From contig NC_014253.1 in assembly GCF_000196655.1 (NCBI RefSeq), forward strand, positions 1,877,423 to 1,941,422: 64,000 nucleotides of DNA, written 5' to 3'. Position 1 is the stretch's first letter. Each line of letters opens with the position of its first letter. Source of the DNA: Methanohalobium evestigatum Z-7303 (lineage in GTDB: Archaea > Halobacteriota > Methanosarcinia > Methanosarcinales > Methanosarcinaceae). The notes under the pieces were generated by a model that worked only from the letters and a program-made list of their open reading frames with translations, did no database searches and was not told the DNA's origin. Below are positions 1 through 64,000 of this stretch, in pieces. The translations under genes and the position numbers were made by a program.

Positions 1-108
1 TGCCAGTCTCATCTGTTTTATAGAAAAAGTAATCCAATAGATGAAATAAAGCACTTATTTTTAGAATTTGGACTTGAACCATACATAAACCATTTAAATT
101 TTAAATGA
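1..108 (+). CDS. 3' end of an unidentified protein (partial)
   Basis: An open frame runs from the window edge to TGA at 106-108 and encodes 35 residues ending EPYINHLNFK. Only the C-terminus is visible and I do not recognise the family. The stop lies close to the start of the following exporter gene, and an in-frame ATG of that gene (105) even overlaps it as ATGA, which suggests co-transcription. Upstream sequence would be needed to identify it. Confidence 0.45.
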   Translation, partial: CQSHLFYRKSNPIDEIKHLFLEFGLEPYINHLNFK

Positions 109-137
109 ATATTAGTATAAAAGACCTTAGTCTAAAA

Positions 138-455
138 ATGGAATGGATATACCTTTTTATTGCTGCCACTTTTGAAATCGGATGGGCGGTATCATTAAAA
201 TATACCGAAGGATTCAGCAAACTTTACCCCACTATAGTAATGGTCATATTCATGGTCTTAAGTTTCTATTTCCTGTCCCAAGCCGTCAAAAATCTGCCCA
301 TCGGAACAGGATATGCTGTCTGGACTGGTACAGCAGTAATTGGAACTGCCATCCTTGGAGTATTCCTTTTTAATGAACCATATAATATAGGAAGGGTTTT
401 ATGTATAATGTTGATTGCCACAGGTATAGTAGGTCTAAAGTTTATATCAGGATAA
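138..455 (+). CDS. sugE: SMR-family guanidinium exporter (SugE/Gdx-like)
   Basis: Four-helix small multidrug resistance protein, 105 aa from the ATG at 138. This start is preferred over the ATG at 105 because it gives the family length and puts the essential membrane Glu at residue 13, as in Gdx/SugE. Other SugE-type landmarks are WAVSLKYTEGF after helix 1, GTGYAVWTG in the middle and GIVGLKF at the end. Gdx proteins form dual-topology dimers that exchange guanidinium for protons; the EmrE branch exports hydrophobic cations instead. The sequence favours the SugE/Gdx branch. I saw no guanidine riboswitch upstream; the gene directly follows the partial gene at 1-108. Confidence 0.85.
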   Translation: MEWIYLFIAATFEIGWAVSLKYTEGFSKLYPTIVMVIFMVLSFYFLSQAVKNLPIGTGYAVWTGTAVIGTAILGVFLFNEPYNIGRVLCIMLIATGIVGLKFISG

Positions 456-484
456 TTGGTTTATAAACACTGGGAGTGACTAAT

Positions 485-886
485 ATGTACAAAACATTCA
501 ATTTAAATACTAAATCGCGCAATGAAATGGTAGATATTACAAGCGAAGTAAAAAACGCCCTGAAAGAACTCAACGCTGATAACGGAATCGCAACCATTTA
601 CTGCCGGCATACAACCGGTGGTATAACCATCAATGAAAATGCTGACCCATCAGTACAGCATGATATTATCGAATTCCTTAACAAACTTGTCCCTGCAAAT
701 CAATCGTATTTCAAGCACATGGAAGGGAATGCAGACAGTCATGTTAAATCGTCGATAATTGGAACATCAGAGCAAGTTATAATAGAAGAAGGAAAACCAG
801 TGCTTGGTAGATGGCAGGGTATATTTTTTACCGAATTTGATGGACCCAGAAACAGAAAAGTACATGTTAAATTCAGCAGTGATTAA
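485..886 (+). CDS. yjbQ: YjbQ/UPF0047 family protein
   Basis: Protein of 133 aa with the UPF0047 signature: HTTGGITINENADP near residue 45, then HMEGNADSHVKSSIIG near residue 80, and GRWQGIFFTEFDGPR towards the end. The conserved His and Asp/Asn residues form the family's presumed metal site. E. coli YjbQ has weak thiamine-phosphate synthase activity, but the physiological role is unsettled, so I make no pathway claim. The ATG at 485 is chosen because GGGAG at 472-476 lies 8 bases upstream; the in-frame GTG at 476 overlaps that ribosome binding site. It follows sugE by 29 bases and may share its transcript. Confidence 0.85.
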   Translation: MYKTFNLNTKSRNEMVDITSEVKNALKELNADNGIATIYCRHTTGGITINENADPSVQHDIIEFLNKLVPANQSYFKHMEGNADSHVKSSIIGTSEQVIIEEGKPVLGRWQGIFFTEFDGPRNRKVHVKFSSD

Positions 887-908
887 GGTCTTACATATAA
901 TCTAAAAG

Positions 909-1868
909 TTAACGTTTTTCTTTTACCAAACTATCCAGAATATTCCTACTTTTTACAATATCATCAAGTGTTTGTTTTATTATTTTTCCATCCCTAATCT
1001 GTTTTTCTGCATCAAGATTATGCTTTTTTGCATATGCAATTAATTTCTGTGTTTCACTTTCTGTAAGAATCGCGTCATGATAATTACTTACAGGCAAAAT
1101 TTCTAGATTCAAGTTTTCATTTTCCAGTAGTGGAATTATTCTTCTAAAACCGTCAATCCCTATCTCACCATCACCTATACATTTGTGGTCTGCCACCCCG
1201 TACCACGGGTGCGGATTATAAGGATCACAATCATGAACATGATAATACACTGGTACCCCAGTGTTTTTTACATCAACTATAAATTGTTTCAACTTTTCAA
1301 TCGACTCGTTTTTTGTATATCCCTGTTTAACCCTGTAAAAATAATAGACATGACCTATATCTATACATGAGCCGATATGTTCCATATTTGTGTGGGATAT
1401 TTGTCTTATCAACTTGAGATAGTAATTAATTTCAAGCGTATTACTGAATTCGATATACAAATTATTGTTAAGATTTTTAAGATAAGGTTCAATCAGTTTT
1501 AAGGCATTGATATAACTGTTTAACCTTGAATCAGAAAGAGTTGTAAGGTAAGGGTCTGTTTCATCATGGACAATGTAACCTGTACCTGACGTACCGGTTA
1601 AAAATTCAATTGCAGATTCAACATATTTCCTATTTCTTTCCGGGATGTCATCTGAAAAATAGAAACCCAATTCCCCACTTTTTCGTATATGTACATTATA
1701 ATCCAATACATTGTTTACAGATTTTAATAAACTAACAGCTTCATACTGTTGTTTATAGGAATAAATATTTAATTCCAGACCTATACTATTTAGGATTGCT
1801 TTTTCCAGCTGCATATTAATTATTGGATGATTCCCACCCCAACAGTCGAATCTCATAAAATAATTCAT
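909..1868 (-). CDS. Xylose isomerase-like TIM-barrel protein
   Basis: A 319-aa protein resembling the sugar-phosphate isomerase/AP endonuclease IV TIM-barrel superfamily (AP_endonuc_2). The best markers are a beta-strand run with IEFSNT, then GSCIDIGHVYYF, then VYYHVHDCDP and KCIGDGEIGIDGFRRIIP, which together would supply the Glu, Asp and His metal ligands of this fold. The substrate cannot be told from sequence. It stands alone, convergent with yjbQ, and the 70 bases upstream are AT-rich. A DNA-repair endonuclease is less likely because the typical endonuclease IV signatures are not evident. Confidence 0.65.
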   Translation of the reverse strand: MNYFMRFDCWGGNHPIINMQLEKAILNSIGLELNIYSYKQQYEAVSLLKSVNNVLDYNVHIRKSGELGFYFSDDIPERNRKYVESAIEFLTGTSGTGYIVHDETDPYLTTLSDSRLNSYINALKLIEPYLKNLNNNLYIEFSNTLEINYYLKLIRQISHTNMEHIGSCIDIGHVYYFYRVKQGYTKNESIEKLKQFIVDVKNTGVPVYYHVHDCDPYNPHPWYGVADHKCIGDGEIGIDGFRRIIPLLENENLNLEILPVSNYHDAILTESETQKLIAYAKKHNLDAEKQIRDGKIIKQTLDDIVKSRNILDSLVKEKR

Positions 1869-1939
1869 GGTTTATACCTGATTTTTAATTCAATTATCAA
1901 CAATTAAATTCATTAGTTTTAAAAAATATTAAGATTTAA

Positions 1940-2014
1940 GGAGAGTTGCAGAAACTCATATACTACCCCAATCCTTAACCAGATTGTATAGCTTTTTTAA
2001 TTCTGCAACTCTCC
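1940..2014. repeat. 75-bp MITE-like unit with 14-bp inverted repeats
   Basis: GGAGAGTTGCAGAA at 1940-1953 and its exact reverse complement at 2001-2014 enclose 47 bp of non-coding sequence. Pairing stops abruptly at both sides, as expected for transposon termini rather than a terminator. No clear target-site duplication is visible and no transposase lies nearby. It could be a MITE, the deleted remnant of an insertion sequence, or a large RNA hairpin. Confidence 0.55.
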
Positions 2015-2119
2015 ACCAAATTTCATCTGGCTAAATTTACTTAACTTTTATCAGGTTATGTATAATTTTATAGATAAAATAAGCAAATACCTAAACCGGT
2101 CGTTGAAACTTTTTTATAA

Positions 2120-2305
2120 TTAATTATTTATTTCCAGTTTTTCATAGAGCCAAATCGCAGCTACAAATATTCCAGTTACAAAGAGGCCGATCAAAAAAAT
2201 AAGTATGAAAGAATTGACACCATAACCTGCACCAGTAAGGTCACTGATAACATCCAGTGCTTTTGTGACACCAGTAACATTCAACAATACAGTGGATAAA
2301 CTCAT
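2120..2305 (-). CDS. Small membrane protein, unknown function
   Basis: A 61-aa hydrophobic protein with one clear C-terminal membrane segment (SFILIFLIGLFVTGIFVAAIWLYE) after a short N-terminal part that could be amphipathic. The ATG at 2305 is favoured because GAGGT lies 10 bases upstream; an in-frame TTG at 2335 would extend it by 10 residues. I do not recognise a family. It is monocistronic on the minus strand, between the MITE-like repeat and the receiver-domain gene. Confidence 0.5.
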   Translation of the reverse strand: MSLSTVLLNVTGVTKALDVISDLTGAGYGVNSFILIFLIGLFVTGIFVAAIWLYEKLEINN

Positions 2306-2547
2306 GCCAGTAAGAACCTCTTGAAAGAATGACAAAAATTAAAAAATATATTAATTTTCTTATTTATTTAAGATAATTCAATGCCTTATATATTAATCAG
2401 TTATAAGAATTTCTTTTATCCCACACTTTACGAGATAAAAAAACATCAACTACTGTATTGTTGGTCTTAAAAATCTGTTTGTTAACATTATGGCCAAATG
2501 TCTAAAACGGTTGTAAATGAATTTAAATACAAATGGATAGCAAATAC

Positions 2548-2919
2548 TTAATCTAAAAACTTTTTAATTTTATCCTCGAAATCATCAACATCTAATGGTT
2601 TTGGCAAGTATTCATCGCAACCAGCATTTAGGAATTTTTCTCTATCTCCTTCCATAGCATAAGCAGTTACCGCGATTATTGGAGTATTTTTTACATTTGG
2701 TTTTTCTTTAAATTTTGATAAAAGCTCCAGACCATCTATCAACGGTAACTGGATATCTAATAATATTAAGTCAAGTTTATAATAATCTACTTTTTTAAGA
2801 GCTTCAAGACCATTTTCTACATTTATTATATTATAACTGTCCGAATCAATTAATTCAATAAAGTCATTCATTAATTGTCTGTTCAATTTATTATCTTCGA
2901 TAACAAGTATATTGTGCAT
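2548..2919 (-). CDS. Stand-alone response regulator receiver protein
   Basis: A single CheY-like receiver domain of 123 aa. It has the acidic pocket (IED, residues 7-9), the phospho-acceptor Asp55 in LILLDIQLP, the switch Thr85 in AVTAYAM and the invariant Lys107 in LPKPLD. There is no output domain, so it must act through a partner. The start is the ATG at 2919, with GGGTG just upstream; the longer in-frame extension lacks family similarity. No histidine kinase is adjacent. The upstream intergenic region also carries the putative RNA at 3208-3400 on the other strand. Confidence 0.88.
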   Translation of the reverse strand: MHNILVIEDNKLNRQLMNDFIELIDSDSYNIINVENGLEALKKVDYYKLDLILLDIQLPLIDGLELLSKFKEKPNVKNTPIIAVTAYAMEGDREKFLNAGCDEYLPKPLDVDDFEDKIKKFLD

Positions 2920-3170
2920 AACACACCCACTACAATAAGCACTTTTAAACATCCTGATTATGTCAAGACTACATATAAATATTATTGATTTATGTAAGTT
3001 AATCCTTTCTGTTTTAAAAAAGCCCAAACTCTCCAAAATAATAATGCAGAAAAACCAAAAAAATGGTTAAAATCAGCAAAGTACAATAACTCCTGATTTT
3101 AAACTTATATAAGGCTTTAAAATTTTGGACGCCTTTATAATATTTTACGCTGGAAAAATGATTGCATCAT

Positions 3171-3190
3171 TTATTATATATATTTATATC
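3171..3190 (+). promoter_or_regulatory. Strong TATA-box region for the putative RNA
   Basis: The stretch TTATTATATATATTTATATC is a strong archaeal TATA-like element. A start about 24-27 bases downstream would fall at roughly 3208-3212, exactly where the first stable hairpin begins. There is no open reading frame downstream on this strand for several hundred bases, which supports a non-coding transcript. Confidence 0.5.
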
Positions 3191-3207
3191 ACCTATTGTA
3201 GGTATAG

Positions 3208-3400
3208 ATTACAGATGTAGAGAATGAAGGGAAACTCTACATCTGTTAAAAAGTAGTGGATGAGCGGAGTTTATGGTTGAGTGGGGTTCAACCATCAGGC
3301 AAATGCTGGTTAAAGGTATTAAAGTAGCCTTATCTATCCAATCTGTATAATTTTATAATTTAAGGGGGTTATTTACAGATTGGATAGTAAACATTTTGCC
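3208..3400 (+). ncRNA. Putative structured non-coding RNA
   Basis: In the 542-base gap between the receiver gene and the next coding region lie three hairpins in tandem. Hairpin A is 3211-3222 with 3235-3246 (12 perfect pairs, 12-base loop). Hairpin B is 3273-3280 with 3288-3295 (8 pairs). Hairpin C is 3334-3346 with 3375-3387 (13 perfect pairs, 28-base loop). The left arm of A (ACAGAT) could also pair with the left arm of C (ATCTGT), so alternative folds are possible. A TATA box is correctly placed upstream and T-rich sequence follows. I recognise no known class (not RNase P, SRP or a familiar riboswitch). The strand is inferred from the promoter. Confidence 0.5.
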
Positions 3401-3461
3401 TACAATTTCAAACTTTTTAAAATATTCTACTATTTCTGTATTTATCCAATATAAACCATAT

Positions 3462-4091
3462 TCATTTTATTCTCCATTGTTGTTCAACAGGCAGAAAACT
3501 TTTGATAATATTTGTAGCAAGGTTTTTTTCCAGATGATTGGTATATGCATTTAATGATATAAGCCCCTTAGTAGAATCTTTCATACTAAGTGCTCCCTGC
3601 TTTATATATTCACCGTTTTTTGATTCATTACTGTAAAACCGTACAGTCGGATTTTCACCTTTTTTAAAACCCTTGTAGTATTTAGTATCACCTTTTGAAG
3701 AGTAAAAATAAAAAGCTTCAATACTTGCTGTTGAATAGAAAGGAGTATACAAAATATCAGAATTCCTGATTGTTACAATAAAAACAGGTTTTTGATACTT
3801 GTTTTTGAATTCATCTATTTGGGATATCTGCATCCCTGCATTATTAAAACCCTTTATTATCTCAGAGCCCATACCTTTTGATATGCTGCCGTTACCATCA
3901 ATATACACAAATACTTCTTTTGAAAAATTTATACCAGTATTGTTAGTAGAATACGAATTGGACTGGGTATTAGAATTAGTCTGACTTGTAGCAGCTTTAA
4001 AATCCAGAAGCAAAAAAGCTGATATTACAACAACCACGACCAATAAAAAAATCAGCATATTTTTTGAAGTAATAAAAGACTTGTTTGGCAT
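3462..4091 (-). CDS. Membrane-anchored extracytoplasmic protein, unknown function
   Basis: A 209-aa protein with a short basic N-terminus, one membrane segment at about residues 12-30, then a Ser/Thr/Asn-rich linker (TSQTNSNTQSNSYSTNNTG) and a soluble domain of about 150 residues expected outside the cell. The linker composition is typical of archaeal surface proteins and may be glycosylated. I do not recognise the soluble domain. GGGGGTG lies 5 bases before the ATG, a strong ribosome binding site. It is monocistronic, and its 3' end faces the putative RNA. Confidence 0.6.
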   Translation of the reverse strand: MPNKSFITSKNMLIFLLVVVVVISAFLLLDFKAATSQTNSNTQSNSYSTNNTGINFSKEVFVYIDGNGSISKGMGSEIIKGFNNAGMQISQIDEFKNKYQKPVFIVTIRNSDILYTPFYSTASIEAFYFYSSKGDTKYYKGFKKGENPTVRFYSNESKNGEYIKQGALSMKDSTKGLISLNAYTNHLEKNLATNIIKSFLPVEQQWRIK

Positions 4092-4307
4092 AGATACACC
4101 CCCATAATATCAGAAAGATATCATACATATTTAGTTATTGCTTATAAAGATTACTTAAACACATTAATAATCCCATCTGTAATTTTGCTGTAACCTAACT
4201 AAGAATATTTAAAATTTTTTACAGGTTGATTGAGGTCACAAGGTCACAGTTATTTACAAGTTATTAAATTCAAAAGGAAGAAAAAAGTACCGGCTAATAT
4301 TAGATAT

Positions 4308-4652
4308 TTAATTGACCAGTGATACATTATTATTTGAACTGGTAGGACAGCCCCCATCGTTGCTTCTAAGCTTTTTACAGATTTCACATATTTTATCGGA
4401 CACATCATCTACAGTTCCTTTCTGAATTTCAGATGCAAGCTGTGATATAGAATTTTTAATATCCTCATCGAATTCAATACGATATCCTCGTTTTTTGGTT
4501 ATATATTGCGAAACAGCAGAGGGCGCCATATCAAACAATTCTGCAACTTTACGTTGAGAAACTCCATTTTTAACCAGTTCTGATGCAAGTGCTGCTCGGA
4601 TAGCAGGAAGAACATCCCATACTATTACCTGACATGGTGTATTCATTTTCAT
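4308..4652 (-). CDS. COG2522-like HTH transcriptional regulator with Cys-rich tail
   Basis: A 114-aa DNA-binding protein. Residues about 12-55 (VLPAIRAALASELVKNGVSQRKVAELFDMAPSAVSQYITKKRG) match the XRE-type helix-turn-helix of COG2522, the domain also found at the front of archaeal ThiN/ThiR thiamine regulators. The C-terminus carries CEICKKL and GGCP, a possible metal, Fe-S or thiol sensing site. It is divergent from nifS-nifU-larE, and a palindrome sits in the shared intergenic region. I infer that it regulates the neighbouring sulfur genes; no target is proven. GTGAT before the ATG supports the start. Confidence 0.75.
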   Translation of the reverse strand: MKMNTPCQVIVWDVLPAIRAALASELVKNGVSQRKVAELFDMAPSAVSQYITKKRGYRIEFDEDIKNSISQLASEIQKGTVDDVSDKICEICKKLRSNDGGCPTSSNNNVSLVN

Positions 4653-4839
4653 TTTATCACTTGATTATTTTAAAGGATGTAAACAATAACCCACAGAAAT
4701 GCAGATACATAAAGTTTTATATCATCTGGCATATAATTTTTGGCTATATATAAAATATACTAAATACCGCAAATTTTCAGCGTTTATATTAAACATCCCT
4801 TACCACAACGTTTAAACCACATTAATTATACAGATGATA

Positions 4840-4853
4840 TTCACAATTGTGAT
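4840..4853. promoter_or_regulatory. Palindromic operator (TTCAC-N4-GTGAT) upstream of nifS
   Basis: TTCACAATTGTGAT is a near-perfect dyad lying immediately upstream of the TATA-like AATATACTTATAAA (4854-4867) of the nifS operon. The same dyad occurs beside tRNA-Cys (8989-9002) and twice between thi4 and the CopZ-like gene (11075-11088, 11180-11192), which points to one regulator. Confidence 0.6.
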
Positions 4854-4948
4854 AATATACTTATAAACATCTAGTGGTATAAAGATTTTGGCTAACCAAC
4901 ATTAAATTATAACTAATTTGAAACCGATAATTGATAATGAGGTTGTTT

Positions 4949-6127
4949 ATGCAGAACAGTGAAGAAGAACAAAAATTGGTTTATATGGACCATGCTGCTA
5001 CTACATCTACAGATCCAGAAGTAGTAAATGCAATGGTTCCATATTTTACAGAATATTTCGGAAATCCATCATCACCATACACCATTGCAAAAGAATCAGA
5101 AGAAGCAATTGAAAAAGCAAGGGAAAAAGTAGCAAACGCGATAAATGCTAAAACCGACAGGGTGTTTTTCACAAGTGGAGGGACTGAATCTGACAACTGG
5201 GCAATCAAAGGAGTTGCCTTTGCAAACAAAAATAAAGGAAACCACATTATAACTACTGCTATTGAACACCATGCAGTTCTACACCCATGTGAGTGGCTTG
5301 AAAAACAGGGGTTTGATGTTACATATCTACCAGTTGATAAATATGGACGTGTAAGTGTAGATGATGTCAGGGATGCAATAACAGACCAGACTATACTTAT
5401 TACCGTAATGTTTGCAAATAACGAAATTGGTACCATTGAGCCGATTGAGGAAATCGGTGAAGTTGCAAGAGAGAATGGTGTATATTTCCATACTGACGCA
5501 GTCCAGGCTATAGGTCAGTTGCTCGTTGATGTAGAAGATATGAACATCGATTTGCTATCATTATCAGGTCATAAATTCTACGGACCAAAAGGCACTGGTG
5601 CACTTTACATAAAAAAAGGTGTAAAAATTGACAATTTCATGCACGGGGGAGCACAAGAAAAACAGCGGCGTGCTGGAACTGAAAATGTTCCCGGAATAGT
5701 TGGATTAGGGGAAGCTATAGAACATGTCACCAGTGATATAGAAAACCATGCAAAAAGGATGCAATCTCTACGTGATCGCCTTATAAACGGACTTTTGGAA
5801 ATACCGAAAACACATCTTTGCGGTCACCCAACAGAGAGGTTGCCAAATAATGTTAATATTGTTTTTGAATATATAGAAGGAGAATCAATACTTCTTATGC
5901 TTGATTCATATTCAATTGCAGCATCTACAGGAAGTGCATGTACATCCGCATCACTTGAGCCATCCCATGTACTGGTAGGTTGCGGTCTGCCGCATGAGAT
6001 TGCTCATGGTTCACTTCGTCTCTCACTGGGTAAAGAAAATACCGAAGAAGATGTGGATTATGTGCTTTCAGTAGTACCAAATATAATCGAACGGCTACGT
6101 TCAATGTCACCTATGACTATAAAATAA
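4949..6127 (+). CDS. nifS: Cysteine desulfurase (NifS/IscS type)
   Basis: A 392-aa PLP enzyme that releases sulfur from cysteine as a persulfide for Fe-S clusters and tRNA thiolation. Visible landmarks are YMDHAATTSTDP at the N-terminus, the HHA motif near residue 105, the PLP lysine in SLSGHKFYGPKG near residue 207, and the catalytic Cys in STGSACTSAS near residue 330, typical of group I enzymes. The ATG at 4949 is preferred because GAGGT lies 5 bases upstream; a TTG at 4931 would add six residues. It leads an operon with nifU 16 bases downstream and then larE, and has the palindromic operator in its promoter. Confidence 0.95.
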   Translation: MQNSEEEQKLVYMDHAATTSTDPEVVNAMVPYFTEYFGNPSSPYTIAKESEEAIEKAREKVANAINAKTDRVFFTSGGTESDNWAIKGVAFANKNKGNHIITTAIEHHAVLHPCEWLEKQGFDVTYLPVDKYGRVSVDDVRDAITDQTILITVMFANNEIGTIEPIEEIGEVARENGVYFHTDAVQAIGQLLVDVEDMNIDLLSLSGHKFYGPKGTGALYIKKGVKIDNFMHGGAQEKQRRAGTENVPGIVGLGEAIEHVTSDIENHAKRMQSLRDRLINGLLEIPKTHLCGHPTERLPNNVNIVFEYIEGESILLMLDSYSIAASTGSACTSASLEPSHVLVGCGLPHEIAHGSLRLSLGKENTEEDVDYVLSVVPNIIERLRSMSPMTIK

Positions 6128-6143
6128 CAAAGAGGAATATTTT

Positions 6144-6557
6144 ATGGCAATGTACAGTAAAAAAGTAATGGACCATTTCATGAACCCAAGAAATGTAGGA
6201 GAAATGGAAAATCCCGATGGAGTGGGGGAAGTTGGTAATCCGAAATGTGGAGACATTATGCGAATGTATCTCAAAATAGAGGATAATATAATACAGGATG
6301 CAAAATTTATGACCTTTGGATGCGGTGCAGCAATCGCATCAAGCAGCATGGCTACAGAACTTATAAAAGGAAAAACACTGGAGGAAGCATGGGATGTTTC
6401 CAACAAAGCAGTTGCTGATGCACTTGAAGGACTACCATCAATAAAGATGCACTGTTCAGTTCTGGCAGAAGAAGCCATCCATAAAGCTATTAACGATTAC
6501 CGTCAAAAACAGAACCTTCCACTGTGGGGAGAAAAAGAAGAAGAAAAACCAGAATGA
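6144..6557 (+). CDS. nifU: Iron-sulfur cluster scaffold (IscU/NifU N-terminal type)
   Basis: A 137-aa scaffold on which Fe-S clusters are built from sulfur delivered by NifS. The three cluster Cys are present in GNPKCGD, TFGCGAAIASSS and KMHCSVLAEEA, and the N-terminal YSKKVMDHFMNPRNVG is diagnostic. The acidic C-terminal tail (GEKEEEKPE) is unusual in bacteria but fits a halophile. It lacks the NifU ferredoxin and Nfu domains. It follows nifS by 16 bases; GAGG upstream of the ATG supports the start. Confidence 0.94.
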   Translation: MAMYSKKVMDHFMNPRNVGEMENPDGVGEVGNPKCGDIMRMYLKIEDNIIQDAKFMTFGCGAAIASSSMATELIKGKTLEEAWDVSNKAVADALEGLPSIKMHCSVLAEEAIHKAINDYRQKQNLPLWGEKEEEKPE

Positions 6558-6582
6558 TCAACTAAAAACATTCAGAGTAAAA

Positions 6583-7386
6583 ATGACCCTTTATGAACCA
6601 GTAGATACACTGAAAGAGGTTATCGCTAAAAAAGGACCGATGGTTATAGCGTTTTCAGGCGGTGTTGACAGCAGTCTGCTTTCTCTGCTTGCAAAAGAAA
6701 CACTCGGCAACCAACATCTGTGCATACTTCTTGATTCACCGCTTGTTCCCCAACACAGTATAGAACAGGCTAAAAAAATATCAAATGAATTTGATTTAAA
6801 TTTTGAAATATTACCGTTTAAAGCTCTTAACAAATCCGGGATAGTTGATAACCCAAAAGATAGATGTTATCATTGTAAAAAGGCTTCATCACAATTATTA
6901 AAATGCTATGCATTAAATAAAGGGTTTAATTGTATAGCTGATGGTACAAACCTTTCAGACCTTGGTGAATATCGACCCGGTCTTGCCGCCGGGGAAGAAG
7001 AAAATATAGCACATCCGTTTGTAGATGCAGAAATAAGTAAACCAGATATCCGAAAAATCGCAAAAGAAAGGGGCTATGATTTCTGGAATTTACCATCATC
7101 ATCATGCCTTGCTTCCCGGATACCATACAATGAAATCCTTACAGAAGATAAACTCAAAAAGGTTGACAAGGCGGAAAATCTACTATCTTCATTCGGATTT
7201 ACACAGGGTAGAGTTAGGTTACATGGCAAGGGTGCAATAGCCCGAATAGAAATATCGGATAAAGAGCTGGAGTCCTTTTTAAATTACAGAAAAAATGTAG
7301 TATCAGAACTTAAAGACCTTGGTATAACCTATATAACAGTCGATATAGAGGGTTACCGCAGCGGTAGTATGGACGAGATTCTTTAA
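6583..7386 (+). CDS. larE: LarE-type ATP-dependent sulfur transferase (PP-loop)
   Basis: A 267-aa PP-loop protein: IAFSGGVDSSLLSLLAKE near residue 22 binds ATP, followed by GTNLSDLGEYRPG, a LarE hallmark. LarE adenylates and thiolates the nickel-pincer precursor of lactate racemase, and homologues in organisms without that cofactor have open roles. CYHC near residue 90 and SSSCLASRIPYN near residue 175 give three well-placed Cys. Some archaeal and Thermotoga LarE proteins bind a [4Fe-4S] cluster with three Cys rather than sacrificing one, so a catalytic version is inferred here. It is the third gene of the nifS operon. No larB or larC is in the window. Confidence 0.82.
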   Translation: MTLYEPVDTLKEVIAKKGPMVIAFSGGVDSSLLSLLAKETLGNQHLCILLDSPLVPQHSIEQAKKISNEFDLNFEILPFKALNKSGIVDNPKDRCYHCKKASSQLLKCYALNKGFNCIADGTNLSDLGEYRPGLAAGEEENIAHPFVDAEISKPDIRKIAKERGYDFWNLPSSSCLASRIPYNEILTEDKLKKVDKAENLLSSFGFTQGRVRLHGKGAIARIEISDKELESFLNYRKNVVSELKDLGITYITVDIEGYRSGSMDEIL

Positions 7387-7641
7387 ATAACGATGAATAT
7401 GTTAAAAAAATCAACTGTTTAACAATAGATGATAATGGTTGTAGTAAGTCCAAGTAATTCAATTGAAGGGTTAACCTGTACAGACCCAATACTTACAAGA
7501 AATGGTTTGATTTCAGGTGTAAGTTCCAAATCAGAATTATCAATTTCATATATATATAGTATACTTTATAAGTAAAATATATAAGAATTGATAACAGAAA
7601 ATATAATCAGTTAATCAATTATATTCATCATGGAGATTGTT

Positions 7642-8833
7642 ATGGTAAAAAGAACCGAAACGATATACCTAAATTATGATAAAAAACCTTAGCTGGTTGT
7701 GTCATATTTCCAAGAACTTATACAACCAGGCAAACTTCATAGTTAAACAATCTCTAAATGATGAAGGTGATTGGGTAAGATACGAAGAACTAAATAAACA
7801 GTTAAAAGGTACTGAAAATTATTCTGTTTTACCCACACAAACAGCACAACAGACACTAAAACTGATGGATAAAAACTGGAAATCTTTCTTCCAATCAATT
7901 AAAGACTGGGGAAAGAACCCAGAAAATTACTATTCAAAACCCAACCCACCAAAATATAAAAAGAAAAATGGCGAAAATATTCTAACTTTCACAAACCAAC
8001 AGTGTAAGATAAAAAATGGAGTCCTCAAGTTCCCGAAGAAAACGAACCTGCAAGTAGAAACTCGTCTTACAGATGACACTAAACTAAATCAAGTTCGAAT
8101 TCTTCCTATGGGTGTTGGTTATAAGTGTGAAATTGTTTACGAGAAGGATTTAGAATCACCAAATCTAAACGAAGAAAACATCGCCAGTATCGACCTGGGA
8201 ATTAATAATATCGTCACTATGGTGAATAACATCGGTGAAAAACCGATTGTTATTAAGGGCGGAGTCGCAAAATCAATAAACCAGTTCTACAACAAAAAAG
8301 CTGGAAAACTAAAATCCATTTATGATAAATTAGGCATCAAAAACAGCAAAAAACTAGAAAAAACTATACCATAAATATAAACTGAAAATCAATGACTTCT
8401 TCCATAAAGCAAGTAGAAGGATTGTTGATTTTGTGTCAAACACAACATCGGCACACTAGTCATTGGATATAACGAAGGGTGGAAGCAAGAAGTGTATATG
8501 GGTAAACGCAATAACCAAAAGTTTACACAGATTCCATTTCATAGACTTCTTGAACAACTAAAATACAAAGCCGAAGATGTTGGATTGAAAGTGATTGAGC
8601 AAGAAGAATCCTATACATCGAAGTGTTCGTTCCTCGATGGTGAACCAGTTGAGAGAAGGACTTCTTATATTGGTAAAAGAATTAAAAGAGGGCTTTTCCG
8701 ATCATCTAACGGCACTATAATCAATGCCGATGTAAATGGTGCCTATAATATTATGAAAAAAGTAATCCCTGATTTAGATGGGATAGAGGGTGTAGCGTTA
8801 CACCCGGTGAGTATATCTCACGAATGTAACTGA
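7642..8833 (+). pseudogene. tnpB: Frameshifted TnpB (IS200/IS605-IS607 family) remnant
   Basis: Reads as one TnpB broken by at least three frame changes. The start MVKRTETIYLNYDK at 7642 runs into the A-run 7681-7686 with one extra base; the main frame then covers 7676-8374; a disrupted stretch follows (INDFFHKASRRI in another frame, then GYNEGWKQE), and the end lies at 8492-8833. Surviving motifs are the RuvC Asp in ASIDLGINN and INADVNGAYNI near the end; the zinc finger is replaced by TSKCSFLDGEPV, a known TnpB subtype. It is closely similar to the TnpB at 63126. A hairpin at 8788-8805 near the 3' end resembles the terminal guide-RNA scaffold of such elements. No tnpA is nearby. Confidence 0.85.
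8788..8805 (+). repeat. Hairpin at the 3' end of the tnpB remnant
   Basis: GGGTGTA at 8788-8794 and TACACCC at 8799-8805 pair around a GCGT loop, inside the last codons of the tnpB remnant. The tnpB at 60491-61713 has a GGGGA/TCCCC hairpin at the same place (61681-61697). This fits the reRNA/omegaRNA scaffold that overlaps the tnpB 3' end in IS200/IS605 elements. Confidence 0.45.
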
Positions 8834-8907
8834 TAATAAAATTAGTTATCTAATGTTACTAAGTTTATCAATTACAATGACGTTGATTCATCCTATTTCA
8901 GTTAAAA

Positions 8908-8980
8908 ATGCAGGGGTGAGAATCGAACTCACGTAACCCCCGATCTGCAGTCGGACGCATAGCCACTCTGCCACCCAACC
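8908..8980 (-). tRNA. tRNA-Cys (GCA), acceptor stem with mismatches
   Basis: A 73-nt minus-strand tRNA. The anticodon arm TCCGA-CTGCAGA-TCGGG carries GCA, the T arm GTGAG-TTCGATT-CTCAC is perfect, and U73 is the expected cysteine discriminator. The acceptor stem is odd: GGTTGGG against CCCTGCA leaves G1/A72 and T4/T69 unpaired and a T-G wobble. CCA is not encoded. A TATA box lies at about 9024-9035 and the sulfur palindrome sits 9-22 bases before the 5' end. It is either a functional but irregular tRNA-Cys or a decaying copy. Confidence 0.8.
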
Positions 8981-8988
8981 ATCTGGAT

Positions 8989-9002
8989 TTCACATGTGTG
9001 AA
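8989..9002. promoter_or_regulatory. Palindrome TTCAC-N4-GTGAA in the tRNA-Cys promoter
   Basis: TTCACATGTGTGAA lies between the likely TATA box (about 9024-9035) and the 5' end of tRNA-Cys at 8980. Its half sites match those at nifS and in the thi4/CopZ-like intergenic region. A bound protein here would block initiation. Confidence 0.55.
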
Positions 9003-9063
9003 CATTTAATGCAATGGTTTTGTAATATATAAAAATTGTGAATATGGCAAATTATACCTAAAA

Positions 9064-10152
9064 CTACTCATTATACAGGTTTTCAAAAGATTTTACAATA
9101 TCTAATTTAGCTTTAGTCGCTGGTTTTTCAGGAACAGCTCCGCAACCACCGGTAGATATAGTAGATAATGAGTATGTTCCTATCCTGCGTGCAATATCAA
9201 TTACCTCTTCTTTATCAAAACCGATTAGCGGTCGATAAACTGGTAGATTTGTAGCTTCATCCAATACATAAAGATTGTCAAGTGTTTGAGATGCAACCTG
9301 ACCAAGAGAATCCCCTGTTACAATACCCAGTGCTTTGTATTTATTCGCTAAATCTTCTGCAATCCGGTATAACCGACGTTTACATATAAGGCAGGTGTAT
9401 TTATCAGAATTATAATGTTTGAGTATTTTTTTAGCAGTGTAGAGATAATCATCGCCAATTACTTCAAGTTCTATACCAGGTTGATATTGCTTGAGAGCAT
9501 CCACAACCTTAAATGCACGTTCTTTCCCTTTTTCTCCAAGATATGGGTCTATGTCCACATAGATGGGTATAATACTGCATCCACGTTTCATCATCATATA
9601 AGCAGCAACAGGTGAATCAATACCTCCAGACATTAAAGCAACAAGGCTACCCTCAACACCAAGAGGTATGCCTCCGGGACCTGCTATTTTTTCAGAAAAC
9701 AGATAACAATCACTGTCTCTTATTTCTATAAATATCTCCTTTTCTGGGTTATCAAGGTCAACCTTAAGATGTGGATAATGTTTCCTTATTAAATTACCCA
9801 GTTCTCTTGCTTTATCCTGAGATGAAAAATCATGAGCACCTACACGTTTGATACGAAGTGCAAAAGTTTGCACATCACCAAAGTTTTTGTTTTCACAATA
9901 TTCAAGTAAACATTTACTTAATTCATCGAGTGGACAATAGATACAGGGAGAATATGATCTTATACCAAAAACATTTTTTAGCTTTTCAGGCTCTACATCA
10001 CCATAAAGCCATATCCTTCCTCTTTCAGTTTTAACATGGCAGTTAGGGATATGTTTTTGTATATTATCTACAAGTTTATTGACCCACCGTTTTTGTACAT
10101 GGTTTGATTTTAAAAAAATCTCTGAGTATCTCACAAGCCAGTAATCGGTCAC
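9064..10152 (-). CDS. thiI: tRNA 4-thiouridine synthetase ThiI
   Basis: A 362-aa enzyme that thiolates U8 of tRNA. The N-terminal ferredoxin-like and THUMP region covers about residues 1-165, and the PP-loop ATPase MSGGIDSPVAAYMMMKRG starts near residue 178. CLICKRR near 265 is the CxxC motif that in methanogen ThiI helps bind an Fe-S cluster and use sulfide, unlike the E. coli rhodanese type. GDSLGQVASQTL near 293 is conserved. No C-terminal rhodanese domain is present. It lies between tRNA-Cys and thi4, all on the minus strand, consistent with a sulfur regulon. Confidence 0.94.
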   Translation of the reverse strand: MTDYWLVRYSEIFLKSNHVQKRWVNKLVDNIQKHIPNCHVKTERGRIWLYGDVEPEKLKNVFGIRSYSPCIYCPLDELSKCLLEYCENKNFGDVQTFALRIKRVGAHDFSSQDKARELGNLIRKHYPHLKVDLDNPEKEIFIEIRDSDCYLFSEKIAGPGGIPLGVEGSLVALMSGGIDSPVAAYMMMKRGCSIIPIYVDIDPYLGEKGKERAFKVVDALKQYQPGIELEVIGDDYLYTAKKILKHYNSDKYTCLICKRRLYRIAEDLANKYKALGIVTGDSLGQVASQTLDNLYVLDEATNLPVYRPLIGFDKEEVIDIARRIGTYSLSTISTGGCGAVPEKPATKAKLDIVKSFENLYNE

Positions 10153-10248
10153 TGAAAAACCTCCGTTCCAATATAATAATAAATAAATCAGTATCAGAAT
10201 AATACCAGCAAATAAAATAATTCGTTTAATTACAATTAAGAAAAACGA

Positions 10249-11030
10249 TTATTTACTATTTACCACTTTTTCTGCAATTTCTGCAGCTTTTACACCCGAA
10301 TAAAGCATTCCTCCAAATGTAGGTACCATTCGCGGCAGTCCAAATGCAGTTGCAACCGACATTCCGGTTACTATAAGTCCCGGATATATCTCAGAAGTTT
10401 GTTCAACAATAGCATTTTCAGATGGTTCTACATGCATCCCATCAAATCCTTTCAAATCAATATATCCCTTTGATTTCAAAGTTTCCGCTACTACAGCATC
10501 ATGACCTGTAGCATCAATAACACATTTTGATTCAAGAGCTACTGGATCCTCACAGGTTATCGCTCTTGGAAGTGCTGATACCGGTGTCCAGTTTGTAACG
10601 ATACCTGCTACACTATCATTTTTAAGGACTAAATCATCAAATTTATTCATGTTAAGGAGAAATGCTCCTGAATCACAGGCTGATGATATCAGTTTTGAAC
10701 AGGCAGATGGTGCATTAGCAACATAGAGTCCATCTTTTACTTCTTCATATGAAACACCAATCTCATCAAGGAGGTTTTGACCGGGGTATCTTACAGTAAG
10801 TTTGTTCATAAGGTAGCCGCCTACCCAGTATCCTCCACCAAAGTAATTATTGATTTCGATAACCAGTGTTTTAAATCCTTTTTTGCCAGTATTCTGGCAA
10901 CCATTAAACCGATTGGTCCACCTCCTACAACAATAACATCACTGGATGTACAGGATAAGATTTCGCTGGTAAAGTTTTCTATTATAGCATTTGTTACATC
11001 TTTTTCTGATATTTTTGCAAACTCTTTCAT
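10249..11030 (-). pseudogene. thi4: Thiazole synthase Thi4 with a one-base frameshift
   Basis: Two frames join into one Thi4 flavoprotein-like enzyme, which makes the thiazole of thiamine from NAD and glycine. The first frame (10821-11030) has the Rossmann motif DVIVVGGGPIGLMVARILAKK. Adding one A to the run at about 10869-10872 restores TLVIEINNYFGGGYWVGGYL and joins the second frame (10249-10809), which holds GIVTNWTPV, CVIDATGHDA and MVPTFGGMLYSGVKAAE. All core motifs survive, so this is a very recent mutation, a sequencing error, or recoding. The residue I align with the yeast suicide Cys appears to be Cys (TCEDP), not the His of Methanocaldococcus. Divergent from the CopZ-like gene. Confidence 0.85.
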
Positions 11031-11074
11031 ATTTATTTCACCTCTAATGATATCAAATATATTAAATATGTGAA

Positions 11075-11088
11075 TTCACAATCGTGAA
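11075..11088. promoter_or_regulatory. Palindrome TTCAC-N4-GTGAA at the thi4 promoter
   Basis: TTCACAATCGTGAA lies 45 bases before the thi4 start codon. Read on the minus strand it is followed at once by a TATA-like CATATTTAATATA, the same operator-then-TATA order as at nifS. Confidence 0.55.
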
Positions 11089-11179
11089 TATGATATATAT
11101 AATTTTGGCAGACATCACCAATATACTTATAAAAACAACCCATATAACATTCCAATAAATTTTTATAATAGACTGTCAA

Positions 11180-11192
11180 TTCACAGTGTGAA
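11180..11192. promoter_or_regulatory. Palindrome TTCAC-N3-GTGAA at the CopZ-like gene promoter
   Basis: TTCACAGTGTGAA is the centre of a 17-bp perfect dyad (11178-11194) that abuts the TATA-like AAATATTTATA at about 11195-11205, upstream of the gene at 11239. Its spacer is one base shorter than in the other three sites. Confidence 0.55.
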
Positions 11193-11238
11193 TTAAATAT
11201 TTATACCCCCTATTCCGTATTTATAGAGGTGATTATTC

Positions 11239-11445
11239 ATGAGTGAAGTAACAATAAAAATAGAAGGAATGAAATGTGCTGGTTGTCAGGAAAATGTTGA
11301 AAATGCTCTGAATTCTGTTAACGGAATATTATCAGTAAATATTAATCTTGAAGAAGGTAGTGCTACAGTTAATTACGACCCTGAAAAAACAGATATTGAT
11401 AAAATCAAATCAGCAGTCTCAAATGCAGGCTATAAAGCTAAATAA
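11239..11445 (+). CDS. Heavy-metal-associated domain protein (CopZ-like)
   Basis: A 68-aa single HMA domain with the metal-binding GMKCAGC loop at residues 9-15 and the expected beta-alpha-beta-beta-alpha-beta pattern ending SAVSNAGYKAK. Such proteins carry Cu(I) or related soft metals to ATPases or sensors. No copper ATPase is nearby. It stands between thi4 and cysE, and its promoter carries the sulfur palindrome, so a link to sulfide or cysteine metabolism is possible. GAGGTGA lies upstream of the ATG. Confidence 0.88.
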   Translation: MSEVTIKIEGMKCAGCQENVENALNSVNGILSVNINLEEGSATVNYDPEKTDIDKIKSAVSNAGYKAK

Positions 11446-11512
11446 AAGATGAAAACCCTATATTATAATTGTAAATTGTAACAAATAACATGGTTTATTA
11501 CAGGAACTTCAT

Positions 11513-12490
11513 ATGACAACCAGCAATACAGAACAAAATACAAATTCAAACAAATGCATGATTATTGGAGATGATGTCAAAAGTGAATACAGGGCAGAAA
11601 TTCCAAATGTTGTTGACACGATAGTGGAAAGTTGTTCCAGAAAAGCTTGTTTTGAGCATGTTGACGCTGCGATAATCCCATCAAGAGATGCTGTCATTGA
11701 AATTATTGATATTACAAGACGTATATTGTATCCAGGATATTTTGAAAATCAGGTGATTGACAGAGCAAATTTATCATATCAACTTGGGGGAGAAGTTAAT
11801 GACCTTTTTGAAAAACTTTCCAAGCAAATAACTAACAGTATCATGCATGATTGCCAGCGTTATGGTGAGAAATGTTCTCAATGCCACTCCCGTGGAAAAA
11901 AAGAAGCCCTTGATTTTTTGAAAAAAATACCCGAATTACGTGAAGTTCTGGCTTCTGATATTCTTGCCGCTTATGAGGGCGACCCAGCTGCCAAATGTTA
12001 TGACGAAATAATATTCAGTTATCCCGGTGTATTAGCAGTAACTATCTACCGCATTGCACATGAGTTATATAAACAAAACATTACAATCCTGCCGCGTATT
12101 ATGACTGAATATGCCCATAGTATTGTAGGTATTGATATTCATCCCGGTGCTGAAATAGGAGAACATTTTTTTATAGACCATGGTACTGGAGTAGTCATAG
12201 GTGAAACTTGTCAAATCGGAGACAGTGTTAGAATTTATCAGGGAGTAACACTGGGAGCTATGAGTTTTCCTAAGGATGAAACTGGAAACATGGTACGTGG
12301 CCATAAACGCCATCCTACAATAAAAGATGATGTTATCATTTATGCTGGTGCTACTATACTGGGTGGAGACACTGTGATCGGTGAACGATCGGTCATAGGA
12401 GGTAACGTTTGGCTTACAAAATCAGTTCCTCCAGATAACACCGTGATTATAGAAGAACCTAAATTAATCTATAAAAAACACCGTAAATAA
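11513..12490 (+). CDS. cysE: Serine O-acetyltransferase
   Basis: A 325-aa enzyme making O-acetylserine from serine and acetyl-CoA, the first step of cysteine synthesis. The N-terminal helical part is long (about 170 residues), as in EpsC-type forms, and has a Cys pair in CSQCHSRGKK near residue 120. The left-handed beta-helix starts near HSIVGIDIHPGAEIGEHFFIDHGTGVVIGET, with the catalytic His in this run, and continues through GVTLGA, HPTIKDDVIIYAGATILGG and GGNVWLTKSVPP. It is followed by cysK after 21 bases, forming a cysteine operon. It may be co-transcribed with the CopZ-like gene 67 bases upstream. Confidence 0.93.
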   Translation: MTTSNTEQNTNSNKCMIIGDDVKSEYRAEIPNVVDTIVESCSRKACFEHVDAAIIPSRDAVIEIIDITRRILYPGYFENQVIDRANLSYQLGGEVNDLFEKLSKQITNSIMHDCQRYGEKCSQCHSRGKKEALDFLKKIPELREVLASDILAAYEGDPAAKCYDEIIFSYPGVLAVTIYRIAHELYKQNITILPRIMTEYAHSIVGIDIHPGAEIGEHFFIDHGTGVVIGETCQIGDSVRIYQGVTLGAMSFPKDETGNMVRGHKRHPTIKDDVIIYAGATILGGDTVIGERSVIGGNVWLTKSVPPDNTVIIEEPKLIYKKHRK

Positions 12491-12511
12491 ATATTCAGGG
12501 AGGGGGTTAAA

Positions 12512-13447
12512 ATGAAGAACATATATACAAATATTACAGAAACAATTGGAAATACTCCGCTTATACAGCTAAACAATATAACAAATAACTCTCAGGCAAC
12601 AATAATTGCCAAACTTGAATCCTTTAATCCTTTAAGCTCAGTTAAGGATAGAATAGCATATAATATGATAGAATCCGCTGAAAAAGACGGATGTTTGACC
12701 AGTGACACTGTTATTGTCGAACCCACATCAGGAAACACAGGAATTGGCCTGGCTTTTGTCTGTGCCTCCAAGGGGTACAAGTTGATTCTTACAATGCCTG
12801 ACACTATGAGTGTAGAAAGGCGAAAAATCCTCAAACTATTTGGAGCGGAAATTGATCTCACACCCGGCTCAAAAGGCATGAATGGAGCAGTTGAAAAAGC
12901 AAACCAACTGGCAAATGAATACGATAAGGCATTTATACCCCAGCAATTCATGAACCCTGCAAACCCGGAAATACACCGCAAAACTACAGCTGAAGAAATC
13001 TGGAATGATACCGAAGGTGATGTAGATATACTTGTAGCTGGTGTGGGCACAGGCGGAACTATCACAGGTGTTGCAAATGTTATAAAAGAAAGAAAACCTG
13101 AATTTAAAGCCATAGCTGTTGAACCTGAAGATTCACCTGTTTTATCCGGCGGAAGTCCTGGCCCCCATAAAATACAGGGCCTTGGTGCTGGATTTGTACC
13201 AGATATTCTGGATATCAGCCTTGTAGATGAAATCATCCAGATTAGTAATGATGAATCCTTTGAAACAGCCAGAGAATTGGCTAAAAGAGAAGGTATCCTT
13301 GCAGGAATTTCATCTGGTGCAGCTCTCTGTGCAGCGTTAAAAATTGCCAAAAAACCTGAAAACAGAGATAAAACAATCGTGGTAGTTCTCCCAGACACTG
13401 GTGAACGCTATTTGAGTACTCCTATGGCTGATTTTGAAGATATCTAA
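12512..13447 (+). CDS. cysK: Cysteine synthase (O-acetylserine sulfhydrylase)
   Basis: A 311-aa fold-type II PLP enzyme that joins O-acetylserine and sulfide to give cysteine. The N-terminal [12 protein letters not shown], the PLP lysine in [13 protein letters not shown] near residue 43, [14 protein letters not shown] near 70, and the phosphate-binding [10 protein letters not shown] near 175 are all present. [15 protein letters not shown] and [10 protein letters not shown] close the domain. A very strong ribosome binding site (GGAGGGGG) precedes the ATG. With cysE it makes the bacterial-type cysteine route, so the cell need not rely only on the Sep-tRNA pathway. Confidence 0.95.
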
Positions 13448-13696
13448 ATTTGTTACCTTACAAAAATATAGAAAATAACTGATGTAGAATTCTTGAGATT
13501 ACTTAGTTGAATGGATGCCTTCATCATTAATTTTTTATATATTAAATCATTTTTTGTCGTTTGTATATTAATAGTAATGTTTCCTTTTTATAATAACCAT
13601 TAACTGATACAACCTTATTTTTGTATAACCAAAAAACTGTGTTAATAAAAGATATATACAGTGATAAACCTAATTTTATAGGGGGAGTACAGATTT

Positions 13697-14107
13697 ATGA
13701 AAACACATTATAATAAAATGTTGATTGCTACGGACGGTTCTGATAATAGTGAAAATGCAATATATAGAGGAATTGAATTTGCAAAAATCACAGGTGCCAA
13801 AGTTTATGCTATCTATGTACTGAATACTGGTACTTACTTTGATGAACCTGTATTCGATAAACAAAAAGCTCGCAGATATACAACCGACCATGTCGAAGAT
13901 ATCGGCAACAATAATGGGATAAATGTTGAATCCGTTGTTATTATTGGAAACCCTGCTAAAGAAATTATAGATTTTGCAGAAAAAAATGAAATCGATCTTA
14001 TCGTTATGGGTTCGTTGGGCAAATCAGGTGTTGTAAGGTTTTTACTTGGCAGCGTCTCAGATAATGTTTTAAAACATGCCAGTTCGGAAGTACTTATTGT
14101 TCCCTAA
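13697..14107 (+). CDS. UspA-family universal stress protein
   Basis: A 136-aa single Usp domain. It begins KMLIATDGSDNSENA and has the ATP-binding motif VMGSLGKSGVVRFLLGSVSDNVLKHAS (G-x2-G-x9-G-S) near the C-terminus, so the nucleotide-binding subtype is likely. The role is stress-linked and otherwise unspecified. GGGGGAG lies 9 bases before the ATG. It is monocistronic; the 249 bases upstream are AT-rich, with TATA-like AGATATATAC. Confidence 0.92.
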   Translation: MKTHYNKMLIATDGSDNSENAIYRGIEFAKITGAKVYAIYVLNTGTYFDEPVFDKQKARRYTTDHVEDIGNNNGINVESVVIIGNPAKEIIDFAEKNEIDLIVMGSLGKSGVVRFLLGSVSDNVLKHASSEVLIVP

Positions 14108-14271
14108 AATAAATTAGTACAATAACATTAAAAATATCAAAATGAAAATAATTGTAATAGCACTGATAAAACTATCAGTTTATAATTTATTCTATGGAGA
14201 GTCTCCTGAAAATTTATAACAATAATAAGTTATAAGACTAATGGTTTTTAATTTTAAAACTTTTGACTGTT

Positions 14272-14805
14272 TTATTGTAGAGATTTTTGTTTTGTTAGTA
14301 TCGTATCTGTATCCTCTTTTGACAATCCAAGTTCATCTGCCACTTTCATAATATATTCTTTATACTCTTCTTCCTCTTTATCTGTAAACACATCACAATA
14401 ATAAGATACCCATTTAACATAAGCCTGATCATCTTCCATCCATGACCTGTTTCTTATCGACCACAATATATAATCAATCACCAGTTTAAATTCATGATGA
14501 GTTATGGGCTTTTCATTGATGGTATCTTTTAGGTTCTCAATAATATCTCTTTCCAGACCACTAAATGATTCAATACCTTTATCGTAATTGTTTTTTATAT
14601 TAAGTAGTACTGTAATTACATCATCATCTTTTAATTCCGGATTTTTTTCACAATAATAATGCGCAATCGAAAATTCTACAGCATCCAAGTATACATCATA
14701 TTCTTCTTCAACATTAAAAAGGCTTTCAAGTTCCTCTACATCTGATGTATCGGACACAAGGATGTTACTTAACGGTTGACCATCATCTTCTTTTTCGGTG
14801 TCCAT
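14272..14805 (-). CDS. Acidic soluble protein, unknown function
   Basis: A 177-aa, very acidic, Glu/Asp-rich protein with no membrane segment. It looks largely helical, with WSIRNRSWMEDDQAYVKWVSYYCDVFTDKEEEEYKEYI in the second half. I recognise no family. GGGGTT precedes the ATG by 6 bases, and a TATA-like ATATATTTATACC lies about 40 bases upstream of the start, so it looks expressed from a short leader. It is divergent from the BCCT transporter gene. Confidence 0.6.
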   Translation of the reverse strand: MDTEKEDDGQPLSNILVSDTSDVEELESLFNVEEEYDVYLDAVEFSIAHYYCEKNPELKDDDVITVLLNIKNNYDKGIESFSGLERDIIENLKDTINEKPITHHEFKLVIDYILWSIRNRSWMEDDQAYVKWVSYYCDVFTDKEEEEYKEYIMKVADELGLSKEDTDTILTKQKSLQ

Positions 14806-15183
14806 AGATATAACCCCTTTCTATTATGTTATTATGTGTCCATTTCATTGGGTATAAATATATTGTCTCAAATAATCCACAGATAAAAAGGAGTAGGGTT
14901 TGATAGTATTAGTAAGGATAGCACTTTCACAAAATAACTATAAACTGACAATTATTAATCGATTTTTAAAAAATATATTTTTAATTCAATCAAATACAAT
15001 ATTTATATATCGTCAACTAAGTTTCATTTAAAGTGTTTACATTAAAAAATTAGTTTAAAATAGTTGGTTAAAAATAATAGAATATATGAGTATCCCTTAC
15101 CTAAATAACCGACAGATAAATGCTGTTATTCAAGTTAACCGGTTTTTAATCTATTAATTTTATACAATAATCGAGGTAAAACA
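14806..15183. other. Divergent promoter region of the BCCT transporter gene
   Basis: A 378-base AT-rich gap without an ORF. TATA-like ATATATTTATACC near 14850 serves the acidic-protein gene. TATA-like CAATATTTATATATC near 14998-15012 points to the transporter gene and would leave a leader of about 150 bases, long for an archaeon and a possible site of regulation. I see no clear stem-loop or operator in it. Confidence 0.45.
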
Positions 15184-16791
15184 ATGGTACGCAAACAGAA
15201 AGGATTGAGCTCATTTACAGATACTCTTAAAACACCTACATTTTTGGTTTCGATTGCTTTGGCAGTCGGATTTGTTATTATCGGGATTGTATTCCAAGAA
15301 CCATTTAGTGATAGAATGGATTTGACATTCAATTGGATTGTAGATACTCTGGGATGGACATTTATTCTTGGAAGTAGTACATTCCTGTTTTTGATTGTAT
15401 ATTTGATGTTAAGCCCAATGGGAGATATAAAACTCGGAGGGGATGATGAAGAACCTGCTTATTCATATATGGCATGGTTCTCCATGCTGTTTAGCTGTGG
15501 TATGGGTATAGGTTTGCTTTTTTGGGGTGTCTCAGAGCCTATCTTACACTACATGGTGCCACCACTGGGCGAGGGAGGAACGAATGAAGCGATTTATACT
15601 GCTATAAGGTACTCTTTCTTCCATTGGGGTTTTCATCCATGGGCTATATATGCAGTTGTTGCAGGATCACTGGCGTACTTTTCATATCGAAAGGGGCTTC
15701 CAATGCTGTTAAGCTCATGTTTAGAACCCATTCTGGGTCGCAAGGGTATCGATGGTCCCTGGGGTATAATCATTAATACAATCGGTGTCCTAGCAACATT
15801 ATTTGGTATATCCACTACACTTGGACTGGGTGTTATACAGATAGGAGGAGGTCTGGAATCCTTATTTGGAATACCCAGCAACTCCATACTTTGGCTTTCC
15901 ATAATTACAGTTGTTACCATTTTGGCAGTTATGTCCACTGTAACAGGTATCGATAGAGGTATAAAATGGCTTAGTGAAATAAATATAACTGCTGCAGCAC
16001 TATTGCTTATTTTTATATTAATAGTAGGTCCTACACTATTTATACTTGATTTGTTCACTCATTCCATTGGGGAATATTTACAAAATTTCCTCTTTATGTC
16101 ATTCAGTATAGACCCTGCAGGTGTTAGTCCTGAAGGATGGCATGGTGATTGGACTATCTTCTACTGGGCATGGTGGATTGCCTGGTCACCTTTTGTTGGT
16201 TCGTTTATAGCAAGAGTTTCAAGAGGAAGGACAATACGCAGTTTTGTAATCGGTGTCATGCTTGTACCTACTCTTGTCAGTATGATATGGTTCAGCGTAT
16301 TTGGAGGAGCTGCTTTGTATATCCAACACTTTGGCGCAGCAGGTATTGGTGATGTGGTTGCCCAGGATGAAGCGTTAGGATTCTTTACAGCGCTCAGCCA
16401 TTTCCCGATATCAGGTATACTTATAGCAGTAGCCATGATTTCTGTGGCGGTATTCTTCATAACGTCATCAGACTCGGGGACATATGTTATCGGTATGCTT
16501 ACCTCAAAAGGCAACCCTAATCCTCCTCTCCCACTGCGCATTATCTGGGGAGTTATGGAAGGTGCGTTTGCTGCAATTCTACTTCTTGCTGGAGGATTGG
16601 CAGCCCTGCAGACCGCATCTCTTATTGGAGGATTCCCGTTCATGATAATTATGGCATTAATGCTTTACTGTCTTGTTATCTCTCTAAGAAAAGAGTTGCA
16701 TGAGGGCACACTACCATTTGAAAGGGCTAAACTTGAATCGTTATTCAGTGAACTAAGGGAACTAAAAGAGTCAGAAACAAAAAACGAATGA
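15184..16791 (+). CDS. BCCT-family betaine/carnitine/choline transporter
   Basis: A 535-aa, 12-helix secondary transporter for betaine-type osmolytes. The conserved tryptophan-rich region reads WAWWIAWSPFVGSFIARVSRGRTIR near residues 330-355, and helix 2-4 motifs such as CGMGIGLLFWGVSEPI are clear. In a halophilic methanogen it most likely takes up glycine betaine, driven by sodium or protons; the coupling ion is not read here. GAGGT precedes the ATG. A hairpin and T-run follow the gene. Monocistronic. Confidence 0.93.
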   Translation: MVRKQKGLSSFTDTLKTPTFLVSIALAVGFVIIGIVFQEPFSDRMDLTFNWIVDTLGWTFILGSSTFLFLIVYLMLSPMGDIKLGGDDEEPAYSYMAWFSMLFSCGMGIGLLFWGVSEPILHYMVPPLGEGGTNEAIYTAIRYSFFHWGFHPWAIYAVVAGSLAYFSYRKGLPMLLSSCLEPILGRKGIDGPWGIIINTIGVLATLFGISTTLGLGVIQIGGGLESLFGIPSNSILWLSIITVVTILAVMSTVTGIDRGIKWLSEINITAAALLLIFILIVGPTLFILDLFTHSIGEYLQNFLFMSFSIDPAGVSPEGWHGDWTIFYWAWWIAWSPFVGSFIARVSRGRTIRSFVIGVMLVPTLVSMIWFSVFGGAALYIQHFGAAGIGDVVAQDEALGFFTALSHFPISGILIAVAMISVAVFFITSSDSGTYVIGMLTSKGNPNPPLPLRIIWGVMEGAFAAILLLAGGLAALQTASLIGGFPFMIIMALMLYCLVISLRKELHEGTLPFERAKLESLFSELRELKESETKNE

Positions 16792-16799
16792 TTTAAACA

Positions 16800-16828
16800 A
16801 CCACCTACTCTGGTGGTATCTATTTTTT
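16800..16828 (+). terminator. Hairpin plus T-run after the BCCT gene
   Basis: ACCACC at 16800-16805 pairs with GGTGGT at 16812-16817 around a 6-base loop and is followed by CTATTTTTT. It lies 9 bases after the stop codon. Confidence 0.5.
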
Positions 16829-16959
16829 ATGCAAAAATACTCAAAAACAATATGAAAATTAATCATATTGTTCACTAGTTACAGCATTTTATTGGTAATT
16901 AAAAATCCATTTCCCAGTAAGTTAAAACTACAAAATACAGGCTTTTCAAAAATAAAAAA

Positions 16960-17035
16960 TGGTAGTCCCGGGCGGATTCGAACCGCCGTCGCAGGCTCCA
17001 AAGGCCTGCAGGATTGACCGCTACCCAACGGGACT
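16960..17035 (-). tRNA. tRNA-Gln (UUG) with encoded CCA
   Basis: A minus-strand tRNA with acceptor AGTCCCG/CGGGACT, anticodon arm CAGGC-CTTTGGA-GCCTG (anticodon TTG) and T arm GGCGG-TTCGAAT-CCGCC. The discriminator is A73 and CCA is encoded at 16960-16962. A 14-base copy of its 3' end occurs at 34011-34024. Confidence 0.95.
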
Positions 17036-17126
17036 ACTTTGCCTTATACCATACAGACACACTAATACTTAATTGTTATGCAAATTTCAGGACATGATCC
17101 TGAAAGTTTTCATATTATAAAAAATA

Positions 17127-18221
17127 TTATTTTTGGATTATAAGGCTAAGTATGTCCTTATCATGCAATACATGATCGATTCCTGCTCTCTGACCGGGAT
17201 GCTTTGCTGATGAGCCCCATATTCTTGCGTATCTGAATTTCTTTTTAAAATCCCTATGGAGGCTTTCACAAACATCCTCTACAGTAGAACCTTTTCTTAT
17301 AATCATTGGTTCTTCCAAATCTGCAGATTCTCCTTGGGGCTTCATATAAACCCTTATAAAATCAATCGATGAAAAGATTCCCTCTTTTACACCTTCTATA
17401 TTCATCTCCTGGTCTGCAGATATCATAATAGCTTCAGGGAAAGTCTGTACACAATATTCTATTGTACCCTCGTCAGCCAAATCCACTTTATTAATTATCG
17501 GCAATCCCGGTATATATACTCTGTTTTCAAGCACTGCATCTATAAGCTGGTCTACTGTTATATTCTCCCTGATTAAAACATGTGCATTATGAATCTTGTA
17601 TTCGCCAAGGACCGTTTTTATAGTATCAACTGAAAGATAATCAAGGTCTACCGTACTGTCTACAATTACGCCTCCACGATCCATTCTCTTTATTGTAACA
17701 TCAGGTGGATTTTCATTAATACGAACACCCGCATCGTACAGTTCCTGTTTCAATACATCATACTGATATATCTGGAAAACGTCCAGAATAAAGACTACAA
17801 GGTTTGAGTTTCTAATAACCGATATTACTTCCTTTCCTCTACCTCTTCCCGATGCGGCTCCTTTCACAAGTCCCGGAACATCCAGCATCTGTATTTTTGC
17901 ACCCTTATATTCCAGTACACCGGGTATTACCTCAAGTGTTGTAAATTCGTAATCTGCTACTTCAGACTGTGCTCCTGTTAATTTATTTAAAAGGGTGGAT
18001 TTACCCACTGATGGAAAACCAACCAGCGATACTGTAGCATCACCAGATCGTTTTACAGAGTATCCTGCTCCTTTGGATTTACCGGATTCCTTTCTCTCTG
18101 CCTCATCCCGAAGACGTGCAAGCTTTGCCTTGAGCCGACCTATGTGATGAGATGTTGCCTTGTTATATGGGGTATTTTTTATTTCTTCCTGTACTTTATT
18201 TATCTCTTCCTGTATACTCAT
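17127..18221 (-). CDS. DRG-family (Obg-like) GTPase with TGS domain
   Basis: A 364-aa GTPase of the developmentally regulated GTP-binding (DRG/Rbg) family, thought to help translation through ribosome contact. Order: an N-terminal helical arm (about 1-55), the G domain with P-loop GFPSVGKSTLLNKLTG (about 70), DVPGLVKGAASGRGRG (G3), an inserted S5D2L-like part, NKVD (G4, about 245), and a C-terminal TGS domain ending LHRDFKKKFRYARIWGSSAKHPGQRAG. The ATG at 18221 is chosen because GGGGT lies just upstream; a GTG at 18236 would add five residues. It follows tRNA-Gln on the same strand. Confidence 0.94.
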   Translation of the reverse strand: MSIQEEINKVQEEIKNTPYNKATSHHIGRLKAKLARLRDEAERKESGKSKGAGYSVKRSGDATVSLVGFPSVGKSTLLNKLTGAQSEVADYEFTTLEVIPGVLEYKGAKIQMLDVPGLVKGAASGRGRGKEVISVIRNSNLVVFILDVFQIYQYDVLKQELYDAGVRINENPPDVTIKRMDRGGVIVDSTVDLDYLSVDTIKTVLGEYKIHNAHVLIRENITVDQLIDAVLENRVYIPGLPIINKVDLADEGTIEYCVQTFPEAIMISADQEMNIEGVKEGIFSSIDFIRVYMKPQGESADLEEPMIIRKGSTVEDVCESLHRDFKKKFRYARIWGSSAKHPGQRAGIDHVLHDKDILSLIIQK

Positions 18222-18329
18222 TTTGTACCCCGACACTGCTTCAAAAATAAAAAAGGTTTTTATCCATATAGAAGTCTAATTGAAAAATCGTATTTTTATT
18301 GTATCGGTTATAATTTATAAAACTGATGA

Positions 18330-20243
18330 TTAAAACTCAATTATTTCACCAGTTCGTTCGTAGACTGAAATTCCAGATGGAAGATTATCAGCAAAAGATT
18401 TTGATGAAATGCAGGAAATCAATGTCTTTATTTCAGTTAAATCCATTGCTTCTTTTTGAACCAGGAAATCAAATTCTTCTTCACAAATACTAATAAATTT
18501 TAACCCTGAATTTTCAGCCATAGTTCTAAGACCAAAACCCACATCTGCGAATCCTTCCTTGACAGCATTACAAACTGCAAGATGTGTTTTTGCCCCACTG
18601 TTATATCCTGCAAGAGATTCCTTTAAATTATTAAATGACATCCCCATCTTATCAGCAAATTGTTTAAGGTTCAAATCCAGTAAACTTCGTGTCCCTGTGC
18701 CTCTATTACGATTTATCAGTCGTTTGTCCAGTATATCATCAATTCCAGAAATATCACTATTTTGGCGAACGATTAAACCCTGTTCCCTCTTGTAACCTTT
18801 GACAAGTACCACATCAGATAATTTCATTTTCTCGATCATAGATATGTTATAATTACCAGAATCATCCGGCATATTTATTCCTGCAATATCTGAAAAACCT
18901 GTTGATACAGAACTAAAACCTCCAGAAGAACCATTATTCAATACCCTGAATTTAAGCCCTGAAAGTTCTTCAAGGATTTCTATTCCCGGACAATATCCAC
19001 CTGCAAACAACAAATCTGGCTCATCCACATTTCCAAACAGTGTTACATTCACGGATGTACCGGATTCTATATATTCGGTTTCTGCTGAAATTTCTATAAA
19101 TCCGTCTGCATCGGCAAGGGTAGTTATTGCCCCTGACCCTTTATCAGCAGGGTATACTTTCCCACGTACCATTCCCACCGGAAGTAGTTGCTGTCTACCC
19201 TGCGAATTTATACCAGTTCCAAGAACAGCAGTAACTGTCAATTCATCTTTAGTACTGTCAAACGTATCCTGTGAATTATGAATAAGAGGTGCTATGAACT
19301 CATTGAATATAGTTAGTGCTGATGTAGGGTTTCCTGGAAGCCCTATAGTAGGTACACCATTTATCATACCTGCAACAACCGGTTTACCGGGTTTGATATT
19401 AATTCCATGAAACAGGGTTCTACCCTTCTCCTCTATTACCTTATACATAATATCTCCAGCACCTGCAGATGTGCTGCCGGAAGTAAGGACAAGGTTGCAT
19501 TCCTGCACAGCTCTGTTTATTGCATTAAACATTGCCTTTTCTTCATCTTCCACAATTCCATACATTACTGGTGTTGCACCGCACTCTTTAACACTTGCAG
19601 AAAGGGCATAAGAATTTGTATCATAAATCATCCCTTTATCCAGAGGATTTCCAGGAGTAGTCAATTCATTCCCGGTAGAAATAATACCCACTTTTATTGT
19701 ATCAACATCAATATACCGCTTTCCTATCGCTGAAAGAACTCCTATCTCACGTGAACCTATCCGTGTATTTCGACAAAGCACCTGTTCACCCCTCATAATA
19801 TCCGAACCTCTGGACATGATATTCTCACCGGTATGAACAGGTCTGTAAACCGATACCTTACTGTTTGCTCTTTTTGTATCTTCCACTTTCACCACTGCAT
19901 CAGCACCGTAGGGTATTGGTGCTCCTGTAGCTATGGACATCGCTTCACCCTTGTTTAAATAAAAGTCGCCAACAAATCCAGCATCTATTGAACCTGTAAA
20001 ACATAGAGTTAATGGATTTGTTTCTCCTGCCTGATAGGTATCATCTGCACGAACAGCATACCCATCCATTATTGATTTATCAAACGATGGTACATCTATA
20101 CTTGAAACAACATGTTCCGCTAAGGTATATCCCAGTGCTTCCTCCAAAGGAAGAGATTTTGTGGAATGATTAATAGGGATTTGTTTTAACAACCTGTGTG
20201 CTTCATCCACAGGAATCAACGTTCTAAATTCTTTATGTGCCAT
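18330..20243 (-). CDS. moeA: MoeA molybdotransferase fused to a PBP-like ligand domain
   Basis: A 637-aa fusion. Residues about 1-405 are MoeA, which inserts molybdate or tungstate into adenylylated molybdopterin: PSFDKSIMDGYAVRA, ATGAPIPYGADAVVKVE, GIISTGNEL, LTSGSTSAGAGD and GLPGNPTSAL are clear. Residues about 410-637 resemble the periplasmic-binding-protein-like (LysR substrate) domain found in archaeal MoeA fusions, with AGGYCPGIEIL, RNRGTGTRSLLD and VCNAVKEGFADVGFGLR; it may sense molybdate, tungstate or the cofactor. It is next to ilvE on the same strand, and an AOR-type tungstoenzyme lies 1.3 kb away. Confidence 0.93.
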   Translation of the reverse strand: MAHKEFRTLIPVDEAHRLLKQIPINHSTKSLPLEEALGYTLAEHVVSSIDVPSFDKSIMDGYAVRADDTYQAGETNPLTLCFTGSIDAGFVGDFYLNKGEAMSIATGAPIPYGADAVVKVEDTKRANSKVSVYRPVHTGENIMSRGSDIMRGEQVLCRNTRIGSREIGVLSAIGKRYIDVDTIKVGIISTGNELTTPGNPLDKGMIYDTNSYALSASVKECGATPVMYGIVEDEEKAMFNAINRAVQECNLVLTSGSTSAGAGDIMYKVIEEKGRTLFHGINIKPGKPVVAGMINGVPTIGLPGNPTSALTIFNEFIAPLIHNSQDTFDSTKDELTVTAVLGTGINSQGRQQLLPVGMVRGKVYPADKGSGAITTLADADGFIEISAETEYIESGTSVNVTLFGNVDEPDLLFAGGYCPGIEILEELSGLKFRVLNNGSSGGFSSVSTGFSDIAGINMPDDSGNYNISMIEKMKLSDVVLVKGYKREQGLIVRQNSDISGIDDILDKRLINRNRGTGTRSLLDLNLKQFADKMGMSFNNLKESLAGYNSGAKTHLAVCNAVKEGFADVGFGLRTMAENSGLKFISICEEEFDFLVQKEAMDLTEIKTLISCISSKSFADNLPSGISVYERTGEIIEF

Positions 20244-20271
20244 GATTTTTTAAAATAAAATATAAGAGTTT

Positions 20272-21168
20272 TTAAACTTTAACCTCGTTTTCAGGGTATA
20301 TAGGTGTTCCGTTGTTTCTCGTGACTTCTTTAAAAGCCTCAATAACTTTGTTGGTCACCTTTCCGGGTTTTCCGTCACCTATACTTCGTCCATCTATCTG
20401 AGTTATAGGAGCTGCTTCAGCTGCTGTACCTGTTACAAAAATCTCATCTGCAGTATATAAATCGAACAATCCCATGTGCTGTTCATTAACCTCATATCCC
20501 ATGTCCTTTAAAATCTCAATTGAAACCGCCCTTGTAATCCCTTTCAGATTGTTGATGGTCGGTGGTGTGTAAACTTTACCATTATTTACTGCAAATATAT
20601 TGTCTCCTGAGCCTTCAGAAACATATCCATTGTTGTCCAGGAATATAGCCTCATCTCCACCTTTATTATTCGCCTCAACTTTAGCCAGTATATTGTTGAG
20701 ATAATTCATAGATTTTATATTTGGAGAAAGCGCGTCCGGAGCGTTCCTGCGGGTTGTTACCGTTACTGCAGTAAGTCCCACTTCGTAAAGGTCGCCATAG
20801 AGCGCATCCCATTGTTGGGTTATAATGAATACATTTGGTTTTGTACATTTTCTCGGGTCAAGTCCAAGATCTCCGATTCCTCTTGATACAATCGGGCGGA
20901 TATAGGCATCCATAAGGTTGTTCTTTCTCAATGTTTGAAGTATTGCCTCTTTCATCTCATTCTTTGTCAATGGTATGTCCAGTACAATAGCCTTCGCAGA
21001 GTCGTACAGTCTATCAATATGTTCATCCAGTTTGAAAACCCGACCATTGTAGGCTCTGATACCTTCAAAAACACCATCTCCATAGAGGAACCCGTGATCA
21101 TATATCGATGTCGTCGCCTGGGATTTTGGAACAAACTCACCGTTGAAATAAATCAATAACTCGCTCAT
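20272..21168 (-). CDS. ilvE: Branched-chain amino acid aminotransferase
   Basis: A 298-aa fold-type IV PLP enzyme for the last step of Leu, Ile and Val synthesis. Motifs are [50 protein letters not shown], the PLP lysine in [12 protein letters not shown] near residue 160, and [10 protein letters not shown] followed by [10 protein letters not shown]. The ATG at 21168 is preferred because GATGAGG lies 9 bases before it, and the upstream in-frame ATG (21183) is part of that ribosome binding site. It is followed 28 bases later by moeA, likely one transcript. Confidence 0.93.
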
Positions 21169-21355
21169 CTGTTTAAGCCTCATCCAATGCTATTTTTATA
21201 TTATTCATATCACTTTCGATATTTTCAATGTTATATATGTATATTTGTAAACTCAACAGAAGAAAACAATTATTACAGACGGATTAATGGAAGATACAAC
21301 AAAAAACCTTTTATGGATAAACAACAATTGAGTATCTCTGCTATCTGTGGCATAA

Positions 21356-21433
21356 GGTCCCGTGGCTTAGCCAGGATATAGCACCGGGCTTCTAACCCGG
21401 AGGTCGTGGGTTCAAATCCCACCGGGTCCGCCA
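21356..21433 (+). tRNA. tRNA-Arg (UCU) with encoded CCA
   Basis: Plus-strand tRNA with anticodon arm CCGGG-CTTCTAA-CCCGG (anticodon TCT), T arm GTGGG-TTCAAAT-CCCAC, discriminator G73 and encoded CCA at 21431-21433. Acceptor GGTCCCG against CGGGTCC leaves one T3/T70 mismatch and is otherwise paired. Confidence 0.93.
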
Positions 21434-21563
21434 TACACTATTTTTATTGTAAAGTTAGTCTTTGAATAATTGCATTTTTCTTCAACAAATTTAATATGAG
21501 CTACACTTAACTATTATAGGGGTATCTCAATAGTTTTACGTATATCATGGGAGTGTGAATTTA

Positions 21564-23567
21564 TTGAGTGTTTCAGAAGAAAAGAAAAACTACAAGGTTA
21601 GGTCGCTATCCCTAAACCCTTGTGATAAAACCAAAACCGTTAGTTTTGTTGATAAAGATATAGTAGGACCGGTGGACTGGGGATTGAAGAACCATTTTGA
21701 CTACAGAAGTTATGAATACTCAGAATATAGTAAAAACAATGTATTGTGTTTTGGTCTGGGTAAACTTGCTGGAAGCAAACTTCCCGGTACTCAAAGATTA
21801 ATATTTTCCTTCCGTTCACCGCTTTGGAAAGGTTTTTTTGTTTCTGCACTGGGTGGTGCAGCACATGTATTCAAAAGAGTGGGTGTTGATTATGTAACAA
21901 TTGAAGGGAGGTCAGAAAAACCATCAATCATAGTACTAAAAGGCAGAAAAGAAGGATATGTAGATGTAGAGTTTCACGAAATTACAGAAAACAAATTGCT
22001 AAATGTCTACAAAGGATACAATGGTAAAGAAGGTGTTTACGCATTATCTGAATATTTAATAAGCAACTTTTCATCCAAGTATAATAATGATTATAGATGT
22101 ATGGTCGTTGGTCCTGGTTCTTTATATTCCAACATGGGCGCAACATTTTCAGCCACTTTAAAAAACAATGAAATGGTTGTAGGTTCTGAAGAATGGGCTG
22201 GTAGAGGAGGGAGCGGCTCTGTTTTATATCAGGGCCATGGTGTTGCCGGCATTGTTTTTGGAGGAGAAATGGAAAGAATATTCCCTGGTGTAGACCTTTC
22301 AGATTTGGATAACGTCAAGGATATTCTTGACACATATTACAATGAATCATATATAAAGGTCATCAAAAAAAGAACCACCAAATACAGATATAATCCAAAA
22401 ATAGAAAGTGGGGGCACATTTGGTTCCAATATTCATTGTCTGGGTGAATTCATACCCTTAATGAACTGGAAAATGATTTACATGCCCAGAGATGAAAGGA
22501 TAAACATCCATGAAAAATTGTTAGATAAATACTGGAAACCATTCAACAAAGAATCTATGGAACCAAGAAACTGGACTACCTGTGGAGAGCCCTGTCCTGT
22601 GGTATGTAAAAAACATCGTAAAGGACAACATGTTGATTATGAGCCTTACGAAGCAGATGGTCCTCTGGCTGGTTCATATGAGATTCACAAAACGGATGTC
22701 TCGGTAAAAAAAATCGATACTATAGGGATTGATGCCATAGAGTTTGGCAATCTTTCAGCATGGATACTTGAACTGATATCTGAAAGGCTCTTATCATCAA
22801 AAGAACTTGGACTATCCGCTAACCCAAGATTTGACATGAAAAATTTTGATTATGAAAAAGATTCAGAAATAAACGCAAATCTCGTAGCAGAACTTGCCGA
22901 TAATGTAGCTTATGGTAAAACTGAAGTTTGTAAAGTCTTGAGACAGGGAATAAGGAAATCCGCCAGCAAATTTGATGAGATGTTTAAAGAAAGAATTAAA
23001 AATCATAGTTCTGGTTATAATAGCTACAAAGATTTTGCAGTCTATGTGCCCTTCGGCGAAGATGGATGTATCGCTCCAACTATGTACTGGGCAGTTGGAA
23101 ATTTTGTGCCTGTTCCAATACAGGGTAAATATCTCACCTATTATCAGTTTGGATTTTTCGACCCAGAAACTCTGGCAGAAGAATGTTTCAAAAAAGCTGT
23201 ATATGAACTCTATTCTGAAAATACCGGGATGTGTAGATTTCACAGAAATTGGGCAACCGAGGTCATACCATTGCTTTTGAAAAAAGCATGGGATATTGAC
23301 ATAGATAAAAGCCACAATGAAGAAATTATTAAAAAAATGGTAGAATACGATAAAAAAGCCGGGATAAAACCTTCGTTCTGGGACAGCCACAGAGTTTTGG
23401 ATATTGTTGCTTATGGTGCAAAAGAATTCGGCAACATGAAATGGTGGAATGAATTTGAAAATGACAAAATTAATACCGCCAGAAAATACTGGGAGATGTT
23501 TTTAAAATCCTATGAAGACAAACTGGGTATATCATGGGACTATGACTATCAGATTAAACAAAAATAA
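21564..23567 (+). CDS. Aldehyde:ferredoxin oxidoreductase-family tungstoenzyme, divergent
   Basis: About 667 aa. The N-terminal half matches AOR: FGLGKLAGSKLPGTQRLIFSFRSP, EEWAGRGGSGSVLYQGHGVAGIVFGG (pterin-binding region). The cluster Cys in CGEPCPVVCKK (about residues 340-348) are spaced Cx3Cx3C, not the usual Cx2Cx3C, and a distal Cys lies in TGMCRFHRNWATE. Family members oxidise aldehydes to acids and reduce ferredoxin with a tungsten bis-pterin; the substrate here is unknown. The start is uncertain: TTG at 21564 is favoured by GGGAG 10 bases upstream, while a GTG at 21555 would add three residues. It stands alone near moeA. Confidence 0.85.
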   Translation: MSVSEEKKNYKVRSLSLNPCDKTKTVSFVDKDIVGPVDWGLKNHFDYRSYEYSEYSKNNVLCFGLGKLAGSKLPGTQRLIFSFRSPLWKGFFVSALGGAAHVFKRVGVDYVTIEGRSEKPSIIVLKGRKEGYVDVEFHEITENKLLNVYKGYNGKEGVYALSEYLISNFSSKYNNDYRCMVVGPGSLYSNMGATFSATLKNNEMVVGSEEWAGRGGSGSVLYQGHGVAGIVFGGEMERIFPGVDLSDLDNVKDILDTYYNESYIKVIKKRTTKYRYNPKIESGGTFGSNIHCLGEFIPLMNWKMIYMPRDERINIHEKLLDKYWKPFNKESMEPRNWTTCGEPCPVVCKKHRKGQHVDYEPYEADGPLAGSYEIHKTDVSVKKIDTIGIDAIEFGNLSAWILELISERLLSSKELGLSANPRFDMKNFDYEKDSEINANLVAELADNVAYGKTEVCKVLRQGIRKSASKFDEMFKERIKNHSSGYNSYKDFAVYVPFGEDGCIAPTMYWAVGNFVPVPIQGKYLTYYQFGFFDPETLAEECFKKAVYELYSENTGMCRFHRNWATEVIPLLLKKAWDIDIDKSHNEEIIKKMVEYDKKAGIKPSFWDSHRVLDIVAYGAKEFGNMKWWNEFENDKINTARKYWEMFLKSYEDKLGISWDYDYQIKQK

Positions 23568-23579
23568 TTTTAATAAAAA

Positions 23580-23600
23580 GGATGGTTGAATTCACCATCC
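23580..23600. terminator. Bidirectional hairpin between convergent genes
   Basis: GGATGGT at 23580-23586 pairs with ACCATCC at 23594-23600. It lies 12 bases after the AOR-like gene stop and includes the last codons of the convergent small gene, so it could end both transcripts. Confidence 0.4.
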
Positions 23601-23828
23601 CCCTGTTGTAGGATTGTCTATATCGTATTTTTCAGATATTGATTGAGCTATTGAGAAGGCTAAATCCTTTTTTTCCTCTTCAAACACTTCTTCATCTCCT
23701 GTAATTCTGTTAATGAGGCAAGAAGTTCCATCTGTATAGGATATCAATTCTGCTACGGGCTTACATCCAAAACGGTGTATTTTGTTTATTTTTTTGTTAT
23801 AAGGGACCTGTACTTGTTCAGAGAGCAT
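23592..23828 (-). CDS. Small conserved-looking protein, unknown function
   Basis: A 78-aa soluble protein: short basic N-terminus (NKKINKIHRFGCKPVAELISYTDGTSCLINRITGDEEVFEEEKKD) and an acidic helical C-terminal part ending TTGGW. I do not recognise it. The ATG at 23828 has GGTGA directly upstream; two tandem in-frame GTG codons (23837, 23834) precede it. Its C-terminal codons overlap the terminator hairpin shared with the AOR-like gene. Confidence 0.5.
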   Translation of the reverse strand: MLSEQVQVPYNKKINKIHRFGCKPVAELISYTDGTSCLINRITGDEEVFEEEKKDLAFSIAQSISEKYDIDNPTTGGW

Positions 23829-24047
23829 TTTCACCACTTTTCACTATTTTTATTGAGAGTAACCATAGCTCCAAACAAGTAATGATATATTAATTTTTTC
23901 ATAGACTTTAATTGAACAATTAAAGACCAGTAAAAAGCCATAAAGGAAGGATACTGACTCAATAACCCAGATTATTGAAAAAAGAGGTTGAAAATACTGT
24001 AAATATGAACAATTACAAAAATTAATAAAGTAAAAATGGGATGGATT

Positions 24048-24968
24048 TCATTTGCCAAGCCATTTATTTACTTTTTCAGGATTGTTGTCAATCCATTTTT
24101 GAGCTGCATCTGCAGGACTCATACCATTTTCTATATCAAGCATCATGGATTCTATTTCTGATATACCCATACTGGAATCTGATGCCAGTTTATAAATTTT
24201 TGGATAATCCTCTTTGAAACCTTCTCTTGCTATCATGGTTATATCATCGCTTTCACCATAAACACTCTTTGGATCTTCAAGATATTTCAAATCTACACCA
24301 TACTCCTGTTTCATACGGCTAAAAGACCAGTGAGGATTCCAGAGGGTTACAACAATCCATTCTTCATCTTTTATAGCATCACCCAATTCAGTAGACATTG
24401 CAACTGTACTGCTTGATTGCAATTTATAATCAAGGTTGTATTCAGAAATTGCATTTTCAGTCTGTTTCATAATGCCTGCACCTGGCTCTATTCCCTGTAT
24501 CTGACCATCGAATTTGTCCCTGTTTTCTTTTAAACCATTAATAGTATCCACCGGCACATAGGACGGAACTACAAGCCCTGTTCTAGCTCCCGATGAAAGG
24601 TTATTTACAATAATCAGGTCTTCACTGTATCTATTCCAATAATTTCCCTGTGTGCCTGGCAACCATGCACTTACATAAAAATCAAGGTCTTTATCAGACA
24701 AACCCTGATATACACCACCGAGGTCACCATATACCAGTTCCACATTATAACCTTCAGATTCCAGTATATGTTTGAACATGTTGGATGTTGCCCGACCATC
24801 ATCCCAAGTAGTTGAGCCAAGTTTTATCGTTTTGGATTTATCAGAGGTGGGTTCTTTATTGTTTGGTGTTTGCTCACTATTTTGCTGCATACATCCGGAT
24901 GAAGCAAGGGAAAATATGAGCAACAGACATATTATAAATACAGATAATTTATTTTTGTTTGTTTTCAT
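24048..24968 (-). CDS. Glycine betaine-type ABC substrate-binding lipoprotein (ProX/OpuAC)
   Basis: A 306-aa secreted binding protein. It has a signal sequence and lipobox LASSGC (Cys about residue 26), a Lys/Ser/Pro-rich linker, then an OpuAC domain starting TIKLGSTTWDDGRATSNMFKHILESEGY with FYVSAWLPGTQGNYW and VTLWNPHWSFSRMKQEYGVDLKYLEDP, the aromatic-rich pattern that cages quaternary amines. No permease or ATPase gene is adjacent, so it must work with a transporter elsewhere. Together with the BCCT carrier it marks osmolyte import. Confidence 0.9.
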   Translation of the reverse strand: MKTNKNKLSVFIICLLLIFSLASSGCMQQNSEQTPNNKEPTSDKSKTIKLGSTTWDDGRATSNMFKHILESEGYNVELVYGDLGGVYQGLSDKDLDFYVSAWLPGTQGNYWNRYSEDLIIVNNLSSGARTGLVVPSYVPVDTINGLKENRDKFDGQIQGIEPGAGIMKQTENAISEYNLDYKLQSSSTVAMSTELGDAIKDEEWIVVTLWNPHWSFSRMKQEYGVDLKYLEDPKSVYGESDDITMIAREGFKEDYPKIYKLASDSSMGISEIESMMLDIENGMSPADAAQKWIDNNPEKVNKWLGK

Positions 24969-25205
24969 TTATATCACTAAATTTAATATCAAACGTTTTA
25001 TCGATTTCAGCTTCATAAAGCATCATCAATTCTATATTGGACAATTGGTTATAAACGATTTAACGTTAATCTTTACTATTATAAAACATTATTTATAAAT
25101 ACATTTAAGTATACGAAACTACAGGTTAAATTTTTTACATAACAATGGAAAACTATATTATTGTCAGCCTCAATAATTTCAAAGAAAAAAGGATACAAAT
25201 CTAAA

Positions 25206-25640
25206 ATGTCTGACAGAAGAGCTTCAATTACTGATGATTCAATTATCAACCGATGGATGAACCTTGAAATAGGTAAAATAAACAACAGCATTGTAACTGC
25301 AAGGAAAACTCTTTACCAGCTACTTGAAGAAGATAATCCATCTTCAAAAACAAAAGATGGAAGAGAGTATTTATTTAAAAAAGAAATCATTAACAAACTC
25401 GAAAATAGGCTTCCAGAACATATACAAACGAGGTTAAAACTCCCGATATTATTTTTCTTTGACCTGCAGATAGATGATAGCTGTTATATAAATGATAAAA
25501 CAGCTTTTGAAGCCCTGCAAATTCTTGGTGAAATCGGATATAAAAGAGAATTTCGAAACAACCGTCACTGGATGGGAAAAGCTATTGCGTATTCCATCAA
25601 GAAAAAATATCCAAGTGCTGTCCAGATTGTAATGACATAA
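25206..25640 (+). CDS. DUF61/UPF0216 family archaeal protein
   Basis: A 144-aa protein of a family confined to archaea with unknown function. The signature ILFFFDLQIDDSCYINDKTAFEALQILGEIGYKREFRNNRHWMGKAIAYSIKKKYPSAVQIVM fills the C-terminal half. The start is set at the ATG at 25206 (MSDRRAS), because the upstream frame begins at a TTG and adds only basic residues. It precedes a small membrane protein gene by 53 bases. Confidence 0.85.
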   Translation: MSDRRASITDDSIINRWMNLEIGKINNSIVTARKTLYQLLEEDNPSSKTKDGREYLFKKEIINKLENRLPEHIQTRLKLPILFFFDLQIDDSCYINDKTAFEALQILGEIGYKREFRNNRHWMGKAIAYSIKKKYPSAVQIVMT

Positions 25641-25693
25641 AACCTTTATCAGAGCGGTTAAATCCAACTACAGCTGCAGATATGTGAGAATCC

Positions 25694-26062
25694 ATGAATA
25701 AAAACGGAATGTATTATGAAAGTGAATATTTTGAGAAAAAAACAAATCAATTAAATCTTTCACCCTTTATGGTAATGGTTTTCATCTATTTCTGTCTTTT
25801 ACTGGGGTTGGTATCTTCGGTTTCCGTATTTTTAATTGAATATTTCAACCTTAATTATCCACTTTCATGGGAGGTTAAATTATATCCCCTGTTTCTGACA
25901 GTAATGTTTTATGTGCTGAGAAAAGAATTTCAGGGTATAAAGGATGAAAACGATATCGATGAATCAAAAATTATCCTACTGTTGGGTGCTTTAGGTTCAG
26001 TCATAATGGTGATAGTTGCATTAGTCCGTGTATGGGCTCTTGGGAACGGAATAAGGATATAA
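25694..26062 (+). CDS. Small membrane protein, unknown function
   Basis: A 122-aa protein with three predicted membrane segments: about 25-48 (FMVMVFIYFCLLLGLVSSVSVFLI), about 60-74 and about 93-114 (IILLLGALGSVIMVIVALVRVWAL). A charged loop (RKEFQGIKDENDIDESK) joins the last two. I do not recognise a family. It follows the DUF61 gene on the same strand, and a strong hairpin 18 bases after the stop ends the unit. Confidence 0.55.
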   Translation: MNKNGMYYESEYFEKKTNQLNLSPFMVMVFIYFCLLLGLVSSVSVFLIEYFNLNYPLSWEVKLYPLFLTVMFYVLRKEFQGIKDENDIDESKIILLLGALGSVIMVIVALVRVWALGNGIRI

Positions 26063-26080
26063 TTATTACAATTTTAAAAA

Positions 26081-26109
26081 TAACCCTGCTACTCAATGTA
26101 GCAGGGTTA
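26081..26109 (+). terminator. 11-bp stem hairpin downstream of the membrane protein gene
   Basis: TAACCCTGCTA at 26081-26091 pairs perfectly with TAGCAGGGTTA at 26099-26109 around a 7-base loop. There is no long T-run, so termination is inferred from position. Confidence 0.45.
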
Positions 26110-26241
26110 CATGGGGAAAACTACACCGATGCACAAAGGTGAGATAAAGCACTTGGAAATAGACAAAGCTTCTAAGAGATTTTTACATTCACCGCCAATA
26201 TATCCATATACTTCAACCAATTTAAAAGGAATTATTTGAGT

Positions 26242-26273
26242 ATTAAATATTACCCGTATAGGTAATATTTAAT
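26242..26273. promoter_or_regulatory. 32-bp perfect dyad (operator 1, core TTACC-N6-GGTAA)
   Basis: ATTAAATATTACC at 26242-26254 is the exact reverse complement of GGTAATATTTAAT at 26261-26273, separated by CGTATA. The core TTACCCGTATAGGTAA matches two further sites at 26387-26402 and 27331-27346. Confidence 0.6.
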
Positions 26274-26386
26274 GAGAGTATAACATAAAACATAATATTA
26301 AACTATAATGGACTTTTTATATTACACATTCGATTGCCTAACAGATAACAAATTTTATTACAGATTAATATTGTTTTTAAAGTATA

Positions 26387-26402
26387 TTACCCATTTAGGT
26401 AA
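26387..26402. promoter_or_regulatory. Operator 2, core TTACC-N6-GGTAA
   Basis: TTACCCATTTAGGTAA, 16 bp, same core and spacing as the site at 26250-26265, 238 bases before the ArsR-type regulator start. Confidence 0.55.
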
Positions 26403-26639
26403 CGATTGTAATGCAAATAAATAGAGATATATTAAGTAATGACTTTTAACTTGGATGAAGAAAATTAACTTGAATAAATATAAACTCCACTTGTATACCA
26501 ACTAATTGAATAATATTACAATTAATTTAGACTAAGCAATATACTTGCAGCTGTTTATTGTTAAAATAAAAGCTCATGATTGCTCTGGGAAATAAATTTT
26601 GATTAATATCAATCTTAAAATAATTAAAAGTTGAATATT

Positions 26640-27176
26640 ATGAGTGAGACCAATAAAAATAAAAAAATATTCAAAGCTTTGGGCTGCAATACCCGACTGA
26701 ATATACTCAAACTACTGGCAGATAATGAAATGCATATTACAGGTATAGCCAATGAGTTAGGCATATCTGTTCCAGTAACTGCAAAACATATAAGAATATT
26801 AGAAAATGCAGAACTTGTTGAACGTCAAAAGTTTGGTAATTCACATATATTAAAAGTTAATACAGAAAACATCTATACCATTTTGGATAAATTCGCACCA
26901 ACCAAAGATATAGAAGTTGAAAGAGGAACTAACCTCCTTGATATACTCAAAAAGGTCTCATCAGTTGAAGTAAAAAAGATAGGAGATAGAGAAGCTGTCG
27001 TATCTACAGACGGAGATGAGGGTTTTTTCGTTTATGAAGTCAACGGGAAAATGTCAGATAAAACCGTTCATGAATGTACTTTTGAAGATGATGCTATTGT
27101 AGAATGGAAAAAGCTGGAACCTATTACCAGGTTGAAACTCGATATTAACATTAAAGACCATGAAGATAATAGTTAA
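26640..27176 (+). CDS. ArsR-type regulator with C-terminal DUF4430-like domain
   Basis: A 178-aa protein. Residues about 8-80 form an ArsR-type winged helix (IFKALGCNTRLNILKLLADNEMHITGIANELGISVPVTAKHIRILENAELVERQKFGNSHILKV). Residues about 92-160 resemble DUF4430, the transcobalamin C-terminal-like fold: GTNLLDILKKV, then GFFVYEVNGKMSDKTVHECTFEDDAIVEWKK. I know of no described regulator of this architecture, so the second assignment is by pattern only. Position upstream of a metal-binding surface protein and cbiMQO suggests sensing of cobalt, nickel or a corrinoid. The ATG at 26640 is used; an upstream TTG at 26631 is possible. Confidence 0.75.
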   Translation: MSETNKNKKIFKALGCNTRLNILKLLADNEMHITGIANELGISVPVTAKHIRILENAELVERQKFGNSHILKVNTENIYTILDKFAPTKDIEVERGTNLLDILKKVSSVEVKKIGDREAVVSTDGDEGFFVYEVNGKMSDKTVHECTFEDDAIVEWKKLEPITRLKLDINIKDHEDNS

Positions 27177-27329
27177 ACTATACTCATGGTTGCTGATAAA
27201 AATTTAAAATTTTACTTTTACTATATTATTTTTAACATTTTTAAATTAATCAATTTTACTTGATTTAATTAGTTCAAATAATAATCCCAATTTTTTATTG
27301 TTCCCTTGTTTCAGGATTTATTACTTCTT

Positions 27330-27347
27330 GTTAACCATATGGTTAAC
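27330..27347. promoter_or_regulatory. 18-bp perfect palindrome (operator 3) before the His-rich protein gene
   Basis: GTTAACCATATGGTTAAC is fully self-complementary and lies 92 bases before the start of the surface protein gene. Its central 16 bases have the same length and TTA-CC/GG-TAA half sites as operators 1 and 2. Confidence 0.6.
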
Positions 27348-27439
27348 GTACGTTTGTCAAATCCAAATTGATTTAATTTATATTTACGTCATGGTTTCAT
27401 ACCGAATTTTACTAAATTAATAGATGAAAGGTGATTGTA

Positions 27440-28642
27440 ATGAATAAATTCAATATATTAGGAATAATTTTAGTATCAACTTTAATTGTGTTTGCTTTAA
27501 GTGTACCAGTCTCCGCTCATGAAGGACATTCACATGATAACGTCTCTCAATCACTGGTTGAGGTTGAAGATCATGCAAATGAGATAATAATTGTGGCAGA
27601 AACTATCCACACTGAGTCCGCAAAGATTGCTGATGACAAATCGTTAAATGCTGACCTGAGAACAAAAGCAGAAACTGTTCACAAATCTTCTCACGAGATG
27701 GAACACATTGCAAAAGAAATCATCAATCATGTCGAAACTCTTGAGAGTATTGAACACCCGGATGAAAACAAGGATAAGGTAAAAACTGAAATTAGTGAAA
27801 TCAACGAACACATCGATGAATTAGCCAATCTCCTGAACTCAAAATCAGATGCTGTTCATGAAGTGGAAGAAAATACACCACAATCACACAAAGAATATGC
27901 TGAAAACATTCACCATGAGTTCCATGAACTCGGTGATATCGGAAGCCACCTTAAAGAGCATGCTTCTGAAATTGAAAGCGATGTGATTGGAACTGGAGAA
28001 GAATATGACCACGAACATGAAGAAGGTTCTGCATTAGCAGAAGTTGAAGAACATGCAAATGAGATTATAAGTGTGGCAGGAACCATCCACACTAAGTCCG
28101 CAAAGGTTGCTGATGACAAATCGTTAAATGATGACCTGAGAGAAAAAGCAGAGACAGTTCACAAATCTTCTCACGAGATGGAACACATTGCAAAAGAAAT
28201 CATCAGTCATGTCGAAACTCTTGAAGGAATTGAACACCCGGATGAAAACAAGGATAAGGTAAAAACTGAAATTAGCGAAATCAACGAACACATCGATGAA
28301 TTAGCCAATCTCCTGAACTCAAAATCAGATGCTGTTCATGAAGTGGAAGAAAATACACCGCAATCACACAAAGAATATGCTAAAGACATTCACCATGAGT
28401 TCCATGAACTCGGTGATATCGGAAGCCACCTTAAAGAGCATGCTTCTGAAATTGAAAGCGATGTGATTGGAACTGGAGAAGAACATGACCACGAACATGA
28501 AGAAGGTTCATCATCCGAAAGCGAATCCAGTTCTAAATCTTCAGAATCTGAACAAGAAGGAGCTGTTGAGAGTCCAGGATTTGGTTCATTGTTAGCAATA
28601 TCCGGAATGTTTGCAGTTGTCTATCTTGTAAAAAGAAAATGA
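27440..28642 (+). CDS. His-rich, internally duplicated surface protein with PGF-CTERM-like anchor
   Basis: A 400-aa exported protein. A signal peptide ends at about VPVSA, followed by HEGHSHD. Two almost identical 160-residue repeats follow (about 39-198 and 199-358), each helical, rich in His and Glu, with paired motifs such as HKSSHEMEHIAKEII and HHEFHELGDIGSHLKEH and ending DHEHEEGS. A Ser/Glu spacer leads to SPGFGSLLAISGMFAVVYLVKRK, which looks like a PGF-CTERM anchor processed by an archaeosortase. Position upstream of cbiM suggests it captures Ni or Co outside the cell. GGTGA 5 bases upstream supports the ATG at 27440. Confidence 0.75.
   Translation: MNKFNILGIILVSTLIVFALSVPVSAHEGHSHDNVSQSLVEVEDHANEIIIVAETIHTESAKIADDKSLNADLRTKAETVHKSSHEMEHIAKEIINHVETLESIEHPDENKDKVKTEISEINEHIDELANLLNSKSDAVHEVEENTPQSHKEYAENIHHEFHELGDIGSHLKEHASEIESDVIGTGEEYDHEHEEGSALAEVEEHANEIISVAGTIHTKSAKVADDKSLNDDLREKAETVHKSSHEMEHIAKEIISHVETLEGIEHPDENKDKVKTEISEINEHIDELANLLNSKSDAVHEVEENTPQSHKEYAKDIHHEFHELGDIGSHLKEHASEIESDVIGTGEEHDHEHEEGSSSESESSSKSSESEQEGAVESPGFGSLLAISGMFAVVYLVKRK
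27554..28513 (+). repeat. Two tandem 480-bp coding repeats
   Basis: Units 27554-28033 and 28034-28513 are nearly identical at DNA level, with only scattered substitutions. This implies a recent in-frame duplication, or gene conversion between the halves, within the surface protein gene. Confidence 0.85.
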
Positions 28643-28735
28643 ATAATAAAATAAAGCATGGGTGAATATTTTAAACCACCTATGCAATTTTAACTTATTC
28701 ATTAAATAATAAGACTATCTGGAGGATTGTAAACA

Positions 28736-29398
28736 ATGCACATATCAGATGGAGTCCTTTCTGCTACTGTTGTAACAGGTGGATGGACGATAACAATTGT
28801 CTTAGCGTTTCTAACCCTCTGGTGGATGAATCAAGAAACTGATATCACAGAAGAGATTCCCAAATTTTCTGTAATGACAGCTGCTTTCTTTGTGGCGTCC
28901 TTGATTCATCTCCCGATCGGCCCCACAAGCGTTCATATGATTTTCAATGGTCTTGTAGGTGTCGTTCTTGGTCCACTTGCATATCTGTCATTGGTGGTGG
29001 GTCTCATATTACAGGCGTTCCTGTTCCAGCATGGAGGAGTGACCACTATTGGTGTAAACGCAATGAATATTGGTATTCCTGCTCTTTTGAGTTACTATGC
29101 ATTTAAGAAAGGTTATGATTTTGGTATTTCTGAAAAAATAATGGGTGCTTTCAGTGGCGGAGCAGCTATTTTTATGACCGTTATATTGCTTTCTATAACT
29201 CTATTAACAACAGGTCAAGAATTTATCGGTGTTGCACAGGTATCTGCAGCAGCACATGCACCGCTAATGGTAGTTGAAGCAATAATCACAGGGTCTGTTG
29301 TGACATATCTCTCTAAAGTTAAACCTGAATTGTTGCCTATAAAAATTAATAAAAATGAAAAATCAATGGAGGCATCTAAATATGGTACTGAATTTTAA
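28736..29398 (+). CDS. cbiM: ECF cobalt/nickel transporter substrate-binding subunit CbiM
   Basis: A 220-aa membrane protein. The N-terminal MHISDGVL is the CbiM/NikM metal site, where the amine and His2 bind Co or Ni, and LIHLPIGPTSVHMIFNGLVGVVLGPLAYLS and FQHGGVTTIGVNAMNIGIPALLSYY are conserved. About 6-7 membrane segments. Whether it carries Co or Ni cannot be told from sequence. TGGAGG precedes the ATG. Its 3' end overlaps the next gene by 17 bases, so coupling with the accessory subunit is likely. Confidence 0.93.
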   Translation: MHISDGVLSATVVTGGWTITIVLAFLTLWWMNQETDITEEIPKFSVMTAAFFVASLIHLPIGPTSVHMIFNGLVGVVLGPLAYLSLVVGLILQAFLFQHGGVTTIGVNAMNIGIPALLSYYAFKKGYDFGISEKIMGAFSGGAAIFMTVILLSITLLTTGQEFIGVAQVSAAAHAPLMVVEAIITGSVVTYLSKVKPELLPIKINKNEKSMEASKYGTEF

Positions 29399-29885
29399 CC
29401 GAATTTTACTGGTAATCTCCATTTTAACTATGGTTTTCGTTCCTGCTACATCTGCACACAGCGTGCATATGGACGTTATCGAAAAATCAACTGATAAAAT
29501 CAAGGTCAAAGCCTATTATGGTGGTGGCGACCCTATGAAAGATGTTGAAGTAAATGTCTATTTAATTACTGAAAATGATGAAGAACCCTATATAGAGGAC
29601 AAGTCAACAGATGAAAAAGGAATGTATTCTTTTGAACCTAAACAGGGACACGAGGTTTACAAAGTAGTGGCATCTGATTTTGGGCACCAAGTTGAAAAAA
29701 AGGTTATTTTGGAGTCTCAATCATCATCCTCATCTAATGGGTCATCCAATAATAGTGATACTGATGGACTGCCTATGCCTGCAAGAATAGTATCTGGTTT
29801 TGGATACATTGCAGGTATTGCAGGTATTGGGATGATGGCAAATGCCAGAAAAATAAAGAAAAAATATGAAAACGAAAATAAATAA
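29382..29885 (+). CDS. NikL/CbiN-like exported accessory protein of the ECF importer
   Basis: A 167-aa protein with a signal peptide (ILLVISILTMVFVPATSA), a beta-rich domain starting HSVHMDVIEKSTDKIKVKAYYGGGDPMKDVEVNVYLI, then a Ser/Asn-rich linker, and a C-terminal membrane segment followed by a basic tail. It occupies the position of CbiN or NikL (DUF4198-type) in other importers, and the His near the mature N-terminus (AHSVH) could bind metal. The ATG at 29382 is preferred because GGAGG lies 9 bases upstream within cbiM; the ATG at 29355 gives no signal peptide start. Function by position, moderate certainty. Confidence 0.65.
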   Translation: MVLNFNRILLVISILTMVFVPATSAHSVHMDVIEKSTDKIKVKAYYGGGDPMKDVEVNVYLITENDEEPYIEDKSTDEKGMYSFEPKQGHEVYKVVASDFGHQVEKKVILESQSSSSSNGSSNNSDTDGLPMPARIVSGFGYIAGIAGIGMMANARKIKKKYENENK

Positions 29886-29909
29886 ATGAACAGAGAACTA
29901 AAATAAACA

Positions 29910-30668
29910 ATGAACTATCCAAGGATTGACGCATATTCAGAAATCGAATCAGTAATACACAATTTCGACCCCAGAGCAAAGATTATAACATTTACAGTCC
30001 TCATATTTTCCTTTGCTTTTATCGAAAGTTTGACAGTAGCTATGTTTGCTGTTTTGTTTTCAGTAAGTCTGATATTTATTTCCAAATTACCTATTGAATT
30101 TGTTTACGCACGCTTAAAATATCCAATAATATTCATATTTGCTATTTTTGTGATAATGTGCTTTACAGTAGAAGGTAACATAATAATAGATTCATATTTT
30201 GTAAGTGTTACTCTGGAAGGGTTAAAAATTGGGTTACTTATATTTCTCAGAGCTACTGCTGCTTTAATTATTGCATTTTTAATGCTTGCCACTAACAGGT
30301 TTGATACCGTTATAAAAGCTTTATATATGTTGAAATTGCCGAATGCAGTTGTTCAGATGATTGTATTTTCTTATCGATATATTTTTGTTTTGGTGGATGA
30401 ATTTCAAAATATGAAAAAATCAATGTCTGCAAAAGGTTTTGAAATTAAAGCCAACAGATATGGATTATCTACTATAGGAAACCTGATAGGAATGTTACTT
30501 GTTAAAAGTTATGAAAGAGGGGAAAGAGTACATAAGTCGATGATTTCAAAGGGTTATGAAGGGAAACCAAGAATGGATACAAATTACAATTTAATGTTTT
30601 CTGACTATGTGTTAACGATTTTTATGATGATCTTCGCGTTTGGCGTACATATTTATCCGGTGATATAA
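29910..30668 (+). CDS. cbiQ: ECF transporter transmembrane subunit CbiQ
   Basis: A 252-aa coupling subunit with five or so membrane segments. SVIHNFDPRAKIITF near the N-terminus and the coupling-helix motifs around KKSMSAKGFEIK and RGERVHKSMISKGYEGKPRM are those that touch the ATPase. Its stop overlaps the cbiO start by one base (TAATG), so the two are translated together. Confidence 0.9.
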   Translation: MNYPRIDAYSEIESVIHNFDPRAKIITFTVLIFSFAFIESLTVAMFAVLFSVSLIFISKLPIEFVYARLKYPIIFIFAIFVIMCFTVEGNIIIDSYFVSVTLEGLKIGLLIFLRATAALIIAFLMLATNRFDTVIKALYMLKLPNAVVQMIVFSYRYIFVLVDEFQNMKKSMSAKGFEIKANRYGLSTIGNLIGMLLVKSYERGERVHKSMISKGYEGKPRMDTNYNLMFSDYVLTIFMMIFAFGVHIYPVI

Positions 30669-31591
30669 TGAAAAGAACTGCAGTATCCATAAAAAATTTG
30701 GATTACACATATCCAAACAGTAAAAAAGTCTTAGATAATGTTAACATGGAGGTTTTTGAAGGAGAAAAAATTACAATCATGGGTCCAAATGGTGCTGGTA
30801 AAACCACTCTTTTGCTACATCTAAACGGTACATTAAAAACATCAAATAGCGATAATGTTTATATTTTTGAACAGGCAATCAGTTCAATGAATATAAAAGA
30901 CCGGATACAATATGTAGGAATTTTATTCGAAGACCCTGATGACCAGCTATTCATGCCGACAGTTTATGATGATGTTGCTTTTGGGCCTTATAATATGGGT
31001 CTGGACAAAAAAGAAGTTGACAAAAGAGTTAAAAAATCCATGACCAGAGTAGGACTTCAAGGATTTGAAAATGAAGTCCCCCAACATTTGAGCACTGGTC
31101 AAAAAAAGAAAGTTGCATTGGCTGCAGTTATTTCAATGGAACCTAAAATACTTGTTTTGGACGAACCAACTGCTAATCTTGATCCAAAAAGCAAATCAGA
31201 GATCATATCATTTATCAAGGAACTTAATGAAAAAGAAGGTATTACTACAATAATAGCTACTCATGATGTGAATACAATATCATATCTTACAGATAGAGTA
31301 TATGTTCTTAATGAAAAGATAGTAGCCTCAGGAACACCACATGATATATTTTCAAATCCTGAATTATTGAAACAATTTAACTTGGAAGCACCTGATCCAC
31401 TTAAAATTTTCCGAATGCTGGAGTGTTTTGGGTATGATAGTAAAAATCATCCTTTATCAATAAATGAAGCTGCGGAAAACCTTATAAACGCCATGCAAGA
31501 AAACGGTGACGTCATGAACCTCCAAATGGATAAAGATGCGTATGAAAACATAAAACAACTGGTAAATCTTTATACTTACCACCCTTTCTGA
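30668..31591 (+). CDS. cbiO: ECF transporter ATPase CbiO
   Basis: A 307-aa ABC ATPase that powers Co/Ni uptake. Walker A GPNGAGKTTL near residue 40, the signature LSTGQKKKVALAAV near 140, and Walker B ILVLDEPTANLD near 160 are all intact, followed by the His-loop IIATHD. The C-terminal extension of about 60 residues is rather long (LECFGYDSKNHPLSINEAAENLI...). The gene ends just before a solo tnpB element, but no truncation is evident. Confidence 0.93.
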   Translation: MKRTAVSIKNLDYTYPNSKKVLDNVNMEVFEGEKITIMGPNGAGKTTLLLHLNGTLKTSNSDNVYIFEQAISSMNIKDRIQYVGILFEDPDDQLFMPTVYDDVAFGPYNMGLDKKEVDKRVKKSMTRVGLQGFENEVPQHLSTGQKKKVALAAVISMEPKILVLDEPTANLDPKSKSEIISFIKELNEKEGITTIIATHDVNTISYLTDRVYVLNEKIVASGTPHDIFSNPELLKQFNLEAPDPLKIFRMLECFGYDSKNHPLSINEAAENLINAMQENGDVMNLQMDKDAYENIKQLVNLYTYHPF

Positions 31592-31637
31592 GATAAGTAT
31601 TCACGAGAAATGGAGAAGGAAGCCAACAGTTTCAACT

Positions 31638-32860
31638 TTTGGAGGAATGCGTCCAAACTTAAACAAACCATTGATGACCAGCAGTAACATCTCTGATTCA
31701 TAATTATTTTATATGTATCTAACATATTTGTAGATAGCATGTACCTGACGTTGAAAGTAAAACTGAATCCCGATAGAAAACAAAGCAATAAACTATTGAC
31801 AACTATGGAAAAGTTCAATGAGGCCTGCAACTATGCTTCTGAGACTGCATGGCACAACAAGAAATTTGGTAAAACCGGGATTCAGAAATTGACTTATTAT
31901 GACATTAGGCAAAAATTCGCTCTGTCTGCTCAATTGACTGTCAGGGCAATCGGTAAAGTAGCTGAAAGCTACAGCAACGACAGAAAAACCATGCACAAAT
32001 TCAATAGAAGAGGTGCAGTGGTCTACGACCAGAGAGTTCTGTCGTTCAAGGGAAAAGATATGGTTTCCATACTTACTCTGAATGGGCGTGAGAAGATAAG
32101 TATATCTTACGGTGATTATAGACCTTTTGACATAAGTAAAATCCGAGGTCAAACAGACCTGATTTACGAAGATAATAATTTTTACCTGATGCTTGTGATG
32201 GAAGTGGGTGAAAACGAGGTTGAATATAACGATGATGTCATGGGAGTAGACCTTGGCGTAGTTAATATAGCAACCACTTCTAATAACGAAGTTTACAAAG
32301 GCACAAAAGCTGATGAGATACGAGAGCGATATACCAGTCTAAAATCGAGATTGCAGTCAGCTGGAACATGGTCCGCCAAGGAGCACCTCAAGAAATTATC
32401 CAAAAAGGAACGCCGGTTCAAACGTGACTTGAATCACCGGGTTGCCAAACAACTGGTTAAACGCGCTAAAGACACGTCCCGGGCTATTGCATTGGAAAAC
32501 CTCAACGGTTTTCGTCCGGAGGCTACGGTTACTAAAGCGCAGAAAGATAGGTTGGGTAAATGGGCGTTCTCTGAATTGACCGATTTCATATTATACAAAT
32601 CAAAACTTGAAGGAGTACCTGTTATAATAATTAACCCGATGTATACTTCGCAGCAATGTTCTGAGTGCGGGCATATCAATAAGAGCAACCGCCAGAAACA
32701 GGCTAACTTCAGGTGTAAGACATGCGGTCATAGAGAGAACGCCGACTACAATGCTTCGAAGAACATTGCACACAGGGGAGCTGTCAGCCTTCCTGATGTC
32801 CTCCGCTTAACTTCTATTAGTTAAGAGATGGAAGGACAAGCTAACCGCTTTAGCGGTTAG
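31638..32860 (+). mobile_element. Solo tnpB insertion element (IS200/IS605 type)
   Basis: A tnpB gene without tnpA, with a terminal hairpin on the right: CTAACCGC at 32841-32848 and GCGGTTAG at 32853-32860 around a TTTA loop. On the left, TTTGGA/TCCAAA at 31638-31657 is a weaker candidate. Exact ends are not defined. Confidence 0.6.
31739..32824 (+). CDS. tnpB: TnpB RNA-guided nuclease, intact
   Basis: A 361-aa TnpB with all key parts: RuvC-I Asp in MGVDLGVVN (about 192), RuvC-II Glu in IALENLNGFRPE (about 260), a CSECGH...CKTCGH zinc finger (about 310-335) and RuvC-III Asp in ENADYNASKN (about 338). TnpB proteins use an RNA overlapping the 3' end of their gene to cut DNA at matching sites and help the element persist. 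No tnpA is adjacent, so mobility would depend on one in trans. It differs in sequence from the other three TnpB copies in the window, which lack this zinc finger type or are broken. Confidence 0.9.
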   Translation: MYLTLKVKLNPDRKQSNKLLTTMEKFNEACNYASETAWHNKKFGKTGIQKLTYYDIRQKFALSAQLTVRAIGKVAESYSNDRKTMHKFNRRGAVVYDQRVLSFKGKDMVSILTLNGREKISISYGDYRPFDISKIRGQTDLIYEDNNFYLMLVMEVGENEVEYNDDVMGVDLGVVNIATTSNNEVYKGTKADEIRERYTSLKSRLQSAGTWSAKEHLKKLSKKERRFKRDLNHRVAKQLVKRAKDTSRAIALENLNGFRPEATVTKAQKDRLGKWAFSELTDFILYKSKLEGVPVIIINPMYTSQQCSECGHINKSNRQKQANFRCKTCGHRENADYNASKNIAHRGAVSLPDVLRLTSIS

Positions 32861-33084
32861 TAGCTGACAAAACGCAATATATCAATAAATATTGTTGGGT
32901 GTATATATTGTAAAAATCAATATAATAATATAATGAAATATAATAACTTGTATTATTCTCATTTTATAGTCGATAACTCAATATTTGTTGCTTATAATTA
33001 TTGAAATATATTGCAAATTAATAACAAATAATCTGTGTTCAACTATAGTTGCTATAGATTTTTTATTCAAAAGAGTAATAGTAT

Positions 33085-33954
33085 ATGTATATGAATAGTG
33101 GGAATACTCGATATCTACCTGATATATTATTCCTTTTTGTTTTTCTACCACTTTTTTTAACTGTAGTATATTTTACTTCATTAAATAGTGCATTTATATT
33201 ACATACAGATGATTATACTATTTTTACAATATACGCCACAAATTTCGCTCATTTTGATTATAACCATTTCATGAGCAACCTTTTGTCGTATATGGTTATA
33301 ATATTGTTAATTTTTATTTTTTTCAGAATATTTGGATTATGTGAAAGAAAAAATTTTTATTTAAACCTGTTAACCATTTTTATTATTGCACCGTTTGGAA
33401 TTTCTCTGTTCAGTCTCCTTATTTATGACATGGATAAAATATTGGGATTTTCAGGTATCGTATCATCTCTATTAGGCTATTTTACAGCCTCATTTGTGAC
33501 CTATACATATAAAAAAGCAGATATAAATTTGAACCGTACAATTTTGTTCTTGTTCCCTGTGATTTTTTTTAATTTATCTATATTATCACTTATTAGGTAT
33601 GGATTAATAGAAAATACAGGACTTGATTTGTTACTGATTTTTATCCTTTCAATTTACCTTCTTGATGAAGCTAAAATTGATATCATCAAAATATATCATT
33701 CGTTTAAAAATAATAATCTAGTAAATAGTAACTTTAAAAATATACCATTTTACTGGTATGCAATAGCTACTGTATTATTTTTCTTTACATTTACAATAGG
33801 TTTGTGGTTAATTCTCTTCCCTGAAAAAGTCCTAAATAATGGTAACATAACAAACATACAGGGGCATTATATAGGATTCATGATTGGAACATTAACACCT
33901 ATCTTAACCTATAACCTAAAAGTTTACATAAAAAAATTAACTCAATTAAATTAA
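33085..33954 (+). CDS. Rhomboid-like intramembrane serine protease
   Basis: A 289-aa protein with about 7-8 membrane segments. The rhomboid landmarks are present: HFDYNHFMSNLLSY (the loop/helix HxxxHxxxN), GFSGIVSSLLGYF with the catalytic Ser in GxSG (about residue 126), and GHYIGFMIGTL with the catalytic His (about 263). The long stretch between Ser and His carries extra helices and a charged loop, unlike compact rhomboids. Substrate unknown. Two ATGs (33085, 33091) are possible starts. Confidence 0.75.
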   Translation: MYMNSGNTRYLPDILFLFVFLPLFLTVVYFTSLNSAFILHTDDYTIFTIYATNFAHFDYNHFMSNLLSYMVIILLIFIFFRIFGLCERKNFYLNLLTIFIIAPFGISLFSLLIYDMDKILGFSGIVSSLLGYFTASFVTYTYKKADINLNRTILFLFPVIFFNLSILSLIRYGLIENTGLDLLLIFILSIYLLDEAKIDIIKIYHSFKNNNLVNSNFKNIPFYWYAIATVLFFFTFTIGLWLILFPEKVLNNGNITNIQGHYIGFMIGTLTPILTYNLKVYIKKLTQLN

Positions 33955-34010
33955 ACTAAACCATCTCATAATAAAGATATTGATCACCCTGAAACTAGCA
34001 AACTTGCTTA

Positions 34011-34024
34011 GTAGTCCCGGGCGG
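34011..34024 (-). repeat. 14-base copy of the tRNA-Gln 3' end
   Basis: GTAGTCCCGGGCGG is identical to 16962-16975, which spans the last T-stem bases, acceptor 3' strand, A73 and first C of the CCA of tRNA-Gln, in the same orientation. No other tRNA part follows. It may be the scar of an element that used a tRNA 3' end as attachment site, or a rearrangement remnant. Confidence 0.45.
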
Positions 34025-34117
34025 TTTTTCCTAAGTAAAAAATTCTCAAAAAAGATGTACTATATATGATTAAAGAGTTAATAGTAATATTTGAGGGATT
34101 ATAAAAAAATTCAAAGA

Positions 34118-34192
34118 TGCTCCGGATGGGATTTGAACCCATGTTTTCGGCTCGAAAGGCCGAAATGATTGGCCCGACTACACTACCGGAGC
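34118..34192 (-). tRNA. tRNA-Glu (UUC)
   Basis: A 75-nt minus-strand tRNA with acceptor GCTCCGG/CCGGAGC, anticodon arm TCGGC-CTTTCGA-GCCGA (anticodon TTC), T arm ATGGG-TTCAAAT-CCCAT and discriminator A73. CCA is not encoded. Confidence 0.95.
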
Positions 34193-34271
34193 AAATTGGA
34201 TTGTTTCGGTGCGGGAATACACAATTACCACGCACCTATATATAATTTTCGATTTTTACTGGAATTGAGAT

Positions 34272-34631
34272 TCAACATTGTGCTTTTGACTGGGATGTTT
34301 CATCTTCTTCATCCAGTTTCACAATCCATTCGGTCAAATATTCACAATATTCTGGTTCACATGCCAGCCTGCATCCTGCACAAGGTGAGAACATACTTCC
34401 TGACAAAAGCATCTCATAGGATGGTTTTGGTTCTTCAGCACTTTTTAAAAGATAAGTTCTTGAACCCTTTGAAGTCGCTGATTCACGGATTATTAATCCT
34501 TTTTTCAACAGTTTTGACACAATCCTTGAACACTTACGGCTGTCTATATTCATCTCTTTCCAGAGCTGGTTCTGATATATCCCCTCTGGATGTTCTTTTA
34601 TTACTTTTAAAGCCAGTTCTTCAGGTTCCAT
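34272..34631 (-). CDS. Winged-helix regulator with C-terminal four-Cys cluster
   Basis: A 119-aa protein. Residues about 4-65 form a MarR/Lrp-like winged helix (EELALKVIKEHPEGIYQNQLWKEMNIDSRKCSRIVSKLLKKGLIIRE...). The C-terminal part has CAGCRLACEPEYC, a Cx2Cx3Cx4C cluster fit for Fe-S or zinc, which suggests redox or metal sensing. It is followed by an Sm protein gene on the same strand after a 21-base gap... that gene lies upstream in transcription order. I recognise no named family. Confidence 0.75.
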   Translation of the reverse strand: MEPEELALKVIKEHPEGIYQNQLWKEMNIDSRKCSRIVSKLLKKGLIIRESATSKGSRTYLLKSAEEPKPSYEMLLSGSMFSPCAGCRLACEPEYCEYLTEWIVKLDEEDETSQSKAQC

Positions 34632-34652
34632 AATATCCTGTATCTTTTTTTA

Positions 34653-34877
34653 TTAATCTTCAACAGGTGCCAGTAAAACGATGTTGTTACCTCTTAATAC
34701 TACTGAACCGAGTGATCTGAGGCGCTCACCATTTGCTATTTCAACAGATTCCACAAGATGTAGATTGAGATAATCATCCACACTTTCAAGAACGCCTTCA
34801 AGTTGATGGAGGTCGCCTTTCATTTCAACTTGTACCTTAGATCCAAGTAATTTGTGAACTTTTTTATTTGGGAACAA
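34653..34877 (-). CDS. Archaeal Sm-like (LSm) RNA-binding protein
   Basis: A 74-aa Sm fold. Sm1 motif is VHKLLGSKVQVEMKGDLHQLEGVLESVDDYLNLHLVESVE and Sm2 is LGSVVLRGNNIVLLAP, both close to consensus. Such proteins form heptameric rings that bind U-rich RNA and small RNAs. Its C-terminus precedes the start of the Cys-cluster regulator by 21 bases, so the two are probably one operon. Confidence 0.93.
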   Translation of the reverse strand: MFPNKKVHKLLGSKVQVEMKGDLHQLEGVLESVDDYLNLHLVESVEIANGERLRSLGSVVLRGNNIVLLAPVED

Positions 34878-34928
34878 TTTATAACCTCACTTTTATTGAT
34901 TAATGTTGTTTAAAGATAATATTATTAT

Positions 34929-35291
34929 TTACATATAACCCTGTAGTTCAGAACTATCAGACTTGTTTTCATTTTTCTCTGTTTTCTGAGCCTGCTGTCT
35001 GCTGATGGGTCCAAATAAATTTTCATATTCTTGAATATGCTGGTTCAACCATTTTGAGAGCTCGTAGGCTGCCATTGGTGAAAGTATTACTTCCGTCTCG
35101 AGTGTTCTTTCTATAACACGTGAATCTGATTGTTGTCCAAACCCTTTCTGAGAATCATTATAAAAACCTATTCGAAAATCATATGGACTGTGTCCGCCTA
35201 CTGCACCAATAGCATATGCCTGTTTAAAATCTTCCGCCTTTTTAAATTCAACGGTTACCTTCTTTTTGCCCTCATTATTATCTTCAGTCAT
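34929..35291 (-). CDS. DUF3467 family protein
   Basis: A 120-aa protein of the DUF3467 type: VTVEFKKAEDFKQAYAIGAVGGHSPYDFRIGFYND and TEVILSPMAAYELSKWLNQHIQEYENLFGPI. The function is unknown. The tail is charged and flexible. The ATG at 35291 is chosen, since the TTG 15 bases upstream has no better ribosome binding site. It lies between the helicase and the Sm gene on the same strand. Confidence 0.8.
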   Translation of the reverse strand: MTEDNNEGKKKVTVEFKKAEDFKQAYAIGAVGGHSPYDFRIGFYNDSQKGFGQQSDSRVIERTLETEVILSPMAAYELSKWLNQHIQEYENLFGPISRQQAQKTEKNENKSDSSELQGYM

Positions 35292-35373
35292 GATTAGATA
35301 TCCCAAAATTGATTATCCTAATTTGTCTGGTAATGTGTTTGCATTATTTTAATCACTTTCGCTTATCCACTTT

Positions 35374-37857
35374 TTACCCACTTCCTTCAACGTTCCTTTT
35401 CAACGTATAGGCATTTTTTGCTATATCCTTTTTTGAATATGCTTTTGCCATTTGTTCTACTGCATCAAGGTTTCTGATAACATCATCCAGATAATCGTAA
35501 AGATCTCCCACATAAGCGGTTATACCATAGCGGATTTCAAGCTGTTTTATAATTTCTTCAGGGTCATTGCCTTCAGCTCTTAAACTTATTAACTTGGATG
35601 AAAATTTGTGTTCTGGACAACCACAATATGGAGAGTCCTTACAGTTACATGTCAGAAAATCCTCAGCAAATTCATATATCTGGTCCTGCAGGGACTCATC
35701 CAGTTTTGACAGGTTTTCCCCTTCAAACAATATATCAATTGTACCACCCTGAAAAACACGTGCAGGAAGATTTACTTTTAATGTTCGTGATATCCGGGAT
35801 GCGTGCTTGAAATAAACAGAATCGAAAAATTCCAGATTAGTTACAATGTTAATAGGTTCGGTTCCAGCTAAAACAGCATCACGTATAAGAAAAGCTTTGG
35901 TTACTGAAAGAAAATGTCTGGCAGCTATTTTACCAAATTTTGTCAGGTAGATTTTTTCACCTTTCTGATTTATGAACTTATACTTTTTTAATTGATTGAA
36001 AAATTGGCTGAAACCATATCCACCAATAAATTTATTGTGAATTGCTTTTAAATCACTCTTTGATGTTGTCAGGGCTGAAGATGCCAGTATTTCTTCCATA
36101 TTCTCATCTTCACCATACTCCACACCAGTATGCTCCATTTCACCTTTTAACAGTTGTATGGCAACTTCATCCTCTGTTAATTTCTGTTCACCTGTATAGT
36201 TCTTATCAGGTGTAGCCAGAAGAACCACTGTTCCACGGTCGTGATAATCCGGCCTTCCTGCACGTCCAAGCATCTGAAGAAATTCCTGCATTGTTATCCA
36301 GTCAATACCCATAGCAAGAGATTCAAAAATAACCTGTGATGCTGGAAAATCTACACCTGCTGCAAGTGCTGCTGTAGTAACTACTGCTGGAAGTTCACCG
36401 TTTTGGAACTTGTTTTCTATTTTCTTTCGTTCATAACCGGTAAGCCCTGCATGATAGGCTGCCGAACTCATGGGTAAAGCATCGGATATCCTGTGGCAAT
36501 TTTTTCTGGAATTGGTAAATATGATGGATTGTCCCCTGTAACCTTTGGAAGAATATTGGCTGTACTCGTCCTTTACAAGTTTGGTGATTAGATTGACCTT
36601 TTTGCTGTCATCACTAAACACAAGATGCCTCTCTATCGGAACAGGTCTGTATTCATATTCTACAAGATAAGCCCCTAGTTTTTGAGAAAACCATTCTGGA
36701 TTTGCCACTGTAGCTGAGAGGTATATAAATTGGGCTTCAGGTACGGTATATTTCAACCGGGAGATCAAACCATCAATCCGGTGACCGCGTTCAGCATCTT
36801 CCAGCATATGAACCTCATCTATAACCACTGTCCCGATATTTCCGAGTTTGTCGGCATCACCTGTTCGCAGCACATAATCCAGCCCTTCGTAGGTACCTAC
36901 AATTATATCTGAATCCAGTGTCGTACGCATGGATGCCGTTTTGGAGGTTTTGATGCGTGAACTCCCGACCCTTATTGAAGTTTTGATACCAAGGTGTGAA
37001 TAGTTCTTTGTGAACTGGTCGTATTTCTGATTTGCCAGTGCAACAAGAGGAACCAGAAAAAGCATCTTTCCTCTTTTATTCAAAACGTTGTTAATTCCTG
37101 CCAATTCACCTATAAGGGTTTTCCCCGTTGCTGTAGCAGACATAACAAGCTGGTTATTGCCATCCAGCAATCCTTTTTGTACCGATAATGATTGGACAGG
37201 AAGAAGATATTCGGATTTTTTCTGAAGATGTTGTTTGAATTTTTTATTTATTGGTATATCATCGATTTTTATGGTGCTAACATCGGGGTTGGACTCTATT
37301 GTATCATATCTGGTTAAATCCGAATCAATCGTTTCAGGATTTAGCATTCCAAGAGTGCGGTCAAAATCCCTTGTTTTTATTAAAAGTTGTTTAAGGTGCT
37401 CGATTGCTTCTTCGCTGTATCTGTATTGTGCATTGTTAAGAGCATTTTCAAGTTCCCCTTTTGCACAATCTTCACATATCAATTCATTGTGATACCTAAT
37501 TGATTTTTTATTCACAAAATTGAATCTGTTTTTTAAAAGACAATGTCTGCACGCATTAACATATTCGCCTTTTAATTGATATCCTTTAAGCATTTCAAAA
37601 AAATCAGATTCCTGCTCATCATATTCACCATTAACTACCATAATTCGGTTAGACATTCGGAGAAGGTCTACAAACTCCTCAGGTGAGCGATATTCTCCTT
37701 TTCCTTCCTTATAGACCTTGAATTTATGGGGGCGAGGTCCAGCAGATGTATTTCCAAGTATTAATTCACCCAGAAAAATAGGAACCTTTTTTTTATTTTT
37801 TATAGGCATTACTTTAAATTTTGATTTCTGAGCACTTACAACTGTCCAAAGCGTCAT
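35374..37857 (-). CDS. DEAD/DEAH helicase with DUF5814-type N-terminus
   Basis: An 827-aa superfamily 2 helicase, common in methanogens and distinct from Hel308. The N-terminal 230 residues hold a zinc-finger-like CRHC...CEDC and no helicase motif. Then come ATATGKT (Walker A), VIDEVHML (motif II), LSATVANP (III), FTNSRKNC (IV) and QMLGRAGRPDYHDRG (VI), and a C-terminal CNCKDSPYCGC cluster near residue 735. The start at 37857 is used; the frame is open further upstream to 38127 but that region overlaps the divergent KaiC-like gene. Nucleic acid substrate unknown. Confidence 0.88.
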   Translation of the reverse strand: MTLWTVVSAQKSKFKVMPIKNKKKVPIFLGELILGNTSAGPRPHKFKVYKEGKGEYRSPEEFVDLLRMSNRIMVVNGEYDEQESDFFEMLKGYQLKGEYVNACRHCLLKNRFNFVNKKSIRYHNELICEDCAKGELENALNNAQYRYSEEAIEHLKQLLIKTRDFDRTLGMLNPETIDSDLTRYDTIESNPDVSTIKIDDIPINKKFKQHLQKKSEYLLPVQSLSVQKGLLDGNNQLVMSATATGKTLIGELAGINNVLNKRGKMLFLVPLVALANQKYDQFTKNYSHLGIKTSIRVGSSRIKTSKTASMRTTLDSDIIVGTYEGLDYVLRTGDADKLGNIGTVVIDEVHMLEDAERGHRIDGLISRLKYTVPEAQFIYLSATVANPEWFSQKLGAYLVEYEYRPVPIERHLVFSDDSKKVNLITKLVKDEYSQYSSKGYRGQSIIFTNSRKNCHRISDALPMSSAAYHAGLTGYERKKIENKFQNGELPAVVTTAALAAGVDFPASQVIFESLAMGIDWITMQEFLQMLGRAGRPDYHDRGTVVLLATPDKNYTGEQKLTEDEVAIQLLKGEMEHTGVEYGEDENMEEILASSALTTSKSDLKAIHNKFIGGYGFSQFFNQLKKYKFINQKGEKIYLTKFGKIAARHFLSVTKAFLIRDAVLAGTEPINIVTNLEFFDSVYFKHASRISRTLKVNLPARVFQGGTIDILFEGENLSKLDESLQDQIYEFAEDFLTCNCKDSPYCGCPEHKFSSKLISLRAEGNDPEEIIKQLEIRYGITAYVGDLYDYLDDVIRNLDAVEQMAKAYSKKDIAKNAYTLKRNVEGSG

Positions 37858-37987
37858 TGTATTGGGTTTCAGTCTCTGATAATATATAAATAACCTTTGC
37901 GTAAAAATCTCAACTATACCAAAAAAATATAATAATAAAACTTTATTATGTATTGATGAGGGATAAATAATCGTTGAACTTGAAAAC

Positions 37988-38740
37988 ATGGAACAGAATC
38001 CACCAATAGAAGAAGAACAGGTACATACAGTACCCAGTATAAAACAGACTGGGATTTTCGCCCTTGACAGAATTCTTGGTGGTGGACTGCCTGCAGGGTC
38101 ACTGACATATATTTCTGCAGACCCCAAATCAATGTCTGAAGTATTTTTGTATCAATTTACCCTCGCACGTAAATCATATTATTTTACCACAAACCGTAAA
38201 CCTCTGTATGTACATCAGGATATAATAAATCAGGGATTTGATGCATCAAATGTTAATTTTATCGATATCTATAGTGAATACTACCTCACATCCAGTGGTG
38301 AAATAAGTGACAATATTGGAAATCAATACGCAGATACAAAAATAATAGAGTTCACCGAATATAATCTCAAAAATATAATAAATGATGCTAAAAACGATGA
38401 TGTTAATATAATAATCGATAATTTTACATTCTTCATGAACCTAAATGTCAATATCAGCCTTTTGAAAAGAATTATACATCAATTATATGAATCAACAAAA
38501 GAAATTCAGAGCCTTACATATCTTTACGGTTTGAAAGGCAGCCATTCAGAAGATATTGAAAACGACCTTTTTAATGCATCGGATGTTATTTTTGACATTC
38601 ATCTGGAACACAGTGTAGATAAAGTCAATAATAAACTCTCAGTTCCAAAAATTCGGGGTATGACGCCAAAAACCGAAATTATAAAATTCAACATTGCAGA
38701 AGGCGGAATACAGATAGACACATCCAAGGATATTGCCTGA
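37988..38740 (+). CDS. KaiC/RadA-like protein with degenerate Walker A
   Basis: A 250-aa RecA-superfamily protein. It begins TGIFALDRILGGGLPAGSLTYISA like KaiC proteins, but the P-loop reads ADPKSMSE and lacks the GK[ST] needed for ATP, so it is probably not an active ATPase. The strand with Walker B-like IIIDNFTFF is retained. It may act as a scaffold or partner. Divergent from the helicase across 130 bases and convergent with the phosphorylase gene, whose stop codon it adjoins. Confidence 0.75.
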   Translation: MEQNPPIEEEQVHTVPSIKQTGIFALDRILGGGLPAGSLTYISADPKSMSEVFLYQFTLARKSYYFTTNRKPLYVHQDIINQGFDASNVNFIDIYSEYYLTSSGEISDNIGNQYADTKIIEFTEYNLKNIINDAKNDDVNIIIDNFTFFMNLNVNISLLKRIIHQLYESTKEIQSLTYLYGLKGSHSEDIENDLFNASDVIFDIHLEHSVDKVNNKLSVPKIRGMTPKTEIIKFNIAEGGIQIDTSKDIA

Positions 38741-39544
38741 TTATATACGAGCATTATAGGTTGCATACATACATGAACAATCCCTGTTTTCTGGCAACCG
38801 GGATATTGTATCAGATATTACATCATAAAGCAGGTTACGGGAATCATTCACAACATCCATCACTTCATCGACAGTAAGTCTTTCAGAACTCAACCCGCAT
38901 GCATAATTTGTAACCAGACCTATCGATGCATAGCAGATATCAAGTTCTTTTGCCAGTATTATTTCCGGCACCCCTGTCATACCCACAAAATCTGCAAAAT
39001 GGCTCAACATATTAATCTCAGCTTTTGTTTCAAAACGAGGACCCTCAGTGCAGGCATATACCCCTCCAAAATAGTTGAGACCTCTGCATACAAGTGATTC
39101 GGAAAGACGTTTTTTAATTTGCGGACAGTATGGTTGGGACATATCAACATGCATTGTTTTGTTGTCAAAAAAGGTAGAAATCCGGTGTTTAGTAAAATCC
39201 AGAAAATCGTCAAACAATATAAAACTTCCAGGTATGTGGTCTTTCATACTCCCCACTGAATTTACTGATATTATACGTTCTGCCTTGAGTTCATATACAG
39301 CCTGAATATTGGCACGGTAATTGATTCTATGAGGAGGTACATGGTTTTGTTCCCCCGAATGTCGAGGAATTACAGCGATATTCCGGTCAAAAATTTTACC
39401 AATATAAACATCGACTTTACCAAATGATGTATTTACAGGATTTAACTGGAAATTTTTTAAACTGGAAAATGCCAGTCCACCGATGATAACAGCATCGACT
39501 TTTTCATTATGTGTATTTTGTTCCTGTATTTGATAACTGCTCAT
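38741..39544 (-). CDS. mtnP: Purine nucleoside phosphorylase, MTI/MTA phosphorylase type
   Basis: About 267 aa of the MTAP/PNP family, which splits methylthioadenosine or methylthioinosine. IIGGLAFSSL, RHSGEQNHVPPHRINYRANI, SVGSMKDHIPGSFILFDDFLDFT, CTEGPRFETKAEI and GMTGVPEIILAKELDICYASI are typical. The base-contact segment reads TNYACG, with Asn where MTAP has Asp, as in archaeal methylthioinosine phosphorylase (MJ0060), so a 6-oxopurine substrate is favoured. Starts at 39544 or 39556 are possible; both overlap the 3' end of the DUF373 gene by 38 or more bases, so coupling is likely. Confidence 0.85.
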   Translation of the reverse strand: MSSYQIQEQNTHNEKVDAVIIGGLAFSSLKNFQLNPVNTSFGKVDVYIGKIFDRNIAVIPRHSGEQNHVPPHRINYRANIQAVYELKAERIISVNSVGSMKDHIPGSFILFDDFLDFTKHRISTFFDNKTMHVDMSQPYCPQIKKRLSESLVCRGLNYFGGVYACTEGPRFETKAEINMLSHFADFVGMTGVPEIILAKELDICYASIGLVTNYACGLSSERLTVDEVMDVVNDSRNLLYDVISDTISRLPENRDCSCMYATYNARI

Positions 39545-40637
39545 TATATCTTTCATGTCTGTTGTCAATGGATATTTTCATCCCCAATAGAGCGATTATA
39601 AAGGCACCAATAATGGAATACACAAAATACTGGAGACCAAAATCTGGTATTTCAGGGGAACTCAACAACGCGTTAATTGAAAGCAGGTACGTACTGGAAC
39701 CCCAGAACAATAACCCCATGGACACCGCGAAAAATACTGTAGACATACATGGATAGATTGATTTTCCTCTTGCTTTAAGGTCAACCAGTTTGCCGGAATA
39801 TCCAGCCAGAAATGCTGCTGTATACCACCATATACTCTCGTTTATAAAGACTGTTGCAAGGGTTAGTATTCCATAATACCAGATTCCACCTTGAGTATAA
39901 TATGTCCAGATTTCCAGCGTTCCCTGAATGGTAGCAATAATTGCTATCAAAAATGCTGTCAGATAAGTTACAAAGGTTAACCTTCCACCATGAAAGGCGT
40001 TTTTTACGTTATTTAAAAATACAGCGAACTGGTCGTCCAGATTGAAACCTCTATAGAGCATATAGAGACCAACCGCCGCCAGAATACCTATAACTGCCCC
40101 TTCAGGATAATTCATAAGTAGAAATATTGCATAGATAAGAGCTGCCAGCCCCAGCGGAACAAAAAAGGTCTGAGAGATTTTGGGGTCATTGAAAGCATGT
40201 TTTAAAAGATAATAGGTACTCTCAAGGTTTGCACTCTGCATCACAGTAACACGTTTTACAGAATCTATCTTGATTCTGGACTGCACAATGGGCATCAGAG
40301 TTTCGTCTTCTGCACCGTCTGAAATGAAAATTGCATTTTTTGCATTGTAGGTTTTTAAAATTTCATCAAGCTGTCTGGAGATGTGCTGGTCTGCTACAAC
40401 ATTTACATTTCTGTCACCAGCAAGAAGTACAATTTCTGCATCAATCCCACGGTTTAAAAGGTCGTCCAGTACCTGTATACCGCCAAATATTGTATTTGTA
40501 TCCGAATCCTCAGGATCGGCTGTTGCAAGCTTTACAGCAGCATCAATGTTATCCTTTCTGCCGATTACAGGAGTATTGATATGAGCTTTCTCACCAAGGT
40601 CATTATCTCTATCGATGCATATTACTAAAGTTTGCAT
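39507..40637 (-). CDS. DUF373 family membrane protein
   Basis: A 376-aa protein. Residues about 1-145 form a soluble domain with VICIDRDNDLGEKA, IVLLAGDRNV and FISDGAEDE, followed by six or so membrane segments from about 160 to 355. DUF373 is an archaeal family of unknown function. Its end overlaps the start of the phosphorylase gene, so the two form an operon. Confidence 0.85.
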   Translation of the reverse strand: MQTLVICIDRDNDLGEKAHINTPVIGRKDNIDAAVKLATADPEDSDTNTIFGGIQVLDDLLNRGIDAEIVLLAGDRNVNVVADQHISRQLDEILKTYNAKNAIFISDGAEDETLMPIVQSRIKIDSVKRVTVMQSANLESTYYLLKHAFNDPKISQTFFVPLGLAALIYAIFLLMNYPEGAVIGILAAVGLYMLYRGFNLDDQFAVFLNNVKNAFHGGRLTFVTYLTAFLIAIIATIQGTLEIWTYYTQGGIWYYGILTLATVFINESIWWYTAAFLAGYSGKLVDLKARGKSIYPCMSTVFFAVSMGLLFWGSSTYLLSINALLSSPEIPDFGLQYFVYSIIGAFIIALLGMKISIDNRHERYNEQLSNTGTKYT

Positions 40638-40680
40638 ACAACCTCTACATATTGTTTATAACGAATGTATAAATAAGTTC

Positions 40681-41316
40681 TCATAATAATGTTGTCTGAT
40701 TAATTAACCATTCTGCCCATTTAAGTTTCTTTCTCTTAAAATCAGATACATTTTTATCAGTAAAATCAAAACCTGCAAGTTCTATCTTTGATGCACTGAA
40801 CCGCTTGGCAAGATAAACACATCTATCCCCATCCGTAAATCCCCCGAAATTGTAAACGTTGTATAAGGGATGTGATTGGGTAGTTCCTATTACATTTTTA
40901 AAACGGGGCACGTATTTTCTAAGTTTATCAATGTTGTCCCCGTGTGCATGAACAACCATCAAAGAACCTTTATAATTTGCATCAATTTCCTTTTCTACAT
41001 TCCCGTCAAGGTCTGTGACAATGATATCCGGAACAATCCCTGCATCCATTAACGCTTCAACAGCTCCATCTGCAGCAATTATAGCATAATCTTGAAAGTC
41101 GAAATTCTTTAAATCATCAACAAGTGAAGGCGCATTACCACAAACCAAGATATTTTTCTCATTGATGGTTTTTCTCAAAATTGAAAGGTCACTGGTATTA
41201 GATAAACTGGATAAAAGGTCGGAAAGTATGAATGCCGACCTCTCATCTTCTTTTCTGCTAAACCCAAAATCACTAAGGATTTTCTGATAGATTGTATCCC
41301 ATGTATCAAAATCCAT
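40681..41316 (-). CDS. mptE: 6-hydroxymethylpterin diphosphokinase (MptE-like)
   Basis: A 211-aa protein of the archaeal MptE/DUF115 family, which attaches pyrophosphate to 6-hydroxymethyl-dihydropterin for tetrahydrosarcinapterin synthesis. Key parts are VCGNAPSLVDD, IIAADGAVEALMDAGIVPDIIVTDLDGN, VVHAHGDN and LAGFDFTDK. The ATG at 41316 begins right after the ileS stop (41318-41320), with GGGA 8 bases upstream; an ATG at 41325 would overlap ileS. One operon with ileS is likely. Confidence 0.88.
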   Translation of the reverse strand: MDFDTWDTIYQKILSDFGFSRKEDERSAFILSDLLSSLSNTSDLSILRKTINEKNILVCGNAPSLVDDLKNFDFQDYAIIAADGAVEALMDAGIVPDIIVTDLDGNVEKEIDANYKGSLMVVHAHGDNIDKLRKYVPRFKNVIGTTQSHPLYNVYNFGGFTDGDRCVYLAKRFSASKIELAGFDFTDKNVSDFKRKKLKWAEWLINQTTLL

Positions 41317-41317
41317 A

Positions 41318-44300
41318 TCATACATTCCCTGTTCCAGATTCAAGCGGAGAAATTGCAATTTCCATGGGTATCCCTTCTACATTCCAATCTTTCACATATT
41401 CCCCATCTGTGCTTATATCCGTACCAATAACAAGTGTGTCTGCCCTGACTTCCTTTGAAATGTAGGTTTCCATGTTTTTGACAAGTTCTGCCACCCTTTC
41501 GTCATCGATTTTTATCAAGCTTTTAATATTTTCCTCCACTGAAAGGTCAAGTTCTTTTCTCATATCCTGAACTCTGCGTATGACCTCTCTTGCAAATCCT
41601 TCCGATTCAATCTCACTGGTGAGTGTGGCATCCACATAAACAATGCCCCCTTCAAATTCAGCGCTTGCAACTGTATCAGGGAGAGTCCTCTGGAAGTTTA
41701 CCATATCAGATGTTACAGTCGCAGCCGATGAATCGGAAAGTGATACACTAAATTTCCCATAATTATCAATGGATTCCTTTAACTCAGAAGGATTAGATGA
41801 TTTTATAGCATTTATCACTTCACCGGCGTTCTTTTTAAATACTGGACCAATTGCACTCGGGTCTGGTATAGCCTCCAGACCAAGTTCACTCCACTCTTCA
41901 TCTGGGTCGAGTAATTCAATATCCTTTGCATTGGTCTGATCCATCAGTACTGAACGCAGGTTATCTACAGCATTTGATGCCTCTTTATCATCGGGTGCAA
42001 CCACAATACGCGAGACCGGCCACCTGAGTTTACGTTTTACTTTCTGACGTGCGTTGGCTGATGATTCAACTATAGACCTTGCTATCTGCATATGTGACTC
42101 GAGTTCTTTATCCACTTTCTCTTCCTCTGGTAAAGGCCAGTCATTCATATGCACCGTGATTGGGGCATACTGGTCAACGTTTCGCACCAGATTCTGGTAC
42201 ATTTCTTCTGCAATGTGAGGTGTAAACGGTGCGATTAATTTTGAAAGTGTCACAAATACATCGTACAATACTCTATACGCTGCAAGTTTATCAGGGTCTT
42301 CAGATTCAACCCATGTTCTTGGACGTATTAGCTGGATGTACCACCTTGAAAGGTCTTCCAGAACAAATTCATTAATGGCTCTGATGGCTTTATGCAACTG
42401 ATAATCACTCATTGCATAATCCACATCTTTTATGACAGACTGCATCCGTGAAAGAATCCATTTGTCCTCTTTTCTCAGGTGTTTTGATATTGAATCCATT
42501 GATACTTGTTTAGGGTCAAAATTATCAAGAACCATGTAGGGAATAGGGAATCTATAGACGTTCCATAAAATATTCAGGTTGCTGTACACCTGATTTACTC
42601 CTTCCCAGTTGAATTTCAAATCATCCCATGGTGCACTTGTAGACAGAACATAAGCACGGAGAGTATCTGCTCCGTATTTATCTACTACCTCAAGAGGGTC
42701 AACAACATTACCCTGACTCTTGGACATCTTTTTACCGTATTTATCAAGAGTGAATCCATGCATCATGACGCTTTTATAAGGCGACTGTTCAAACGCCACC
42801 ATACTTGCTCCAAGCTGGGAATAGAACCATCCCCGAGTCTGGTCGTGTCCCTCTGTGATGAAATCGGCAGGCCACCATCTATGGAAATCTTTTTCTGACT
42901 GCGGATAGCCCAGTGTTGCCCATGATGCCACCGCAGAATCAAACCATACATCAAATACATCCTCTACACGGGACATGGAGCCTCCGCAATCACATTCCAT
43001 AGTTAAATCATCAACATATGGTCGATGGAGTTCAATATGTTTATCTGCATTTGATTTATTTATAAGCTCCTGCTTTGTACCAACAACATCTATCGACCCG
43101 CAACCGCTACATTTCCATACTGGTATAGGGATTCCCCAATACCTCTGACGGGATATACACCAGTCCCTTGCTCCTTCTACCCAGTCTTTGAAACGGGACG
43201 TTCCCGCCCATTCAGGATACCAGTCCACTTTCTGGATTTCTGAAAGCATATTTTGTTTAATATCTGATATTTTCAGGAACCATTGTACAGTTGCAAGATA
43301 GATATTGGGAGTTTTACATCTCCAGCAATGACCATATCGATGATTTATCGATTCTTCAGCAAGCAAAACTCCCCGATGTTTAAGGTCATTTATTATGGTC
43401 TGATTGGCGTCCCTGATGTGTTCACCAGAATATTTACCTGCTTCATCCAGATATTTACCATCTGCACCTACAGGACAGAATACCGGAATTCCGTTTTCAA
43501 CACCCACTTCAAAATCTTCCATACCGTGTCCTGGTGCTATATGGACACAACCGGTTTTTTCAGCTGTAACGTAATCTGCTGTATAGATATTATGTTCAAA
43601 TTCTGCCTGTTTTGAAACTGCATCTGCAAGCGGATGATGATAACTTAAACCTTCAAGGTCTTTACCGCTCATTTTCTCAAGAACTTCATAATCAGTATAA
43701 CGACCTTGCTTCAAAACGTCCTCCACTAAATCGGATGCCAGAATCAAAACCTCGTCGTTACCTTCAGGATTTGTTGCTTTAACCTTTGAATACTCAAAAG
43801 AAGGATGAACAGCTACTGCCATATTTGAGGGGATTGTCCATGGTGTAGTCGTCCAGATTACAACATATGTATTTTCTTCTTCCTTTAATCGGAATTTTAT
43901 ATAAATTGAAGGATCGGTAATTTCAAAATAATCTACTTCTGAATCCGCAATAGCTGTTTCACATCGCGGACACCAGTTTACAACACGCTGACCCTCTTCA
44001 AGCAGGTCTTTGTCGTACGCCTGTTTAAGAGTCCACCACGCGGCTTCGATATATTCATCACGTAATGTCATGTAAGGGTTTTCCCAGTCAAGCCATACAC
44101 CGAGTGACTTGAACTGCTCGGTCATGTTATCTTTTTGTTCTATCGCAAAGTTTTTACATTTATTTATAAAGTTTCCCACTCCATAGGTTTCAATGTCCTT
44201 TTTGGATTGGAAACCAAGAATACCCTCTACTTTCACTTCAATGGGTAAACCGTGCATATCCCAACCTGCACGTTCATGGATGTCATAGTTATTCATGGAG

Positions 44301-44515
44301 AAGTAGCGCAGAATAGAGTCCTTTATGACTTTGTTCCATGCAGTACCAAGATGAATATGACCGGTTGTATAGGGCGGACCATCAACAAAGAAGAATTTAC
44401 TGGCGCCTTCCCTTGATTCCCTTACTCGTTTATACGCATTGTTCTCTTCCCAGAACCTGTGAATATTTTTCTCTATCTTATTTGCGTTATACTGACTGGT
44501 AATCTCCTGTAACAT
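41318..44515 (-). CDS. ileS: Isoleucyl-tRNA synthetase
   Basis: A 1065-aa class Ia synthetase. The HIGH motif is [13 protein letters not shown] near residue 50 and KMSKS is [13 protein letters not shown] near 590. The CP1 editing domain lies between ([22 protein letters not shown]), along with zinc-site sequences WCPRCE and CRCKTP. The C-terminal domain matches the archaeal/eukaryotic type. It leads mptE; the 214 bases upstream separate it from the PUA protein gene. Confidence 0.97.
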
Positions 44516-44729
44516 TTTAAATATTCTCCATGAATAAAAATTGATTTGCCATACCCTATAACAATAATTAATTTAAATGCTTTGGCTTTGTTTATTGGTT
44601 TGTTTACAAGTTAAAAGTAAATAAAAGTATTAGCATTAATTGTTATTAGATTATAGGTTGCGCGCAATATTTAAAAAGTATATAGTTACTTTAGGCTATT
44701 GTAACATAAAATGTCTTTAAGGTGGTTTA

Positions 44730-45212
44730 TTGAAAATCAAATCCAGAGTCCAACTCAGAAAAAGTACGAAAAATAAACTATTAAACGAACTTGTATCCAC
44801 CTTCGGAGATGAGATAAAAAAACTTTCTGACAGCAAATTTGAGTGTGTAAAAACCGACAAATATTCAATAATAATGGTTGATAATAATCCACTGTTGTTT
44901 TTTATAGGTGACGAGATTTTCCCTACCGTTCGCGGTGCTCTGGAAATCAATTTAAACAGTAACAATGTATATGTGGATTCTGGTGCTGTCAAATTTGTTT
45001 CAAAAGGGGCAGATGTTATGTCACCCGGTATTGTCAAGTCAGACCCCAACATAAAGAAAGGAGACCTTGTCATTATCAAAGAAGAAAATCATGGTAAACC
45101 ACTTGCTGTAGGTAGAGCTATGATGGATGGTGAAGAGATGACAGGTGAATCAGGTAAGGCAGTTCAATCGATACACTATGTAGGTGATGAATTGTGGAAC
45201 CTCTCTATTTAA
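44730..45212 (+). CDS. PUA-domain RNA-binding protein (MCT-1/Tma20-like)
   Basis: A 160-aa protein with an N-terminal pre-PUA region (KIKSRVQLRKSTKNKLLNELVSTFG) and a C-terminal PUA domain (VDSGAVKFVSKGADVMSPGIVKSDPNIKKGDLVIIKEENHGKPLAVGRAMM). The eukaryotic relatives MCT-1 and Tma20 act in ribosome recycling or reinitiation. The start is TTG at 44730, with GGTGG just upstream. Monocistronic, ahead of sepF. Confidence 0.85.
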   Translation: MKIKSRVQLRKSTKNKLLNELVSTFGDEIKKLSDSKFECVKTDKYSIIMVDNNPLLFFIGDEIFPTVRGALEINLNSNNVYVDSGAVKFVSKGADVMSPGIVKSDPNIKKGDLVIIKEENHGKPLAVGRAMMDGEEMTGESGKAVQSIHYVGDELWNLSI

Positions 45213-45313
45213 TGGGTATTCAAAATACCGGAGTTTCTAAAAATATTCAATAAAAAATTAAATTAAACTGGAGTTATTAATATAATAATAACAGAACTTA
45301 AAAAGGTGTGACT

Positions 45314-45694
45314 ATGGCAAAGTTTATGGATAAACTGTTTGGAAGCAGTACAAATCAGGCAACAAGTGAAGACGAGTTTACAGACCTTGATCTGAGTAAA
45401 TATGAAGAAGTTATTGATGATGAACCTGCAGAGACCTACATCAGAGTGGGAGAACTTACCAATCTGGATGAACTCAGCCAGTTAAAAAAGGAAATCTACG
45501 ACGGAAATATATTGATGCTGGATATATCCAATATCAAAGCCGATAAACTTCTTCTTGACAGAGCACTTAAAGACTTAAAAGAAGTTGTCACCGATGTACA
45601 AGGTGACATTGCAGGACTCAAAGAAGACCAAGTTCTTGTTACACCTGCAGGTGTCAAAATCGACAGAGACAAAATAATTGGTGGAAAATATTGA
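45314..45694 (+). CDS. sepF: Archaeal SepF-like cell division protein
   Basis: A 126-aa protein. The N-terminal MAKFMDKLFG is the amphipathic membrane-binding helix typical of SepF, followed by an acidic linker and the DUF552 domain (TYIRVGELTNLDELSQLKKEIYDGNILMLDISNIK ... DIAGLKEDQVLVTPAGVKIDR). In archaea SepF anchors FtsZ to the membrane. The ATG at 45314 has GGTG upstream. Its stop overlaps the ZPR1 start (TTGA), so the two genes are translationally coupled. Confidence 0.93.
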   Translation: MAKFMDKLFGSSTNQATSEDEFTDLDLSKYEEVIDDEPAETYIRVGELTNLDELSQLKKEIYDGNILMLDISNIKADKLLLDRALKDLKEVVTDVQGDIAGLKEDQVLVTPAGVKIDRDKIIGGKY

Positions 45695-46314
45695 ACCAAG
45701 AAAACCATTCAGAAAACGGTTTTAGTACTGAATCAAGCTGTCCGCTATGCCATGATAAACTGACGATGCACTGGCAGACCGACCATATACCTTATTTCGA
45801 TGAGATTCTTTATATAACTGCCAGATGCAGCTGTGGATTTAAATTTGCAGACACAATGATTACCACCCAAAAAGACCCTGTTCATTATGAAATAACAATT
45901 GAAAATAACAATGACCTGTACGCAAGGATAGTACGTTCAACATCTGGTACTATCAGGGTCCCTGAATTTGGTATAGCTGTAGAACCGGGACCTGCTTCTG
46001 AATCATATGTTACAAATATTGAAGGGTTATTAAACAGGGTCAAAAGCGTTGTACAGACCGCAGCCAAATGGTCAAAAGAAGAGGAAGAAAAATACAACCA
46101 ATGCCTGGAAATTGAAAGTGCCCTTGATGATACAATCGAAGGTCACCGAAAACTAACGATTGAAATCGATGACCCACTGGGCAACAGTGCAATAATATCA
46201 GACAGAGCAAATTCAAGAAAACTTAGTGATGAAGAAGTAGAAAACCTGAAAACCGGTATGATAATTTATGATGTTAACTCATCGGATATAAAAATCAATG
46301 ATGAGGAATGTTAA
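45691..46314 (+). CDS. ZPR1-type zinc-finger protein
   Basis: A 207-aa archaeal ZPR1 domain. CPLCHDKL near residue 17 and CSCGFKF near 45 form the zinc finger, followed by the beta-rich ZPR1 core with TSGTIRVPEFGIAVEPG and TNIEGLLNRV. In eukaryotes ZPR1 helps eEF1A fold, so a translation-factor chaperone role is a guess. Starts at TTG 45691, overlapping the sepF stop, with GGTGG in the preceding codons. Confidence 0.88.
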   Translation: MNQENHSENGFSTESSCPLCHDKLTMHWQTDHIPYFDEILYITARCSCGFKFADTMITTQKDPVHYEITIENNNDLYARIVRSTSGTIRVPEFGIAVEPGPASESYVTNIEGLLNRVKSVVQTAAKWSKEEEEKYNQCLEIESALDDTIEGHRKLTIEIDDPLGNSAIISDRANSRKLSDEEVENLKTGMIIYDVNSSDIKINDEEC

Positions 46315-46410
46315 ATTATTTTCCGGTTCTGTAATACAGAGAACAAATAGATAGATATATTTGAAGAGATATCCTATCTAAGTTTCAATAAAACAAACTT
46401 TGGTGACAGC

Positions 46411-47850
46411 ATGGAAGAAGAAAATGAGTTGGCACTTCCTGCAAAAGAAAATTTTAGTGAATGGTACAATGACATCCTTGTTAAAGCCGAAATAATGGAT
46501 GTTCGTTATCCTGTCAAAGGCTTATATGTATGGAACCCTTTCGGTTTTTCCATTAGAAAAAAAACTTATTCTATAATCAGAGAACTGCTGGATAGAGACC
46601 ATGAAGAAACCTTATTCCCACTATTGATTCCTGAAAACGAATTTATGAAAGAAACAAAACATATAAAAGGTTTTGAGGAAGAAGTATACTGGGTCACACA
46701 TGGTGGCACATCACCACTGGAAGTTAATCTTGCTCTACGTCCTACCAGTGAAACTGCTATATATCCCATCTACAAACTTTGGGTTCGTTCACATGCAGAC
46801 CTGCCAATCAAATATTACCAGATTGTGAATACTTTCAGATATGAAACCAAACATACAAGACCTCTTATACGCCTGCGTGAAATAACATCTTTTAAAGAAG
46901 CTCACACTGTACATGAAACATGGGAGGATGCTGCAGCACAGGTGGATGAGGCTATAGATAGATACCATGAATTCTACGAACGTCTCTGTCTGCCAGTACT
47001 TACATCAAAACGTCCTGAATGGGATAAATTCCCAGGTGCTGACTACACCATCGCAGTTGATGCTCTGATGCCCGATGGAAGAACACTTCAGGTTGGTACT
47101 GCACATCATCTGGGTAACAATTTTGCAAAAACCTTTGACATAGAATACGAAGACCCTAATGGTGAACAGGTATATGCTTACCAGTCCTGTTATGGTATAT
47201 CAGAACGCTGTATTGCAGCAATGATATCGGTACATGGTGACGATAAAGGGCTCATACTCCCACCGGAAATTGCACCCGTGCAGGTTATTATCATACCGAT
47301 TATTTTCAAGAATAAGGATAAAGAAAGCATTCTTGATGCCTGTAAAAATGTAAAAGGATCTCTGGAATCTGCGGGAGTAAAAACCAAAATTGATACCAGT
47401 GATCGTAGACCAGGTGCCAAATATTACAGATGGGAAATGAAAGGCGTCCCGCTAAGAATTGAAATAGGTCCAAAAGACCTGAAAAATGAATCTGTAATGA
47501 TGGTACGGCGGGATACAGGAGATAAAGAGCAGATAGCGATGGATGAAATCAATGATACTGTTGCAAGTAAGTTTGAATCAATAAAATCCAATCTATATGA
47601 AAAAGCAAAAGCTGAACTTGAAAACAATATCATCGAATGCGATTCTCTTGATGAAATCGAAAACAAGATTGTTAAAGGCATACTAAAGATTCCATGGTGT
47701 GGCCAGGAAGAATGCAACGATGAACTGGAAGAAAATATCGGTGCCGGCATACTCGGGATACCTGTAAATCAGGAAAATAGCAGCAGTTCCCCGTGTCCTG
47801 TCTGTGGTGGTGAAGCAAACACTAAAATATACGTTTCAAGAACATATTAA
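46411..47850 (+). CDS. proS: Prolyl-tRNA synthetase (archaeal/eukaryotic type)
   Basis: A 479-aa class II synthetase. [77 protein letters not shown] (motif 2) and [11 protein letters not shown] (motif 3) are clear. The C-terminal zinc domain has CGQEEC and CPVCGG and ends in the Tyr typical of this type (YVSRTY). It follows ZPR1 and precedes cobT by 34 bases. Confidence 0.96.
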
Positions 47851-47884
47851 ATTAGTTAACCAAAATCATGGGATGGAGATTTAT

Positions 47885-48958
47885 ATGGAAACGTCTGATT
47901 CATCAATAAACGTTAGTAAACCAAATAATCCGTTGTTTCTCTGTGTACTTTCAAATACAAAAACATCACACATAGAAAAGATATCAGGTGCTGGGAAAAC
48001 CGCTGAATTAACAGATTATACACCTGTGGGTGATGCTGAGATTGTTGAAACAGGTGATATAATAACCGCTCCTATATTACCAATGACTCCCCCTTATGAT
48101 ACACCCACTCCATCCCTTACCACACGTGCAGCCCTAAAACTTGCTGACATACCGCACATGTTTATAAACTCTGGATTGAATTTTACACCCGAGGTACCTT
48201 TTGTTGATATGAAAACCTCTCCCGGAGAAGATATAAGAGAACCTGTTACAGTGCCTGATGCAAAGGATATTTTTGAAAGAGCATACAAAATCGGTAAAAA
48301 AATACAGACAAAAACCGATTTTTTAATGATAGGTGAGAGTATAGCTGGCGGTACTACAACTGCCATGGCTGTCTTAAACGCTCTTGGATACGATGGTAAT
48401 GTTAGCAGCAGTTCATCATTAAATCCTGTTGAACTGAAAACAGAGGTCGTTAAAGAAGGAATGGATGCATCAGGGGTGACATTTGGAAGTCTCAGAGACA
48501 ATCCAATACATGCTATAAAAACTCTCGGAGATCCCATGATGCCTACTGTTGCAGGTGTTGTTACAGGATTTAAAGAATCTAATAATGCATCAAGAGTTGT
48601 ACTTGCAGGTGGTACTCAGATGGCTGCAATATTTTCAGTAATAAAACATCTGGGATATAATACGGACAACATTTCCATAGTAACCACACAATACGTTGTT
48701 AATGACAAAACTGCAAATTTTGAAAAATTAACTACTGAAATGCTTGGCGTTCCGATGGATTTTGTAGACCCTGAATACGGGAAGTCGTCACATCCTGGTC
48801 TTCGTAGATATGAAGCCGGTGATGTTAAAGAAGGTGTCGGTGCAGGTGGAGCCATTTACCTCGCCCGGCTGATGGGGATCCCGGTGGATGATGTTAGAAA
48901 AGAAGTTGAACGTATGCTTGAGATTTTTGCCAGTAAAAAAATACAAGAACAGGTTTAA
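47885..48958 (+). CDS. cobT: CobT-like nicotinate-nucleotide phosphoribosyltransferase
   Basis: A 357-aa protein of the archaeal CobT branch (TIGR00303). It activates the lower ligand base for corrinoid synthesis, which in methanogens may be 5-hydroxybenzimidazole. [24 protein letters not shown] near 155 is the phosphate/NaMN-binding part, with [22 protein letters not shown] and [10 protein letters not shown] nearby. It fits the cobalt importer earlier in the window. The ATG at 47885 is preferred because GGAG lies about 7 bases upstream. Confidence 0.88.
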
Positions 48959-48978
48959 AAAAATAAAACCGATGAATA

Positions 48979-49101
48979 TCAAACATATTCTGCAGAAGTC
49001 ATACGTCCACAGTTTCTGCAGAAATACAAGATATTCATACCCAGTACCTGTTTTCTAAGCTGTGTATTACAACTGTCACATATACACTGTTCTTTCTGCA
49101 T
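48979..49101 (-). CDS. Zinc-ribbon microprotein (40 aa)
   Basis: A small ORF read directly from the sequence. It encodes 40 residues, begins MQKEQCICDSCNTQL and continues to YFCRNCGRMTSAEYV, so it has a CxCx2C and a Cx2C pair that would make a single zinc ribbon. GGGGGGATGTGA directly precedes the ATG, a strong ribosome binding site. It lies 15 bases after the stop of another zinc-ribbon microgene on the same strand, so the two look like an operon. Convergent with cobT. Function unknown. Confidence 0.7.
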   Translation of the reverse strand: MQKEQCICDSCNTQLRKQVLGMNILYFCRNCGRMTSAEYV

Positions 49102-49116
49102 ATTCACATCCCCCCA

Positions 49117-49254
49117 TTATGCGAAAACCATTATTGAATCTATTCTGGCTGTACCTTTTTTTGTCCAGTATCTACATATACCACAGTATTGGAAATTTTC
49201 ACTTTCATATAAAGTTTTGGATTTACATCTTGGACATTTGTCTAATATTTGCAT
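49117..49254 (-). CDS. Zinc-ribbon microprotein (45 aa)
   Basis: A 45-residue protein beginning MQILDKCPRCKSKTLYESENFQYCGICRYW, giving Cx2C near residue 7 and Cx2C near residue 24, a classical zinc ribbon, then a basic tail (TKKGTARIDSIMVFA). The start is the ATG at 49254 because GGGGGAG lies 9 bases upstream; the frame is open to 49344, but no such signal exists there. It is followed 15 bases later by the second zinc-ribbon microgene. Function unknown; RNA, ribosome or transcription contacts are typical for such folds. Confidence 0.7.
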   Translation of the reverse strand: MQILDKCPRCKSKTLYESENFQYCGICRYWTKKGTARIDSIMVFA

Positions 49255-49524
49255 ATCTGCAAACTCCCCCTCTGATAAGAGCTTAATAAAAAAGGCTAAC
49301 AATTTACTGTTACCTAATTTCCCCATTAAATAAAAATGTTTCATTTTATAAATAGGTTTTTATCGCATCAAAAAAACCAGAATATCAAATTGTAAACAAC
49401 TTAACTACTATATTATACCTAAACAGTTTTTTTTACGCATTACTAAAATATCAACCACATAAAAATAAATTTTTAGGAAAAAAGGACAAATCATATATAA
49501 AAGAGAAATATAAGTGTTTGATTA

Positions 49525-50331
49525 ATGGATAAATACAATATCGATGAAGATTCGCTGGGAATACTTCGCAGAGGAACATCTGTATATTATGCTGGATCAG
49601 TAATCTTTGCAGCAGGTATTGTACTCTTGATTGTAGGTGTTGCATTTATCATAATGTCCCAGATTCATTACGGTTCAGAACCCGGCAAAATCATCCTTTC
49701 TGTAATTTTTATGGGTGGTGGAGCATCTCTGGTTTTAACCGGTACTAATCTGATGATGAAGCAGACCAAATACGGATACTATATAACAGCCGCAGGTACA
49801 ATTCTGGCTCTGTTGGCTCTTGCTATTTTCTCATCTATTTATCCACAGGGCTGGTATTATCCGACTGTAAGTTATGTTCTTGCCATGTATATTGTAGGTA
49901 TTCTGGCATTGCTGGGCAATGGATTCGCAAACGTGGTTCTCTGGATAATATCCAGCAAATCAGAAACCGCTACAAGAAGTTCGCAGGAGAATTATACAGT
50001 ACATAATGATGAAAGTATCCAGAGGGATATAGAAGAGGCAGTACAAAGCAGTATACAGCAGTCATCCAGCGAATTGAAATTTAAAGACCAAAATGTTGGC
50101 AACGTCAGACTCGGAAAAGCATTCAATGAATCCCGTGGAAAAACCACAAGAGTTAAAGATGATATGAATGAAGCGGATAAATTAAAAAGAACCACATCAG
50201 GAAATAAAGTAAAATCCGGTTCATCAGAAGTTGATAAAATATCATCACAGTTGAGAGAAGCTATGGAAAACCAAACTGCTGAAAAAGGGATTATTGAAAA
50301 AATAAAAGACCGATTTGACAGATATTTCTAA
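49525..50331 (+). CDS. Four-helix membrane protein with long cytoplasmic tail
   Basis: A 268-aa protein. Residues about 20-150 hold four membrane segments (SVIFAAGIVLLIVGVAFIIM; KIILSVIFMGGGASLVLTG; ITAAGTILALLALAIFSSIY; YVLAMYIVGILALLGNGFANVVLWI). The remaining 115 residues form a charged, mostly helical tail rich in Gln, Ser and Lys. I do not recognise it with confidence. It is followed by an actin-like ATPase gene on the same strand, 102 bases downstream, so the tail could be a membrane anchor for that filament. Confidence 0.6.
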   Translation: MDKYNIDEDSLGILRRGTSVYYAGSVIFAAGIVLLIVGVAFIIMSQIHYGSEPGKIILSVIFMGGGASLVLTGTNLMMKQTKYGYYITAAGTILALLALAIFSSIYPQGWYYPTVSYVLAMYIVGILALLGNGFANVVLWIISSKSETATRSSQENYTVHNDESIQRDIEEAVQSSIQQSSSELKFKDQNVGNVRLGKAFNESRGKTTRVKDDMNEADKLKRTTSGNKVKSGSSEVDKISSQLREAMENQTAEKGIIEKIKDRFDRYF

Positions 50332-50432
50332 ATTAATTGGTTTGTAAAAACTAAAAATAAATAATTTATCAAAATAGATTTATAAAAAATAATTTAATAT
50401 AAATTAATAGTTCTAACCAGAAGGTGGTATAA

Positions 50433-51482
50433 ATGGCTAAAGGTCTTGATATTGGAACAATGAATATAATATGTGCAGAGAACGAGGGTGAAGATGTAGT
50501 CTTTACCCAGGAGAGGAACGCTTTTCTGGAACTGGATTCCAGCGACCTTACAAATATGATGCTTGATAGTGCAAAGGTGCTTTATATCGAAAAGGATGAT
50601 AAAATATCTGTCCTTGGAGAAGATGCTTTCAACTTTGCTACAATATTTGGTAAGGAAACCAGACGACCCATGAGATTTGGTATAATAAGCCCTAAAGAAA
50701 AAGACGCTATACCAATGATAAAATTAATCGTTGACAGAGTACTGGGAGATCCGGGATACCAGAATGAAGCATTGTGCATTTCATCCCCTGCAGACCCTAT
50801 AGACCTTGATATGAACACTCTGTATCACAAGAAAATGACAGAAGCTCTTACCAAGAAAATGTCCTATGATACCAAAGTCATAGACGAAGGTCTGGCCGTT
50901 GTTTATTCTGAGCTTGCAGATTCAAACTTCACAGGACTTGGTATCAGTATAGGGGCAGGGCTTACAAACGTAACACTTGCATATATGGCTACACCTGTGC
51001 TTTCATTCAGTATTGGAAGAGGTGGAGACTGGATAGATGAACAGGTTTCAAACGCCACTGGTTTACCAAAAGACCATGCATGTGTTACAAAAGAAAAAGG
51101 ATTCAAGCTTGGTTCTGAAGTTGAAATAGGTGGACCTGAAGGTGCTCTTACTATTTACTACGATGCTCTTATGACCTATGTCATCCAGAACCTTAACAAG
51201 AAACTTGCAGAAATTACACCTCCAAACGTCAAATTCCCTGTTGCTGTTGCTGGTGGCAGTTCAAACCCTCCTGGATTTATCAAGATGTTTGAGAAAAAAC
51301 TGAAAGAAGCAAACCTGCAAATTGACATATCAAACATAAACATTGCAACCGACCCATTGTATTCTGTAGCAAGAGGCTGTCTGATAGCTGCAAGAACCCA
51401 AGAAGGAGAAGAAATGGGCAGAAATAAAAATGCAGATGATATACTGCAGGAAATAGAAGAAATCGGGGAAGGTGAAGAATAA
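50433..51482 (+). CDS. Actin/MreB/Hsp70-superfamily ATPase
   Basis: A 349-aa protein with the actin fold. Phosphate-1 is KGLDIGTMNIICA, the core phosphate-2 segment is GLGISIGAGLTNVTLAYM near residue 170, and the adenosine motif is VAVAGGSSNPPGFIKMFE near 275, followed by VARGCLIAA. It lacks the substrate-binding half of Hsp70. Archaea use such proteins for shape (crenactin, salactin) or other roles. It is preceded by a four-helix membrane protein, and SepF is encoded 5 kb upstream. GGTGG precedes the ATG. Confidence 0.82.
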   Translation: MAKGLDIGTMNIICAENEGEDVVFTQERNAFLELDSSDLTNMMLDSAKVLYIEKDDKISVLGEDAFNFATIFGKETRRPMRFGIISPKEKDAIPMIKLIVDRVLGDPGYQNEALCISSPADPIDLDMNTLYHKKMTEALTKKMSYDTKVIDEGLAVVYSELADSNFTGLGISIGAGLTNVTLAYMATPVLSFSIGRGGDWIDEQVSNATGLPKDHACVTKEKGFKLGSEVEIGGPEGALTIYYDALMTYVIQNLNKKLAEITPPNVKFPVAVAGGSSNPPGFIKMFEKKLKEANLQIDISNINIATDPLYSVARGCLIAARTQEGEEMGRNKNADDILQEIEEIGEGEE

Positions 51483-51508
51483 ATACTTCCTTCTTTTATA
51501 TTTTCTAA

Positions 51509-52117
51509 TCAACGACACGCTCTTTCAAAATCTTCTTCAGAAACATCTCCATCAGGAGTGTTTTCTGTAAAAATCTGTCCTTCAAAACAATAGATTTGTG
51601 CGCCTTTTTTCCACTCATCAGGAGAAAGTCCTGCTTTCAGGCATGTATGCGACAGAAATTCTGATGAGTCAAATCCCTGTTCTGTTGCCACCTGTGGCAA
51701 TAAAAGACCCTGTGAATATCCTTTCTTGGCAATCAATCCGTGTTTTCCCACTTCTACATATTCAGGAAGTTCCTCTGGTGAAACATCAACAAGTTCTGGT
51801 TGTGAAAGAACCGTAACCTCCAGTGTAATTGCATTCATTTCAGGTAATTCTACTGGAGGAAATCTCGGGTCACGTGTTGCTGCAGATATAGATGAATCAA
51901 TAATAGCACTATCAAGCTGTGAATCCGGATATGGATGACCGATGCATCCCCGTAGATCTCCATCCTTTTTAAGAGTTACAAATACTCCCCTTTTCTCTTT
52001 AAAAATTGATGACAAATCTAACTCTGATGGGTCGATCATCTCTCCTGTTTCAAGATATGTTTCAATCGCTCTCCGTGCCAGAGTTACTGCTGATTTTCCA
52101 TCTTCATTTGTTAGCAT
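51509..52117 (-). CDS. AMMECR1-domain protein
   Basis: A 202-aa AMMECR1 domain, marked by RGVFVTLKKDGDLRGCIGHPYP near residue 45, then RDPRFPPVELPEM and GLLLPQVATEQGFDS. The invariant LRGCIG hexapeptide is intact. The biochemical role is unknown. It follows pgk by 21 bases on the same strand, so the two likely form one operon. Confidence 0.92.
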   Translation of the reverse strand: MLTNEDGKSAVTLARRAIETYLETGEMIDPSELDLSSIFKEKRGVFVTLKKDGDLRGCIGHPYPDSQLDSAIIDSSISAATRDPRFPPVELPEMNAITLEVTVLSQPELVDVSPEELPEYVEVGKHGLIAKKGYSQGLLLPQVATEQGFDSSEFLSHTCLKAGLSPDEWKKGAQIYCFEGQIFTENTPDGDVSEEDFERACR

Positions 52118-52138
52118 TTCAAGCCCCTTCTATATTAG

Positions 52139-53350
52139 TTATTTGACTTCTTTTAATATTTCTACACCTGGCAGTTTTTCACCAGCAAGATAATCAATAC
52201 ATGCACCACCTGCTGTACTTAAATGATAAAAGCTGTCTTCAACGCCCATATTAAGGACTTCTGCAGATATATGGCCGCCTCCAACAATAGAATAACTTGC
52301 TTTTGCAGCTGCTTTGATAATTTCACGTGTACCAAGTGCAAACTCTTCGTTTTCAGACACTCCCGCAGGACCATTGAGTACTACTGTTTTTGCATTTTCT
52401 ATTTCTTTAGAATATGAAACAATTGTCTCAAGACCAATATCATTTACAGGATGGTTAGTTGTTGCAAGCTCATTTACACCAACTTCTATACGTTTTCCAT
52501 TATCGTTTAATGCAAGGTCTTGAGGTACTCCTATTTTGTCGTTGAATTTATCAAGCAATGTTTTTGCTCTGTCAATTTGATCGGTATAGCCCTGTTTTTC
52601 AATAAATCTCATATTTTCTTCGCCTATATCGACACCTGACGCTGCAAGCATGACGTTACCCACCAAACCTGTGACAAGAACTCTGTCAACATCATTATTT
52701 GACAGCACATGCTCTATTACTTTCATGGAATCATCTACTTTTGCTCCCCCGAGTACAAAAATAGATGGTCTTCCACCTCCACTTTTACCCAGATCAAGAG
52801 ACGTTACCTCTTTTTCCATAATTCTGCCTGCTCCACTTGGGAGTACATTAGTAAATCCCATTATAGACAGATGTGATCTGTGAGAGACAGAAAATGCATC
52901 ATTTAGGTATATATCAAAAAGAGGTGCCAGTTTTCTCACAAGATGAGTTTTTTCATGTTCAGATACCGGACGTTCAAGACTTTCCTCAGAATAGAACCTT
53001 ACATTTTCAAGAAGTGCTACATCACCTTTTTCCATAGATGATATTTTCTGTCTTGCATATGTGCCGAAGATATCATCAATATATTTTATATCCTGACCGA
53101 GGTATTTGGACATTTTTGAAGCATGCGGACTCATTGTAGTGAAATCATTTTTACCTGGTCTACTCTGATGTGCAAGCAAAACAACTTTAGCGTTTTTCAG
53201 TTCTTTTACCGTTGCAACATGGCTTCTTATTCTCATATCATCAAGTATATTTCCTTCAGGATCCATGGGGGAATTCAGGTCTACTCTAACAAGAACAGTT
53301 TTATCTTCTGTATCAAAGTCATCAATTGTAAGAAAATCCCTATTTGCCAA
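52139..53350 (-). CDS. pgk: Phosphoglycerate kinase
   Basis: A 403-aa glycolytic/gluconeogenic enzyme. VRVDLNSPMDPEGNILDDMRIRSHVAT, AHQSRPGK, NVRFYSEES and LNDAFSVSHRSHLSIMGF belong to the N-domain, and GGAKVDDSMKVIEHVL, NGPAGVSENEEFALGTREI and VGGGHISAEVL to the C-domain. The start is a TTG at 53350, supported by GAGGGAT upstream. AMMECR1 follows on the same strand. Confidence 0.95.
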   Translation of the reverse strand: MANRDFLTIDDFDTEDKTVLVRVDLNSPMDPEGNILDDMRIRSHVATVKELKNAKVVLLAHQSRPGKNDFTTMSPHASKMSKYLGQDIKYIDDIFGTYARQKISSMEKGDVALLENVRFYSEESLERPVSEHEKTHLVRKLAPLFDIYLNDAFSVSHRSHLSIMGFTNVLPSGAGRIMEKEVTSLDLGKSGGGRPSIFVLGGAKVDDSMKVIEHVLSNNDVDRVLVTGLVGNVMLAASGVDIGEENMRFIEKQGYTDQIDRAKTLLDKFNDKIGVPQDLALNDNGKRIEVGVNELATTNHPVNDIGLETIVSYSKEIENAKTVVLNGPAGVSENEEFALGTREIIKAAAKASYSIVGGGHISAEVLNMGVEDSFYHLSTAGGACIDYLAGEKLPGVEILKEVK

Positions 53351-53452
53351 TATATCCCTCGCCTGGGTTTAAATTTGTACCAAATTTTTGCCTACTATTA
53401 TTTGCTGCGGGTTTGGTAAACACTACTGTTATATTTATCTATATCTTTTTGA

Positions 53453-54520
53453 TTACAAACCAATGGATTTGATGAAATTATCAACATCTACATTATTATT
53501 AATTAATTCCATCATCTTTTTAATTTTAAGTTCCTGTTTTATCCGCGCACGACCTATTAAACTTTCCATGCGTTTAATTGTACTCATGGTATCACCGCGG
53601 ACAAGGATTACAGGAATGTTTGCCTCTTCAGCACTACCAAGTACCGCTTCACTGGGACGTAAGTTTCCTGTAAGCACCAGACACTTTGCTTTTGCTTCAA
53701 TTGCTGCAAGCTGTATGTCTGACCTGTCCCCGCCTGTTATCACTGCACAGTTTGGAACTCTTCTGAAGTATTTTATGGCTGAATTAACCTCCATTGCTCC
53801 GACCAGATAACGTTCAACCAGTGTATTTAAGTTGTCTGCGCCTGTAAGCACTTCTGCATTCAAATCATCAACAATATCAGATATCGGAACTGATCGAAGA
53901 GTTATATCCTGTGGAATCACACCAAACACTTTAATTCCTTTTCTCTCAAGGTATGGAATCACAAGTTCTGAAACTTTTTCAAGATTGCTTTCTGGTACTT
54001 CATTCAATATAATACCAGCAATCATGTCAGAATCAGGTACCAGTTTTAAATCACAGAGTATTCTGTCGACTGCATAAATCGAATCATATCTGGTAACAAG
54101 CAGTATTTTAGAACCCAGTATCGAGGCGATTTCCGGATCTGACAGGTTATACATCGCTCCACTGCCGATACCGCCACTGCCTTCTATAAAGACGATGTCT
54201 CTATTTCTGGATATATTCGAATATGCATCGGTTAATATTTTATCAAAATGCTTTTCAACACCCATGAGTGCATCATGGATTAAATTCTCTGTTTGAAGTA
54301 TTGGAGTGATATCACTTAGAGAATCATCAAGACCGAGTAATGTACGGCTTTCTTCTGCATCCTCATCAGTCAAAAATCCGTCTTTATCAATTAACAGATT
54401 TCCTATTGGTTTCATATAACCTATAGAATAACCCCTATCCTTCAAAATCCTTCCAAGACCATTACATATTCCGCTTTTCCCCGAATATTCTTCGGATGAA
54501 CTGATTAATATAGATACCAA
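53453..54520 (-). CDS. BioD-like and DRTGG-domain protein (Pta N-terminal type)
   Basis: A 355-aa protein. Residues about 1-215 form a P-loop NTPase similar to dethiobiotin synthetase (SSEEYSGKSGICNGLGRILKDRGYSIGYMKPIG; EGSGGIGSGAMYNL) and about 220-330 a DRTGG domain (GAMEVNSAIKYFRRVPNCAVITGGDRSDIQLAAIEAKAKCLVLTGNLRPS). This layout equals the N-terminal part of long phosphotransacetylases, without the catalytic Pta domain. It is next to the ADP-forming acyl-CoA synthetase gene, which suggests a regulatory role in acetyl-CoA metabolism. Confidence 0.88.
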   Translation of the reverse strand: MVSILISSSEEYSGKSGICNGLGRILKDRGYSIGYMKPIGNLLIDKDGFLTDEDAEESRTLLGLDDSLSDITPILQTENLIHDALMGVEKHFDKILTDAYSNISRNRDIVFIEGSGGIGSGAMYNLSDPEIASILGSKILLVTRYDSIYAVDRILCDLKLVPDSDMIAGIILNEVPESNLEKVSELVIPYLERKGIKVFGVIPQDITLRSVPISDIVDDLNAEVLTGADNLNTLVERYLVGAMEVNSAIKYFRRVPNCAVITGGDRSDIQLAAIEAKAKCLVLTGNLRPSEAVLGSAEEANIPVILVRGDTMSTIKRMESLIGRARIKQELKIKKMMELINNNVDVDNFIKSIGL

Positions 54521-54584
54521 TATCTGCCTCCCATTAATTTCTGTTACATGAACAATATGATTTAATGTATATGGATTGCATAAT

Positions 54585-56678
54585 TCATTCTTCTTCTCTT
54601 AATGTTAACCTGAGATCCATAGCAACACAACCCTGATTATCAGGTAAAACTACCAACGGATTTATATCCAGTTCAAGTATCTGCGGGAAATCATTTACAA
54701 GTTGTGAAATTTTAATGAGTGTGTCAGCTACCGAATTAATATCATAGGGCTTTTCTCCCCTTATTCCTGCAAGAATTGGATATGTTTTTATGGAAGATAT
54801 CATATGTTTTGCTTCATCTCTGTTTATGGGTGCTACATTAAACGATACATCCTTTAACAGTTCTACATAAATCCCCCCCATTCCAAACATAAGAAGAGGT
54901 CCAAACTGGACATCCTGATTCATACCAATGATTACTTCTTTTCCACCTGACACCATTTCCTGCACCTGTACACCAGTTATATCAGCATCAGGCATATACC
55001 GATAAACATCTGCCATCATAGTATGGTAGGCTCGTTCTACATCATCCGCATTATTAAGGTTTAACCTCACCCCGCCTACATCGGTCTTATGAGAGATGTC
55101 AGGAGATACAATCTTCATCACCACAGGATAACCTATCTGTTTGCAGGCTTTGATGGCTTCTTTTAGATTCTTCACTATTTTTGTTTTTACTGTTGGTATT
55201 TCATAGGCTCTTAATATATCCAGTGATTCCAGACCAAGTGTTAGCCTCTTGGACTGTGATGCTTCATCAATAATAGATTTGACTGTCTCTTTATCAGCAG
55301 TAATTTCTGGTGGTTTGGTATAGCTCTGTTTCCTGATATAATTATAGGTACTCAAAGCCCTCATACTGGCAACTGCTCTTTCAGGAAACGGATAATTTGG
55401 AATACTGTAGTCGTTTAATATTCTTTCACCTTCTGATACCTGTGTACCTCCGACAAAACTACAAAGAATCGGTTTTGTGGATGTTTGGACCTTATCCGCA
55501 ACTATTCCAGCCACTTTATCCACTTCAGTCATAGCCTGTGGAGAAGTCAGAACTATTATTCCATCAACATGAGGATCTTCCAGCAATACATCGATTGCAA
55601 ATGCGTAAAGGTCAGACCCAGCGTCGCCAAGTAAATCCACAGGATTGTAAAGGTTGGAATTTGGAGGTAGATTTTCCCGAAGAGCTTGTATAGTGGACTC
55701 ATCAAATGATGCCAAGGAAAGTCCTTCATTGTAACATGCATCCGCTGTCAATATCCCAAAACCACCTGCATTTGTCAGAATTGCCATGTTTTTACCTTCC
55801 GGTACAGGCTGGGACGAGAAAGCACGAATATAATCCAGCATTTCTTGCAGCGAATCAGCACGTATTATCCCACTCTGTCGAAATGCAGCATTATAGGCTT
55901 CATCTGAACCTGCAAGAGTACCCGTATGAGAGGAAACAGCTCTTGAACCTGCAGATGTCCTACCGGATTTAACCATTACTACAGGTTTAATACTGGTAAC
56001 CCTGCGTGCTATGTCTATAAACTCCGGACCGTTTTTCACACCTTCAAGATAAGCTGCTATTACTGCTGTAGAGTCGTCATTGCATAATTCCTGAAGAAAA
56101 TCATTTTCTGAAAGATCTGCCTTATTCCCCAGACTTATAAACTTTGAAAAACCCACTCTGTTTTTATCAGCCCAGTCAAGGGTTGATGTACATATCGCTC
56201 CTGATTGGGACATTAATCCAATGTTTCCTTTATGTGCCATGAAAGAGGCAAATGATGCATTAAGGTTGGATGTAGTATCTATCAGACCAAGACAGTTTGG
56301 ACCAAGCATCCGTATTCCATATTTCCGAGCGGTTTCTACAGATTCTCTTTCCAGTTTTGCTCCTTCTACACCTGCTTCTTTGAAACCTGCAGATATAACT
56401 ATAACACTTTTTACTCCTGCACGCCCGCATTTATCAATGGTTTCTGGTACAAACCGAGCAGGTATCACAATAACAGCCAGGTCGATGTTATCAGGAACAT
56501 CCAAAATATCAGGATAACTTTTCAAACCCATTATCTCTTCAGAATTTGGGTTTATAGGTACAATATCTCCATCAAAATCATTAACAAGGTTTTTAAGCAC
56601 CGAATTCCCTACTTTTCCTTCAGTACGTGATGCCCCTATAACGGCTACTGAACCCGCATTAAACATCTTTTCCAGCAT
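54585..56678 (-). CDS. Acetate/acyl-CoA synthetase (ADP-forming), fused alpha-beta
   Basis: A 697-aa ACD enzyme that converts acyl-CoA, ADP and phosphate to acid, CoA and ATP. CoA-binding domain about 1-130 (VAVIGASRTEGKVGNSVLKNLV; MLGPNCLGLIDTTSNLNASF), ligase-CoA domain with the phospho-His in SSHTGTLAGSDEAYNAAFRQSGI near 255, and a C-terminal ATP-grasp beta part from about 460 (GYPVVMKIVSPDISHKTDVGGVRLNL; LMFGMGGIYVELLKDVSFNVAPI). Alpha and beta are one chain. GGTGG lies 9 bases before the ATG. The DRTGG gene follows 64 bases later. Confidence 0.93.
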   Translation of the reverse strand: MLEKMFNAGSVAVIGASRTEGKVGNSVLKNLVNDFDGDIVPINPNSEEIMGLKSYPDILDVPDNIDLAVIVIPARFVPETIDKCGRAGVKSVIVISAGFKEAGVEGAKLERESVETARKYGIRMLGPNCLGLIDTTSNLNASFASFMAHKGNIGLMSQSGAICTSTLDWADKNRVGFSKFISLGNKADLSENDFLQELCNDDSTAVIAAYLEGVKNGPEFIDIARRVTSIKPVVMVKSGRTSAGSRAVSSHTGTLAGSDEAYNAAFRQSGIIRADSLQEMLDYIRAFSSQPVPEGKNMAILTNAGGFGILTADACYNEGLSLASFDESTIQALRENLPPNSNLYNPVDLLGDAGSDLYAFAIDVLLEDPHVDGIIVLTSPQAMTEVDKVAGIVADKVQTSTKPILCSFVGGTQVSEGERILNDYSIPNYPFPERAVASMRALSTYNYIRKQSYTKPPEITADKETVKSIIDEASQSKRLTLGLESLDILRAYEIPTVKTKIVKNLKEAIKACKQIGYPVVMKIVSPDISHKTDVGGVRLNLNNADDVERAYHTMMADVYRYMPDADITGVQVQEMVSGGKEVIIGMNQDVQFGPLLMFGMGGIYVELLKDVSFNVAPINRDEAKHMISSIKTYPILAGIRGEKPYDINSVADTLIKISQLVNDFPQILELDINPLVVLPDNQGCVAMDLRLTLREEE

Positions 56679-56795
56679 ATTTTTACTTAACCACCTACTA
56701 ATTATCTAATATTTGATTATAGATAAGTTTAAGGGAGAAGAACATTAGTTACTTTAGATAATAATAAAAATCAATGTTAATACGGTGAATGTCTC

Positions 56796-57356
56796 ATGAA
56801 AATATTAGGTATTTCAGGAAGTCCTAATGAAAACGGAAACAACGAAAAACTAATCAATCTGTGTCTGGAAACTGCAAAAAAGAGAGGTTTTGAAACCGAC
56901 CATGTTTTTATATCTTCATTAAATATAAAACCCTGTAAAGCATGTGGAGTTTGTAAAAACGGTGAACCATGCCCTATAGATGATGATATGGACCAGGTTT
57001 ACCAGCAATTAAAGGATGCTGATGGTATTATAGTGTCTTCACCAGTATATTTTGGATCTGTTACCGCACAAATCAAAGCACTCTTTGATAGAAGTGTTTT
57101 ACTCAGAAGACAGGGTTTCCAGTTAGAGAACAAACCCGGTGGAGCACTGGCAATCGGTGGATCAAGAAACGGCGGACAGGAAAAAACATTGCAAACCATT
57201 CATGACTGGATGCACATACACGGTATGATTATAGCAGGAGACAACAATCATTTCGGTGGAACCCTGAAAAAACCCATTGGTACTGATGAAGAAGGCACAA
57301 AGACCGCAAACAAAACAGTTGAAAAATTATGTGACATCCTTAACCTGATGAAATAA
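56796..57356 (+). CDS. Iron-sulfur flavoprotein (Isf-type NAD(P)H/FMN oxidoreductase)
   Basis: A 186-aa flavodoxin-like protein. The FMN phosphate loop is SGSPNENGNNEKL, the compact CKACGVCKNGEPC binds the 4Fe-4S cluster of the Isf family, and SPVYFGSVTAQIKALFDRS contacts the flavin. Methanosarcina Isf proteins carry electrons and can reduce oxygen or peroxide. Monocistronic, 65 bases before the ClC gene. Confidence 0.9.
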   Translation: MKILGISGSPNENGNNEKLINLCLETAKKRGFETDHVFISSLNIKPCKACGVCKNGEPCPIDDDMDQVYQQLKDADGIIVSSPVYFGSVTAQIKALFDRSVLLRRQGFQLENKPGGALAIGGSRNGGQEKTLQTIHDWMHIHGMIIAGDNNHFGGTLKKPIGTDEEGTKTANKTVEKLCDILNLMK

Positions 57357-57421
57357 GAATTATTAGAGCCAAACAAGTTTCTCAGGTATTAGTGCTAATA
57401 GCTATCAAGAGATGACCCCAC

Positions 57422-59161
57422 TTGCAGGATAGCTCTCTTATCCAGAAAACGAAAGGTTATATCTATCAGTGGTTCCAAAACGAATCAGTATTTACAAATA
57501 CCCTTGCAACGGTAGTAGGTATTCTTACTGGTTTAGCCATCGTTATCTACGAACACCTGATAAAAGACTTTACTGATTTTTTCTTTGGGACAGTTTCCCA
57601 GTATCCCTCATATTTTGTAATTCTGGTTCCTGCAACTGGTGGTTTACTGGTAGGACTTATCAGCTACATGTTTGTAAATTCAAGGCGTAGTGATGTCGAA
57701 GAGATTATAGAATCAAGCGCCCTACATGATGGAAAAATACGGCATAAATATGCTTTTCTGGAAGTTTTATCATCCCTTATATCTATAAGCTCTGGTGGTT
57801 CGGTTGGTAAAGAATCACCCGGTGTACTGGCTGGTTCAGGTATAGGGTCATATGTTGCACATATACTAAAAACAAACCGCGAACATTCCAAGATACTTGT
57901 AGGATGCGGTGCCTCTGGAGGAATCGCAGCTGCTTTTAATGCACCTCTTGCAGGTGTAGTATTTGTTGTTGAAGTTATATTTGGTGAATTAAAATCTAAT
58001 ACCTTCATTCCAATTGTTGTCGCCGCAGTTTTTTCTAACCTTGTTTCCAATATGATATTTGGAGTTATGCCAATAGAGGTTTCATATTTTAAACTGGTAA
58101 GTCCTGTAAACGAATTGTTTTTATATCTGATATTGGGAGTACTTGCAGGTGTTGTATCCATTATTATTATCAGATCGATGTATCTGTTCTATGACGGGTT
58201 TCATAAACTCCCCTTCCATCCAATATCCAAACCTGCAATTGGAGGTCTTGGCGTTGGTCTGATAGGACTCTTCTACCCCCAGATTTTTGGTGTGGGATAC
58301 AATGTAATAATGAATGTTCTGGCAAATGAATTCACGATGCAGCTCATGTTGATATTGCTGTTTCTGAAAATTTTTGCGTTTTCTCTCACCCTTGGTTCAG
58401 GCGGTTCTGGTGGGTCGATTGTTCCTGCATTATTTGTTGGCGCTATGCTTGGTGGTGTATATGGAAACATCGTCAATGGTATATTTCCGGATATGACTGC
58501 AGAGGCAGGAGCATACGCAATGGTTGGTATGGGTTCTGTATTTGCAGGTACACTGCATGCTCCGCTTACTGGAATGCTTATCCTTTTCGAACTGACAAGA
58601 GATTACCAGCTTATCCTTCCGCTTATGTTTGCATGTGTTATCAGTAATGCAATAGCAAATGCTCTCCACCTTGAATCGTTATATACAGAAGGATTGAGAC
58701 GTCGTGGACTAAAAATATGGGGTGGTCAGCAGGTTGATGTTATGAAGTCCATGCTTGTTGAAGATGCAATGGTCAAAGATGTACAATCTGTACTGGAAAA
58801 TAACACTGTTGGCACATTGATACATATGATGCAATCAAGCAAACATGGTGGATTTCCTGTACTTGATCTAAACCGCAAGTTACGTGGTATTGTGACTCTA
58901 CAGGACTTACGTGAAAAGGTCAAGTATGGAGAAGTTAACCAGAGAATTTCGGAAATAATGTACAAAAATGTAGCCGTAGCTTACCCCGATGAAACACTGG
59001 ACACTGTCCTTAACCGGCTTGCTAAACTGGACATAGGGAGACTTCCTGTTGTGTCAAGAGATGACGAAACCGAACTGTTAGGATTAATCACCCGAAGCGA
59101 CATAATCAATACCTACAACAAGAAAATCATTACAAGAAAACAGGAAAGTGAAGAAGGATAA
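57422..59161 (+). CDS. ClC chloride channel/transporter with two CBS domains
   Basis: A 579-aa membrane protein with about 11 helices, then two C-terminal CBS domains (from about residue 445). The gating motif GKESPGVLAGSGIG has the Glu that acts in proton-chloride exchange, and LTLGSGGSGGSIVPALFVGAMLGG forms a second anion-contact segment. CBS domains (VEDAMVKDVQSVLENNTVGTLI; ISEIMYKNVAVAYPDETLDTVL) may sense nucleotides. Start at TTG 57422 is weakly supported. Probably for chloride balance in saline conditions. Confidence 0.88.
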   Translation: MQDSSLIQKTKGYIYQWFQNESVFTNTLATVVGILTGLAIVIYEHLIKDFTDFFFGTVSQYPSYFVILVPATGGLLVGLISYMFVNSRRSDVEEIIESSALHDGKIRHKYAFLEVLSSLISISSGGSVGKESPGVLAGSGIGSYVAHILKTNREHSKILVGCGASGGIAAAFNAPLAGVVFVVEVIFGELKSNTFIPIVVAAVFSNLVSNMIFGVMPIEVSYFKLVSPVNELFLYLILGVLAGVVSIIIIRSMYLFYDGFHKLPFHPISKPAIGGLGVGLIGLFYPQIFGVGYNVIMNVLANEFTMQLMLILLFLKIFAFSLTLGSGGSGGSIVPALFVGAMLGGVYGNIVNGIFPDMTAEAGAYAMVGMGSVFAGTLHAPLTGMLILFELTRDYQLILPLMFACVISNAIANALHLESLYTEGLRRRGLKIWGGQQVDVMKSMLVEDAMVKDVQSVLENNTVGTLIHMMQSSKHGGFPVLDLNRKLRGIVTLQDLREKVKYGEVNQRISEIMYKNVAVAYPDETLDTVLNRLAKLDIGRLPVVSRDDETELLGLITRSDIINTYNKKIITRKQESEEG

Positions 59162-59221
59162 TCTCAGTAATTTAATATATAACATTACCCCTCTTTTGGA
59201 TTATATGGGGGAGTGACTGAG

Positions 59222-60376
59222 ATGGTATCTAAGAAAAAAATAGTTTTATTACTTACTATAATCCTGATTGTAGGAATTTTTACAGGTTTTTTGTGGAACA
59301 ATTTTATCGCTGAAAGACAAGACAATTTGACATCATACAATCTATCAGAAATTGAAAATGGCAGTGGTTCAGAAGCATTTGCAACCATTATAGCCAACAA
59401 CCTTGTTATACCATGGTCGATTAATTTTTTGCCCGATGGCAGTATTATATTTACAGAAAGACCCGGTCGAATACAAATGATTGATGTTGAACAGGGTCAG
59501 TTACAAAAACCACTCCTAACCATTGACGAAGTTGCTCATAGTGGAGAAGGCGGTTTACTGGGGATTACACTTCACCCAGATTTCAGCGACAACCATTGGG
59601 TTTATGTATACTATACCTATGAAGATGGCGAAAACACCGCAAATAAGGTTGTACGATTTGAAAAGAACAAACGTAACCTTGTAAACAAAACGACTATTAT
59701 TGATGATATTCCTGGAAGTTTTATACATAACGGTGGCAGAATAAAATTTGGTCCTGATGGATATCTTTACATCACCACCGGTGATTCGGCAAATGGTGAA
59801 CTCGCCCAGAATAAAAATTCACTGGCAGGAAAAATACTTAGACTGGAAGATGATGGTTCAGTTCCCAAAAATAATCCTTTCCCTGATTCTCCCATTTATT
59901 CGCTTGGTCACAGGAACCCCCAGGGTCTTGCATGGGATAAGCAGGATAGGTTGTGGTCTACAGAACATGGTTCTTCTGCAACCGACGAACTAAATCTTAT
60001 AAAACCGGGCAACAATTATGGATGGCCTGTAATCCAGGGTGATGAGACTTCCACCGGACTTGAAAATCCCGTTATTCATAGTGGTAGTCAAACATGGGCT
60101 CCTTCTGGTGCTGCCTATTTGAATGGTTCTGTTTATTTTGCAGGTTTGCGTAGTCAAAGTTTATATGAAGCAGAAATAGGAGATAATAAAAGTATAGACC
60201 TGAAACGTCATCTTAAAAGAAAGTTTGGAAGGTTGAGAGGTGTAGTTGTTGGTCCTGATGATTTCCTCTACATATTCACCAGCAACCGTGATGGTCGGGG
60301 TGTACCTACAGAAAATGATGACCAGATTATCCGGATAAATCCCAAAAATTTGTCCACATCAACAGATAATAATTAA
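59222..60376 (+). CDS. Exported beta-propeller, sugar dehydrogenase/Hhip-type
   Basis: A 384-aa protein with an N-terminal membrane anchor or signal (VLLLTIILIVGIFTGFLW) and a PQQ-type aldose sugar dehydrogenase propeller: NNLVIPWSINFLPDGSIIFTERPGRI, GEGGLLGITLHPDF, IHNGGRIKFGPDGYLYITTGDS, GHRNPQGLAWD, HGSSATDELNLIKPGNNYGWPV. Family members oxidise sugars with PQQ, but methanogens are not known to make PQQ, so a binding or other role is possible. The ATG at 59222 is chosen since GGAGTGA lies 5 bases upstream. Confidence 0.85.
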   Translation: MVSKKKIVLLLTIILIVGIFTGFLWNNFIAERQDNLTSYNLSEIENGSGSEAFATIIANNLVIPWSINFLPDGSIIFTERPGRIQMIDVEQGQLQKPLLTIDEVAHSGEGGLLGITLHPDFSDNHWVYVYYTYEDGENTANKVVRFEKNKRNLVNKTTIIDDIPGSFIHNGGRIKFGPDGYLYITTGDSANGELAQNKNSLAGKILRLEDDGSVPKNNPFPDSPIYSLGHRNPQGLAWDKQDRLWSTEHGSSATDELNLIKPGNNYGWPVIQGDETSTGLENPVIHSGSQTWAPSGAAYLNGSVYFAGLRSQSLYEAEIGDNKSIDLKRHLKRKFGRLRGVVVGPDDFLYIFTSNRDGRGVPTENDDQIIRINPKNLSTSTDNN

Positions 60377-60413
60377 AACTTTTTTATTTGTATTTTTTAT
60401 AAAGATGAAGAAA

Positions 60414-61808
60414 ACCACGATGTCTTTAGCATCGTGGTATGATAAATAGTCAAAAAAAGATAAGTATTTTGCTAAATGATTGTATAATGCATGTATCTAA
60501 CCCAGAAGAACCATCTCCGTGCTGATAAGCAGACGTATGAAACTTTGAAGAGGTTGACCAAACTGTCCAAGAACCTGTACAATTTCACGTTGTACACGAT
60601 TAGGCAGTACTTTTTCAATCATGGCAAATATCTCGATAAAGATACTGCTTACCATACGGTCAAAGAAACGAGAATTATAGATTAATGCCATCTCAGGTTG
60701 CCCAGAATACTGTGGAAACTGTGGATGGCAGTATGAAATCGTTTTTCAAACTTCTGGATAAGAAGAGAAAAGGAGAATATGAGAAACCAGTTTCACTTCC
60801 AAAGTATCTGGATAAAGATGGTAACTTCATATGTACTTTCAAGAAAGATCAGCTGAAGGTTATCGATGATAAGATCAGGTTATCATTGGGTTTGGATTAT
60901 TATAGAACTTATGGAACCAAGTATCTATACTTCAAGATACCTGATAACATAATAGGTCAATACATCAATCAGGTCAGGATTGTACCAAAATATAAAGGTC
61001 GATGGTTCGAGATAAAATTTGTATATCATGAAGATGGGGAGATTGCTGAACTTGATTATAATAGCCATCTATCGATAGACCTTGGAGTAGACAACTTTGC
61101 AACCTGCGTAACGACCAGCGGGACTGCCTTCATATTAGACGGCAGGGGTATCAAATCTTACAACCGCTGGTGGAATAAGGAGAAGAGCAGGTTGCAGTCA
61201 GTCTACGACAAACAGAATGTAGATGATGGAATCAAGATGGATAGGTTCTCTAATAAAAGGTTCTGGAAGATAAATGATTTCATGAACCAGTGCGTTAATC
61301 ATATAGTAAAACATTGTCTGGAAAATAGAATCTGTAATGTCATAATCGGAGAGATGAAAGAGATAAAACAGGAACAGAATATCGGAAAGCAGAATACCCA
61401 GAACTTCCAGACAATACCATTTGCCAGGTTCAAACAGAAATTAGCTTCAAAATGCGAATATCATAGTATAAAATACCATGAAGTGAATGAAGCTTATACC
61501 AGCAAGGTTGATGCACTGGCTTCAGAACCTATCAGAAAGCATAAGAAATATCTTGGTAAAAGATCTAAGAGAGGAATCTTCCAGTCATCTACAGGTAGAC
61601 TGATCAATGCTGATATCAACGGTGCACTGAACATCCTGAGAAAGGTAATCGGTGATTCCCTCAAAGGGATAACCGATAGTGGGGATGTGAACTCCCCTGA
61701 GAGAACTTTGTAAATTGAAAATTTACAAATATCTTTAAATCTTTGATTTAAATAGTAAGACTTTCAAGGTAGACTTCTCTCGAAGCCGCTGAGTCTTTAG
61801 CTCAGCGG
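60414..61808 (+). mobile_element. tnpB-only IS200/IS605-type element with matched end hairpins
   Basis: Left hairpin ACCACGATG (60414-60422) / CATCGTGGT (60430-60438) and right hairpin CCGCTGAG (61786-61793) / CTCAGCGG (61801-61808) have the same loop, TCTTTAG. Between them lies one frameshifted tnpB. This fits subterminal hairpins recognised by a TnpA that is not encoded here. Confidence 0.65.
60491..61713 (+). pseudogene. tnpB: TnpB disrupted by one frameshift
   Basis: Two overlapping frames (60491-60685 and 60685-61713) give one TnpB if one A is added to GAAAC at about 60665-60669, which restores NENYRLMPSQVAQ. The rest is intact: RuvC Asp in LSIDLGVDNFAT, Glu in NVIIGEMKEIK, and Asp in LINADINGALNI. 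The zinc finger is absent, replaced by YTSKVDALASEPI. A GGGGA/TCCCC hairpin (61681-61697) lies at the 3' end. Total about 407 residues if repaired. One lost base is easily a read error or a recent mutation. Confidence 0.85.
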
Positions 61809-61847
61809 TAGTTCACTTTAAGTATTGTATAAATAAAAGAAAGGAGA

Positions 61848-62132
61848 TTAATCATAACCTTTCATGAATGAAAAATCATTTGTTTTCTGGTACTCTGCTA
61901 CATTCATTTTGTAATAAAATATTGTATTGTTCTCATACAGTTGACTTAATTTTGTGTCAATGTCTTTAATAGAATCGTATTCGTTTGTTTCAAATTTTAG
62001 TATATCCGGTTCTAAGGGCGATTCTTTGCTATCCAATTCTATATTAAATCCGCCGTATTGTTTTACCAGACCAATTATTTCTTCTTTATTTACATCGCTT
62101 TTGTATTCCATATTTATTTTGTATAGATTCAT
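61848..62132 (-). CDS. Small soluble protein, unknown function
   Basis: A 94-aa protein (MNLYKINMEYKSDVNKEEIIGLVKQYGG...) with an alternating strand/helix pattern and an acidic middle. I recognise no family. The ATG at 62132 is preferred because GTGAT lies just upstream; an earlier start at 62156 adds eight residues. It lies between two transposon units, and its composition is as AT-rich as theirs. Confidence 0.5.
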   Translation of the reverse strand: MNLYKINMEYKSDVNKEEIIGLVKQYGGFNIELDSKESPLEPDILKFETNEYDSIKDIDTKLSQLYENNTIFYYKMNVAEYQKTNDFSFMKGYD

Positions 62133-62519
62133 TTTATCACTTCTTCTATATTTCAATCCTATACAAGGATTTTTGTCAATTAAGTTTTTATGTATACATA
62201 TTAGTTATTTTTTATTAATATTAACCTACAGAAAAAATAAGTGATAATTTATCTTCATGCCGATTTAAAAGGTAATCATTTAAAAAAGGTATTACTTTCA
62301 CACCGATTGACTCTTGTTTAAATATTGGCTCTGTAGAAAACCTATTGAAATCGGCATCAAGAAGCAAGATTCAAAAACACATCTAAATATATTATTGATT
62401 ATCATAGACATTTGGATCTAAAGCATTTCTACAAAGCCTAAATATTAATAAGTCATATAGTTATTTTTAACCGTAAAAATAATTAATTATAATAACATTT
62501 TTTACTGATAGGTGGTAAA
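62133..62519. other. AT-rich gap before the IS607-type element
   Basis: A 387-base gap without a gene. ATGCCGATTT at 62257-62266 and its reverse complement at 62348-62357 form a 10-bp inverted repeat 81 bases apart. GGCTCTGTAGAAAACC at about 62330-62345 could be an old IS terminus, but this is only a resemblance. The left end of the IS607-type unit must lie in or near the end of this gap. Confidence 0.4.
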
Positions 62520-63107
62520 ATAAAAGCAGGTGATGTTTTAAAAACGTTGAGAATAACAAGACCAACATTGTATAGATATGTAGAAAATGGTTATATAAAA
62601 AGAACTTTACTCCCGAATGGACAATATGAATATGACGATGAATCTGTTTATGCTTTCTTAAATAAGGATGTGAAAAGAAAAACTGTGATATATGCCAGAG
62701 TTTCAACATCAAAACAGAAAAAAGACCTTGAAAACCAAGTGCAAATGCTTGAAACATGGGCGTTTAATTCGGGTTATCAAGTAAATCATATTTATTCGGA
62801 TGTGTCTTCAGGGATTTCGTTTGAAAAGAGAAAAGATTTCTTTAAGATGTTGGATGAAATTACTAACTATAAAGTCGAAAACGTAATTATATCATATAAA
62901 GATAGACTAAGTAGAGTTGGGTTTGAATTGTTTTACCATTTGTTTTCCAAATACGGCACCAACATAATCGTTGTGTCGGATATCGGAAACAAAAAATTGG
63001 ATGATGAAGAAGTGTTCAGTGAAATAACATCTCTACTACATTGTTATTCCATGAAGCTATACAGCAAAACAAGAGCAAAGTCAATAGAAATAAAGAAAGA
63101 AGAATGA
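62520..63107 (+). CDS. tnpA: IS607-family serine recombinase TnpA
   Basis: About 195 aa: an N-terminal MerR-type HTH (KAGDVLKTLRITRPTLYRYVENGYIKRTLLPNGQYEYDDESVYAFL) and a serine-resolvase domain with the nucleophile in VIYARVSTSKQKKDLENQ (about residue 62) and SYKDRLSRVGFELFYHLF. The frame has no ATG at the place where IS607 proteins begin (MKAGEVL...); the codon there is ATA at 62520, with GGTGG 4 bases before it. A downstream TTG at 62547 would drop nine residues of the HTH. The tnpB partner begins 18 bases after the stop. Confidence 0.85.
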   Translation: MKAGDVLKTLRITRPTLYRYVENGYIKRTLLPNGQYEYDDESVYAFLNKDVKRKTVIYARVSTSKQKKDLENQVQMLETWAFNSGYQVNHIYSDVSSGISFEKRKDFFKMLDEITNYKVENVIISYKDRLSRVGFELFYHLFSKYGTNIIVVSDIGNKKLDDEEVFSEITSLLHCYSMKLYSKTRAKSIEIKKEE

Positions 63108-63125
63108 TTGTGGTATAATATAATT

Positions 63126-64000
63126 GTGTCAAGAACTGAAACTATTCGCTTAAACCACGAAAACAAACTTTCACGACTTTGCCACATATCCAAAAATCTC
63201 TACAATCAAGCAAATTACATAATTAGACAGAATTGGCTCAATGGTTATGGTTATACTAAATATGAAAAAGTAAATGAAGAACTGAAAGGAACTGAAAATT
63301 ATTCAATTCTACCATCTCAAACAGCTCAACAGACTCTAAAAATGGTCGATAAAAATTGGAAATCATTTTTCAATTCGCTAAAAGACTACAAAATTAATCC
63401 TCATAAGTACGAAGGTAAACCAAAACCGCCAAACTATAAGAAAAAAGACGGAGAATTCCTTTTAATATTTACATCACAACAACTAACCAGAGGAATAAAA
63501 AACAATTATCTCAAGTTTCCCAAAAAACTGGGATTAAAAATCAAAACAAGATTAAATGAGGATACTCATATTCAACAAGTGCGTATAGTTCCTCTTGGTG
63601 TTGGTTATAAATGTGAAATAGTCTATAAACAAAAAATTGAACATATTAATTTAAATGAAAATAATATAGCATCAATTGATTTAGGGATTAACAACATCAT
63701 AACCATGGTAAATAACATTGGTGAAAAGCCAATTGTTATTAAAGGTGGTGGGGTTAAGAGCATAAATCAATACTACAACAAAAAGAAATCTCAATGGAAA
63801 TCGTTTTATGACAAAAGAGGTTTTGATGAAACAAAAAGATTGGAAAAAATATACCAAAAAAGAAACAACAAGATAAACGATTTTTTCCATAAAGTTAGTA
63901 AAAAGATAATCAACTATTGCATCGAAAACAACATCGGCACTCTGATAGTAGGTTACAATGAAGGATGGAAACAAGATTCTAACATTGGTAAGAAAAATAA
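63126..64000 (+). CDS. tnpB: TnpB of the IS607-type element (3' end outside window)
   Basis: An open frame from the GTG at 63126 to the window end, 291 codons so far. It is the intact relative of the remnant at 7642: SRTETIRLNHENKLSRLCHISKNLYNQAN, LPSQTAQQTLKMVDKNWKSFF and the RuvC Asp in ASIDLGINNIITMVNNIGEKPIV. It ends in GTLIVGYNEGWKQD at the edge, so the second half of RuvC lies beyond. It follows tnpA by 18 bases, the usual IS607 order. Confidence 0.88.
   Translation, partial: MSRTETIRLNHENKLSRLCHISKNLYNQANYIIRQNWLNGYGYTKYEKVNEELKGTENYSILPSQTAQQTLKMVDKNWKSFFNSLKDYKINPHKYEGKPKPPNYKKKDGEFLLIFTSQQLTRGIKNNYLKFPKKLGLKIKTRLNEDTHIQQVRIVPLGVGYKCEIVYKQKIEHINLNENNIASIDLGINNIITMVNNIGEKPIVIKGGGVKSINQYYNKKKSQWKSFYDKRGFDETKRLEKIYQKRNNKINDFFHKVSKKIINYCIENNIGTLIVGYNEGWKQDSNIGKKN

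Follow-up and report, generated by a model that had tools for sequence, protein, structure and literature searches.

A probable regulator of cobalt and corrinoid acquisition with an ArsR winged helix and a transcobalamin-like tail, and its candidate operator, in the Methanosarcinaceae

The window analyzed here, a 64-kb stretch of archaeal DNA, holds upstream of a cobalt/nickel importer a gene whose product joins an ArsR-type DNA-binding domain to a tail resembling the beta domain of animal B12 carriers, which raises the question of which genes such a protein controls and to which ligand it responds. Burroughs et al. (2007; PMC1796856) described an ArsR-SLBB fusion from Methanosarcina (gi:72395507) and predicted a one-component regulator for B12, its precursors, or another ligand. 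Going by its description in the available part of that paper, the fusion has the same architecture (an ArsR-like HTH plus a transcobalamin-like beta-grasp) and comes from the same archaeal family, and the window protein, also archaeal and intracellular, likewise unites the two domains in a single chain; the prediction given there is short and comes without an operator, a regulon, or a neighborhood for the fusion (PMC1796856). The available part of a comparative study on how nickel, cobalt, and B12 are used makes no mention of an ArsR-DUF4430 regulator (PMC2667541), and in the searchable literature, in which subscription papers are thinly covered, we found no report of an operator or regulon of such a protein and no described regulator of the cobalt/B12 supply of methylotrophic methanogens. 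MM2441, an ArsR regulator of M. mazei, was considered as the same protein and set apart by its description, which gives it a different context as the second gene of an operon with MM2440. The architecture itself has been known since 2007; what is new is its wide distribution, its recurrent cobalt/corrinoid neighborhood, and an 18-bp candidate operator.

The regulator gene lies at 26640–27176 on the plus strand and is translated without interruption into 178 residues, with an alternative TTG start upstream at 26631; the ortholog in the sister species (G029) is 98% identical. Residues 17–64 (26688–26831, plus strand) form an ArsR winged helix-turn-helix, as identified by alignment and by HTH_5/ArsR (PF01022), which matches residues 17–61 at E 2.4e-12 (46.9 bits against a cut-off of 22), and NF033788 matches residues 9–81 at 58.7 bits (cut-off 55). 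ArsR structures ranked at the top of the fold comparison, placing the protein in the ArsR/SmtB family, and S43, V46, H50, L54, and E55 of the winged helix are invariant across 76 homologs. The AlphaFold models of this study were built from seven sequences, and the full-length model is of moderate confidence (pLDDT 77.9, pTM 0.52). The winged helix is shared with the cobalt and nickel sensors of the ArsR/SmtB family (NmtR, KmtR, CzrA, and CblA), with fold matches to CzrA, SrnR, and ArsR, but the window regulator has neither a CxC nor a DxH...HxxH site and carries an extra, sensor-like tail. These classical metal motifs (alpha3 CxC, alpha5 DxH...HxxH) are absent from the homolog alignments altogether, which bears on metal sensing and not on ArsR membership, some proteins of the ArsR family being without them. 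Because conserved classical metal sites are missing, sensing most likely takes place in the tail.

The tail (residues 86–173; 26895–27158, plus strand) has a DUF4430/transcobalamin-like beta-grasp by profile, tail model, and fold comparison. DUF4430 (PF14478) is its best Pfam match, spanning residues 96–157 and profile positions 1–69 of 72; the window protein alone scored 16.6–18.4 bits (E 0.011 at 16.6), under the gathering score of 23.8, and the profile was matched by 12 of 15 full-length homologs (best E 1e-5) and by 11 of 12 homolog tails (best E 1.4e-8). Across the family, the profile matches thus make the predicted DUF4430 identity of the tail a firm assignment. HMMER found no match to the tail profile among PDB sequences, and Foldseek gave no match under E 0.001 for the tail-only AlphaFold model, itself of moderate confidence (pLDDT 79.6), so that the transcobalamin relatives were separated only by structural re-alignment. 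With VIA-align, haptocorrin, transcobalamin, and intrinsic factor filled the ten best places (Z 7.3–7.8; 76 residues aligned at an rmsd of 2.8–3.0 Å), followed by 3u7z (Z 7.3), a DUF4430-like structure titled as a putative metal binding protein, and then by unrelated folds from 5.4 down. The beta domains of these three animal carriers share with the regulator tail both the fold and a hairpin inserted after the helix, here seen as a predicted helix at 99–106 and strands at 109–114 and 117–122. They differ from it in their setting: the animal carriers cover B12 with an alpha/alpha toroid, which the regulator tail lacks, and this tail sits inside the cell, joined to a DNA-binding domain. The matches also include 5np4, whose PDB title, the beta domain of human transcobalamin bound to cyanocobalamin, implies that a beta domain of this type can hold B12 without a helical partner domain. 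To our knowledge, DUF4430 is present also in proteins that are not known to bind B12. The sequence-only reading had proposed a C-terminal half of the DUF4430/transcobalamin type, and the profile and fold comparisons agree with it in assigning the tail to this family and not to an unrelated one.

That reading had also placed a cobalt/nickel importer beside the regulator, which we recovered in full at 28736–31591, with all genes on the plus strand: cbiM, the S-component of a cobalt/nickel ECF importer (28736–29398; PF01891 E 1.2e-50, NF004905 above cut-off), a NikL-like subunit (29355–29885; NF058648 E 4.8e-15, below cut-off), the T-component cbiQ (29910–30668; TIGR02454 above cut-off), and a cbiO-type ECF ATPase (30668–31591; PF00005, TIGR04520 E 6.8e-74). 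The cargo of NikL-type operons may be nickel instead of cobalt. The first gene past the operator described below separates the regulator from cbiM and encodes a secreted, His-rich surface protein of the PGF-CTERM kind that is internally duplicated in tandem (27440–28642, plus strand; PF18204); this protein may be a metal-binding partner of the importer at the cell surface. The internally duplicated window protein has 403 residues and its counterpart in the sister species 243, and similar His-rich proteins precede cbiM in other genera (loci L236, L239, L242, L257, and L260). An IS605-type OrfB/TnpB-like gene directly follows cbiO (31739–32824), and a strong hairpin, possibly a terminator (TAACCCTGCTACTCAATGTAGCAGGGTTA, 26081–26109), follows the open reading frame at 25694–26062. 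A cobalamin riboswitch, the RNA element that sets bacterial cobalt and corrinoid uptake genes by B12 supply, had no match in window positions 20000–36000; here, a protein would fill that role.

The regulator family is present in 110 of 112 genomes searched in the window's taxonomic family at E 0.001 or better, a count that includes a few genomes in which the match is weak and confined to the HTH. Of 393 genomes in a phylum-wide profile search at E 1e-15, 110 have it, among them relatives of the same order and a further family, f9. The nearest titled records belong to Methanohalobium (98% identical), Methanosalsum, and Methanoperedens. A paralog sits in the window's own genome (C1:2197834; 69% identical), and phylogenetically the window copy clusters with those of g1 and g12, next to this own-genus paralog. 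The g10 copies near cbiMNQO (L064, L069, L072, and L095) stem from a separate duplication; because they form a nested branch of their own, siting near cobalt importers arose at least twice.

A cobalt or corrinoid gene lies within 7 kb at 42 of 83 regulator loci, although these are not independent of one another, their genomes being related. The recurrent neighbors are cbiMNQO, cbiM-nikL-cbiQO, CobN with DUF2162, CbiZ, FecCD-type importers, and CbtA, and profile matches confirmed CobN (1014 bits), CbiN, NicO, CbiZ, CbiD, CbtA, FecCD, DUF2162, and DUF2149 among them. The arrangements vary by lineage: cbiQ/N/M with adjoining cbiE/D at the g10 paralogs, CbiZ about 1.1 kb upstream of most canonical copies in g10 and g11, a DUF2162-MotA/ExbB-DUF2149-CobN cluster divergent from the regulator in g4, g5, g13, and g14, FecCD-type importers with CbiZ at L087 and L120, and in Methanoperedens a divergent CbtA, once with NicO. 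Other loci have a different setting. In g3, g7, g9, and g10–g12, radical-SAM/HHH, DUF4130, and MutS-like genes come after the canonical copy (for example L045, L083, L048, and L053), a linkage that the cobalt/corrinoid reading leaves unexplained; an AP-endonuclease-like TIM barrel often precedes the canonical copy at these loci. In f9 the commonest neighbor is an ADP-ribosylglycohydrolase, with the regulator most often just after it, and six f9 loci (L125, L127, L128, L129, L134, and L136) have no cobalt gene near the regulator. Because about half of the loci lack a cobalt/corrinoid gene within 7 kb, and in view of the f9 and canonical contexts, the family may have other roles too.

The window has three copies of an 18-bp palindrome of the form GTTAYC-N6-GRTAAC. 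Two candidate operators lie upstream of the regulator, ATTACCCGTATAGGTAAT at 26249–26266, with its arms kept and its center changed in the sister species, and ATTACCCATTTAGGTAAC at 26386–26403. The third, before the His-rich gene and the cbiM operon, is a perfect palindrome (GTTAACCATATGGTTAAC, 27330–27347) whose 16-bp core is identical in the sister species, followed after 29 bp by a TATA-like box (TTTATATT, 27377–27384, plus strand) that is also kept there. Elsewhere in the window's own genome, TTANCCATWTGGNTAA recurs exactly at one further place, so that its two loci are the window's cbiM operon and a second operon, cbiM-cbiN-cbiQ, each of which it precedes. In Methanosarcina-type genomes, the interval between the regulator and DUF2162 holds GTTATC-N6-GATAAC with conserved arms and variable centers, the strict pattern being found two to seven times per genome, and sites are also present at the regulator start in Methanoperedens, between it and the divergent CbtA, and at the regulator gene of one f9 genome. 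Counting exact palindromes in the upstream regions of all regulators yielded no one word common to them, and a first degenerate pattern within 300 bp was mildly enriched (3 against 0.5 expected); the motif became clear with regions of up to 450 bp, neighboring operons, and variable centers. One recurrent pattern match, GTTATCTTTACCGGTAAC, was set aside, being inside a coding sequence. In Methanosarcina genomes, nrdD (class III ribonucleotide reductase) and a RadB-like gene flank another conserved palindrome, GTTATCAGATCTGATAAC, whose center is unlike that of the operator (L167, L176, G074, G081, G083, G103, and G104); should the regulator bind there as well, a B12-independent reductase might come under the control of B12 supply.

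A matrix was built from 12 regulator-adjoining sites, including the two upstream of the window regulator and zero cbiM promoters, and was scanned at a threshold of 12 bits over the 1.6 kb before 60 cbiM genes in 27 regulator-bearing genomes. These regions stem from related genomes, and 15 of the 60 reached at least 12 bits, where shuffles gave an expectation of 1.33. The 19 relatives without a detected regulator contributed 30 cbiM upstream regions, none of which reached it; these relatives belong to other families, so that lineage and regulator presence are only partly separable. Many second cbiM copies have no good operator site. Sites cluster 95–155 bp ahead of cbiM, a distance that grows to about 1.36 kb when the His-rich gene stands in between. 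In the whole window, only three places reached at least 12 bits, two of them training sites and the third the palindrome before the His-rich gene (16.7 bits). A TATA-like box follows the palindrome by 11–29 bp in 21 of 22 promoters examined, and in 13 of the 22, from several genera, a third half-site, TTACC, stands at exactly +5, a spacing which, judged from these promoter sequences, suggests that more than one dimer may be bound.

The domains and fold, the conserved neighborhood, the operator motif, and the link of this motif to the regulator and to cbiM were computed directly, and our best reading of them as a whole, which we think likely, is a one-component regulator of cobalt/corrinoid acquisition that acts through the operator and senses corrinoid with its tail. 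Of its parts, we are most confident in the regulation of cobalt/corrinoid genes, which is very probable; the earlier suggestion of corrinoid or metal sensing gains independent backing from the cross-genus neighborhoods and from the common operator before cobalt-uptake genes. As a rule, ArsR proteins sit on palindromes as winged-helix dimers, and we infer both dimerization and binding of this palindrome by the regulator. The winged helix, presumably dimeric, would bind GTTAYC-N6-GRTAAC some 11–29 bp ahead of the TATA-like box in cbiM-type importer operons and in the DUF2162-CobN cluster, and, in the window's genus, also before the regulator's own gene. The predicted targets are importers and salvage genes, whereas those of the ArsR/SmtB cobalt and nickel sensors are exporters. 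The transcobalamin-like tail would be the sensor, and its likeliest ligand a cobalamin-type cofactor or precursor. When corrinoid is short, the ligand-free protein would sit on the DNA and activate the uptake genes; when corrinoid is bound, it would be released. A position upstream of TATA is usual for archaeal activators, and activation by the ligand-free form is the likeliest logic because the sites lie there, so that we somewhat favor an activator.

The same protein could instead repress the uptake genes with a corrinoid as co-repressor, a possibility that we take seriously while leaning mildly against it. Most ArsR proteins repress, two palindromes stand before the regulator's own gene, and the third half-site, past the palindrome and ahead of the TATA-like box, is so placed that a second dimer there could block TBP/TFB; nevertheless, the palindrome itself lies upstream of the TATA-like box, in the usual archaeal activator place, in nearly all of the promoters. 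For the ligand, our preference for a corrinoid over free metal is modest. That the same regulator and regulon answer to free Co(II) or Ni(II), with the DUF4430 tail binding metal or merely dimerizing, is unlikely: most of the targets import metal, NikL- and NicO-type proteins among them, 3u7z is among the fold matches, and the window clade has cysteines at residues 16 and 146, but C16 occurs in 7 and C146 in 36 of the 76 homologs, the classical metal motifs are absent, and neighboring corrinoid-salvage genes (CbiZ and FecCD-type) suit a corrinoid better. It is very unlikely that the palindrome belongs to another cobalt/nickel regulator while the window protein controls, for example, the radical-SAM/MutS-like genes, for although canonical copies beside those genes in g7, g9, g10, and g12 have no operator match, the motif directly adjoins the regulator gene in Methanosarcina-type genomes, in Methanoperedens, in the window's genus, and in one f9 genome, and it is absent before cbiM in relatives without the regulator.

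The most specific form of the cobalt/corrinoid reading, a corrinoid-sensing, ligand-free activator of transcobalamin fold that is the protein counterpart of the B12 riboswitch, with an operator common to the Methanosarcinaceae and Methanoperedens, is put forward tentatively. Methylotrophic methanogens rely heavily on corrinoid methyltransferases, and the regulator, if this is true, would explain how their cobalt and B12 supply is controlled and would assign a role to the fusions of ArsR and DUF4430 that were predicted in 2007. The operator opens the idea to direct testing in laboratory strains of Methanosarcina, and the fold of the animal B12 carriers would then also be that of an archaeal gene switch.
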